A DNA stretch of 45,967 nt from Candidatus Coprousia avicola. GTDB lineage: Bacteria > Actinomycetota > Coriobacteriia > Coriobacteriales > Coriobacteriaceae. This document shows, one piece after another, positions 1 to 45,967 of this stretch. The stretch is from NCBI GenBank assembly GCA_018715125.1, contig DVMF01000063.1, positions 1 to 45,967 on the forward strand, read 5' to 3'. The translations under genes were made by a program, and so were the position numbers. Each line of letters opens with the position of its first letter. Within the stretch, counting starts at the first letter, position 1. Below the pieces are notes generated by a model. It was not told the DNA's origin and searched no databases. It saw only the letters and a list, made by a program, of their open reading frames with translations.

Positions 1-369
1 GAAGGCGTGCGACTCCCCTATCCAATCCATGAGCTCGTCGTCGATATCGCCCGGCCGCTCCACCAGTACATGGTGGGTCCAGCGGTGGGGATAGGGCTCG
101 GCCGCGATGGCGATGCGCGGCGATTCCTTGCGGTACGCGAGACCGAAGGTCACCACCAGACAGCGACTCGGCCAATCGCGGCGGCGTCTGAGGGGCAGCG
201 ACGCCCAGGCGAACCCAAACCGGTCGGTGAAAGCTATCTGCGTCTTCTGCACGCTCACGGCGATATCCCCGAAGGCCTCGTTTATACGGTCCTCGAGCAC
301 CAGGTAGACGGGCAGCATCTCCGGCTCCCGCCCGAAGAAGCGCGAAAGGTCGGCATGCGCGGCGTACAT
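1..369 (-). CDS. partial small protein, DUF5655-like, C-terminus beyond window
   Basis: An open frame runs from an ATG at 369 to the left edge without a stop (123 codons visible). The ATG lies three bases after the stop of the preceding gene, in the same frame and without a clear Shine-Dalgarno, so translation is probably coupled to it. The visible protein starts MYAAHADLSRFFGREPE and contains VQKTQIAF, LVVTFGL and a YPHRWTHHV segment. From memory this pattern resembles the short DUF5655 proteins of unknown function, which often travel with effector-binding-domain genes. I cannot confirm the family without a search. No membrane segment or signal peptide is visible. The function is unknown. 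Confidence 0.6.
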   Translation of the reverse strand, partial: MYAAHADLSRFFGREPEMLPVYLVLEDRINEAFGDIAVSVQKTQIAFTDRFGFAWASLPLRRRRDWPSRCLVVTFGLAYRKESPRIAIAAEPYPHRWTHHVLVERPGDIDDELMDWIGESHAF

Positions 370-372
370 GGG

Positions 373-864
373 CTACACCCGACGGCGCACGGGGACCCAG
401 ACCTCGCTGTAGGCGGTCCCATCGGCGCGCTGGCGGGAAAACGAGAACATGCGGAAGCCGTCGAGCTCATAGGGCGCCTCGGCAAGCCATGTTCCGTAGA
501 TGGCCGCCGTGGTCTCTTGCATAGCGGCCGGAAACGACCCGTCTGAGGGAAAGACTGCCCACGTACGCGCCGGAACCGCGACGACATCCAGCCCCGCGCC
601 CGCCTCATGCGCCGTCGTCAGCACGCCGATCAGATGCCAGAGCGTGCCCGACTCCTCCATAAAATCGGTATCGGAGTCCCACGAGACGTTGACCACCTCG
701 CGCGGACCGACGTCCTGCAGCCGATGCATCTCGGCGCGCTGCTCGGGGGTGATGCCGGCTGCCAGCGCGGCGATCGCCGGGCTCTCGCCCTCGAACGTAA
801 GGGGCACGCGCGCCATGACGCCCGCGAAGCGGAACGCCGGCATCTCGCAGATACGGTATTCCAT
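373..864 (-). CDS. GyrI-like / AraC-type effector-binding domain protein
   Basis: A 163-residue protein starting MEYRICEMPAFRFAGVM. The ATG at 864 is chosen over upstream frame because AGGAGG stands just before it. The YRI-x(4)-FRFAGV opening, the central GTLWHLIGVL stretch, and the C-terminal WLAEAPYELDG and SEVWVPVR segments match the stand-alone GyrI-like small-molecule-binding fold. That fold is also the effector domain of Rob/BmrR regulators. No DNA-binding domain is present, so it probably binds a small molecule or another protein rather than DNA. It sits downstream of two exporters, which would fit a drug-sensing role, but this is inference. It overlaps nothing and is followed at once by the partial DUF5655-like gene. 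Confidence 0.75.
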   Translation of the reverse strand: MEYRICEMPAFRFAGVMARVPLTFEGESPAIAALAAGITPEQRAEMHRLQDVGPREVVNVSWDSDTDFMEESGTLWHLIGVLTTAHEAGAGLDVVAVPARTWAVFPSDGSFPAAMQETTAAIYGTWLAEAPYELDGFRMFSFSRQRADGTAYSEVWVPVRRRV

Positions 865-930
865 GGAACCTCCTTGGGTTGCGCTATCCTCGCTGGAGCC
901 CGCTTGGCATAGGTGCGCCATAGCCCGCCC

Positions 931-2235
931 TCAACACTCCTCGACGTTGCGGACGCACGGTATGAGCCAGGTTACCAGGGCGAGCGCCACCATCGCGGTG
1001 CCGGCACCGACAAACCAGGCGGGCGCGCCGACCGAGTCCGCGAAAAGCGTTGAGACGGCGAGCCCGGCCGGCATGGCCCAGGACATGATGGCGCCGTAGA
1101 GCCCGAAGACGCGACCCAGAAACTCCGGCGGGATCTTCTCCTGCATGAGCGCCGTCTGGGGTCCGGAATACCATGGCGAGCTCGCGCCCATGAGGAAGCT
1201 CAGGGCGAGGAAGGCGAGAAAACCGTCCGAGCCGAGGAGCCCCGCGGCGACCGTCGATGCACCGTACAGGGCCGTCGCCGCAACCACCGCGAGAGCCCGG
1301 TTTCTGAAGCCTCCCGTTGCCGTGAGCAGCGCCGAGCCCGCGATCATGCCCGCGGCGAACGCGATCTCGGCCAGGGCGGCGTCGGCGGTCGTGCCCCCGA
1401 ACTGCCCCATCGTCATAAGCGGGAAAAGCGCCGAAATGGGCGAGAAGAAGAGGGTGAAGGCGAAACCGCACCAAAGCAGGGCGAAAAGCCCTCGGTACCC
1501 GCGAAGGACCCGGTAGCCCTCGGCAGTCTCGGCGGCAAGGGAGCGCGCGGCGCGCGCGATGCCCGCCGGCTCGCGCCCGCCCGCGCGGGAGCGAGGGGAG
1601 TCCGCCGTATCGGCCCCGGCGCCGCCGGCGCGGCACCCGTCAGCGTCCAAGCGGGCGGCGACGACCGCCGCCGTGGCGAAGAGGGCGCCCGCCACATCGA
1701 GCGCGACCATGGCCGTAAGTCCCCATGCGGGATAGATGACCGCGGCGACTGCCGTCCCCAGGATGTAGCCGCCCGACTGCACCGCCTGGGTGACGCCCGC
1801 AAGGCGCGTCAGGTGCTCTGCCGGGGCGACCAGGGGCGTAAGCGTCTGGAACGCGGGCGTGTGGAAGGCGCTTCCCACGGCGCGGAAGAACAGGGCGGCG
1901 ACAACGACCCCTACGGGCAGCGTCCCGGTCAGCGAGACGAGCGCCACGACGGCGCTCACCCCCGCGATGAAGAGGTCCGCGCCGACCAGCACGCGCCTGA
2001 GCGGAAGACGGTCGACGATGGCGCCCGCAAACGTGCCGAAGAGTGCCAGCGGGAGAAAGCCGGCGAGCGACGCCAGCGAGAGCATGCCCGCGGAGCCCGT
2101 CGAGAGGGTGATGTGCCACACAAAGCCCATCTGCAGGATGGAGCTCGTGAGAACCGATACGAGCTCGCCGGTCCACACGCAGGCGAGCTTCACCTGCCAG
2201 GAACCGCGCCCGGTCTGCGCGCGCCTATCGCTCAA
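931..2235 (-). CDS. MFS transporter (macrolide/siderophore-efflux-like, 12 TM)
   Basis: A 434-residue hydrophobic protein with about 12 membrane segments. The segment FGTFAGAIVDRLPLRRVLVG after the second helix corresponds to MFS motif A (G-x(3)-D-R/K-x-G/L-R-R). Overall it resembles the MFS_3/MefA-EntS group of proton-driven exporters. The start is a TTG at 2235, directly after the TGA of the upstream MFS gene, with AGGAGG five bases before it, so the two transporters are translationally coupled. A charged loop around residues 195-240 separates the halves. The substrate cannot be read from sequence. It is probably under the TetR-type regulator at 3729-4337 as the last exporter gene of a three-gene operon. 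Confidence 0.85.
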   Translation of the reverse strand: MSDRRAQTGRGSWQVKLACVWTGELVSVLTSSILQMGFVWHITLSTGSAGMLSLASLAGFLPLALFGTFAGAIVDRLPLRRVLVGADLFIAGVSAVVALVSLTGTLPVGVVVAALFFRAVGSAFHTPAFQTLTPLVAPAEHLTRLAGVTQAVQSGGYILGTAVAAVIYPAWGLTAMVALDVAGALFATAAVVAARLDADGCRAGGAGADTADSPRSRAGGREPAGIARAARSLAAETAEGYRVLRGYRGLFALLWCGFAFTLFFSPISALFPLMTMGQFGGTTADAALAEIAFAAGMIAGSALLTATGGFRNRALAVVAATALYGASTVAAGLLGSDGFLAFLALSFLMGASSPWYSGPQTALMQEKIPPEFLGRVFGLYGAIMSWAMPAGLAVSTLFADSVGAPAWFVGAGTAMVALALVTWLIPCVRNVEEC

Positions 2236-3732
2236 TCAGGCCTCCTTACGTCGCGGACGCTCAAGGACGAGGGTTCGCACCAGCGAGGCGAGAAGCGCCA
2301 CCGCCACCAGCGCCGCCAGCAGATGAAACACCGTGGCGAACCCGTGCATGAACAGCTCGGGCCGCTCGGGCAGAAAGCCCGTAACCCTCTGCCCCGCCTC
2401 CGCACTCATCGTAGCGAACAGCACGCCCACGGAGATCGTCGTTCCGAGCGACTGGCCCAGATAGCGCATGAGGTTGCCGAGCGAGCCCACGAAGCCGAGC
2501 ATCTCGGGCGCGGCGTGCCCCATGATGAGCGAGTTGTTGGGCGACTGGAACATGGCGCTTCCGAGCGACGTGAACATGAGCATGGGGACGAGGACGGCGA
2601 TGGGCGTCGCGAGCGAGAGCGTCGACAGGCCGAAGAGCCCCACGGCGAAGACCGCCTGACCGGCGAGCGTGGGCTTGATGCAGCCGATGCGGTCGGAGAG
2701 CGCGCCCGAGAGCGTGCCGATGGTCGCGTTGACCAAGGGATAGCATGCGAGGACGAGCCCCGCGACCGCCGGGTCGAGACCGAGCGCGTCCTGCAGGTAG
2801 AACGGCATGACGATGGTCACGCCTGAGAGCCCCATGAAGACGAGCACCATCGCGAAGAGGTCGATGTCGAAGCTCAGGTTGCGAAAGAGCCCGAAGTGCA
2901 CGAGCGGCACCTCCTGCCGGCGCTCGACCATCGCGAACGCCACCAGCAGCACGGCGCCGGCGGCGAGCATGCCGAGCGAGAGCGCGTCCACGGAGCTCTC
3001 CATCAGCGTGATGGCCGCGAACACGAAAAGAATCGCCGGCACGATGAGCACCGCACCCGCCACATCGAAGCTGCGGCGCCCTTCGGGCCGCCGATTGGGC
3101 AGCGCGTACACGCCGATGGCGAGCGAGATGATGCCGATGGGGATGTTGATGAGGAAGATGACCTCCCAGGGGAAGAGCGATACGAAGACGCCGCCGATGG
3201 TGGGGCCCGCCATGGCCCCGAGCGCCGTGAACGTCGCCACGAGCCCCAGGGCCCTGCCGCGCGTCTTGGCGAAGAGCTCGGTGATGATGCCCTGGTTGTT
3301 GGCGAGGCTCGCGGCCACGCCGAGCGCCTGCACGCCGCGGGCGACGACAAGGAGCTCGAGCGTTCCCGAGGCGGCGCAGAGCGCCGAGCCTGCGACGAAG
3401 AGCACGACGCCCGCCTGGAAGACGCGCACCTTGCCGACGATGTCGCCCAGCCGCCCGAACACGAGCAGAAAAGCGCAGGTGATCACGAGGAACACGCTCG
3501 CGACGAGCTGGATCTCCGTACCGCCGACGCCGAGCTCGCGCTGCATGGTGGGGAGCGCCACGTTGACGATCGTGCCGTCGAGCGTCTCCATGAAGGTCAT
3601 GCACAGGATGGCGAACAGGGCGAGCGCCCGCCTTCCACGTGAGAGCGCAGGGGGCGCTGCGACCTCATGTCCGCGGGCTGCATCGAGCTGCGGGGCGCCC
3701 TTCACCTGCTGCTGATCTCTTTCCATCGTCAT
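2236..3732 (-). CDS. DHA2-family MFS multidrug exporter (EmrB/QacA-like)
   Basis: A 498-residue protein of the 14-TM drug:H+ antiporter family. It carries LDGTIVNVALPTMQRELG in helix 1 (the family motif D1), GRLGDIVGKVR after helix 2 (motif A) and GAMAGPTIGGVF in helix 5 (motif C, the antiporter motif). A cytoplasmic N-terminal tail of about 35 residues precedes the first helix. The first ATG at 3732 overlaps the tetR stop in an ATGA arrangement. A second ATG at 3726 is also possible. Likely role: proton-motive efflux of a toxic or amphiphilic compound. The overlap with tetR implies regulation by that repressor. Confidence 0.9.
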   Translation of the reverse strand: MTMERDQQQVKGAPQLDAARGHEVAAPPALSRGRRALALFAILCMTFMETLDGTIVNVALPTMQRELGVGGTEIQLVASVFLVITCAFLLVFGRLGDIVGKVRVFQAGVVLFVAGSALCAASGTLELLVVARGVQALGVAASLANNQGIITELFAKTRGRALGLVATFTALGAMAGPTIGGVFVSLFPWEVIFLINIPIGIISLAIGVYALPNRRPEGRRSFDVAGAVLIVPAILFVFAAITLMESSVDALSLGMLAAGAVLLVAFAMVERRQEVPLVHFGLFRNLSFDIDLFAMVLVFMGLSGVTIVMPFYLQDALGLDPAVAGLVLACYPLVNATIGTLSGALSDRIGCIKPTLAGQAVFAVGLFGLSTLSLATPIAVLVPMLMFTSLGSAMFQSPNNSLIMGHAAPEMLGFVGSLGNLMRYLGQSLGTTISVGVLFATMSAEAGQRVTGFLPERPELFMHGFATVFHLLAALVAVALLASLVRTLVLERPRRKEA

Positions 3733-4337
3733 TCCTCTCCCCTACCGTGCCGGGTCCCAAACAGGGCCTCGAGCGTCATATCGATGAGCGCGTCGACGGC
3801 GCGCTCGAGCTCCTCGGCGGTGAATGCGTCGCGCGCGAGCAACGTGACAGCGCATACCCGCTGGAGCGATTCGGCGAGCTCGAGGTCCGCATCGCGCGCC
3901 TCTCCCACCGAGCGCTCCAGAAGACGCGCGAGCGCACCGCCGGACATCTCGGGCCCCATCACGACGTCGTAGGGCAAACCCGCGCGGATCCTCTGGAAAT
4001 CCTGCCGGCTCAGGCACCGGAAGATGCAGCGCTCACCGTGCCACACCTCGCGCATCCACCGCTCGAGCACGACGCGCTCGCCGCCGCGCTCGGCGCGCGC
4101 AAGCTCGCGCTCGAGCGCTCCCACGAGCTCTCGCCGGTTCTCGGCGACCATCTCGGTCACAAACGCCGTCTTGGAGGAGAAGAACCCGTAGAACGTGCTC
4201 GCGGCGATTCCCGCCTCCTGAGCGATGTCCTCGATGCGCATGGCGCGGTATCCCCGCGCGAGCAGACAGGACCACCCGGCATCGAGCATGCGGCGTCGGA
4301 GCCCCTCTTTATCGGACGGGGTGAATATCGCCGGCAT
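3729..4337 (-). CDS. TetR/AcrR-family transcriptional regulator
   Basis: A 202-residue protein with an N-terminal TetR helix-turn-helix at about residues 12-57 (GYRAMRIEDIAQEAGIAAST followed by FYGFFSSKTAFVTEM), the most conserved part of the family. The C-terminal ligand-binding half is divergent, with an unusual ERCIFRCLSRQDF stretch. Start at 4337 behind GGAGG. It overlaps the downstream exporter gene by four bases and heads the exporter operon, so it most likely represses its own operon and is released by an exporter substrate. Candidate operator repeats lie at 4368-4404 just upstream. The inducer is unknown. Confidence 0.88.
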   Translation of the reverse strand: MPAIFTPSDKEGLRRRMLDAGWSCLLARGYRAMRIEDIAQEAGIAASTFYGFFSSKTAFVTEMVAENRRELVGALERELARAERGGERVVLERWMREVWHGERCIFRCLSRQDFQRIRAGLPYDVVMGPEMSGGALARLLERSVGEARDADLELAESLQRVCAVTLLARDAFTAEELERAVDALIDMTLEALFGTRHGRGEE

Positions 4338-4367
4338 GGCACTCCTCCCTACCTTGATTCCGATAGA

Positions 4368-4404
4368 GATGGTATCACCATCCGAATATTGTTAGCGAAT
4401 ATTC
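4368..4404. promoter_or_regulatory. candidate TetR operator region
   Basis: A perfect palindrome GATGGT-ATC-ACCATC spans 4368-4382. It is followed by two direct copies of CGAATATT at 4383-4390 and 4396-4403, the second extending to the palindrome GAATATTC. They lie 30-67 bases upstream of the tetR start, in an AT-rich patch that is unusual for this DNA. The positions suit an autoregulatory operator and promoter. Assignment to this TetR protein is inference. Confidence 0.45.
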
Positions 4405-4421
4405 ATGTTATATCTTCGGGA

Positions 4422-5555
4422 TTATGGTCGGCCCGCCGCGCCATCGCCCGCGGTGTGCGGGCGGCGCGCATAGACGTCGTTTCTGATCAGGCGGTACACC
4501 ACGGCCGCTAGCGGAACGCCCACGAACATCCCCGCGATGCCGAAGGCGCCGCCGCCGACCGTCACCGCCGCGAGCACCCAGATCCCGGGCAGCTGGATCG
4601 AGGACCCCACGACGTGCGGGTAGATGAGGTCGCCCTCCAGCTGCTGCAGCACGATGATGAAGACGAGGAAGACGAGCGCCTGCAACGGGGACTCCATGAG
4701 TATGAGGAAGGCGCCGATGATGCCCGAGAGCAGGGCGCCCACGATGGGAATGAGCGCCATGAAGGCCGTCAGAGCCCCGATCATCATGGGATGCGGGAGC
4801 CCGAGGAGCACCATGCCCATCGCACAGAGCACGCCCAGGATAGCGGCCTCGGCGCACTGGCCGACGAGGAACCGGTGGAAGCAGTCGTCGGCGATGCCCG
4901 CGACGTAGCGCACGCGTCCGAGGGCGCGGCCCGGAAGATAGCGCTCCAGCACAAGGTTGAACTGCCCGGACAGCTTATGCTTGCCGAGCAGGACGAAGAG
5001 CGCGAAGACGAAGGCGAGCACGAAGGTGGCGACACCTGAGGCGATGCCCGACACCGCACCCACCACGCCATGCATGACGAGCTGCGCGGCATCCCCCACG
5101 CCCGCCTTCCAGTCGAAGGCGGCAAGGGAGTCCGCCGCCGCGTCGAGGGTCTCCGGCGTGAGGATGCCCGCATCTTCCAGCCATGCGCCGAGCGCCGAAA
5201 GGGCGACGGGCACCTCGGATACGAGAAGGCGGATGCAGTCGATGAGCTGGGGCACGACGAGCACGACCACCGCCGCGACGATGCCGGCGAGAGCGGCGAC
5301 CGCGATGACCAGGCTCGCGAGGGGGCGCAGGCGCTGAACGACCGGATGCGTCGACCCCGGCAGCAAGTGTCTCTCGAAAAAGCTCATCAGGATGTTAAGG
5401 GGATACGCGAGCACGAACCCCAGCACGATGGGCGCAAGCGAGGACGCGATAAGCCCGATGAACCGCTCGATGGTCGGCCAGTAGTAGATTCCCAGGTAGA
5501 CAGCGAAGGCTGCGAGCGCCACGGCCGCTATGGTCTTTGCAGATGGGTGTTCCAT
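4422..5555 (-). CDS. AI-2E family (PerM/YdiK-type) transporter
   Basis: A 377-residue polytopic membrane protein. The N-terminal segment IERFIGLIASSLAPIVLGF and the C-terminal blocks LPHPMMIGALTAFMALIPIVG and PGIWVLAAVTVGGGAFGIAG are typical of the AI-2E/UPF0118 permease family, with about eight membrane helices and a large central loop. Start at 5555 (MEHPSAKT) is chosen because GAGGAG precedes it; a longer frame would run into the AIM24-like gene upstream. Family members have been linked to export of autoinducer-2 or to Na+/H+ exchange, and the substrate here is unknown. It lies 37 bases after the AIM24-like gene and may be co-transcribed with it. Confidence 0.85.
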   Translation of the reverse strand: MEHPSAKTIAAVALAAFAVYLGIYYWPTIERFIGLIASSLAPIVLGFVLAYPLNILMSFFERHLLPGSTHPVVQRLRPLASLVIAVAALAGIVAAVVVLVVPQLIDCIRLLVSEVPVALSALGAWLEDAGILTPETLDAAADSLAAFDWKAGVGDAAQLVMHGVVGAVSGIASGVATFVLAFVFALFVLLGKHKLSGQFNLVLERYLPGRALGRVRYVAGIADDCFHRFLVGQCAEAAILGVLCAMGMVLLGLPHPMMIGALTAFMALIPIVGALLSGIIGAFLILMESPLQALVFLVFIIVLQQLEGDLIYPHVVGSSIQLPGIWVLAAVTVGGGAFGIAGMFVGVPLAAVVYRLIRNDVYARRPHTAGDGAAGRP

Positions 5556-5592
5556 AAGCTCCTCGAGGGCACGCGCGCGGGCGCGGCCCGTT

Positions 5593-6291
5593 TCAGTTGG
5601 ATTGTGTGGGCAGATAGGGGTGCATGGCCTGCGCAAGGTTCGCGAGGTTGCGCGTCTGGATATAGACGCGGCCCTCGCCCGTGAAGGTGTTCACCAGGCC
5701 CTCGCCCGTCGTGAAACCTACGAGCCCGCTCGCGGCCTCGATGCGATATGACAGCGAGGTGTCCCATGCAACCACGTGCTCGTTGTCGACGACAAGCGGA
5801 GCGCCCGCCGTGACGTCGAGCGCGAGGATGTCGCCGAACGCGGTCACGAGGAGCGACCCGTGTCCCGCGACCTCCATGACGAAGAGGCCGCCGGTGTTGC
5901 CGAAGAGCGCCTTGGAGATGCCCTGGTTGACCATCGTGTACTCGACCTCGTCATCGCAGGCGAGAAACGCGCCGGTGTTCAGGCGGTACCGGTGCCCGTC
6001 GTCGACCTTGAGCTCGACGATCTTGCCCGGCACAGGCGGCGCCACGGCGATCTCGCCGTCAGGCTGGGTGCCGGTCGCCGTGGTGATGAACATCGACTCG
6101 CCGCTCGTGATGCTGCGGCCGATGGCGCTGAAGACCCCGCCCAGCCCCTTCTTCCGGGAATTGAGACCACCGGCGATCTCAACCCCACGGGAATACACCA
6201 TGCTCCCGCTCTCGGTCCTGACGGTATCGCCCTCGCCGAGCGAGATGCGTGCGATAGGGCAATCGGTGTCGCCGGCAAGCACAAACCTCAT
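5593..6291 (-). CDS. AIM24 / TIGR00266 family protein
   Basis: A 232-residue soluble protein. Start at 6291 (MRFVLAGDTD) follows GGAGGAG. The glycine-rich core with VRTESGSMVYSRGVEI, LGGVFSAIGRSITSGESMFI and PGKIVELKV matches the bacterial AIM24/TIGR00266 family, a beta-helical fold named after a yeast mitochondrial protein. The biochemical function in bacteria is not established. C-terminal repeats of short strands (GEGRVYIQTRNLANLAQAM) complete the domain, so the gene looks intact. It is followed by the AI-2E-type permease. No promoter could be assigned confidently upstream. Confidence 0.82.
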   Translation of the reverse strand: MRFVLAGDTDCPIARISLGEGDTVRTESGSMVYSRGVEIAGGLNSRKKGLGGVFSAIGRSITSGESMFITTATGTQPDGEIAVAPPVPGKIVELKVDDGHRYRLNTGAFLACDDEVEYTMVNQGISKALFGNTGGLFVMEVAGHGSLLVTAFGDILALDVTAGAPLVVDNEHVVAWDTSLSYRIEAASGLVGFTTGEGLVNTFTGEGRVYIQTRNLANLAQAMHPYLPTQSN

Positions 6292-6466
6292 GGGCTCTCC
6301 TCCCCTCGAGCGGCCGCAGCCGCGCATACCTTCCTCGACTATACCCCGCAGGGGCCGCGGCGAATCCCCTGCCCGCATGCGCCCCCGTGCCATCCGTCAT
6401 CCCGCATAGCTTGTGTGTGTGGGTATAAACGAACCTACGACCGAGCCTCAACGCAAGAAGGTCCCC

Positions 6467-6763
6467 ATGGACGCGTACGTCACCCTCGGCCTCGGCATCA
6501 TCGCCACCGTGCTCGCCGGCTGCGCGGCGGTTGCCGCCCGGTTCGGGAGCCTCGTCGCCTTCTGTTCCGTCGCCTGCGCCCTCGGCTCCCTGACGGGCGT
6601 CATCTGGTGCCTCTGGGGCTTTGCGCAGCGAGGAGACTGGTCCGGCTTTGTCGACACCGTCGGCGCGTTTCTTGTCTGCGCCCTCATACTCGACGCGCTT
6701 GTGCTTGCCCTGCTCGCACTGGCGCTGATGAGGGAGCATCGCCGCCGTAACGCAGCGTCTTAG
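6467..6763 (+). CDS. small hypothetical membrane protein (3-4 TM)
   Basis: One of the few plus-strand genes, encoding 98 residues. The start at 6467 (MDAYVTLGLGIIATVLAG) follows AAGAAGG; an upstream in-frame ATG lacks a ribosome binding site. Three or four hydrophobic stretches cover nearly the whole protein: residues 3-23, 28-49 and 60-90. It ends in a basic tail, REHRRRNAAS, suggesting a cytoplasmic C-terminus. I do not recognise the family. The antisense frames over it lack membrane-like composition, which supports this strand. It stands alone and diverges from the AIM24-like gene. Confidence 0.65.
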   Translation: MDAYVTLGLGIIATVLAGCAAVAARFGSLVAFCSVACALGSLTGVIWCLWGFAQRGDWSGFVDTVGAFLVCALILDALVLALLALALMREHRRRNAAS

Positions 6764-6870
6764 CATAGGCGTACCAGTGGTAAGCGAGGTGGGACACCGC
6801 GAAAGCTAGGGCCCATCGATTAGCGGAAGACACAGGGAACCGCCGCGCGAATGCCCCGTTGCCCCAGATA

Positions 6871-7115
6871 TAAATAACCCCCTATGGACAAAAACCGCAT
6901 CGAAATAATCATCGGCGCCTCTCTCGACACCTGAGGCACCCTGCCGATACCGTTGGGAAACGCATTTTCCCGCGCAAAAGCGCCTTATGGGGACACCAGC
7001 ACGTCATCTTGGGCCTCGAACCTGCCGTGGTGAAGGCGCGGCGACCTATCCGATGCGTTCGCCGAAGGACGTAACCATTATCTCGATGTGGTTTTTGTCC
7101 AAGGGGGGTTACTTA
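6871..7115. repeat. 245-bp element bounded by 39-bp imperfect inverted repeats (MITE-like)
   Basis: Within the 361-base gap 6764-7124 there is no convincing gene. Bases 6871-6909 reappear in inverted orientation at 7077-7115, with 34 of 39 positions identical by eye, including an uninterrupted GGACAAAAACC. The 167 bases between the arms carry no recognisable coding sequence. Long terminal inverted repeats round a short non-coding centre suggest a non-autonomous mobile element. A pair of facing regulatory or terminator modules is the alternative. No clear target-site duplication was seen. Confidence 0.55.
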
Positions 7116-7124
7116 TTGCCATCC

Positions 7125-7752
7125 CTAACCGTTCGCGACCTCGTCAACATAGGTCCCGAGGGCGCGTACGAAGGCGCTGAGCGCATGCGTCATGCGTCCG
7201 CGCCGCACCCCAAACACAAGGGGGCGGGTCGACGCCCCCGAGGGGCACCGCAACCAGTCCCATCTTGGACAGGTCGGGTATGCACGGCACGACGACGCAG
7301 GCGATGGCCGCCGCGGCAAGCGCCGTCGCGGCCTCAACATTTGCGCACATGATCGCGTTGTCGGGCCCAACGTAACCGACTACCTGCCGCTGCAGGGCAT
7401 CGATGGCCGCCGCCGCGGTATACGGGTTGCAAATGGCAACCTTGCCTGCGCCGGCGAGCTCGTCGAGGCTCACCGTACCCGCAGCGGCAAACGGATGGTC
7501 GGGGGCGCAGTAGCACACCACGGGCGTATCACCGAGGCGACGGAAGACCGTGGATGCGGCGGGCGCCCCCGGGGGATCGCGGAACTCCAGGAGCGCATCG
7601 AGCGAGCCGCCCTCCAGCTTGTCGAGCACAACCGAGTGGGGCCCGATCCGGACATCGGGCACAAGATCGGGCTCCGAAGCCGCGAGCGCTCGGAGCACGG
7701 GCGCCAGCCCGAGCGCCTCTATCCCGCCGTGCGTCCCGACAACGATACGGCG
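7125..7752 (-). pseudogene. LysR-family regulator remnant: no DNA-binding domain, frameshifted C-terminus
   Basis: Codons from about 7746 downward encode a LysR substrate-binding domain (IVVGTHGGIEALGLAPVLRA, then CYCAPDHPFAAAGTVSLDEL and PLGGVDPP). The reading frame then changes at the G-run 7220-7224. The correct C-terminus, PLVFGVRRGRMTHALSAF ending at 7125, continues in the other frame; removing one base of the run restores it. The N-terminal helix-turn-helix, normally about 85 residues, is absent. Its place is occupied by the tail of an unrelated ABC exporter on the opposite strand. Both lesions point to a dead gene. The frameshift alone could be a sequencing error in a homopolymer, but the missing DNA-binding domain could not. 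Confidence 0.75.
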
Positions 7753-7797
7753 CGCCACCGTCTCCTTGCGATGCGTCACCAGGCGCGCCCCGCGCGC

Positions 7798-7872
7798 GGA
7801 AACCACGAGGAGCTGATGGCCCAGCGCGGCCGGTACTGGCAGCTCTACACGGGCGGCAGCGTTACGGAATAG
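7798..7872 (+). pseudogene. 3' remnant of an ABC exporter gene (last 24 codons)
   Basis: On the plus strand the codons read GNHEELMAQRGRYWQLYTG and then GSVTE before TAG at 7870-7872. GxHxELMxxxGxYxxLY is the hallmark C-terminus of ABC exporters of the MsbA/LmrA type, after the H-loop. Nothing upstream in this frame belongs to an ABC protein, because the sequence passes directly into the antisense LysR remnant. This is a leftover 3' end at a deletion or rearrangement junction. A short hairpin (7881-7900) that may have been its terminator is still present. Confidence 0.7.
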
Positions 7873-7880
7873 CGACAGCC

Positions 7881-7900
7881 GTGCGAGCGGCCCCTCGCAC
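7881..7900 (+). terminator. hairpin after the ABC remnant
   Basis: GTGCGAG-CGGCCC-CTCGCAC is a perfect 7-bp stem nine bases after the remnant stop codon. There is no T-run. It may be the surviving terminator of the lost exporter gene. Confidence 0.3.
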
Positions 7901-7955
7901 TGCCCCCCAACGCCCCGCGCCGCATGCGCCGCGCCCCCGCATTCGACATCCCGCT

Positions 7956-9227
7956 CTACAGCGTGTCCTGCAGAAGCGTCGCCGCATCGAGCGGCTCGCC
8001 GCGCATGAGCTCCGCCGCATGGTCGATGAGGGCGCCGCGCATGCGCATGAGACCGCCCAAGACCGCCGCGTCGGGCCCGAGCGCCGCAGGGCGGAACGCC
8101 GTAACGCCCTCGACGCCGAGAGAGCTAAAGCCGTTCTCGACGGCGAGGATCTCATCGATGCACGTAGCGAGGTACCCGCCCACGATCACGCAGTCGGCGA
8201 CGAGCAGCGTGAGCGCGATCTCTATCGCCACGCGCACGTAGCGGATGGCGCGCTCCACCGCGCCGTGCGCCGGCTCCTCGCCCGCCTGCCACCGGCGCCT
8301 GAGCTCACATACGGCCGCATCTCGCCCGTGGGCGCGCGCATAGGGGCCAAGCCCGCTCGCCTCGAGGAGGGCGTCCGCTCCCGCATAGGTGGTGAGGCAG
8401 CCGCGCTTGCCGCAGCAGCAGAGCTCCCCCTCGGGGTTGAGTTGGATGTGCCCTATGGTCATCCCCGTCCCGAGGGGCCCGTTGTAGATGCGATCGCCGA
8501 GAATGAACGAGCCGCCGATGCCGTCGTTGGAGGAGATGAAGAGCGTGCCGGCGGGCATCTGCTCGCCCTCGTCCTCCATATGACGGACCTCCGCCCACGC
8601 AGCGCAGTCGGCATCCTTGAGGAGGACGACGGGCACCGAGACGCCGCGTTCCTCGAGCTCACGGGTGATAAGCGCCCCGAAGTCCATCATCTCCCAGCCG
8701 AAATCGAGGTTGGCGAGCACCTCCGAGCGGTTGGAGCGCACCGGCGCGGAGGTGATGACGCCCACCGCCTGAAGGGGAAGGCGCCCCTCCGCCTCGAGCC
8801 GACGCGCGAGACCGCAGATGAGCTCGGCGGCAAACGCTGCGAAATCCCCGGCGTCCGCACCGCGGAAGTCGCGCTCATACGTCTCGTCAACGAGGCGCGC
8901 GCCGCCGAAGGCCTCGCATACGAGCCTCACCCGACCGGGAACCAGCTCGATCACCGCCACGGGATAGGAGTCGTCGGAGAACGAGAGCTGCTTCTTGCGG
9001 CGGCCGCCCTCCGCCTCCATGGTATCGCCCGTCACGAGGAAGCCGGCGTCCATGAGCTCGTTCACGAGCAGCGTGACGGCGCCCGGCGTGAGGCCCGTCG
9101 CGCCGCACACCAGCGAGCGCGAGCCGCCGTGATGCCGCTCGAGCGCATGCAGCACGAGCGCGAGGTTGTGATCGCGCACCGCGCGGCTGTTGAGACGAGC
9201 GGTCCCCGCGCAAGGCACCTGAGCCAT
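7956..9227 (-). CDS. ROK-family transcriptional regulator (NagC/XylR-like)
   Basis: A 423-residue protein. The N-terminal winged helix-turn-helix occupies about residues 15-75 (NLALVLHALERHHG, TGLTPGAVTLLVNELMDAGF). It is followed by a ROK sugar-kinase-like domain with the zinc-binding signature GH at 259-260 and CCCGKRGC at 270-277. The second histidine and cysteine pattern GHIQLNPEGELCCCGKRGC is intact. The kinase catalytic region is degenerate, as expected for repressors. Start at 9227 follows GGGGGAG. It most likely senses a sugar or amino-sugar phosphate. The neighbours give no clear target operon. The palindromes at 9248-9322 upstream could be its own control region. Confidence 0.88.
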   Translation of the reverse strand: MAQVPCAGTARLNSRAVRDHNLALVLHALERHHGGSRSLVCGATGLTPGAVTLLVNELMDAGFLVTGDTMEAEGGRRKKQLSFSDDSYPVAVIELVPGRVRLVCEAFGGARLVDETYERDFRGADAGDFAAFAAELICGLARRLEAEGRLPLQAVGVITSAPVRSNRSEVLANLDFGWEMMDFGALITRELEERGVSVPVVLLKDADCAAWAEVRHMEDEGEQMPAGTLFISSNDGIGGSFILGDRIYNGPLGTGMTIGHIQLNPEGELCCCGKRGCLTTYAGADALLEASGLGPYARAHGRDAAVCELRRRWQAGEEPAHGAVERAIRYVRVAIEIALTLLVADCVIVGGYLATCIDEILAVENGFSSLGVEGVTAFRPAALGPDAAVLGGLMRMRGALIDHAAELMRGEPLDAATLLQDTL

Positions 9228-9247
9228 GACTCTCCCCCATCATGCTC

Positions 9248-9322
9248 GCGGCGCCCCCAGGGGCGCCGCTCAGACCAGATAGCTGTATCATACCGCTACC
9301 CATCGCTGGACTCAGCTCCAGC
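9248..9322 (-). promoter_or_regulatory. promoter, operator-like palindrome and leader hairpin of the ROK gene
   Basis: Reading the minus strand towards the ROK gene there are three elements. First is a perfect 6+6 palindrome GCTGGA-N6-TCCAGC (9305-9322). Next is a good -10 match TATGAT (9287-9292). Last is a 10-bp perfect GC hairpin (9248-9257 with 9260-9269) about 20 bases from the start codon. The palindrome overlaps the expected -35 position, which suits a repressor site. The hairpin could also be the terminator of the aminopeptidase gene. Confidence 0.45.
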
Positions 9323-9356
9323 CCGCATGCATCGGCATACGGCGCAAGCGGGGCGC

Positions 9357-10715
9357 TTAGCGCACCTCGAAGCCATCCGCCCCCTCGATACGGAGGTCGC
9401 AGGCGAAGTACGCGGAGAGGGTGCGCACAGCGAGCGCCACGTCCGCCGCGCCCGCCGTCTCGAAGGCGGAGTGCATGGCCCACTGGGCGCAGCCCACATC
9501 GACCCCGTGCATGCTCACCTGCATGTTGGAGAGGTTGCCGAGCGTCGAGCCGCCCGCCTGGTCGCTCCTGTTGGCAAACGTCTGGTACGGCACGCCGGCC
9601 CGGCGGCAGACCTCGATCATGGCCGCCCTGCTGAAGGCGTCGGTGCAGTAGTGCTGGTTCGCCGCCTCCTTGATGACGATGCCCCCGCCCAGGCGGCAGC
9701 GGTTTCCCTCGTCGTAGACGTCGGGCCTGTTGGGATGCACCGCATGCGCATTGTCGCAGCTCACCATGAACGAGCGGGCGAGGGCGCGGCGCAGGTCCTC
9801 GTCGGAGAGGCCAAGCGAGGCCGAAGTGCGCGCGAGCACGTCGGGAAGCAGCGTCGAGAGGGCGCCCTGCTTGGTATTCGAGCCCACCTCCTCGTTATCG
9901 AAGAGGGCGTACACGTTGACCGAGGCGGGCTCGTCCGCCGCCAAAAACCCGGCGAGCGCGGTGTAGGCGCACATGAGGTCGTCGAGGCGCGGGGCGGAGA
10001 GGAACGCGTCGCCCGGACCCCAGAGCCGCGGCTCGTCCATGGCGACCAGGAAGAGGTCGGAGGAGACGAGGTCCCCGGGCGCGACACCGAGCTCATGGGC
10101 GACGAGCGCCTCAACGCCTCCGTCGGGAAGGGACGCCCCCGCGATGACCGGGCAGAGGTCGCGTGCGCGATTGGGTGCGAAGCCCTCGTTGACGCCGCGG
10201 TCGAGGTGCACGGCGAGGCTCGGGATGAGCGCGACCGGGCCGTCGAGCGCCACGAGCCTGCTCTCCACGCGGCCGCCGACCCGTACGAGGGCGCGGCCCG
10301 CGAGCGTGAGCGGGCGGTCGAACCACGTGTAATCGATCATGCCGCCGTAGGGCTCGACGTTCAGACGTTGCACGCCCGCGGGCCCCTCCAGAAGCGCGTT
10401 GCTCTTGAGCTTGAACGTGGGCGAGTCGCCGTGCGCCGCGGCGATCTGAAAATGGTAGCGGGAGGCCCCGCCGGTCGGGCGCGTGCCCACCGCCCACGCG
10501 ATGACGCTCGAGGCGTTGCGGCACGTGTAATAGCGCCCGCCCGGCTCGATATCCCATGCGGCGTCCTCGGCGAGGTACGTGAACCCCGCCGCATCGAGCC
10601 GGCGCCGCACGGCCGCCGCCGTGTGGAACATGCTGGGGCTCTCACGGATGAACGCCATGAGCTCCCGCGCCTGCGCGAGCGCGTCCCCGTCCAAAACACC
10701 GACCTCATCTGCCAT
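9357..10715 (-). CDS. apeB: M18-family aspartyl aminopeptidase
   Basis: A 452-residue cytosolic zinc peptidase removing N-terminal acidic or other residues from peptides. The M18 motifs are present: AAAHGDSPTFKLK with the first zinc-binding histidine, a middle FDNEEVGS carrying the catalytic and zinc-binding glutamates, and SCDNAHAVHPN plus MHGVDVG in the C-terminal half. The length is normal for the family. Translation probably starts at ATG 10715, although a GTG immediately before it at 10718 is possible; GAGG stands about ten bases upstream. It is divergent from sulfatase maturase copy 1, sharing a 140-base promoter region. No signal peptide is present. Confidence 0.92.
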   Translation of the reverse strand: MADEVGVLDGDALAQARELMAFIRESPSMFHTAAAVRRRLDAAGFTYLAEDAAWDIEPGGRYYTCRNASSVIAWAVGTRPTGGASRYHFQIAAAHGDSPTFKLKSNALLEGPAGVQRLNVEPYGGMIDYTWFDRPLTLAGRALVRVGGRVESRLVALDGPVALIPSLAVHLDRGVNEGFAPNRARDLCPVIAGASLPDGGVEALVAHELGVAPGDLVSSDLFLVAMDEPRLWGPGDAFLSAPRLDDLMCAYTALAGFLAADEPASVNVYALFDNEEVGSNTKQGALSTLLPDVLARTSASLGLSDEDLRRALARSFMVSCDNAHAVHPNRPDVYDEGNRCRLGGGIVIKEAANQHYCTDAFSRAAMIEVCRRAGVPYQTFANRSDQAGGSTLGNLSNMQVSMHGVDVGCAQWAMHSAFETAGAADVALAVRTLSAYFACDLRIEGADGFEVR

Positions 10716-10743
10716 CACGGCACCACATCCTCACAACTCGTAT

Positions 10744-10807
10744 GCTGGTTGATACCAGCTTAGCACGGCGGGACCCCGCGCGCCGGCATCGCGCCCTGCG
10801 CTATAGT
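10744..10807. promoter_or_regulatory. divergent promoter region between apeB and maturase copy 1
   Basis: It holds a perfect palindrome GCTGGT-TGAT-ACCAGC at 10744-10759 and, on the plus strand, a -10 match TATAGT at 10802-10807 about 52 bases before the maturase start. The palindrome resembles GCTGGA-N6-TCCAGC upstream of the ROK gene, but with a shorter spacer. No convincing -35 was found. Confidence 0.4.
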
Positions 10808-10858
10808 AGAGGACCGGTGCTATCGCCGCCATCTGCCCGCCCCTTCCGCGGAGGCCCC

Positions 10859-11953
10859 ATGAAGCGCATCAGTTTCCTCGTAAAACCCGCCTCGGCGCTC
10901 TGCAACATGCGGTGCCGCTACTGCTTTTACGCCGACGTGTCGGAGCATCGGGCGGTGCGAAACCACGGGGTGATGGACGAGGGCACCATGCGCGCCCTCA
11001 TCGACCGTGCGCTCGCTCTGGCAGACGACGCGGACATCACCTTCGCCTTCCAGGGCGGCGAGCCCACCTGCGCCGGCCTCGGGTACTTCGAGGCCTTTTG
11101 CTCCTACGTGGAGGCGCACCGCACGCACCAGGACGTGCACTACGCCATCCAGACGAACGGCTACCTGATCGATGACGCGTGGGCGGCGTTTTTGGCAGAG
11201 CACGGCTTTCTGACCGGCGTCTCGCTCGACGGCTACCGCGACCTGCACGACTGGCTCCGCCCCGATGCCACCGGGTCGGGCACGTACCGTCGCGTCATGG
11301 ACGCGATCGCCCGCCTGCGCGCGCACGGCGTCGCCTTCAACATCCTCACCGTGCTCACCGCACAGCTCGCCAAGCACCCGCAGAAGCTCTACCGCTTCTA
11401 TCAGCGCGAGGACTTCGACTATATCCAGCTCATCCCCTGCCTGCCCGGCCTCGATGACGCCGAGGACGAGTACTCGCTCACGCCGGAGCTGTTCGCCTCG
11501 TTCTACAAGGCGTTCTTCCGCCTGTGGGTGGAGGAGTTCCAGCGCGGCCGATACCGGTCCGTCACGCTCTTCGACAACCTCATCCCGCTTTTTGCCGGCG
11601 TGCGCCCGCAGCAGTGCGGCATGCTCGGCGCGTGCGCGCCGCAGTTTGTGGTCGAGAGCTCGGGCGACGTCTACCCGTGCGACTTCTACGTGCTCGACGA
11701 GTACCGGCTCGGCAACATCGCGACCGACAGCCTGGAAGACCTCGCCGCCGCACCGGCGCTCGCCGCGTTTCTCTCAGAGCCGCGGCGCCCCTGCGCATCC
11801 TGCGCCGACTGCCCCTTTGAGGGCATCTGCCACAGGAACTGCAAGCGCCTGAACATCGCCTATTACCGTGAGGACTGGTGCGGGTACCGCGCGTTTCTTG
11901 AGGACGCGGCGCCCGCGATGCGCACCATCGCCCGCGCGCTCGCGCGGCGTTAG
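10859..11953 (+). CDS. anaerobic sulfatase-maturating enzyme (anSME), copy 1
   Basis: A 364-residue radical SAM/SPASM protein that oxidises the active-site cysteine of sulfatases to formylglycine. The SAM-binding cluster motif C15-x3-C19-x2-C22 lies in LCNMRCRYCFYADVSEHR, typical of anSMEs, followed by FQGGEPT and IQTNGYLID. The C-terminal SPASM half has the cysteines that bind two more 4Fe-4S clusters (CGMLGACAPQF, DVYPCDFYVLD, CASCADCPF, CHRNCKRLN). The Asp after YPC is the proposed catalytic base. Start at 10859 behind GGAGG; an upstream in-frame ATG is rejected. No sulfatase is adjacent here. It would act in trans on the three Cys-type sulfatases at 26.9-39.5 kb. A close paralogue lies at 43785-44879. 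Confidence 0.93.
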   Translation: MKRISFLVKPASALCNMRCRYCFYADVSEHRAVRNHGVMDEGTMRALIDRALALADDADITFAFQGGEPTCAGLGYFEAFCSYVEAHRTHQDVHYAIQTNGYLIDDAWAAFLAEHGFLTGVSLDGYRDLHDWLRPDATGSGTYRRVMDAIARLRAHGVAFNILTVLTAQLAKHPQKLYRFYQREDFDYIQLIPCLPGLDDAEDEYSLTPELFASFYKAFFRLWVEEFQRGRYRSVTLFDNLIPLFAGVRPQQCGMLGACAPQFVVESSGDVYPCDFYVLDEYRLGNIATDSLEDLAAAPALAAFLSEPRRPCASCADCPFEGICHRNCKRLNIAYYREDWCGYRAFLEDAAPAMRTIARALARR

Positions 11954-12016
11954 CGCCCCTGCTGCGCGCCCGCGCGGCGCTCTGCGCGCGTGCTCACCGG
12001 CCCGGTGGCTCGGCCG

Positions 12017-13384
12017 CTACACCACCCCGTCGCGGTGCCGCTCGATCACCTGCTCCACGGTGTCGCCCGCGTCCCCGCCGAGCGAGCGCCACTTGGGCGT
12101 GACGATGCGCTGGGCCGGGTAGACGCCGCGATGCCCCGCGATGAGATAGCCCACGAACGACACGATGACGAAATACGGCGCGGCATGGCCGCCAAACAGG
12201 TCGATGCCGAGCATGATGGTGGTGATGGGGACGTTGAGCGCGGAGCCGAAGAGCCCCACCATCCCGAGCGCGGCCATAAACGAGGGGGCCATGCCCGCCA
12301 CCGTGCCGATCCAGCCGCCCAGGGCGGCGCCGATGCCGAAGAGCGGGGTCACCTCGCCGCCCTGATACCCGGCGCCGAGGGTGAGCGCCGTCACGACCAG
12401 CTTGCAGAGAGCGTCCACGGGCGTGGTCTCGCCCTCGAAGCCCGCCTCCACGAGCCATGTCGAGAGCCCCGCGTAGCGCCAAAGACCAAAGGCGGCGTAG
12501 ACGCCGAGAAGCACGAGCGACCCCACGAGGGCCGCCGCGAGGTAGTTGGTGATGCGCGCCGCATAGAAGCGCCTGACGACGCGGATGGCGCCCGAGAACA
12601 GACGCGCCGCGACGCCGAACACCAAGCCGGCCGCCACCGCCAGCGCGATGGTCTCCGGCCCCAGCTCCGGAATGCGCCCGATGATGTAGGCCTCGCGCGG
12701 CGTGCCGAGAAGCGTCGCCACGGAGTCGCCGACAAACGACGCGACGAGGCAGTAGACGCCGGCGGCGTAATGGAGCTTCCCGACGTAGCACATCTCCATC
12801 CCAAAGAACGCCCCGGCGAGCGGCGTGCCGAAGACCCCGCCGAAGGCGGCCGCGATGCCCGCCATCATAAGGTCCTGGTGGTCATGCGGCTCGAGGTGGA
12901 AGCGGCGCGACACGGCGTCGGCGATGGTCCCGCCAATCTGCACCGCCGTGCCCTCGCGGCCCGCCGAGCCGCCCGCGAGGTGGGTGGCGACCGAGCAGGC
13001 AAACGTGAAGGGGGCCATGAGCCACGGGATCGCACGCCCCGTGACCGCGCCGTCGATCACGAGGTTGTTGCCGCGCGCGGCCTCCCCGCCATACGTGCGG
13101 TAGAGCCAAGCGGTCCCGGCGCTCACCGCGGGGAGCAGCAAGAACACGGGCCAGCCGTGCGCGTCGCGAAACGCGGTCACCCCATCGAGCGCCGCGAGGA
13201 ACGCCCACGCCGCCGCCCCCATGGCGCAGGCAACCAGAAGCACGAGCGCCATAAGCCGCGTCGACTCGGAAAGATTGCGGATGCTCCGGCGCGCATCCAT
13301 CATGAGGGCGCGCTCCTGCAGCCTGATGCCCTCGCTCCACGCGCCCGCCCGCGGGGCGTCCTCCCCCTTCATCCGCCCGGCCAT
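12017..13384 (-). CDS. CLC-family anion channel/antiporter, copy 1 (CLC-F-like)
   Basis: A 455-residue integral membrane protein of the CLC superfamily. The selectivity signatures are altered from the chloride type. GREGT appears where chloride CLCs have GREGP, and GGEVTPLFGIGAALGG replaces the GGxFxP motif. The region usually reading GSGIP is GNNLVIDGA. From memory these features fit the CLC-F fluoride/proton clade better than classical chloride transporters; this needs a tree. Start at 13384 overlaps the exporter stop by one base (TGATG), and an internal ATG at 13372 is also possible. It forms an operon with the TSUP exporter and converges with maturase copy 1. A paralogue lies at 45049. 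Confidence 0.85.
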   Translation of the reverse strand: MAGRMKGEDAPRAGAWSEGIRLQERALMMDARRSIRNLSESTRLMALVLLVACAMGAAAWAFLAALDGVTAFRDAHGWPVFLLLPAVSAGTAWLYRTYGGEAARGNNLVIDGAVTGRAIPWLMAPFTFACSVATHLAGGSAGREGTAVQIGGTIADAVSRRFHLEPHDHQDLMMAGIAAAFGGVFGTPLAGAFFGMEMCYVGKLHYAAGVYCLVASFVGDSVATLLGTPREAYIIGRIPELGPETIALAVAAGLVFGVAARLFSGAIRVVRRFYAARITNYLAAALVGSLVLLGVYAAFGLWRYAGLSTWLVEAGFEGETTPVDALCKLVVTALTLGAGYQGGEVTPLFGIGAALGGWIGTVAGMAPSFMAALGMVGLFGSALNVPITTIMLGIDLFGGHAAPYFVIVSFVGYLIAGHRGVYPAQRIVTPKWRSLGGDAGDTVEQVIERHRDGVV

Positions 13385-14172
13385 CAGGCGATGAGGTGCT
13401 TCGCGGCGTTGTACACGCACACCAGGATGATGACGACCATAAGGCCGCTGAAGAGCTTGTCGACGTGCTTCTCGTCGATGCGCTTGTTGACGAGGCGGCC
13501 GAAGACCCCGCCCATGATGCCGCAGACGATCATGCCGATGATGAGCGTGACGTCGATGACGCTGAAGTCCACCGTCGGCAAGCTCGTGACGGTGCTCGTA
13601 GCCTGCGAGCACAGGATGATGAAGAGCGAGTTCTGAGCCGCCATCTTGGTGCCCATGCTAAAGAAGAAGTAGAGCACCACGAGGTTGATGGGGCCGCCGC
13701 CAATCCCCAAAAACGACGACATGACGCCGAGCGCGAAGCCGATGACGACGCAGGCCGCCGCGCCCGAGATCTGAAGGGTTCGGATCCGCGCCTTGTTGAG
13801 GTTGTAGGCGAGGGTGCCGAGCGTGATGATGCCGAGCGCCACCGCCTGGACCGCGCCGGCGAGCCCCGGGTCGGGGAAAAGGCCCTCCACCACGTCGAAG
13901 AGCTGCTTGCCGGCAAGCCCGCCCACCGCGGCGCCGAGTGCGAGCGGCACCGCCGTCTTGCCGTCGATGGAGGTGGCCCCCGAGAGGCGGTTGCGCAGCA
14001 CCGAGTAGCACGTCATGGCGAGCACGGTGCATCCCGAGAGGAAGTTGATGGTGCCGGGCAGGAGCGTCCCCGACGCGTCGAGCACGGGCTTGATGATGAC
14101 GCCGCCACCGATGCCGCAGATGGCACCGATGATCGACGCTCCGAAGCTGATGATGAAGAACAGTACGTACAC
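13384..14172 (-). CDS. TSUP (TauE/SafE) family anion exporter
   Basis: A 262-residue membrane protein with two homologous halves, each starting with the family's glycine-rich signature: GAICGIGGGVIIKPVLDASG near the N-terminus and SSFLGIGGGPINLVVLYFF in the second half. About eight helices are visible. Family members export sulfite, sulfonates or other small organic anions. The start is put at GTG 14172, because GGGGAG lies six bases before it and abuts the TTG two codons upstream. It is the first gene of an operon with the CLC transporter, behind a good -10 box. The link to sulfatase by-product disposal is inference from the neighbouring maturase. Confidence 0.85.
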   Translation of the reverse strand: MYVLFFIISFGASIIGAICGIGGGVIIKPVLDASGTLLPGTINFLSGCTVLAMTCYSVLRNRLSGATSIDGKTAVPLALGAAVGGLAGKQLFDVVEGLFPDPGLAGAVQAVALGIITLGTLAYNLNKARIRTLQISGAAACVVIGFALGVMSSFLGIGGGPINLVVLYFFFSMGTKMAAQNSLFIILCSQATSTVTSLPTVDFSVIDVTLIIGMIVCGIMGGVFGRLVNKRIDEKHVDKLFSGLMVVIILVCVYNAAKHLIA

Positions 14173-14230
14173 GGGCAACTCCCCACAATCGGGCTCGGGG
14201 CATACGGCGCCGGCCGGGCATAGGTTTCTC

Positions 14231-14260
14231 AGTATACTCCCGCGGCGCCGCAGGGGAAAA
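14231..14260 (-). promoter_or_regulatory. promoter of the TSUP-CLC operon
   Basis: A perfect -10 hexamer TATACT (14231-14236) lies 59 bases before the GTG start, with TTTTCC (14255-14260) at 18-bp spacing as a modest -35. The leader shows no fluoride-riboswitch pattern. Confidence 0.5.
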
Positions 14261-14294
14261 CGGTCGGCGCGCGCCGTTGCTTAAGGCGCGGGGC

Positions 14295-14331
14295 AGGGCG
14301 CCTGCGGCCATAGCGCGGCTGCAGGCGCCCT
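14295..14331 (-). terminator. GC-rich terminator hairpin after the cytidylate-kinase-like gene
   Basis: Perfect 11-bp stem (AGGGCGCCTGC at 14295-14305 with its complement at 14321-14331) and a 15-base loop, 13 bases after the stop codon. There is no T-run, so it may be a pause or stability hairpin. Confidence 0.5.
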
Positions 14332-14343
14332 GAGAAGGGAGGC

Positions 14344-15000
14344 CTAGCGGTGGTTTTCCGCCCACTTCTCCATGATGCGATCGATGGTCTCCTTGCACTT
14401 CTGCGCATCGAGCTTGAGGTCGCTCACGGCCTCGATAAGAATCTCGGCGCACTTCTCGCGCCCCAACAGGTCGGAATCGAGGCAGAGGTCGTAGCTCTCC
14501 TTCACGCCCCACGGTCTATCGGTGAGGGCGTTCCGGTAGGCGGCGCGGTCGGCGTCCTGGCTGCAGATGAAGCGCACCACCTCATCGTGGCTCGCCTCCT
14601 TCAGATCGAACGCCGGGTCGCCCACGGCGCGGGGGATGCGGTGCTCCATGCTCTTGTTGTAGAGCATGACGCGCATGCTGTCGGGCGTGTCGCCCAGAAG
14701 CGCCCCGAGCGCGCGCTCGTGGATGATGCACGGGCCTTGGGCGATGGCCTTCTTCGCCGCCTCCAGAAGAGCCGCGTTCACGCGCTGGAACTCCTCATCG
14801 CCGGCGAGCTCCTCGGCGGTCCTGCCCGCCATGCGGTTATCGAAGTCGTTGAGGTAGGCCTTCGTGAGCCATGCCTCGTCCGAGAGCTCGGCAAGGTCGA
14901 TACCCTCCAAAAGGCGCATGCCGCAGGCATCGCCCATGATCATGGAGATCCAACGGCCCATGCTGCAATACTCGCTGTCCATAAACACGTACTTGATCAC
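14344..15000 (-). CDS. cytidylate-kinase-like family protein
   Basis: A 218-residue protein starting VIKYVFMDSEYCSMGRWI. The GTG start at 15000 is supported by AGAAGG; the longer frame upstream is arginine-rich antisense noise. It belongs to the cytidylate kinase-like group (Pfam Cytidylate_kin2). The N-terminal segment that replaces a classical P-loop (YCSMGRWISMIM), the PCIIHERALGALLG strand and the NKSMEHRIPRA segment fit members I know. The usual GxxGxGKS is not seen, so kinase activity and substrate are uncertain. It is preceded by the GH1 gene but separated from it by a hairpin, so it is probably transcribed independently or by read-through. Confidence 0.72.
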   Translation of the reverse strand: MIKYVFMDSEYCSMGRWISMIMGDACGMRLLEGIDLAELSDEAWLTKAYLNDFDNRMAGRTAEELAGDEEFQRVNAALLEAAKKAIAQGPCIIHERALGALLGDTPDSMRVMLYNKSMEHRIPRAVGDPAFDLKEASHDEVVRFICSQDADRAAYRNALTDRPWGVKESYDLCLDSDLLGREKCAEILIEAVSDLKLDAQKCKETIDRIMEKWAENHR

Positions 15001-15031
15001 GATGGTTCCCTTCTCGATAGTCTTGTTCCCA

Positions 15032-15064
15032 CGCGCCCCGGGGCCCGCAAACGGGCCGGGGCGC
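15032..15064 (-). terminator. hairpin after the first GH1 gene
   Basis: A strong GC stem built from 15032-15047 and 15052-15064 (with a two-base bulge) and a short loop, located 21 bases after the GH1 stop. No T-run follows. It lies between the beta-glucoside operon and the kinase-like gene. Confidence 0.45.
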
Positions 15065-15085
15065 CTTGAGCGACGACGCCGGCGC

Positions 15086-17909
<2,824 letters not shown>

Positions 17910-18046
17910 GAGTGCCGTCCCTTCAGCCGGCGCGCCTATGCGCTGCCGGTCCCGTTGGTTGCCGCTGGTCGCTCGCGAGGCCTATCAGCTGGTGGCTACA
18001 CCATAGGGCGCCGGGGTGCGGGGAGAGGGGCTCGGCGTGAAAGCGT

Positions 18047-18100
18047 GAACGGTGTTGCGCGCGGAGACCCGTCCGCAAGAATCCCGGGGCAACAGTGTTC
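18047..18100. promoter_or_regulatory. operator-like inverted repeat upstream of the beta-glucoside operon
   Basis: GAACGGTGTTGC (18047-18058) recurs inverted at 18089-18100, with 10 of 12 matching bases. A second stem, GCGGA-GACCCG-TCCGC, is nested between the arms (18061-18076). It lies between the RpiR-type gene and EIIBC and is a plausible RpiR site or attenuator. The possible -10 TATGGT further on is weak. Confidence 0.4.
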
Positions 18101-18156
18101 CGTGACGAGAGCGGTTCGTCGGCCCAACGGGGCACGGGCACACCGTGGGAATACCG

Positions 18157-19098
18157 CTAGGCCGTCTCGTCGGCGCGACGCAATGCCTGCGCGGCATCGG
18201 AGGAGGGCGCGGGCGGCTCGTCTGCAAGAAGCGGGTTGGAAGAGGTGCGCCATGCCTCGAACTGCCGGCGCATCTCGACGCGGCTCTCAAAGTTGACGTA
18301 GCGGTTCTCGTTGAAGATACAGGCATAGAGCGTATCGAGCAGAAGCATCGTCGACACGTTCATGGCGAAGTGACCGATGTTGCGCTCGAGCTTCTCGCGC
18401 GTGGAGACATAGAGCACGATGTCGGCGAGCGCGCTCAACGAGTTGCCGCCAAACGAGGTGACGGCGATGAGCGGCACCGTGCGCTCGTTGAGCTTGCGGG
18501 CCACGCGGAGCAGCTGCTCGGTCTCTCCGGAATACGAGAGCAGGATGAAGAGCGAGCGGGCCGGGTCGGCGTGTGCCGCCCGGTAGAACGCGGCGTTGGC
18601 GCGGGTCTCGATGGTCACCGAGCGCCCGATCTTGAGCATCTTGTCGCGGAATCCCTGCGCGATATCCGCCTGCACGCCGGTGGAAAACACGCAGACGTCC
18701 TCGGCCGCATCGAGGGCGCCGACGGCCCGGTCGAGAACGTCCTCCGCCAGAAGCCCGAGCGTATCGTCCACCACCTCGCGGTAGAGCGCCCCCATCTTAT
18801 GGGCGATGACGCCGCGCCGCTCCCCGAACCCAAACGGCACGTTGGGGTCGACCGAGGTGAAGTGCGACGTCAGGTAATGGAGCTCGACCAGAAACGCCCC
18901 GCGGAAGTCGTCGTAGCCCGCGTAGCCGAACTTCTGGCAGAAGCGCACGACCGTCGAGGGCGCCGCAAAGACCTCGCGCGCGATCTGCCGGGCGCTGATG
19001 TGCGCCACCTTCTCGCGCTGCACGAGGATGTAATCGGCGATGGAGCGCTCGGCGCCCGTGAGGGAGGCGCGGCGGCGCATGAGCTCCTGCAGCAGCAT
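18157..19098 (-). CDS. MurR/RpiR-family sugar-phosphate-responsive regulator
   Basis: A 313-residue regulator. The N-terminal HTH_6 domain covers residues 1-77 (LTGAERSIADYILVQ, SARQIAREVFAAPSTVVRFC, QKFGYAGYDDFR). A SIS domain at about 115-250 (VCVFSTGVQADIAQGF, LFILLSYSGETEQLL) binds phosphosugars. The C-terminus has a short acidic tail. It is encoded directly before the EIIBC-GH1 pair on the same strand, so it very probably controls them in response to a glucoside phosphate. Whether it activates or represses is unknown. It lies 38 bases after folC. Its own promoter may lie inside folC or it may be read through from the folate operon. Confidence 0.9.
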   Translation of the reverse strand: MLLQELMRRRASLTGAERSIADYILVQREKVAHISARQIAREVFAAPSTVVRFCQKFGYAGYDDFRGAFLVELHYLTSHFTSVDPNVPFGFGERRGVIAHKMGALYREVVDDTLGLLAEDVLDRAVGALDAAEDVCVFSTGVQADIAQGFRDKMLKIGRSVTIETRANAAFYRAAHADPARSLFILLSYSGETEQLLRVARKLNERTVPLIAVTSFGGNSLSALADIVLYVSTREKLERNIGHFAMNVSTMLLLDTLYACIFNENRYVNFESRVEMRRQFEAWRTSSNPLLADEPPAPSSDAAQALRRADETA

Positions 19099-19136
19099 GA
19101 TTGGTCCCTTTCCCTGGGAATCGCCGGTCGCTCAGC

Positions 19137-20543
19137 CTATGGTAGCGCGGCCGCGCCCTCATCGCGCAGCAGGCCCGCCACCTCGCCCGCGAGCGTGATG
19201 GTCCCCGCCGCCACGAGCGGCTCTTCCGCTGCGGTGTAGGCGCGGAGCGCCTCCTCGACCGAAGGGTAGACGCCTGCGAGGTCGCTGCACGGGCGTCCCG
19301 CCGACGCGAGCGCGTCGCCCACGAGGGCGGCGAGCTCCTCGGCGGGGAGGGCGCGCGGCGAGGCGGTCTGCGTCACCGCGATGCGCGGGAACGCCGGCAC
19401 GAGCACGTCGACGATGCCCGCCACGTCCTTATCCGTCAGGGCGGCGATGAGGAGCGCCGGGCGCTCGGCGACCGCGGGCGCGAGCTCGCCCAGGGCGGAC
19501 ACGAAGGCCTCGCACGACTGCGGGTTGTGGCAGGCGTCGACGAGCACGAGCGGACGGGCCCGCACCGTATCGAAGCGCCCCGGCGTGGGGCAGGCCATGA
19601 GGCTCTCGTCGAGCGCCGTGGGGTCAAGCGGGCGGTCCAGATAGTCCTCGGCGAGCTGAATGGCGCAGGCAGCGTTCTGCGCCTGATAGAGGGGCTTCAT
19701 GAGGCGCGGGGTGTAGATGGCGCGGCGCGTGGTGGTGGAAAACGAGAACGCGTCGCCCAGATGCGCCGGCGCGGTCAGGCTCACGTGGTTCACGACGGCG
19801 GGCACGACGCCGGCGGCGCGGCACGCCTCGTCCATCACCTGTTGGACGCTCGGCTCGTGCGTGCCCTCGCCGAGCGTGACGGCGCGCCCGCACTTGATGA
19901 CCGCGGCCTTCTCGCCCGCGATGGCGGCGAGGGTATCGCCTAAGATGCGCATATGGTCGAGGCCGATGCCCGTGATGGCGACGGCGACGGGGTCGGTGGC
20001 GCTCGTGGCGTCCCAGCGCCCGCCCATGCCCACCTCCAGCACCGCGACATCGACCTCCGCCTCGGCGAAGATCACGAGCGCTGCAACGGTGAGCAGGTCG
20101 AAGGGGGTGATGGTGTAGGCGCGCTCCCCCGCAGCCGTCCGCCGGTCGTTGACGCGCCGGCCCGCCGCGCGCGCCGCGGACACACCGTGCGCGAAGGCCC
20201 CGTCGCTGACGACGCGCCCGGCGATCTCCATCCGCTCGGGATAGCGCACGAGCTGGGGAGAGGTGTAGAGCGCCGCGCGCCTGCCCTCGCCGCCGAGGAT
20301 CGCCGCCGTGAAGCGCGCCGTGGAGGTCTTGCCGTTCGTGCCCGCCACCTGCAGGCAGTCGAAGTGCCGGTCCGGGCGCTCGAGCTCGTCGAGCATGGCG
20401 ATGACGGTCTCGAGCAGGGGGCCGGCATCGCCCGAGATGGTCCCCGTATCGGCCGCGAGGCTCACCGCCTCCTCGTATGCGAGCTCCTCCACCGCAAAGG
20501 GCACCCGATATGCATCCGTCTTGGGCGTTAGCGCCTCGGCCAC
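19137..20543 (-). CDS. folC: folylpolyglutamate synthase / dihydrofolate synthase
   Basis: A 468-residue Mur-ligase-family enzyme that adds glutamate to dihydropteroate and/or to folates. The ATP-binding loop QVAGTNGKTSTARF lies at residues 65-78. The folate-binding and central motifs DLLTVAALVIFAEAEVDVAV, LEVGMGGRWDATS and ITGIGLDHMRILG follow, and the C-terminal domain has DACHNPQSCEAF. The start is a GTG at 20543 behind GAGGGGAGGGG. ATGs at 20576 and 20588 have no ribosome binding site and would only lengthen the tail. It is the last gene of the folate/one-carbon operon and lies 94 bases after the cyclo-ligase gene. Nothing is missing. Confidence 0.92.
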   Translation of the reverse strand: MAEALTPKTDAYRVPFAVEELAYEEAVSLAADTGTISGDAGPLLETVIAMLDELERPDRHFDCLQVAGTNGKTSTARFTAAILGGEGRRAALYTSPQLVRYPERMEIAGRVVSDGAFAHGVSAARAAGRRVNDRRTAAGERAYTITPFDLLTVAALVIFAEAEVDVAVLEVGMGGRWDATSATDPVAVAITGIGLDHMRILGDTLAAIAGEKAAVIKCGRAVTLGEGTHEPSVQQVMDEACRAAGVVPAVVNHVSLTAPAHLGDAFSFSTTTRRAIYTPRLMKPLYQAQNAACAIQLAEDYLDRPLDPTALDESLMACPTPGRFDTVRARPLVLVDACHNPQSCEAFVSALGELAPAVAERPALLIAALTDKDVAGIVDVLVPAFPRIAVTQTASPRALPAEELAALVGDALASAGRPCSDLAGVYPSVEEALRAYTAAEEPLVAAGTITLAGEVAGLLRDEGAAALP

Positions 20544-20637
20544 GGCCCCTCCCCTCGGCGCGCCATGCGGCTGCATCGCGCGCATCATCGTTTCGGCATT
20601 ACCGTGCGGGCACACGTCCCGCGCGGGCACTGACAGC

Positions 20638-21312
20638 TTACCCGCGCGCCGACATCGCCGCAACCACCGGGCCCTCCTCGGTGAGCACGGTGCCGACCGG
20701 CCGGTCCCACGCATCGCGCGCCCCCAGCGCGGCGAGGTCATCGACAAGAAAGCGCCGGCGGCACAGACCGATGCTCGCACCGGGAAACCCGGAGAGGAAC
20801 CGGTCGTAATAACCCCCTCCGTACCCCAGGCGGAAACCGGCGCGGTCGAAGGCGAGGCCCGGCACGAGGGCGAGCGCGCGCGAGCAATCGGTGATAGCGG
20901 ACACGGCGTAGGCGGGGTGCACGCCCGGCACGGGCTCCTCGATGCCGAAAGAACCGGGCGCAAGGCCGTCAAGCGCGTCGACGCGATGCCACGCGAGCGC
21001 GCGCGAGCCCGAGACGACGCGCGGCAGGCACACGCACTTGCCCGCCGCCCAGGCTTCTCGGATGAGGGCGCGGGTATCGACCTCGGCGCCGATCGAGAGG
21101 TACGTGAAGACGACGTCGGCGCGCGCCCATACCGCGAGCTCGCGCACGCACGCCCCGATCATCTCATCGGTTTCCGCGCGCCGCCGCTCCTCGAGCGCCG
21201 CGCGCTCGGCTCTGAGGCGGCGGCGTAGCCCGCGCTTGCCCTCGGGGGCCGGATCGACGGGGCGGGAACCCGGCCCGGCCGCCCCCTCGGCGCAAGCGGC
21301 GGTCTCACCCAT
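20638..21312 (-). CDS. fthC: 5-formyltetrahydrofolate cyclo-ligase
   Basis: A 224-residue ATP-dependent enzyme converting 5-formyl-THF back to 5,10-methenyl-THF. It has [17 protein letters not shown] at the start of the domain, a central [16 protein letters not shown], and the family signature [13 protein letters not shown] near the C-terminus. An extension of about 25 residues rich in Gly and Pro precedes the domain. The ATG at 21312 overlaps the end of folE by eight bases, showing tight coupling. It belongs to the fhs-fchA-folD-folE-fthC-folC operon and rescues the inhibitory 5-formyl form. Confidence 0.9.
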
Positions 21313-21877
21313 TGAGCCCCAGCAGGCGCAGGGCCTCCTCGCGCGTCTTGATGTCGTTTTTGAAGCCGCCGCGCACAGCGGACGTCACGGTAAGGGCGCC
21401 GGCGGCGCGCACACCGCGCATCGTCATGCACGTATGCTCGGCCTCGAGGACCACGAGCACGCCGAGCGGCTCGAGCTCGGTCATGAGGGCGTCCGCGATC
21501 TGGGCGGTCAGACGCTCCTGCAGCTGCAGGCGGCGCGCATAGCCCTGAACGCAGCGCGCGATCTTGGAGAGGCCCGTGATGCGCCCGGCGCGCGGGATGT
21601 AGGCGACGTGCGCGCGGCCCGTGAAGGGCAAGATATGATGCTCGCACATCGAGGAGAACGGGATATCGCGCACGATGACCATCTCCTCGTTGTCGCTCTC
21701 GTGGAACTGCTTGCGCAGGTGCGCCGCGGGATTCTGGTCGTAGCCGGCAAAGAGCTCCGCGGCGGCGCGCGCAACGCGGTCCGGCGTCTCCCTAAGACCC
21801 GGACGGTCGGGGTCCTCGCCCACCGCCAGCAGAAGCTCTCGCACGGCGGCCTGCGCCCGCTCCAAATCAACCGACAT
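21305..21877 (-). CDS. folE: GTP cyclohydrolase I
   Basis: A 190-residue enzyme of the first step in folate/pterin biosynthesis, GTP to 7,8-dihydroneopterin triphosphate. The zinc ligands are visible in [10 protein letters not shown] (Cys and His) and HTCMTMRGV (Cys). Other family motifs are [20 protein letters not shown] and [13 protein letters not shown]. Start at 21877 (MSVDLERAQ) is preceded by AAAGGA, and ten extra upstream residues are rejected. It starts two bases after the folD stop. Other folate synthesis genes (folB, folK, folP) are not in the window. Confidence 0.93.
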
Positions 21878-21879
21878 GG

Positions 21880-22737
21880 CTATCCTTTCCGCGCCGCGCG
21901 CTCGCACGCGTCGACGACATGCTTCATGAGTACGGCGGTGGTGACGGCGCCGACCCCGCCCGGCACGGGGGTGAGGGCGGCCACGACGGGCTCCACCTCG
22001 TCTGCGGCGACATCCCCCACGAGGTTGCCCGCCGCATCGACGTTGATACCCACGTCCACCACCACTTGGCCGGATGCGACGGCGCCCCGGCCGATCGTGC
22101 CCGCGCGGCCCGCCGCCGCAACGATGATATCAGCCCCGGCGCACGCGGCGTCGAGGTCGCGCGTGCGGGTATGGCAGATGGTGACGGTGGCGTTTTTGCC
22201 CATGAGCAGCATCGCCACCGGGCGACCGATGACGAGCGAGCGACCGACGACGCACACGCGCGCCCCCGAGAGCGCGACGCCCGAGCGCTCGAGCAGCTCC
22301 ACCACGGCCTCGGCCGTACAGGGCGCGAACCCCGTCGCGTGCCCCGCGAACACGCCGTAGAGCGAGCCCGGGGTGATGCCGTCAACGTCCTTTGCCGGGT
22401 CGAGCGCGGCTGAGACCGCGCCCTCGTCCAGATGCGCGGGGAGAGGCCGCATGATGAGGCAGCCGTGTACGTCGGCGCGCTCGTTGATGCGCTCGATGCA
22501 GGCTATCAGCTCGTCTTGCGCGGTATCCGGCGCCAGCGCCTCGACCTCGACGGCAACGCCGGCGGCGTCCGCGCGCCTCAGGGCCCCGCGCTCGTAGGCG
22601 ACGTCGCCGGGATCTTCCCCCACGCGCACGATGACCAGACGCGGGCACGCGCCCGCTTCGCTGAGTTTCGCCGCCCGCGCCGCGGTCTCGTCGGTGAGGG
22701 CGCGCGCGATGGGCGCGCCGCGCAACAGCTCGGCCAT
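21880..22737 (-). CDS. folD: methylene-THF dehydrogenase of the FolD family, likely lacking cyclohydrolase
   Basis: A 285-residue FolD-family protein with [11 protein letters not shown], the signature [36 protein letters not shown] in the Rossmann domain and a [18 protein letters not shown]-terminal motif. Bifunctional FolD enzymes carry the motif YVxxK, whose Lys is needed for cyclohydrolase activity. Here the stretch reads Y48-E-R-G-A52, so that Lys is Ala. Since a dedicated cyclohydrolase gene (fchA) lies directly upstream, this protein probably acts only as dehydrogenase. Start at 22737 overlaps a GAGGAG; an upstream AAGGGG at 9-base spacing may be the true binding site. The redox cofactor, NAD or NADP, is not clear. 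Confidence 0.9.
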
Positions 22738-22741
22738 CTCC

Positions 22742-23374
22742 TCACGCCCCTTCGCGTATCGCGTCCGCCACGGCGGCAGCCAGCTTGTCGGCACGCGGTA
22801 TATAGGCCGCGAGCAGCCCGTCGGCCTCCGCCTCGAGCGCCCCTGCAACCGGGTCGCCCGCAAGCGACGTGGTATTGACCAGAACCGTCAGATGCGCCGC
22901 GCGCAGGGCGCCGGCGGCGAGTGCCGCACCGCAGCCCACGTCGGAGCGCATCATGCGGCTCCCCTTCTCGCCCATCTCCTCCAGAAGGTCGAGCGACCGG
23001 GCGCAGGCGCGCATGATCTCGATGGGCACCGAGCACGCGCCGCGCAGGGCATCCTCGATGCGCGCGGTGCGCGACGGGTCGTCGGCGGGAATCCGATAGG
23101 CCTGCGCGAGCGGCTCGAAGGCGTGGGCGTCGGCCTCTACGAGCGCCACGAGACGGGCGCGCAGCCCCTCGCCCTCGGCGAGGATGCGCCGCACATCGCT
23201 CTCAACCGCGGCGAACCGGGGCTTGCCCGCCGTGAAGTTGCCCGCCATGGAGCAGAGCGCGACCGCGAGCGCGCCCGCGAGCGCCGCCGCGCCGCCCCCG
23301 CCGGGAGCGGGCACCTTGGCGGCGAGCGCCCGGGTGAACGCGTCGCAGGAAAGGTCGGTCAGATGTTCCGTCAA
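22742..23374 (-). CDS. fchA: methenyl-THF cyclohydrolase (FTCD_C family)
   Basis: A 210-residue helical protein of the formiminotransferase-cyclodeaminase C-terminal family. Diagnostic parts are KVPAPGGGGAAALAGALAVAL near the N-terminus and CGAALAAGALRAAHLTVLVNT in the second half. In anaerobes with fhs this protein hydrolyses methenyl-THF to 10-formyl-THF (FchA). A formimino-THF cyclodeaminase role is the alternative, but no histidine-degradation genes are near. The start is TTG at 23374 behind GAGAGGC. It lies between fhs and folD, exactly where a cyclohydrolase step is needed. Confidence 0.88.
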   Translation of the reverse strand: MTEHLTDLSCDAFTRALAAKVPAPGGGGAAALAGALAVALCSMAGNFTAGKPRFAAVESDVRRILAEGEGLRARLVALVEADAHAFEPLAQAYRIPADDPSRTARIEDALRGACSVPIEIMRACARSLDLLEEMGEKGSRMMRSDVGCGAALAAGALRAAHLTVLVNTTSLAGDPVAGALEAEADGLLAAYIPRADKLAAAVADAIREGA

Positions 23375-23428
23375 AGGTAAGCCTCTCTTGGTTCGCGGGG
23401 CGCGCGGCCCCGGTGGGGTGCGGGGCCG

Positions 23429-25102
23429 TTAGAACAGGCCGACGATGGTGCCGTCCTCGAGCACGTCGATCTTCTCGGCAGCGGGCGCCTTCGGCAGGCC
23501 CGGCATGGTCATGATGTCGCCCGTGAGCGCCACCACAAAGCCCGCGCCGGCCGATACGCGCAGGTTGCGCACCGTGATGCGGAAGTGCTCGGGCGCACCC
23601 AGCAGATGCTGGTCGTCGGTGAACGAGTACTGGGTCTTCGCCACGCAGACGGGCAGGTTGCCGAAGCCGTTGTCGTGGAGCTGCTTGAGCTGCTTTTTCG
23701 CAGCCGGCGTGAAGTCCACGCCGTCGGCATGATAGACCTTGGTCGCGATGGCGTCGAGCGCCTCCTCGATGCTCGCACCGCCCTCATACGAGTAGCGGAA
23801 CGTGTGCGGCTCCCCGCACAGGCGCATGACCTCGCGGGCGAGGGCCTCGCCGCCAGCGCCGCCTTTCGCCCACACCTCGGACAGCGCGACGTTGACGCCC
23901 AGCTCGCGGCACTTCTCCTCCACGAGCGCGAGCTCGGAGGCGGTATCCGTGGGGAACGCGTTGATGGCGACGACCACGGGCAGGCCGTAGACGTTCTGGA
24001 TGTTCGATACGTGGCGCAGCAGATTGGGCAGCCCCGCCTCGAGCGCGGTGAGGTTCTCGGTCGTGAGGTCGGCCTTGGCCACGCCGCCGTTGTACTTGAG
24101 CGCGCGCACCGTGGCGACGACCACCACGGCATCGGGGTCGAGCCCCGCCATGCGGCACTTGATGTCGAGGAACTTCTCGGCCCCGAGGTCCGCGCCGAAG
24201 CCCGCCTCGGTCACCACGTAGTCACCGAGCTTGAGCGCGGTGTCGGTCGCCTGCACCGAGTTGCAGCCGTGCGCGATGTTGGCGAAGGGGCCGCCGTGCA
24301 CGAAGGCCGGGGTGTGCTCGAGCGTCTGGACGAGGTTGGGCTTGATGGCGTCCTTGAGCAGTGCCGCCATGGCGCCCGCCGCGTTGAGGTCCGCCGCCGT
24401 CACGGGCTTGCCGGCGTAGGTGTAGGCGACTACCATGCGGCCCAAGCGCTGCTTCAGGTCCATGAGGTCGGAGGCCAGGCAGAACGCCGCCATGACCTCG
24501 GATGCGACGGTGATGTCGAAGCCGTCCTCGCGGGGGACCCCCTGCATGCGGCCGCCCAGACCGTCGACAATGTGGCGGAGCTGGCGGTCGTTCATATCGA
24601 CGGCGCGCTTCCACACGATCTGCTTAGGGTCGATACCGAGGGCGTTACCCTGCTGGATATGGTTGTCGAGCATCGCCGCGAGCAGGTTGTTGGCGGCGCC
24701 GATCGCATGGAAGTCGCCCGTGAAATGCAGGTTGATGTCCTCCATGGGAACAACTTGGGCGTAACCGCCGCCCGCCGCGCCGCCCTTGATGCCGAAGACC
24801 GGGCCGAGCGACGGCTCGCGGAGCGCGAGCACCGCCTTCTCCCCGAGGCGGTTGAGCGCGTCGGCGAGACCGACCGACGTGGTGGTCTTGCCCTCGCCCG
24901 CCGGCGTGGGGTTGATGGCCGTCACGAGCACGAGCTTCGCGCGGCGCGGAAGGTCCTTGAGCGCGTGGATATCGACCTTCGCCTTGTACTTCCCGTAATG
25001 CTCGAGCTGGTCTTCGGTAAGGCCGATGGTCGCGGCCACCTCCGAGATGGGCAACATGTCCGCTTCCTGCGCGATCTCGATATCCGACTTGTACTCCGCC
25101 AT
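23429..25102 (-). CDS. fhs: formate--tetrahydrofolate ligase
   Basis: A 557-residue ATP-dependent enzyme joining formate to THF. The P-loop [16 protein letters not shown] is at residues 64-79, followed by the family blocks [20 protein letters not shown] and [17 protein letters not shown]. The C-terminal [10 protein letters not shown] is also present. Start at 25102 (MAEYKSD) is supported by GAGAGGGG ten bases upstream. It is the first gene of the one-carbon/folate operon, with 54 bases before fchA. In an anaerobe it supplies 10-formyl-THF for purines or runs in reverse to gain ATP from formyl-THF. Confidence 0.95.
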
Positions 25103-25141
25103 AGACGCGACCCCTCTCAAACGCACGGATGGTGTCCTTCC

Positions 25142-25147
25142 ACTATA
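25142..25147 (-). promoter_or_regulatory. -10 box of the fhs operon
   Basis: TATAGT on the minus strand, 39 bases before the fhs start. No convincing -35 at standard spacing. The sequence further upstream (25160-25200) has two G-rich direct copies of GGATGGGG. Confidence 0.4.
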
Positions 25148-25216
25148 GACGTTCCGGGCGACCCCATCCCCGCAACTTTGACGGCAACCCCCATCCCTCC
25201 ATCTCTGCGCAAAACG

Positions 25217-25249
25217 GGCCCGGCCCCGTCACCAAGACGGGGCCGGGCC
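25217..25249 (-). terminator. Rho-independent terminator of the second GH1 gene
   Basis: A perfect 14-bp GC stem (25217-25230 with 25236-25249) and a 5-base loop, followed on the minus strand by GTTTTG. It stands 69 bases after the GH1 stop and before the fhs promoter, clearly ending the upstream transcript. Confidence 0.75.
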
Positions 25250-25318
25250 GTGTGCGCTGGGAGCATGCGATGGGGCGGGCTCCACCGCCCGAGCGCGGCA
25301 GCTGTCGAGCGGGAACCG

Positions 25319-26800
<1,482 letters not shown>

Positions 26801-26844
26801 TCATGAATCAGCGCACTCGCACGCGAGAAGCGCCGCAAGCGGAA

Positions 26845-26874
26845 CGCGGCGTCCGCCCGAGGGCGAACGCCGCG
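26845..26874 (-). terminator. hairpin after the first sulfatase gene
   Basis: A 14-bp stem with one mismatch (26845-26858 with 26861-26874), about 60 bases after the sulfatase stop. It is followed on the minus strand by TTCC, so termination would be weak or Rho-assisted. It may set a lower level for the downstream GH1. Confidence 0.45.
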
Positions 26875-26933
26875 CGCTGAGAAAGGGCGCGAGCTGCAAC
26901 CCCTTCTTTTTACCGGCGAGCCTACTGCGCCAG

Positions 26934-28433
26934 CTAGCGCTTATCGAATCGCGGCGGCACGTAATCTGCTGTCTCCATATAGAAGCGCAGCAGCCGCGCC
27001 CGGAGTCGCTCCGCATCCTCCGCATAAGCGGGGTCGTCGATACGGTTGACCGTCTCCATAGGGTCGCTCGCAAGATCGTAGAGCTGGTCTCCCTCGTAGA
27101 GCCTCATCACGTATTTGAGGCTTCCCTGACGCACCATGGCCGCCTTGGTATGAGCCGGGCCCTCCTCGTGCTGCGCGGAGATGCGCGGCCAATACGCCGA
27201 TGCGGGACCATGCTCGGGCTCCATTGCCTGCCACTCGCCGTGGAGGCGCCCTCCCTCGGAAAAGACGGCATCGTCCGGTGTCTCGCCACCGCTAATGGCA
27301 TCCATGAGCGAATGCCCAAACTGCACGTATCCGAGGTCGATGTCCGCCATCTCCGCCACCGTTGCGGGCAGGTCGATAAGCCCTACCGTTCCGCGTCGCA
27401 CGCCCGGACAAACATTGAAGCGCGCTGCGGGCTTCACCACCAAGGGCACACGGGTAAGCGGGTCCTCAAACGAGTTCTGGCATTTCTCGGCGATACCGTA
27501 GTCGCCGGTCAGGTCACCGTGATCGCTGAACGCAAAGACACTCGTCTCGTCGTAGAGGCCGCGCTCGCGAAGCTTGTCGAGCACAAGGCCGAGCATGTGG
27601 TCCCAGCGCGCCGTCATTCCGAGGTATACGGCGCGCATCTCGTTGTACTGCTCCTCCCCCCAGTCCCGCATTCCTTGACGCTCGCGGATCTTGGTGAGGA
27701 TGCTCGCCTTGCCGGAGAGCGTCTCCACATCGGGACGGCGCGGCGGCAGGGAGCCGCGATCGACAAGCGAGTACCACGGCTCCTCGCATCCGTAGGGCGG
27801 ATGCGGGAACATGAGGGTGCAGTAAATGAAGAAGGGCTTCTCCTGCGTCGCGGGGTCCACGGAGTCGAGGAAATCAAGAACCGAGCGCACGCAGTTCCAG
27901 TCGAAGGTGGCGTCGAGGGAATGCTCCGGATAGCGACCCTGCATAAAGGAGTACTTCGTTTCGACCCCGTCGAACACCGCCGGCATCTCGGGCGCAGGCA
28001 TGCCCTCTGCCATGCGGCCGAAGTTGACGCCGCCACCTTCGACGGCCGCCTTGTCATCGCTGTCGATACCGTCGTAATAATGGTCGCAGTAGGCGGACTT
28101 CCGCCACGTGCCGGGAATGAAGTCGTTGCGGCCGATCCACACGACCTCATACCCCGCCTCCTTCATGGTGCGCAGGATGTTGGGATCTTCCTCGCGCATC
28201 ATGAAGTGCATCGTGCGATGTCCCAGCGTATGCGGATAGAGACCCGTCAGAAAGCTACACCGGCTCGGCACGCACACGGGGTTTTGGCAGTAGGCATCGG
28301 CAAATGAGACGCCCTCGGTGGCAAGGGCATCCAGATTTGGTGTCACGGCGGCGGGATTCCCCAAGTGGCCCATGGCGTCGGCGCGCATCTGGTCGGCCAC
28401 AAACCAGACGATGTTCGAACGGGTTTCTGCCAT
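26934..28433 (-). CDS. Cys-type sulfatase 1 (S1 family), cytoplasmic
   Basis: A 499-residue type I sulfatase. The formylglycine core is C54-V-P-S-R followed by CSFLTGLYP, so activation requires an anSME. The metal site is seen in FVADQMRAD near the N-terminus and FSDHGDLTGDYG. The mid-region motif normally reading GKxH is IGRNDF here, which marks a distinct subfamily. The C-terminus ends with the common DQLYDLASDPMETVN block. No signal peptide is present: the protein begins MAETRSNIVWF, i.e. directly with the catalytic beta-strand. It starts six bases after the EIIC stop, with AAGGAGG inside the end of that gene. It likely desulfates a PTS-imported sugar; the target sugar is unknown. Confidence 0.9.
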   Translation of the reverse strand: MAETRSNIVWFVADQMRADAMGHLGNPAAVTPNLDALATEGVSFADAYCQNPVCVPSRCSFLTGLYPHTLGHRTMHFMMREEDPNILRTMKEAGYEVVWIGRNDFIPGTWRKSAYCDHYYDGIDSDDKAAVEGGGVNFGRMAEGMPAPEMPAVFDGVETKYSFMQGRYPEHSLDATFDWNCVRSVLDFLDSVDPATQEKPFFIYCTLMFPHPPYGCEEPWYSLVDRGSLPPRRPDVETLSGKASILTKIRERQGMRDWGEEQYNEMRAVYLGMTARWDHMLGLVLDKLRERGLYDETSVFAFSDHGDLTGDYGIAEKCQNSFEDPLTRVPLVVKPAARFNVCPGVRRGTVGLIDLPATVAEMADIDLGYVQFGHSLMDAISGGETPDDAVFSEGGRLHGEWQAMEPEHGPASAYWPRISAQHEEGPAHTKAAMVRQGSLKYVMRLYEGDQLYDLASDPMETVNRIDDPAYAEDAERLRARLLRFYMETADYVPPRFDKR

Positions 28434-28439
28434 GTGCGG

Positions 28440-29747
28440 CTACGCCTCCTTCGCGGGCCCCGACTCGGCGGAGGCCTCCTCGTCGTATGCTTCCTTATCC
28501 ATCATCCTGAAGAACGGCAGATAGAGGACGAACTGCAGTGCAACGAGCACCAGCTGCCATACCGCCGCCTGCCAGCCACCGGTAAGGAAGCCCGCCATGA
28601 TGATGGGGGTGCCGGTAGACAGCTGCACGCCGTTGAGCACGGGAATGACGCCAAGAATTGTTGCCACATAGGAGAGAGCGAATGACAGCAGCGGCGCGAA
28701 GATCATAGGAATGAACATAAGCACGTTCAGCATAAGCGGGGTGCCGAACACGATGGGTTCTGAGATACCGCAGAGCGCCGGCACGATGGCCATGCGGCCG
28801 AGCTGCTTGTATCGGGCGCTCTTGGCAAAGAACGTCATCAAGATGGTGAGGCCGATGATACCGCCCGAGCCACCCAGCTGCACAAACGTGAACCACCAGG
28901 TGTTGGTGAGGATGTTGGGCATGGCGGCGCCAGCAGCGAACGCCTCCATGTTCTCGAGCGCGGGTTGCATGTAGAGCATCGACAGGAAGGGCATGACGAC
29001 CATACCGCCGTGGATGCCGAAAAACCAAAGCAGGTTGCAGAGGAAGCAGAGAAGTCCAAAGGTGAGAGGGCTCTCGGAGAGCGTGCCCAGCGGCGCCTTG
29101 AGGATGCCGTAGATAAGACCGTCGAGCGTGCCGAACGGGGTGAGCAGGCAGAGCTGGCGCACGACGACGAAGAGGACGGCGATGCACACCACCGGGATGA
29201 TGCCGGCAAAGCTGCGCTCGATGAAAGGAGGAACGCCCTCGGGCATCTTGATCGTGATGTTGTGCTTAACAAACTGATGGTAGACGAGCGGTACGATGCA
29301 GCCCAAAATCATGGCGCTGAAAAGACCGGCCGACCCGAAGTACGTCAGATCGATGACGTTGGCGATGGTGACGCCGTCCTGGGTTGCCCCTGTGGGCTTG
29401 ATGAGCAGGAACACGAAGAGCGTCGTGATGCCGACGATCGACGCCTGCTTATCGAGCCCGAGCTGATCGGCCATGGACTTGCCGATGGCAAAAGCAGCGT
29501 ATACCGCGAGCATATTGGTGGTGTAGGTGGTAACAAACGTGAAGATGTCCTTGAGGCCGCTTGAGGTGATAGCGTCCTGATACGGCTGGAGGTTGAATCC
29601 CGACAGAAGCGACGCAATGGCGCCGCCCATGATAACGGGCAGCAGCATGCTGAAGCCACCGGAGATGGCCTTTAGGAGCTTGCTCTGCGATAGCTTATCG
29701 GCAAGGGGAACCAGCGTCTTCTGCATAACGGCTTGAATCTGGTCCAT
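28440..29747 (-). CDS. PTS lactose/cellobiose-family EIIC component (orphan)
   Basis: A 435-residue membrane protein of the Lac/Cel PTS family. Typical elements are the N-terminal MDQIQAVMQKTLVPLADKLS followed by SGGFSMLLPVIMGG, NLLWFFGIHGGMVV in the middle, and PALCGISEPIVFGTPLMLN near the end. About ten helices. EIIA and EIIB of this family are separate proteins and none is encoded in the window, so they must come from elsewhere. Start at 29747 follows GAGAGG. It is cotranscribed with sulfatase 1, and the upstream gap carries four TGGA-N6-TCCA-like sites. This couples transport of a disaccharide or amino sugar with intracellular desulfation. Confidence 0.92.
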   Translation of the reverse strand: MDQIQAVMQKTLVPLADKLSQSKLLKAISGGFSMLLPVIMGGAIASLLSGFNLQPYQDAITSSGLKDIFTFVTTYTTNMLAVYAAFAIGKSMADQLGLDKQASIVGITTLFVFLLIKPTGATQDGVTIANVIDLTYFGSAGLFSAMILGCIVPLVYHQFVKHNITIKMPEGVPPFIERSFAGIIPVVCIAVLFVVVRQLCLLTPFGTLDGLIYGILKAPLGTLSESPLTFGLLCFLCNLLWFFGIHGGMVVMPFLSMLYMQPALENMEAFAAGAAMPNILTNTWWFTFVQLGGSGGIIGLTILMTFFAKSARYKQLGRMAIVPALCGISEPIVFGTPLMLNVLMFIPMIFAPLLSFALSYVATILGVIPVLNGVQLSTGTPIIMAGFLTGGWQAAVWQLVLVALQFVLYLPFFRMMDKEAYDEEASAESGPAKEA

Positions 29748-29822
29748 ATGGTCCTCTCTCCCTTTAGGGGCGGTGCAGCTTGGGGCCCACTGGCTGCGGT
29801 ACGCTTCCCATCTTAGAGAGAA

Positions 29823-29909
29823 ATGGATATATGTCCATTTTTATATGGACTGTTATCCATGAACGGACGATTATCCACTGTAAACGGTATGTTTTGGAGA
29901 TATGTTCAT
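29823..29909. promoter_or_regulatory. array of RpiR-type operators (TGGA-N6-TCCA)
   Basis: Sites: ATGGA-N6-TCCAT at 29823-29838 and again at 29845-29860, a weaker ACGGA-N6-TCCAC at 29863-29878, and TTGGA-N6-TTCAT at 29894-29909, overlapping the rpiR stop. The region is AT-rich and holds the probable promoter of the EIIC-sulfatase genes. The same motif occurs at 30726-30743 before rpiR. Confidence 0.6.
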
Positions 29910-30694
29910 TCTTTATTAAGGAGGCGCGACACCCGCAGCAGCACGAGCTCGATGAACATCATGGCGATGATCTGGTCCTCGTAGAAGTTGATGGACTCAT
30001 CCCGGCTGATCCATGGCAGATAGTAGGTATGCGTAGCGTGCTCGGCAAGCTTAAGCGTACGGTTCATCGTGATGAGGTGCACGTCGACGCCGCGCTGCCG
30101 CATCGCGTCCATCGCCTCGTCGTAGCGCGCAAAGCCACGTCCGGAAAGCGTGATGACCACGGCGACGTCGCCCTCACCCAATATGTCGGCATCATCGCTC
30201 ATCACAATGGGGTCGCTCGTCCACTTGTTGTAGACACCGAGGCGCGTCAGGCGGTGCGAGAGCTGCTGGGCGCTCTCTGCGGTACGGTTGACGCCCCAGA
30301 TATCGATACGGCGCGCGCCGACGATGGCGTGTGCGAAAGCATCGACCTCCTCCTCGGTCACCGCGCTCGCGATGCGCCGGACATAGGAGGCGTACACGTC
30401 TGCGAGCCTATTGATATCCGAGGCAAGATCGCTCTCGCTCTCACCTACTGTCAAAGCCCCCTCGTGCGCCAGCAGGGCACGATTCATCGAGAAGCGGAAC
30501 TCGGAGAAGCCGTTGTACCCGAGCTTCTGGCTCAAGCGGATGAGCGCGGAGTTGGACGTCCCCGTAATCCGGGCAATCCGCGTGATGCTTCCCTGCAGGA
30601 TAAGTGCGGGATCGTCCAGAAAAGCCTCGGCGGCACGGGCCTCGGTTTTGGTGAGCGACGGCAGGGCGCGGCGCATATCCTCGAGAAGGCCCAT
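29906..30694 (-). CDS. MurR/RpiR-family regulator
   Basis: A 262-residue regulator. The HTH_6 domain covers about residues 3-75 (SLTKTEARAAEAFLDDP, ITRIARITGTSNSALIRLSQ, KLGYNGFSEFRFSMN). The SIS domain at about 115-230 (RRIDIWGVNRTAESAQQL, VAVVITLSGRGFARYDEAM) binds a phosphosugar. Start at 30694 (MGLLEDMRR) is supported by AGGGGGAG; an upstream ATG at 30742 is rejected because it overlaps the operator. It stands between two sets of TGGA-N6-TCCA sites and before the EIIC-sulfatase operon on the same strand, so it is most likely their regulator and autoregulated. Confidence 0.9.
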   Translation of the reverse strand: MGLLEDMRRALPSLTKTEARAAEAFLDDPALILQGSITRIARITGTSNSALIRLSQKLGYNGFSEFRFSMNRALLAHEGALTVGESESDLASDINRLADVYASYVRRIASAVTEEEVDAFAHAIVGARRIDIWGVNRTAESAQQLSHRLTRLGVYNKWTSDPIVMSDDADILGEGDVAVVITLSGRGFARYDEAMDAMRQRGVDVHLITMNRTLKLAEHATHTYYLPWISRDESINFYEDQIIAMMFIELVLLRVSRLLNKE

Positions 30695-30725
30695 CGGCTC
30701 CCCCTTTCGTGTGTGCGAATGTCTA

Positions 30726-30743
30726 ATTGGAACTATATCCAAT
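30726..30743. promoter_or_regulatory. operator in front of the RpiR gene
   Basis: ATTGGA-ACTATA-TCCAAT is a perfect 6+6 palindrome, 32 bases upstream of the rpiR start and two bases after the preceding gene's stop. It has the same TGGA-N6-TCCA core as the array at 29823-29909, which argues for autoregulation. Confidence 0.55.
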
Positions 30744-30744
30744 A

Positions 30745-31986
30745 TTAGCCCGCGGTGACCAGCGCGAGCGCACGGTCGCTGTCAGAGGCGTCCCCCGCCT
30801 CCATGCGCGCGACGACTTCGTCCGTATCCTCCCAATGGCGGCGGCCGTAGGGATCGTGCGCCTCGAGCCAGACCTCCTCGCTCGCCCGCAGGTTGGCCGC
30901 ATGCTCCACCTCATGCGGCAGCGCCGCCAGATAGGCGCGCATCCAGGCATCGAGGAGCATCCATTCGCGCTGCTGCGCGGTCGCATAGGCCTCGGCGAAG
31001 GGAAGTTCGAGGAGCGCGCCCGCCTCGTAGGTGCCGTCACGCCGGGTGAGGTCGCGATTGAGAAGCGCGAGCATGCGCCCCTCGACATCCTCCAGATGCG
31101 AGGCGATGCTCGCCTGCGGCTCCTCGAAGGGACGCACGAGCTCCGCGCGCCGCGCCTCCGCCTCGTCGGCCCGCGCCTTGCCCTCGTCCGCCCTCAGCGC
31201 CACGCGCGCATCGAGGTCGTTGAGCGCACGCTCCAGATGCTCGTGCTCACCGCGCGTCCAGAGCCGCTCGCGCACGAGCGCCGCCCAACGCGACGGAAGA
31301 CCGCTCGCCAGCAGCAGGGCGACCAAGCCGATAACGACGGCGAGCGCGATGCGCGCCCCAAGCGCGAGGTCGAGATACGGCAGTCCGAGCACCAGCGCGA
31401 CCAGCACCGCGCCCAGCGCGAGGCTCGCACCGATCCGCACCCGCGGGTCGATCGACGCACGCCCGCTGGCGAGCCGGGAGCCCTCCGCCGCGCGGTATCC
31501 CTCATGCAGGTGCTCCAGACGATGCACAAGCTCGGCGCGCGCCGCAGCGTCCTCCGCATTGGATGAGCGGTACGCTTCCACGGCACGGCAGGCCTCCTGA
31601 TACGCCGCATCGGCCGCGAGCGCCGCCTCAATCTGAGAGTCCAGCTCCGCGCGGGCGGCGACGAGCGCGCCGTGCTCGTCCACAAGCGGCTTGAGCAAGG
31701 CGTACTCCCGCCAGGCGTCATCCTCGAACCACCAGCCCCACGCGGCATCCCCCGCCTGCGTGATGGGCGGCTGCGCCGTCAGCGCGGCAGCAAGTACGTC
31801 TTCGTGCGCAGCGGTGCAGAGGCGGAGGTTCTCCGGGGCGTCGAATAAATCGCGCACCCGTTCAGCAACGGTGAGAGATGAGATATCGAGGGGCACGCGG
31901 GCGCAGAGGTCAGCCAGGCGCCGCTCCTCGTCACGGTAGGCATGCCAATGCTGCTGGAACTCGCGCATGTCATCCAAGTTGGCCAT
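30745..31986 (-). CDS. hypothetical membrane protein with coiled-coil flanks
   Basis: A 413-residue protein that I do not recognise. It starts at 31986 (MANLDDMREF) behind GGGGG. Residues 100-170 are charged and alanine-rich with heptad character. Two hydrophobic segments follow, at about 185-205 and 210-230, separated by a very short turn. A second charged coiled-coil stretch runs from about 245 to 310, then a C-terminal part with many Trp, Tyr and acidic residues (AHDPYGRRHWEDTDEV). The hairpin of two helices inside long cytoplasmic coiled coils suggests a membrane-anchored scaffold. It sits between valS and the RpiR gene without clear functional ties to either. Confidence 0.7.
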   Translation of the reverse strand: MANLDDMREFQQHWHAYRDEERRLADLCARVPLDISSLTVAERVRDLFDAPENLRLCTAAHEDVLAAALTAQPPITQAGDAAWGWWFEDDAWREYALLKPLVDEHGALVAARAELDSQIEAALAADAAYQEACRAVEAYRSSNAEDAAARAELVHRLEHLHEGYRAAEGSRLASGRASIDPRVRIGASLALGAVLVALVLGLPYLDLALGARIALAVVIGLVALLLASGLPSRWAALVRERLWTRGEHEHLERALNDLDARVALRADEGKARADEAEARRAELVRPFEEPQASIASHLEDVEGRMLALLNRDLTRRDGTYEAGALLELPFAEAYATAQQREWMLLDAWMRAYLAALPHEVEHAANLRASEEVWLEAHDPYGRRHWEDTDEVVARMEAGDASDSDRALALVTAG

Positions 31987-32080
31987 GATAACCCCCAGCG
32001 CGCGGCGTCTCGTGTGTCGTGTCGTTTGCTCGGCCGCCCCCTTATGGTACCTCGAGCGTGACCGTGCGCGGCAAATCAAC

Positions 32081-32115
32081 GAAAAAGAACCCGCCAGGCG
32101 CCCCCGACGGGTTCT
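32081..32115 (-). terminator. Rho-independent terminator of valS
   Basis: AGAACCCG (32086-32093) pairs with CGGGTTCT (32108-32115) and is followed on the minus strand by a run of T (32086-32082). It lies 39 bases after the valS stop, a textbook intrinsic terminator. Confidence 0.8.
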
Positions 32116-32153
32116 CTCGTTGGCGCTGCGGCCACGGTGCGCGACAGCGCCCC

Positions 32154-34874
<2,721 letters not shown>

Positions 34875-34929
34875 GGGCACCTCTATGCTCAAATCTCAAA
34901 TCGGAAACACGCGATACACGTATTGCAAG

Positions 34930-34956
34930 AGGATAGCACAGGAGGTGCGACCGCAA
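34930..34956 (-). promoter_or_regulatory. candidate valS promoter
   Basis: TATCCT (34930-34935) preceded by TG as an extended -10, with TTGCGG (34951-34956) at a short 15-bp spacing. This leaves a leader of about 50 bases. Confidence 0.35.
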
Positions 34957-34990
34957 GACGCAGGCCGTCACGAGGACGCTCTCTGTTTAT

Positions 34991-35105
34991 GGGCGATATT
35001 TGGACACGACGAGCGTTCTCGGGCGAGATGTGGACAGGATTAGGCATCTGGGCGTCCATATTTCGCCCGAGAACGTTTCTTGTGTCCGCTTCTCGCCCGA
35101 GAACG
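34991..35105. repeat. four copies of a ~23-bp motif in a nested dyad
   Basis: Within the 432-base gap 34875-35306, the motif CGTTCTCGGGCGA followed a few bases later by GGACA occurs at 35014-35036 (plus), 35054-35075 (minus) and 35083-35105 (minus). A shorter copy, GGGCGATATTTGGACA, is at 34991-35006 (plus). The order is two forward then two reversed, so copies 2 and 3, and 1 and 4, can pair. Repeats of this kind occur at the ends of some IS21-like elements and as multi-site operators. No transposase is present. Confidence 0.6.
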
Positions 35106-35146
35106 CCACACGGGGCGCGGCAGGACCCATCCGCCGGCCTTGCCAT

Positions 35147-35256
35147 GAGGGCGCGCCACGTCGCAGCTGACGCTGAGAGAAGTTCGCCTTCATCGAGACA
35201 GACGCGGAGAGAAGTTCGTTCCCCGTCGCGGCGGACGCAGCAACGAGCGCGCCCTC
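35147..35256. repeat. inverted repeat enclosing two direct repeats
   Basis: GAGGGCGCGC (35147-35156) returns inverted at 35247-35256. Between them GACGC-N-GAGAGAAGTTCG occurs twice, at 35169-35186 and 35201-35218 (17 of 18 bases equal, 32-base period). It directly follows the motif cluster at 34991-35105 and precedes the end of sulfatase 2. No coding sequence was seen in it. Confidence 0.5.
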
Positions 35257-35306
35257 GTCGTGATGGGTACGGCGAGAACGCGCTCATGACCGGAAAGGCG
35301 GCCGTG

Positions 35307-36797
35307 CTACCGCTCACGCCGGCATTGGAGCAGGTTCGTGAGCCGGCGGCCGGTGACGAGCTCCCCGTCCTTCACGAAGCCCTCCTCGCGCCTCGCAAGC
35401 TCGGCGATGAGCACGGAGCGCAGCTCCGCCACGCGCTGTGCGCAGGCAGGTTCGTCGATGGCATCATGCGACTCGCGCGGGTCGGCGGCGAGGTCGAAGT
35501 ACTGCTCGCGTCCCGTCTGGCTGAACCAGATGTACTTGTCGTGCGATGTCACGATATAGTGGTTCGATTGCTCGCGATCCCGCACGTGCTCGCCGTGGAT
35601 GTAGGTGCGCTGCAGGCTCCCCCGCCCCAGCACCTCGCTCGCGAGGGACAATCCATCGACCGTGTCGGGCACGCCCGCACCCGCGAACTCCAAAAGCGTC
35701 GGCATGATGTCCATGAGTTCGACCACCTGCTCGGAGCGCCGCCCGGCATAGCCCTCCCCTGCGCCCATCGCCGCTGCCGCCTGCTTCCCAGTGCGGACGA
35801 TAAGCGGTATGTGCGCGGACCCCTCATAGGGCAGCACCTTGCGAAACAGGGAGTGGTCGAAGAGCATCTCCCCGTGGTCCGAGGTGAACACCACGATCGT
35901 GTTGCCATAGGTCCCGTCGTTCTCGAGGGCGGTGATGAGGCGTCCCACCTGATGGTCGATGTGCGTGATGCATGCATAGTACCCTGCCATCGCCTGACGA
36001 CGAAGCTCCGCATCGCGGCAACCGTGAACGCTGTCGAGGACCATGCCGTCGCGCTCGGTCGCCTCGACGTCGTCCCAGTCTCCCGAGGCGGGCGGGCGTA
36101 GGTCGCGCCCGCCATAGAAGTCAAAGTAGCTCTGGGGGGCATCGAATGGCGGATGTGGGCGCACGAAGCTTGCGGTGAGGAAGAACGGCCGCGTGCGGTC
36201 GCGCGTCTCGAGGAAGCGGATGGACTCATCGACCACCCAGTTCGTGGGATGGTAGCGCTCCTCGTAGATCCAGGGATGCGTGATCCAAGAATTGTTCTCG
36301 ACGCCCGAGCCGTTCACATCGAATGAAGCGCCCAAGCGGTCGCGCATGTCGCGCATGTAATCATCGGAAACCGCTTGGTGCTGCCAATACGGCGTATCGG
36401 CATGGCGATAGTGGCCGATGTATCCGTCATGCAGCTTGAGCGTCTGGAAGCCGCAGGCGAGACGGGGCGGATGCACGTGCATCTTGCCCACGCACGCCGT
36501 CTGGTAGCCGGCGCAGCCGAGTTCCTCGGCAAGATAATGATCGTACTCCCAATCTACGCCATCCTGATAGCCCACGCGGCCATGGGAGGAAGGGGCCTGG
36601 CCGGTAAGGAGCCCTGCGCGCGCCGGAATACAGCTCGGGCAGGCGGAGTAGGCGTTCTCGAAGAGCGTTCCCTCCGCAGCGAGCGTATCGAGGTAGGGCG
36701 TCTTCACGTCCGGATGCCCGGCGGCTCCCAGGCAATCGCCGCGCAGCTGGTCGCAGACGATGAGAACGATATTAGGTTGAGCAATCGGACGAGCCAT
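35307..36797 (-). CDS. Cys-type sulfatase 2 (S1 family), cytoplasmic
   Basis: A 496-residue type I sulfatase. The formylglycine core is C56-I-P-A-R followed by AGLLTGQ. The metal-binding and active-site residues are visible in LIVCDQLRGD, VGKMHVHP (canonical Lys and His), ASFVRPHPPFDAPQ and FTSDHGEMLFDH. It starts MARPIAQPNIVLIVCD, without a signal peptide, so it works in the cytoplasm. AAGGAG precedes the ATG at 36797. It is the last gene of the mannose-PTS/sulfatase cluster, following the two unknown membrane-associated proteins. The sulfated substrate is unknown; import by the cluster's own PTS is the natural proposal. Activation presumably depends on the maturases at 10859 or 43785. Confidence 0.92.
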   Translation of the reverse strand: MARPIAQPNIVLIVCDQLRGDCLGAAGHPDVKTPYLDTLAAEGTLFENAYSACPSCIPARAGLLTGQAPSSHGRVGYQDGVDWEYDHYLAEELGCAGYQTACVGKMHVHPPRLACGFQTLKLHDGYIGHYRHADTPYWQHQAVSDDYMRDMRDRLGASFDVNGSGVENNSWITHPWIYEERYHPTNWVVDESIRFLETRDRTRPFFLTASFVRPHPPFDAPQSYFDFYGGRDLRPPASGDWDDVEATERDGMVLDSVHGCRDAELRRQAMAGYYACITHIDHQVGRLITALENDGTYGNTIVVFTSDHGEMLFDHSLFRKVLPYEGSAHIPLIVRTGKQAAAAMGAGEGYAGRRSEQVVELMDIMPTLLEFAGAGVPDTVDGLSLASEVLGRGSLQRTYIHGEHVRDREQSNHYIVTSHDKYIWFSQTGREQYFDLAADPRESHDAIDEPACAQRVAELRSVLIAELARREEGFVKDGELVTGRRLTNLLQCRRER

Positions 36798-36825
36798 GGC
36801 TCTCCTTCCCTAGATGCGCCGACCG

Positions 36826-36866
36826 CCCTGCGTGACAGCGGTGCCAGGGGAAGCTCTCACGCAGGG
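36826..36866 (-). other. intergenic hairpin within the sulfatase cluster
   Basis: CCCTGCGTGA (36826-36835) and its complement (36857-36866) form a 10-bp perfect stem with a 21-base loop, between the small membrane protein and sulfatase 2. There is no T-run. It may be a processing or partial-termination site that tunes expression of the last gene. Confidence 0.4.
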
Positions 36867-36878
36867 AGCCGGAACCGT

Positions 36879-37346
36879 TCAGTGAATCTTGCGCATATCG
36901 GCGAGAAAAGCCTCGACCGCGCCGGCATCGGCCCCGAGCAGAACGAGCTCGCGCTCGGCACCGCGCATCGTGTAGCGCACGGACACGCCGCCCGCGACCG
37001 CGACGGATTCGACCCGCTCGACGCGATCCCAGCCCACGCGCATGCCGCCCTGATAGATCCCGTGCGGCCCCATGCCGGAGCGCACGAGGGCAAGCGAGGC
37101 GCCTACCGCGACGAGGACACAGCACGCGGAGAAGTCGTCGGGCTGCGCGCCCCGCACGACGAAGTACCCGATACCGAGGATGGCAACCGCAGCCGCGACG
37201 ACCGCGTTCACCGGCGCGCGGGGTACCGCGAACCTCAACGAGCCCCGCTGGTCGATGGCGAGGTACACGCTATAGCAGACCAGCAGGGCGGCCACGATGA
37301 CAAGGGTCCACTCGAGAACGCCGAAGCTTGAGAAAAACGCGGGCAT
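36879..37346 (-). CDS. membrane protein with a C-terminal PH-like/DUF5673-like domain
   Basis: A 155-residue protein. Three hydrophobic helices lie at about residues 12-32, 45-64 and 72-90. A soluble C-terminal domain follows (GIYQGGMRVGWDRVERVES, then VRYTMRGAERELVLLG and AVEAFLADMRKI). The alternation of strands ending in one helix resembles bacterial PH-like domains such as DUF5673; this is recognition from memory, not a search. Start at 37346 behind AAGGGATGA, four bases after the stop of the TPR-like gene, so the two are coupled. It sits between two sulfatase genes. Its role there is unknown. Confidence 0.7.
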   Translation of the reverse strand: MPAFFSSFGVLEWTLVIVAALLVCYSVYLAIDQRGSLRFAVPRAPVNAVVAAAVAILGIGYFVVRGAQPDDFSACCVLVAVGASLALVRSGMGPHGIYQGGMRVGWDRVERVESVAVAGGVSVRYTMRGAERELVLLGADAGAVEAFLADMRKIH

Positions 37347-37350
37347 GAAC

Positions 37351-37959
37351 TCATCCCTTCACGGGCGCGCGCATGTGCTTCTCGGAGCGCTTGAGATAGC
37401 GCTCGCTTGCCGCGGCATCGCCCTTGTTCTCGTACTGCAGGGCCAGCAAGAGCTCGAGGAAGCCTCGATCGACCCCGTGGAGCCCCTCGACGCGGCGCTC
37501 CATGTCCTCGATATATCCCCAGCCCTTCTTGATGTAGATGTCGTGCATCATGCGCGCCTCCGCGACGGCGTCGGCGTCTTCCCAGGTCTCGATCTCGGCG
37601 AGGAGCCTCGTCGCCCCTTCGGCATTGCCGCGCTCGAGATAGTAGTTGAAGGCCTTCCCCACGAGCTCGCGGCGCTGCCGGTCGTTCTGCCTCATAGAGA
37701 GCATCCGCTCGATCACGGAATCCGCCTCGCCGTACGCATCGAGCGCAAGATACCCGTTGAGCTGCATAAACGAGCGATTCCAGGCAGGGAAGACGAGCTT
37801 CGCGAGCGGTTTCTCGAGCAAGGCGAGGTACGCGCGCACCTCCCCCTGCTCGAGAAGCGAGGCCAGCTCATGGGTATATGCGCGCTTCGCCACTTCAGTG
37901 AGGATCAAAAGCGCCGTCGCGGCGATGAGTATCACGGCGCCGATGATGCGGATATCCAC
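37351..37959 (-). CDS. membrane-anchored helical-repeat (TPR-like) protein
   Basis: A 202-residue protein with one N-terminal membrane helix (VDIRIIGAVILIAATALLIL) and a helical body of TPR-like pairs: AYTHELASLLEQGEVRAYLA, FMQLNGYLALDAYGEADSVI and ELLLALQYENKGDAAASERY. The GTG start at 37959 is supported by GGGAGG; the longer frame upstream is arginine-rich noise overlapping the sulfatase stop. It follows sulfatase 3 by 47 bases and is coupled to the next small membrane protein. TPR-like proteins often hold partners together at the membrane. Any link to sulfatase or PTS function is guesswork. Confidence 0.72.
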   Translation of the reverse strand: MDIRIIGAVILIAATALLILTEVAKRAYTHELASLLEQGEVRAYLALLEKPLAKLVFPAWNRSFMQLNGYLALDAYGEADSVIERMLSMRQNDRQRRELVGKAFNYYLERGNAEGATRLLAEIETWEDADAVAEARMMHDIYIKKGWGYIEDMERRVEGLHGVDRGFLELLLALQYENKGDAAASERYLKRSEKHMRAPVKG

Positions 37960-38006
37960 GAAGCCTCCCTGTCGTGTAGGAGCCTGTCCGGTAGGACCGC
38001 GCGAAC

Positions 38007-39506
38007 CTAGGACAGGCCCAGGCGGTCGAATTGCTCGGCGGGCGCGTCGTGCTCGACGAGGCCACGTCGCAGCAGCGCGACCATGCACTCCTCGGCGGGG
38101 GCATCCTTCCCCGCCAGGTTATGGACCTGGGCATAGTCCCCGTCCAGATCGAAGAGCAGCGAGTCGCGCACCTCTTCCAGGCAGTCCTCGCGCTGGTCGA
38201 TGTTCGCCGGCTTCTTGCAGGGGAACCGGTAGACGGGATAGTCCGTCCACGAGAGGAAGCGCCCCATCTCGATGTCATCCACGCAATCGGTGCCCATCTT
38301 CTTGCGGATGGTATGGGGAATGGCCGCGTACTCGTAGCACGGGCGGTTTCCCGGCACGGGAGCACGGAAGTAGGTGTAGCGGCCATCCGTCACGTTCACC
38401 GTCATGGCGTGCACGCCATAGAGCGCATAATCGCGCGTCGGGGCAGTCGCATCGGTCATCAGCGGCATGAGCGATGTGCCGCGCACGGACGATGGCACCT
38501 CGCAACCGTATGCATCGAGAAGCGTAGGCATGATATCGATCGCCTGGGTCAGCTGACCGGCGCGCTCGCCTGCCCGAGCACCCCCCGGGAAGTGCACGAT
38601 AAACGGCAGATGGGCGAGCTCGTTATACAAATGCATGTAATTCTTGCCCAGATAGTCGCGATCGCCCAGGAAATACCCGTGATCGGTGGTCACGAGAATC
38701 ATCGTGTCATCGTAGATGCCGCGCGCCTTGAGCGCATCGATGAGCGTGCCGAACCAATGGTCCGTGCACGTCACCAGCGCCTTATAGCGACGCTGCACGT
38801 ACTCGATTGCTCTCTCGGGAATATCCGTCTCGCTCACGCGACGATAGGGCGGGATCTCGAAGTAATCGCGATCGAGTCCCTCGGCACCGCCGTACATGTC
38901 CATGTAGCGGTCGGGCACATCGAAGGGCTCATGCGGGTCGAACGCCTCGACCATGAGGAAGAAGTCGTCGTTCTCGGCATTTTCCTCGATGAAGTCGCAG
39001 GCCGCCCGGAAGGTGCGCGGGCTCGGCATGTCCTCCTCGCGTGGCCACTTCGCCCGATTCTTCTGATACTGCTCGCGCACACGGCCGTAGAAGGTCTCGG
39101 GCATGTTGTCGGGCTCGTCGATGCGGCTCACCCACGGGTCGCCCTCCTGGCCGCGGAAGAGCTCCCAGCTGTTGAACAGCTGGAGATAGCCCTCGCCGCC
39201 CGTGCGAGCATAGTGGCAATGGTCCGTCTTGATGCAGGTATAGGTGCCGCCCGCCCGCAGACCGTCCACGAGCGTGGCGTCGAAGGGCTCGATGGGGCCC
39301 CAGGGTCGCTCGAGGAAGTTGTAGCGCCCGCACATGATGTCGCGGCGCGCGGGCATGCACGGCGCGGAGCCGATCCAATGGTTGTCGAAGACCAGCGAGT
39401 CCTCGGCGAATGCGTCGAGATGCGGCGTATGGGCGGCTCCCTCGGGGTTGTAGCACCCCAGCGCATCCCTGCGAAGGGTGTCCATCAGCACCAGGATCGT
39501 TCTCAT
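38007..39506 (-). CDS. Cys-type sulfatase 3 (S1 family), cytoplasmic
   Basis: A 499-residue type I sulfatase of a different subfamily from the other two. The formylglycine core is C50-M-P-A-R in IGSAPCMPARRDIMCGR. Other active-site features are VLMDTLRRD, IKTDHCHYA (Lys with two His), EAFDPHEPFDVP and VTTDHGYFLGDRDYLGK. It begins MRTILVLMD directly with the first strand, so there is no signal peptide. Start at 39506 behind AAAGGG. It follows the mannose-family PTS genes after a 328-base gap with three hairpins, and precedes the TPR-like gene. It is likely a cytoplasmic desulfatase for a PTS-imported sugar, needing an anSME. Confidence 0.92.
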   Translation of the reverse strand: MRTILVLMDTLRRDALGCYNPEGAAHTPHLDAFAEDSLVFDNHWIGSAPCMPARRDIMCGRYNFLERPWGPIEPFDATLVDGLRAGGTYTCIKTDHCHYARTGGEGYLQLFNSWELFRGQEGDPWVSRIDEPDNMPETFYGRVREQYQKNRAKWPREEDMPSPRTFRAACDFIEENAENDDFFLMVEAFDPHEPFDVPDRYMDMYGGAEGLDRDYFEIPPYRRVSETDIPERAIEYVQRRYKALVTCTDHWFGTLIDALKARGIYDDTMILVTTDHGYFLGDRDYLGKNYMHLYNELAHLPFIVHFPGGARAGERAGQLTQAIDIMPTLLDAYGCEVPSSVRGTSLMPLMTDATAPTRDYALYGVHAMTVNVTDGRYTYFRAPVPGNRPCYEYAAIPHTIRKKMGTDCVDDIEMGRFLSWTDYPVYRFPCKKPANIDQREDCLEEVRDSLLFDLDGDYAQVHNLAGKDAPAEECMVALLRRGLVEHDAPAEQFDRLGLS

Positions 39507-39581
39507 GCAAGCGCCCTTTCTCTATGATGGCGGGCACGGTGACCGCCCGCTCGCGTTTGTGGGTATAACGCTCATGTTCCA

Positions 39582-39712
39582 CAAGATGCCCGGAATATGC
39601 GATGAAGTCCGGGCATGTTGAGGGACACGGGTGTCCGGACCCGCCGTGCGGCAAGCAGCGGGTCCGGACCGCTCGCATGGGGCGCCGCGGTGATGCTTCG
39701 GGCGCCCCATGC
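39582..39712 (-). other. three successive stem-loops between the PTS and sulfatase genes
   Basis: The 328-base gap 39507-39834 holds no gene. It contains H1 (39582-39594 with 39608-39620, 12 of 13 pairs), H2 (GTCCGGACCCGC at 39633-39644 with 39658-39669, perfect) and H3 (GCATGGGGCGCC at 39675-39686 with 39701-39712, perfect), each with a 13-14 base loop. A smaller stem lies at 39530-39550 near the sulfatase start. No T-runs follow. They may stabilise mRNA ends, attenuate transcription, or form a small RNA. Confidence 0.55.
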
Positions 39713-39834
39713 CCTTTGCGTGACAACGGTGCGAACGCCGGTCACGCGATTACGTTGCGATGACGTCGTGCATGCGGTGCCACGCGCCCGGCATCATGAA
39801 GCCGGTAGGCGCGGCGCCGAGAGGCCGACCGTCC

Positions 39835-40662
39835 TTACGCGAAGATGCTGACGCCGGTGTAGTAGCCGATGGCAGCGAAGACGAGCGCGAACACGATGAT
39901 ACCGATGATCACCTGGGCGGTGTTCTTGCCCTGACCCTTCTTGATGAGCTTATAGCAGATCAAGGTGAGGATGACCGGCAGCATGTACGGCATGACCGCG
40001 TCGAGCTGGGTCTGGATGACGAGCGGATCGCCCTCAGAAAAGGCGAACTGCAGCCCTGTGGTGAGCTTGACCGTCTGCGGGATCAAGCAGCCCACGACGA
40101 TGACGCCGAGGACGTTGGCGAGGTTGCCGAGGCGCTCGATGAGCGCGACGCCGCCCTGCTCGATGAGCTCCATGCCCTTGGTGTAGCCCATGTGGATGCC
40201 GAAGTACTTCAGCGGCCAGTAGAGCACGTTGATGAGCAGGAACATGACGAGCGGGCCGATGAGCGAGCCATTGCTGACGCAGAGCGACGCGCCGATGGAA
40301 CCGGCGATGGGGTACCACGTGAGGTTCAGCATCGAGTCACCGAGGCCGGCGAACGGGCCCATGAGCGAGGTCTTGATGCCGGTCACGGCGTCCTTGTGGT
40401 CCTCGTCGGTGGTCTCCTCGAGCGCGGCGCAGATGCCCAGGATGAACGGGATCGCGAGCGGATGGGTGTTGAAGTACTCGAGATAGCGCCTCATCGCCGT
40501 GACGCGCTCCTCCTTGGGGCGGTCCTTGTAGAGCTCCTCAAGGACCGGCGAGAAGCAGTAGGTGAGCGAGAGCGACTGCATGCGCTCGTAGTTATGCGCG
40601 AACTGGCAGCCCTGAGTGCGCAGAAGAACCTTGTTCAGGGCGTGATTGCTGACGTGAGCCAT
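39835..40662 (-). CDS. PTS mannose-family EIID component
   Basis: A 275-residue membrane subunit of the mannose-type permease. Family signatures are NYERMQSLSLTYCFSPVL and YNTHPLAIPFILGICAALEE-like text (here FNTHPLAIPFILGIC), TSLMGPFAGLGDSMLNLTWY in the centre, and a C-terminal pair of helices. The start overlaps the EIIC stop by one base (TAATG). It works with EIIC in forming the translocation channel. Mannose-family systems carry mannose, amino sugars, sorbose or glycosaminoglycan disaccharides; the sulfatases downstream favour an amino-sugar or glycosaminoglycan-type substrate, which is inference. Confidence 0.94.
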   Translation of the reverse strand: MAHVSNHALNKVLLRTQGCQFAHNYERMQSLSLTYCFSPVLEELYKDRPKEERVTAMRRYLEYFNTHPLAIPFILGICAALEETTDEDHKDAVTGIKTSLMGPFAGLGDSMLNLTWYPIAGSIGASLCVSNGSLIGPLVMFLLINVLYWPLKYFGIHMGYTKGMELIEQGGVALIERLGNLANVLGVIVVGCLIPQTVKLTTGLQFAFSEGDPLVIQTQLDAVMPYMLPVILTLICYKLIKKGQGKNTAQVIIGIIVFALVFAAIGYYTGVSIFA

Positions 40663-41474
40663 TACAGATCATACTCCTCTCCATCATCAGCGCCTTCAGC
40701 GGAGGCGATGGCCGGAGCGGCCTGCGTGTTCTTCTGGCCCTCGACGACGAAGTCGTAGAAGCCGGCGATGGCGGCAGCGATGATCGCGCAGCCGAGGGTG
40801 GGGATGCCCACGTACGCGTTGAGCACGAAACCGATGAGCAGGAAGATCCACATGTTCTTCTTCATCATCATGGTGAGTAGCATCGCGAGGCCCACGGCGG
40901 GCATCATGCCGCCGGCGGCGCTCATACCGGAAAGCACCCAAGGCACATCGTTCTGCAGGAAGGCCATGATGTTCTCGATGACGTAGGAACCGATGCCGGT
41001 GGCGATGAACACCGGCACGGCGCGCGTCAGGAAGAAGCAGATCGCGCCACCCCAGAAGAACTTGTTGACCGCCTTGAACTCACCGGACTCGGCAGCCTTG
41101 TCGGCGCCGTGCAGGAAGCTGGCATTCGTGGTCATGACCAGGATGTTGAGCTGTTGGACCAACGTGGCGGTGGGGACGCCGATGGCGACGGCGAGCGCCG
41201 TGGCCTCGGTCACGCTGCCACCGGACATGATGCCCAGCGACGCACCCACGATGGTGCCGGAGATGACATCGGGCGGAACGTACGCGCCGATGTTGTTGAC
41301 GCCAAGCCACATGAGCTCCATGGTTGCGCCGATGACGATCGCGGTGGTCATGTCGCCCAAGATGATGCCGACACCGACCGACGCGAGCAAGGGCTTGCGG
41401 AACCCAAGATGCGGGCCCAACTGGTCCCACTCGCACAGGCCCGCCCAGATGGCGAGGAGCAGTGCTTGAACCAT
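40662..41474 (-). CDS. PTS mannose-family EIIC component
   Basis: A 270-residue membrane subunit. Typical parts are GDMTTAIVIGATMELMWLG, the VPPDVISGTIVGASLGIMSG stretch and several further helices, ending in an acidic tail (EGADDGEEYDL). The start at 41474 follows AAAGGAGG; the 16-residue upstream extension is rejected. It lies 172 bases after the EIIB stop, a wider gap than usual in such operons, in which I see only weak hairpin potential. With EIID it forms the channel and is energised by EIIA and EIIB. Confidence 0.93.
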   Translation of the reverse strand: MVQALLLAIWAGLCEWDQLGPHLGFRKPLLASVGVGIILGDMTTAIVIGATMELMWLGVNNIGAYVPPDVISGTIVGASLGIMSGGSVTEATALAVAIGVPTATLVQQLNILVMTTNASFLHGADKAAESGEFKAVNKFFWGGAICFFLTRAVPVFIATGIGSYVIENIMAFLQNDVPWVLSGMSAAGGMMPAVGLAMLLTMMMKKNMWIFLLIGFVLNAYVGIPTLGCAIIAAAIAGFYDFVVEGQKNTQAAPAIASAEGADDGEEYDL

Positions 41475-41646
41475 ACCGTTTCCTCCTTTACAAGTATGGA
41501 AATTGCAACGGGTCGCTGGCATGCGGCCCGCAGTGCCGCTGAAACGATCGCGCTCGCCTGGCCAAGAAACCGGACACCTGTAGGCGCGGCGGGACGAGCG
41601 CGGGGTGCGCCCGGCGGCGATACGTCACCGGACGGGAACGGAGCGC

Positions 41647-42129
41647 CTAGCCCTTGAAGTTCTTGAGCAGGTCGGGCACGCGTTCCTTGGTGTCGCGGGT
41701 CGTCGTCTGCATCCAGCACTCCACACCGAGCGACTCGAGCTCCTCGAAGGCGCGCTTCTCGTCCGCAGTGATGGACATGTTCTTATGGATGCGCTGGCGC
41801 TCGTCGTTGAAGCGCATACCCGAGACGTTGAGATAGGTGAAGTCAAGCCCGTTCTTCTTCAGGGCGAGGGCGTCGATGGGGTTGCCGAAGAGCACGAGCG
41901 TGACCTTTTTGAGCGTGGTCTTCTTAAGCACGTCGATGAACTTCTCGACGGTGAAGACCGACACCTTGATGTTCGGCACCGCGAGTCCGGCGACCGAGCG
42001 CTGCACGGGGTCGTTCGCGCAGGCATCGTTCACGATGATCACCGACTCGATCCCGAAATCAGGAATCCACGTCGTGGCAACCTGGCCATGGATGAGACGG
42101 TCGTCAATGTCTACAAGTTTGAGGGGCAT
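41647..42129 (-). CDS. PTS mannose-family EIIB component
   Basis: A 160-residue cytoplasmic phosphocarrier. The phosphohistidine is His14 in DDRLIHGQVATTW, the defining motif of mannose-family EIIB. IIVNDACANDPVQRSV and the C-terminal half are also typical. The ATG at 42129 is chosen since AAAGGAG lies eight bases away; the GTG at 42138 overlaps that site. It is 15 bases after EIIA. It passes phosphate from EIIA to the sugar during transport through EIIC/EIID. Confidence 0.93.
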   Translation of the reverse strand: MPLKLVDIDDRLIHGQVATTWIPDFGIESVIIVNDACANDPVQRSVAGLAVPNIKVSVFTVEKFIDVLKKTTLKKVTLVLFGNPIDALALKKNGLDFTYLNVSGMRFNDERQRIHKNMSITADEKRAFEELESLGVECWMQTTTRDTKERVPDLLKNFKG

Positions 42130-42144
42130 ATCGCTCACTCCTTT

Positions 42145-42576
42145 CTAGAGGTCGAGGTCGTCCTCGTCCTCTTCTTCCGCCAGCTGGACCTTGACCTCCT
42201 TGAGCGCCTCGGCATTGGTGGCGAGCACATGCTCACGCACCTCGTCGGGCGTAAGGTCGGCCGAGAACACGAGATCGATGAGCACGGGCAGGTTCACGCC
42301 GGTAAAGGCGACCATCTCGGCACCGCGCAGCATCGCGCGCGAGATGACGTTGAACGGCGTGCCGCCGTAGATGTCACAGAGCGCGACAACATGGTCGTAC
42401 GCCTCGTCGAGCTCTGAGTAGGCCTCGGAAAACTCCGCCTCGAACTCCTCGGCGCTCTTGTTCTCGGTGAGCGAGAGCGCGCGAACGCGCGTCTGCTTGC
42501 CCGCGAGCATCTCGGCGCCCTCGAGCAATGCCTCGCCGATGTGCGCGTGCGTCGCAAGGATGATTCCAAACGACAT
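42145..42576 (-). CDS. PTS mannose-family EIIA component
   Basis: A 143-residue cytoplasmic phosphocarrier. The phosphohistidine is His10 in FGIILATHAHIGEALLEGAE. The ALCDIYGGTPFNVISR segment and GVNLPVLIDL are family marks. It ends in a strongly acidic tail (AEEEDEDDLDL). Start at 42576 follows AGGAGG. It is the first gene of the mannose-PTS/sulfatase cluster and is divergent from the DeoR-type regulator, sharing a 335-base AT-rich control region with it. Confidence 0.93.
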   Translation of the reverse strand: MSFGIILATHAHIGEALLEGAEMLAGKQTRVRALSLTENKSAEEFEAEFSEAYSELDEAYDHVVALCDIYGGTPFNVISRAMLRGAEMVAFTGVNLPVLIDLVFSADLTPDEVREHVLATNAEALKEVKVQLAEEEDEDDLDL

Positions 42577-42674
42577 GTTTCCTCCTGACGAATCGTCTTC
42601 GCCCGCGCGCGTCGTTTCCATGCGCGACCGGGCTCCTCCCCTTGTCGGTGTTCCGTGAAGCTGTTGCTCTAATT

Positions 42675-42875
42675 TGTTCTTTATTGAACATTAGATAACG
42701 TAGCAAATGAACACATTACGAAACCGATGGCCTTACATATATACCGATACAACTCGTGGTTTCGTGGACGCACTTATCTTAGCAGGACTTTGAAGCCCAA
42801 ACGTCAATCGTGTAGAAATTACCGTTTGGCGCGAATATATGACCGTCTACGTAATTTTTTGATTCTATTTGTTCA
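42675..42875. promoter_or_regulatory. control region with TGTTC/GAACA repeats between PTS and deoR
   Basis: The 335-base gap 42577-42911 is AT-rich. It carries the palindrome TGTTC-N6-GAACA at 42675-42690, TGAACA at 42708-42713 and TTGTTCA at 42869-42875. Repeated TGTTC-type half sites on both sides of a divergent promoter are typical of DeoR-family repressors. -10-like patches are several, so exact promoters are not assigned. Confidence 0.5.
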
Positions 42876-42911
42876 TTTCTGTTATTTTGAAGATGCCTAA
42901 GGGAGGTAGAA

Positions 42912-43670
42912 ATGCTCAAGGTTCAACGACAGGAAGAGATCGTACGCCTATGCAACTCATCGGGGCTCGTCACGGTGAACGAGGTCGCGGAGCTTCTCGG
43001 CACCTCACCGATGACCATCAGGCGCGATATGGAGGAGCTCGCCCAGGAACATCGCATCGAGCGCGTGCGCGGCGGCGCCAAAAGCGTCGTCACCGTGCCG
43101 CAGATGGTACGCGAGTTTCCGCACGATAAAAAGAGATCGCAGCACTATGCGGAGAAGCAGCATATCGCGAAGCTGGCGGTGGGGCTTCTGAGGGATGGCG
43201 ACGCCGTGTTCCTCGGCGCGGGCACCACCTGCGAGCTCATCGCCCAGAACCTTGGCGAGAAGTCGCTCAGCGTGGTCACCAACAGCATCTCCGCCTTCGA
43301 GCTGCTCAGAGAGAATCCCAACATCGAGCTCTATCTGCTCGGCGGCCTCTATCGCCGCAAGACGAGCGTGCTCTACGGACATCTCACCGAAGAGGCCCTC
43401 TCGTCCATGAGTGTAGACAAGGTGTTCTTCGGGGTGAACGGCATCTGCGCGCCCGACGTGATGGGGCACAACGTCGATATCTCGAACCTCCAGCGCATGG
43501 CGCTCGACAAGGGACGCAAGCGCTACATCGTGGCGGATTCCTCGAAGTTCTTCCGAAAAGACCTGTTCACGTTCTACACCCTCGACCAGATCGACGCCGT
43601 GATCACCGATCCGGGCATCACCGCCGAGCAACGCGCCTCCTGCGAACAGTACACGCAGGTGATCTGCTAG
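42912..43670 (+). CDS. DeoR/GlpR-family sugar regulator
   Basis: A 252-residue regulator. The N-terminal HTH is at residues 4-57 (RQEEIVRLCNSSGLVTVNEV, AELLGTSPMTIRRDMEEL), with RVRGGAK at its end. The DeoR sensor domain follows with DAVFLGAGTTCELIAQNL, TNSISAFELL and a C-terminal DSSKFFRKDLFTF motif. Such proteins bind phosphorylated sugars. GGGAGG precedes the ATG. It is divergent from the mannose-PTS/sulfatase genes and surely regulates them, probably as a repressor. Maturase copy 2 follows it by 114 bases on the same strand and may be in the same transcript. Confidence 0.92.
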   Translation: MLKVQRQEEIVRLCNSSGLVTVNEVAELLGTSPMTIRRDMEELAQEHRIERVRGGAKSVVTVPQMVREFPHDKKRSQHYAEKQHIAKLAVGLLRDGDAVFLGAGTTCELIAQNLGEKSLSVVTNSISAFELLRENPNIELYLLGGLYRRKTSVLYGHLTEEALSSMSVDKVFFGVNGICAPDVMGHNVDISNLQRMALDKGRKRYIVADSSKFFRKDLFTFYTLDQIDAVITDPGITAEQRASCEQYTQVIC

Positions 43671-43784
43671 CGACGGGTCGGGCGGGACATCTTTCTGCTG
43701 GCGGCGGGCTCGACCGAATTGTCTCCCTGCCAACGGCGAGTCCGACCGGACCGCCTCCAACATCTCATCCGTTCGAGGAGCCCC

Positions 43785-44879
43785 ATGATGAAGTACATCA
43801 GCTTTCTCATCAAGCCTGCTTCGGCCTCGTGCAACATGCGGTGCCGATACTGCTTCTATGCGGACGTCGCCGAGCACCGCGCGGTGCGGTCGCACGGCGT
43901 CATGGGCACCGATGTGATGGAGGCACTCATCGACCGTGCACTCGGGCTCGACGACAGCGCGCGGATCGCCTTCGCCTTCCAAGGCGGCGAACCCACGCTC
44001 GCGGGACTCGACTTCTTCCGCGCGTTCGTCGCGCGCGTGGAGGCCGGGCGCACGCATCAGCAGGTGAGCTACGCCATCCAGACGAACGGCTACCTTATCG
44101 ACGAGGAATGGGCGGTGTTCTTCCACGAGCACCGCTTCTTGGTGGGCATCTCGCTCGACGGCTACCGCGAGCTACACGACTGGCTGCGCCCCGATGCTGA
44201 GGGCACGGGCACCTTTGCGCGCGTCATGCGTGCCATCGACGTATTGCGCGACACACACGTGGAGTTCAACGTGCTCACGGTGCTCACCGCGCAACTTGCC
44301 AAGCACCCGCAGAGGCTCTATCGCTTCTACTGCGATCATGGTCTTGACTACGTCCAGCTCATCCCCTGCCTCCCGGGACTTGACGACGATGCCGATGAGT
44401 TCTCGCTCAGCCCCGAAGCGTTCGCCTCGTTCTACAAGGTGTTCTTCCGACTCTGGCTCGATGAGTACCGCCAGGGGCGCTACCGCTCCGTCACGCTCTT
44501 CGACAATGTGATCCCGCTCTTTGCCGGCGTGGCCCCGCAGCAGTGCGGCATGCTCGGGCGGTGCGCGCCGCAATTCGTGGTGGAGAGCTCGGGCGATGTG
44601 TATCCGTGCGATTTCTACGTACTCGATCGCTACCGCTGCGGGAACATCGTGGATAACACCCTCGAAGAGCTTGCGACTTGCGATGCCGTGCGCGCCTTCC
44701 TCGCCGAGCCCCGGCGCGCGTGCTCGCGATGCGCCGACTGCCCCTTCGAGCGCATCTGCCATAGGAACTGCAAGCGCTTGAATATCGCCTATTACCGCGA
44801 GGATTATTGCGGCTATCGCGACTTCCTAGAAGAGGCCGCCCCGCAGATGGCCGCCATCGCGCGCACGATCCGACGGTAG
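43785..44879 (+). CDS. anaerobic sulfatase-maturating enzyme (anSME), copy 2
   Basis: A 364-residue radical SAM/SPASM enzyme closely matching the copy at 10859 along its whole length. Cluster cysteines are C16, C20 and C23 in SCNMRCRYCFYADVAEHR. The SPASM cysteines are in CGMLGRCAPQF, DVYPCDFYVLD, CSRCADCPF and CHRNCKRLN. It installs formylglycine in Cys-type sulfatases without oxygen. The start at 43785 follows GAGGAG; a second ATG directly after it is also possible. Downstream of deoR and near the PTS/sulfatase cluster, this is the maturase most likely co-regulated with sulfatases 2 and 3. It faces a CLC gene, as copy 1 does. Confidence 0.93.
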   Translation: MMKYISFLIKPASASCNMRCRYCFYADVAEHRAVRSHGVMGTDVMEALIDRALGLDDSARIAFAFQGGEPTLAGLDFFRAFVARVEAGRTHQQVSYAIQTNGYLIDEEWAVFFHEHRFLVGISLDGYRELHDWLRPDAEGTGTFARVMRAIDVLRDTHVEFNVLTVLTAQLAKHPQRLYRFYCDHGLDYVQLIPCLPGLDDDADEFSLSPEAFASFYKVFFRLWLDEYRQGRYRSVTLFDNVIPLFAGVAPQQCGMLGRCAPQFVVESSGDVYPCDFYVLDRYRCGNIVDNTLEELATCDAVRAFLAEPRRACSRCADCPFERICHRNCKRLNIAYYREDYCGYRDFLEEAAPQMAAIARTIRR

Positions 44880-44949
44880 CGGACACCGTATGTCATCAAC
44901 GCGCCTCCGACGTCCTCGGATGGTCCTTCCCAGCCGCTCGCGCGTCTTC

Positions 44950-45008
44950 GGGCACGAAATCGCAGAATAACGCTTTTTATGACCCCTCTTTTCTTCGATT
45001 CCGTGCCC
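44950..45008. repeat. inverted repeat between maturase copy 2 and CLC copy 2
   Basis: GGGCACGAAATCG (44950-44962) returns inverted at 44996-45008 with 12 of 13 bases paired and 33 bases between, including a T-run (44974-44978) and TCTTTTCTT. It sits in the 169-base gap of two convergent genes, so a two-way terminator is likely; a small palindromic repeat element is the alternative. Confidence 0.5.
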
Positions 45009-45048
45009 CAAAATGCAGCGCGGGACAATACAGCGCTGAAATACGTGG

Positions 45049-45967
45049 TCAGCGTCGCTCGCCCGTGGCCTTTTCGTGATGATCCGCGATGGCCTCGTTG
45101 ACGGTATGCCCTTGGTCCGCCTCGAGAGAGCGCCACTTGGGCGTTACGATGCGCTGCGCCGGGTACACGCCGCGGTGCCCCGCCGCCAGATCGCTCACGA
45201 ACGAGACGATGACGAAATACGGCGCCGCCAAGACCCCGAAGAGGTCCACACCGAGCAAGATCGTCGTCATGGGCACATTGAGCGCCGAGCCGAACACGCC
45301 CACCATGCCGAGCGCCGCACCGAACGCCGGCGTAACGCCAAGCGAGTAGCCGAGCACGGCGCCGAGCCAACCACCGAGCGAGGCCCCGATGCCGAAGATG
45401 GGCGTGACCTCGCCGCCCTGAAAGCCCGCCCCCAGCGTAAGCGCCGTCATGGCGAGCTCGAGCAACGCATCGATGGGCGTCGCGGCCCCCGTGAACCCTG
45501 CCTCCACAAGCCACGAGGAAAGTCCGCCGTAATCGTAAAGGCCGAAGACCACATAGGTCCCGAGCACCACGAAAGCGCCAACCGGCGCCGCTACCAAGTA
45601 GTTCGTGATATGAGCGGCATAGAATCGCTTGACGACGCGAATCGCCCCCGAGAACATGCGCGCCGCGATACCGAAGACCACCGCGGCCAGCACCGCGAAT
45701 GCAAGCGATGAAGGTCCGAGCCGCGGGACCATGCCGATGTCGTAGCCCTCGCGGGGAGCTCCGAGCGCCGTCGTCACGGCATCGCCGACAAACGAGGCGA
45801 GCAAACAGTACACGCCGGCCCGATACTGCAGCTTGCCGACGAAGCACATCTCCATACCGAAGAAAGCACCCGCGAGCGGCGTGCCGAACACCCCACCGAA
45901 CGCAGCGGAAATGCCCGCCATGAGGAGATCTTGGTGATCGTATTCACCGAGCTTGAAGAGACGCGAA
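45049..45967 (-). CDS. CLC-family anion channel/antiporter, copy 2, 5' end beyond window
   Basis: The C-terminal 305 residues of a CLC protein; the frame is open to the right edge, so the N-terminus lies outside. The visible part, from SRLFKLGEYDHQDLLMAG onward, aligns throughout with the copy at 12017: GGVFGTPLAGAFFGMEMCF, GFQGGEVTPIFGIGASLGG and GHRGVYPAQRIVTPKWRSL. The region that would hold GREGT or GREGP is not in the window. It converges with maturase copy 2, exactly the arrangement seen for copy 1. Its specificity is thus inferred only from the paralogue. The end is about nine residues longer than copy 1. Confidence 0.85.
   Translation of the reverse strand, partial: SRLFKLGEYDHQDLLMAGISAAFGGVFGTPLAGAFFGMEMCFVGKLQYRAGVYCLLASFVGDAVTTALGAPREGYDIGMVPRLGPSSLAFAVLAAVVFGIAARMFSGAIRVVKRFYAAHITNYLVAAPVGAFVVLGTYVVFGLYDYGGLSSWLVEAGFTGAATPIDALLELAMTALTLGAGFQGGEVTPIFGIGASLGGWLGAVLGYSLGVTPAFGAALGMVGVFGSALNVPMTTILLGVDLFGVLAAPYFVIVSFVSDLAAGHRGVYPAQRIVTPKWRSLEADQGHTVNEAIADHHEKATGERR

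Follow-up and report, generated by a model that had tools for sequence, protein, structure and literature searches.

A mannose-family PTS clustered with leaderless sulfatases in Candidatus Coprousia avicola suggests a cytoplasmic route for sulfated galactose

The window analysed here is the whole stretch of 45,967 nucleotides, derived from a gut bacterium akin to Olsenella and Collinsella. Profile searches of the window revealed one cluster that holds the genes for EIIA, EIIB, EIIC and EIID, two Cys-type sulfatases, two small membrane proteins, a divergent DeoR regulator and an anSME-like enzyme. This mobile gene set comprises a minus-strand PTS and sulfatase arm and a plus-strand regulator and maturase arm.

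35307-36797, minus strand: sulfatase 3, Cys-type, leaderless (PF00884, E 1e-51; NF010322, 606 bits, cut-off 481)
36879-37346, minus strand: small membrane protein with 2-3 hydrophobic segments (hydrophobicity)
37351-37959, minus strand: one-TM protein (hydrophobic N-terminus; homologues present in related clusters)
38007-39506, minus strand: sulfatase 2, Cys-type, leaderless, core catabolic gene of the cluster (PF00884, E 4e-34)
39835-40662, minus strand: EIID (PF03613, E 1e-78, 264 bits, over cut-off)
40662-41474, minus strand: EIIC (PF03609, E 3e-67, over cut-off)
41647-42129, minus strand: EIIB, mannose/sorbose family (PF03830, E 1e-39, over cut-off)
42145-42576, minus strand: EIIA, mannose family (PF03610, E 1e-21, over cut-off)
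42577-42911, no strand: promoter region between the divergent DeoR and EIIA genes, containing four TGTTC[AT][AT]T sites that may be operators
42912-43670, plus strand: DeoR-family regulator (PF00455 and PF08220)
43719-44879 as listed, likely start ATG 43785, plus strand: anSME-like radical SAM/SPASM maturase (TIGR03942, 337.6 bits)
45049-45966, minus strand: ClC-type anion channel, truncated at the contig edge (PF00654, E 3e-33)

The initial annotation had grouped EIIA-B-C-D, two Cys-type sulfatases, a divergent DeoR regulator, a maturase and two unknown membrane-associated proteins in one cluster. All of these genes were recovered where it had placed them, and hydrophobic segments were confirmed in the 37351-37959 and 36879-37346 products. 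The former has no Pfam match, and its homologue in a relative gave just a sub-threshold TPR match; the latter returned no family match in the profile searches. The DeoR regulator probably governs the divergent promoter. The motif TGTTC[AT][AT]T was picked post hoc, and 4 of its 6 occurrences in the window (both strands) fall in 42577-42911. Of 8 other DeoR-EIIA regions, 4 contain it as well; neither of the 2 LacA-upstream regions inspected does.

With the IIA, IIB, IIC and IID profiles all over cut-off, the mannose-family PTS domain set is complete. EIIA His10 and EIIB His14, which we take to be the PTS phospho-sites, are each conserved in all 8 orthologues aligned. The subunits score under the specificity cut-offs (AgaW 169/300, EII-Sor 157/340, EIID-AGA 203/293, pts-sorbose IIB 126/164 and AgaF 76/130 bits), and assignment of a substrate from the PTS itself was dropped for this reason.

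Sulfatases 2 and 3 were claimed earlier to lack signal peptides, and the reading frames agree: the ATGs are preceded by in-frame stops at a distance of 5 and 4 codons, respectively, ruling out a hidden leader, and the PF00884 match starts at residue 4 in sulfatase 2 and residue 8 in sulfatase 3. The C-x-P-x-R motif reads CMPAR in sulfatase 2 (Cys50) and CIPAR in sulfatase 3 (Cys56). Cys50 and Arg54 are invariant in 53/53 rows of the sulfatase 2 alignment, made of the window and 52 of the 79 named loci described below. Likewise, Cys56, Arg60 and the G-K-x-H lysine (K105) of sulfatase 3 are invariant in 22/22 rows of an alignment that joins the window to 21 rows chosen by hand. Among solved structures, sulfatase 3 is closest to EfAS (PDB 9KOQ, 366 bits), a Mn-dependent arylsulfatase from Enterococcus faecium (PMC12421950), and its nearest characterised glycan sulfatase is BT1918 (S1_46, PDB 7OZ8, 340 bits); sulfatase 3 itself scores 433 bits, far short of the 850 required by NF052527. 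BT1918 comes from Bacteroides thetaiotaomicron and acts on 3S-GlcNAc, and it is not described together with a PTS in the available text of PMC10154620.

The 43785-44879 maturase contains CxxxCxxC, and its Radical_SAM and SPASM domains are over cut-off. Near misses were recorded for TIGR03942 (337.6 vs a cut-off of 349.45) and NF010321 (350.5 of 441 bits); judged by context, the product probably works like an anSME. Maturation by radical-SAM anSME enzymes takes place in the cytoplasm.

The EIIABCD-sulfatase 2 order is kept in 9 of 98 related genomes, the window's own included. It also recurs in 10 loci of a set of 79 named ones spanning Actinomycetota and Bacillota. The named loci were drawn from 529 confirmed relatives, of which the best 80 were retained; records close to the window's genome may be missing from these 80. 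The two genome sets overlap, as loci L060 and L061 come from genomes also counted as relatives G027 and G048. Retention of the gene order across two phyla rules out chance or artefact as the origin of the cluster. Full-length EIIC of the cluster type (at least 79% identity) occurs in 9 of the 98 genomes, exactly the 9 that carry sulfatase 2, and the next-best full-length match among the 98 has 42% identity. Within the named loci (best 80 of 529), a TauE/SafE-type TSUP gene was found in 7/10 PTS-linked loci vs 8/69 others, and an anSME gene in 8/10 vs 5/69. Such comparisons count related genomes as if they were independent. The sulfatase 3 count was set aside, as sulfatase 2 itself matches that query, which hit 68 of the 69 other loci.

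Genes for galactose-6-phosphate breakdown accompany the cluster in its relatives. Clostridium cadaveris shows the order PTS, sulfatase, LacA, LacB, tagatose-bisphosphate aldolase and hexose kinase of the LacC/1-PFK type; its LacB passes NF006381, and its kinase is over the 1-phosphofructokinase cut-off, not over that of LacC. Among the named loci (best 80 of 529), LacB lies in the fetched locus in 8/10 PTS-linked cases, one being a fragment, vs 0/69 others, and a LacB-level match is found in the genome in 9/10 vs 0/14 controls chosen from the 69 loci without a cluster-type PTS. All 9 relatives with sulfatase 2 have a LacB match above 260 bits, and it adjoins the cluster in 5 of them; 25 of the 89 other relatives have one as well, indicating that LacB is not specific to the proposed pathway. 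LacB was called from scores of 248-279 bits, which stand apart from the RpiB level, and from NF006381; the strict TIGR01119 cut-off (312.55) was reached by no genome in the relative set or the PTS-linked/control set. In Dielma fastidiosa the PTS occurs with both sulfatases, yet the LacB match is just RpiB-level (103 bits), so a galactose-6-phosphate product is not secured for every member of the cluster family. The window's own genome carries its lac genes on other contigs, with LacA and LacB on C64 and a LacC-like kinase (361 bits, below the TIGR01231 cut-off) and aldolase (303 bits, below the TIGR01858 cut-off) on C36. The linkage of LacA/LacB to the transporter holds for the cluster family, and the genes are not adjacent in the window's genome.

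The LacA/LacB linkage suggests that the sulfatase product is probably galactose-6-phosphate. We propose, with a probability of about two in three, that the cluster is a catabolic cassette for sulfated galactose, combining PTS import, cytoplasmic desulfation and the tagatose-6-phosphate pathway. A PTS phosphorylates its sugar at C6 during import. The mannose-family PTS would bring in an intact sulfated monosaccharide and phosphorylate C6 on entry, and from this chemistry desulfation would take place on the sugar phosphate, by sulfatase 2 after its maturation by the anSME in the cytoplasm. Galactose-6-phosphate would then pass through LacA/LacB, a LacC/1-PFK-type kinase and a class II aldolase. 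The freed sulfate probably exits via TSUP- and/or ClC-type transporters, and sulfatase 3 probably serves another sulfate position or another sugar. The initial annotation had already suggested uptake by the PTS and then desulfation in the cytoplasm, and this view is now well backed by the leaderless sulfatases, the synteny, the maturase, the TauE/SafE permeases (7/10 loci, best 80 of 529) and the galactose-6-phosphate genes.

Since the PTS places its phosphate at C6, this carbon must be free and the sulfate is expected at C2, C3 or C4. Of the sugars suggested earlier, galactose gains from the LacA/LacB linkage and GlcNAc and GalNAc are less supported, and the 6-sulfated forms of all three were dropped as the main substrate because C6 is the site of phosphorylation. 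The linkage thus turns a vague sulfated sugar into a named class of substrates, namely galactose carrying its sulfate at C3, C4 or C2, not C6. Terminal 3-sulfogalactose is common in mucin, and on this ground galactose-3-sulfate is the favoured candidate over the 4- or 2-sulfate.

Sulfation is thought to protect mucin from bacteria, and mucin desulfation has been studied mostly in secreted or periplasmic Bacteroides enzymes. A cytoplasmic, PTS-coupled route would let Coriobacteria and some Bacillota import sulfated monosaccharides directly, with the freed sugar hidden from competitors.

An alternative that we consider unlikely is import of a sulfated amino sugar, GalNAc-4-sulfate or GlcNAc-3-sulfate, from which the sulfatases would yield GalNAc-6-phosphate or GlcNAc-6-phosphate for NagA/AgaS-type enzymes. 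The best specificity-family matches of EIIC and EIIA are the Aga (GalNAc) families, both below cut-off, and sulfatase 3 resembles the 3S-GlcNAc sulfatase BT1918 (PMC10154620). NagA homologues near 3/10 PTS-linked loci (best 80 of 529) make such a substrate possible; the most often linked catabolic genes, however, are LacA and LacB, which act on galactose-6-phosphate. In Collinsella, NagA adjoins the cluster's own DeoR genes, but it lies between these regulators and a different mannose-type PTS, to which it may belong. In addition, there is no deacetylase among the four annotated genes downstream of the C. cadaveris sulfatase.

Still less probable is that the PTS imports unsulfated galactose, with the sulfatases working separately, either on cytoplasmic sulfate esters of another kind or on free sulfated sugars that have yet to be phosphorylated. 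It would fit PTS subunits that match no curated specificity over cut-off and a reaction order that we infer. Against it, sulfatase 2 of C. cadaveris sits between EIID and LacA with no second importer from EIIA to LacB, and the cluster-type EIIC never occurs at full length without sulfatase 2 among the 98 genomes.

Sulfatase 2 could also belong to the phosphodiester- or phosphonate-type hydrolases within its superfamily and cleave a sugar phosphodiester taken up by the cell, an option of similarly low probability. Its model (pLDDT 93) adopts a sulfatase fold; the top Foldseek match is the phosphonate monoester hydrolase 4uph, and in the alignment with BT1918 Thr94 takes the place of the BT1918 lysine of G-K-x-H, leaving the sulfatase activity putative. 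However, BT1918 (7oz8) follows at rank 2 with a close Foldseek score, and phmmer against the PDB puts it narrowly first (104 bits). The C-x-P-x-R motif, together with anSME in 8/10 and TSUP in 7/10 loci (best 80 of 529), also suggests sulfate chemistry. Export of the sulfatases by a non-classical route to work outside the cell is highly improbable: the membrane association of the two small cluster proteins is all that speaks for it, against reading frames that leave no room for a leader and the cytoplasmic site of anSME maturation.

Returning to sulfated galactose as the preferred substrate, the PTS-linked sulfatase rows cluster at 98/98 support within the 53-row tree. All 12 PTS-linked rows carry the Arg101 of sulfatase 2, vs 0/41 others, 25 of which have Glu; the residue tracks one clade and so represents one evolutionary event, not 12. 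Its confinement to the PTS-linked rows fits an extra anionic group on the substrate. A bolder version, which we put forward tentatively and hold at somewhat less than even odds, would have a dedicated galactose-3-sulfate PTS, an obligatory galactose-3-sulfate-6-phosphate, a sulfatase clade that reads the phosphate partly via Arg101, and horizontal spread among Coriobacteria, Erysipelotrichia and clostridia. If true, this version would connect PTS transport with sulfatase chemistry and the tagatose-6-phosphate pathway in one metabolic route.

The Gram-positive tagatose-6-phosphate (lac) pathway uses a lactose PTS and a phospho-beta-galactosidase. The cluster is linked to the same LacA/LacB, LacC/1-PFK-type kinase and aldolase, whereas a mannose-type PTS and a sulfatase replace the lactose PTS and phospho-beta-galactosidase. 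Coupling of leaderless sulfatases to import, as suggested earlier, has precedents. By analogy, the closest is the pneumococcal SPH1922-SPH1929 operon, which likewise brings together PTS genes, a sulfatase, a sulfatase-modifying enzyme and a TauE-family exporter (PMC3302838). Its PTS is of the lactose type, in contrast to the mannose type here, the likeness is by description only, and the available text mentions neither LacAB nor a substrate. Bifidobacterium breve UCC2003 carries GlcNAc-6-sulfate genes, Bbr_0846-0855, with adjacent sugar transporter, sulfatase and atsB maturase, and grows on the sulfated monosaccharide (PMC6045583). According to the portion of that source available, it employs a glucose/fructose transport protein, not a PTS, and feeds NagA/NagB, not tagatose-6-phosphate. 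A mannose-type PTS with a sulfatase and LacAB had no identifiable description in the open-licence literature searched.

Two further sulfate-related modules lie in the window. The TSUP/ClC/anSME module at 10.7-14.2 kb is outside the cluster described by the initial annotation; the ClC type seen at 45049-45966 recurs next to TSUP and anSME genes in relatives.

10742-11953, plus strand: second anSME-like maturase (TIGR03942, 328 bits, below cut-off)
12017-13612, minus strand: second ClC channel, adjoining the TSUP and second anSME genes (PF00654, E 3e-56)
13384-14178, minus strand: TauE/SafE (TSUP) permease, candidate sulfate exporter (PF01925, 96.8 bits at 13423-14157)

The other is a second PTS-sulfatase module, built around sulfatase 1.

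25319-26788, minus strand: GH1 6-phospho-beta-glucosidase adjoining sulfatase 1 (NF007158, 887 bits, over cut-off)
26934-28433, minus strand: sulfatase 1, leaderless (PF00884; in-frame stop 2 codons upstream)
28440-29747, minus strand: lactose/cellobiose-type EIIC adjoining sulfatase 1 (TIGR00410, 282.6 bits, over cut-off)

All three sulfatases of the window are leaderless.

The cluster between about 35307 and 44879 has the content claimed in the initial annotation, and all of its parts were found as described:

Minus strand, in order of transcription: EIIA, EIIB, EIIC and EIID of a mannose-type PTS; sulfatase 2 (38007-39506); a one-TM protein; a small membrane protein; sulfatase 3 (35307-36797)
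Plus strand, divergent: a DeoR regulator and an anSME-like radical-SAM enzyme (sulfatase maturase)
Beyond the cluster: a ClC channel, truncated by the contig end

The window is one contig of a draft genome of 2.42 Mb in 93 contigs. In-frame stops precede the start codons of sulfatases 2 and 3 by 5 and 4 codons, and the Pfam sulfatase match starts at residues 4 and 8, respectively. A signal peptide is therefore impossible for both enzymes, which bears out the claim that they are leaderless. The residues His10 of EIIA and His14 of EIIB are unchanged in all eight aligned orthologues. In addition, the divergent promoter region (42577-42911) harbors four of the six TGTTC[AT][AT]T sites in the whole window, making them possible candidates for DeoR operators.

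Among the 98 related genomes, the window's own included, sulfatase 2 was found at an identity of at least 74% in nine, and a full-length EIIC of at least 79% identity in exactly the same nine, the next best full-length EIIC being 42% identical. The only EIIC sequences in the related genome G008 are fragments (76% and 67%), located on a contig of 3.4 kb. Immediately 5' of sulfatase 2, the window and eight other fetched relatives all have EIIA-B-C-D in unchanged order. A scan of named genomes, taking the best 80 of 529 confirmed relatives, yielded 79 loci. Every one of the ten loci in which sulfatase 2 reaches at least 53% identity shows the co-linear EIIA-B-C-D-sulfatase 2 arrangement: Thermophilibacter, two Olsenella, two Collinsella, Kribbibacterium, Massilimicrobiota, Dielma, Clostridium cadaveris and a Tissierellia MAG. 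A mannose-type PTS adjoins only one of the other 69 loci (sulfatase identity of 49% or less), namely L069, a second Dielma locus. Its PTS is of a different kind, with EIIC and EIID only 33-37% identical; EIIA was also found. In the midpoint-rooted sulfatase tree of 53 rows (the window and 52 of the 79 loci), all 11 rows with this PTS form one group (98/98), and L069 is placed next to it with a support of 100/98. The nearest named relatives of the window sulfatase 2 in this tree are Olsenella and Thermophilibacter (Atopobiaceae), followed by Collinsella. Sulfatases of types 1, 2 and 3 are also paired with other mannose-type PTSs (L045:6756-9945, L046:1974-5952, L052:11505-14709, L069:7492-11455 and L165:9691-11840), suggesting repeated recruitment; the type 1 copy of L165 carries an internal stop.

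Most of the PTS-linked loci also carry galactose-6-phosphate genes. LacA and LacB catalyze the isomerization of galactose-6-phosphate to tagatose-6-phosphate. In C. cadaveris, the sulfatase is directly followed by LacA and LacB (above the NF006380 and NF006381 cut-offs, respectively), a GatY-type tagatose-bisphosphate aldolase (498 bits, above the TIGR01858 cut-off) and a hexose kinase. This kinase exceeds the cut-offs of both the 1-PFK subfamily and 1-phosphofructokinase; its LacC match of 281 bits stays below the cut-off. Among the loci from the best 80 of 529 relatives, LacB lies inside eight of the ten PTS-linked loci (one as a fragment) and LacA inside seven, versus none of the 69 others for either gene. 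When whole genomes were compared, 9 of 10 PTS-linked ones had a match at the LacB level (248-279 bits), against 0 of 14 controls (maximum 116 bits); the strict TIGR01119 cut-off of 312.55 was reached by none of them. LacB above 260 bits is present in all nine sulfatase-2 relatives, but also in 25 of the 89 others, and thus is not specific on its own. LacAB adjoin the cluster in five of the nine; in the window's own genome they are found on contig 64, beside a DeoR. Contig 36 of that genome carries an adjacent pair of genes, for a LacC-like kinase and an aldolase, both scoring below their strict cut-offs. The exception among the PTS-linked genomes is Dielma, with no LacB-level match (best score 103 bits). 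A HAD-type, beta-phosphoglucomutase-like gene lies immediately 3' of sulfatase 2 in Dielma fastidiosa (L064:11497-12159), and it may act on the product.

A PTS imports and phosphorylates its sugar in one step, and in the mannose family of PTSs aldohexoses are phosphorylated at C6. If the desulfated product is galactose-6-phosphate, the imported sugar would be galactose sulfated at C2, C3 or C4, since the phosphate takes C6. We favor C3, as 3-sulfogalactose is a common terminal sugar of mucin. The mucin O-glycan enzyme GH101 endo-alpha-N-acetylgalactosaminidase adjoins the cluster of the Tissierellia MAG (L067:1396-6810), with a hydrophobic N-terminus resembling a signal peptide; this fits mucin as the source. 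An amino sugar is a possible alternative substrate, as NagA homologues occur in three of the ten PTS-linked loci among the best 80 of 529 relatives; in Collinsella, NagA lies between the cluster's own DeoR genes and another mannose-type PTS. The initial proposal of PTS uptake of an intact sulfated sugar followed by cytoplasmic desulfation on the sugar phosphate appears largely right and is now narrowed to a probable galactose sulfate, with both substrate and reaction order predicted from sequence.

The model of sulfatase 2 (pLDDT 93.2) best matches the folds of phosphonate monoester hydrolase (4uph) and BT1918 (7oz8). The fGly Cys, Arg54, His96, His98, His192, Asp275, His276 and Lys288 are kept in all 53 rows. 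However, pairwise alignment places Thr94 at the Lys of the BT1918 G-K-x-H motif, so activity is not to be taken for granted. Arg101 is found in 12/12 PTS-linked rows (the 11 and L069) versus 0/41 others, where Glu is commonest (25/41). This pattern is one clade and one event. The change to Arg beside the motif would fit an extra negative charge on the substrate, such as a 6-phosphate. Sulfatase 3, an NF010322-type enzyme by profile score, keeps Cys56, Arg60, Lys105, His215 and Asp307 in 22/22 rows, with a weaker model (pLDDT 81.4). Its closest PDB entries are EfAS (9KOQ; PMC12421950, in excerpt) and BT1918, a 3S-GlcNAc sulfatase according to an excerpt of PMC10154620. Sulfatase 3 looks accessory, as it occurs at 69% identity or more in only six of the ten PTS-linked loci among the best 80 of 529 relatives. 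In the related genome G057, the match within the cluster spans only 35 residues (L051:5843-5947), and a 66% identical copy lies with another PTS on a different contig (L052).

The released sulfate would need a way out of the cell, with TauE/SafE-type permeases and ClC channels as candidates. Such permeases lie within seven of the ten PTS-linked loci, versus 8 of the 69 other sulfatase loci from the best 80 of 529 relatives; anSME is near 5 of these 69. Both thus mark sulfatase loci, not the PTS alone. ClC channels recur next to the permease and anSME in relatives. At 10742-14178 of the window, a second anSME lies together with a ClC channel and a permease of the TauE/SafE type; this set may be a common module for maturation and sulfate export.

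Desulfation after import and the pairing of a PTS with a sulfatase are both ideas with precedents. As excerpted, PMC3302838 describes a pneumococcal operon of PTS, sulfatase, sulfatase-modifying enzyme and TauE exporter; that PTS is lactose-type, whereas the present one is mannose-type. In excerpts of PMC6045583, B. breve grows on GlcNAc-6-S, and its adjacent transporter, sulfatase and AtsB are listed under sulfated-sugar metabolism. GlcNAc-6-sulfatase genes were confined to Bacteroidetes and Akkermansia among the genomes of PMC5583593, according to its excerpt. Searches of the open-licence literature yielded no mannose-type counterpart for which galactose sulfate is the predicted substrate.

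The cassette has probably moved between genera as one block. Window DNA over about 35.4-44.9 kb is 96.5-99.3% identical to that of G012 (locus L043), a genome of a different genus, versus 81-92.5% in the adjoining valS, which makes recent horizontal transfer likely. The spacer at 35.0-35.4 kb is 79% identical, and identity is 94.5-95.3% at the opposite, ClC end. The same-genus genome G006 shows the reverse pattern: 94% over 30.7-34.9 kb, most of valS included, and 74-88% in aligned parts of the cluster.

A second PTS-sulfatase module was found at 25319-30742 of the window, comprising a GH1 6-phospho-beta-glucosidase, the leaderless sulfatase 1 (26934-28433), a lactose/cellobiose-type EIIC and an RpiR regulator. 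This gene order is kept in the related genome G007 (L164) at 67-93% identity, suggesting import of a sulfated beta-glucoside.
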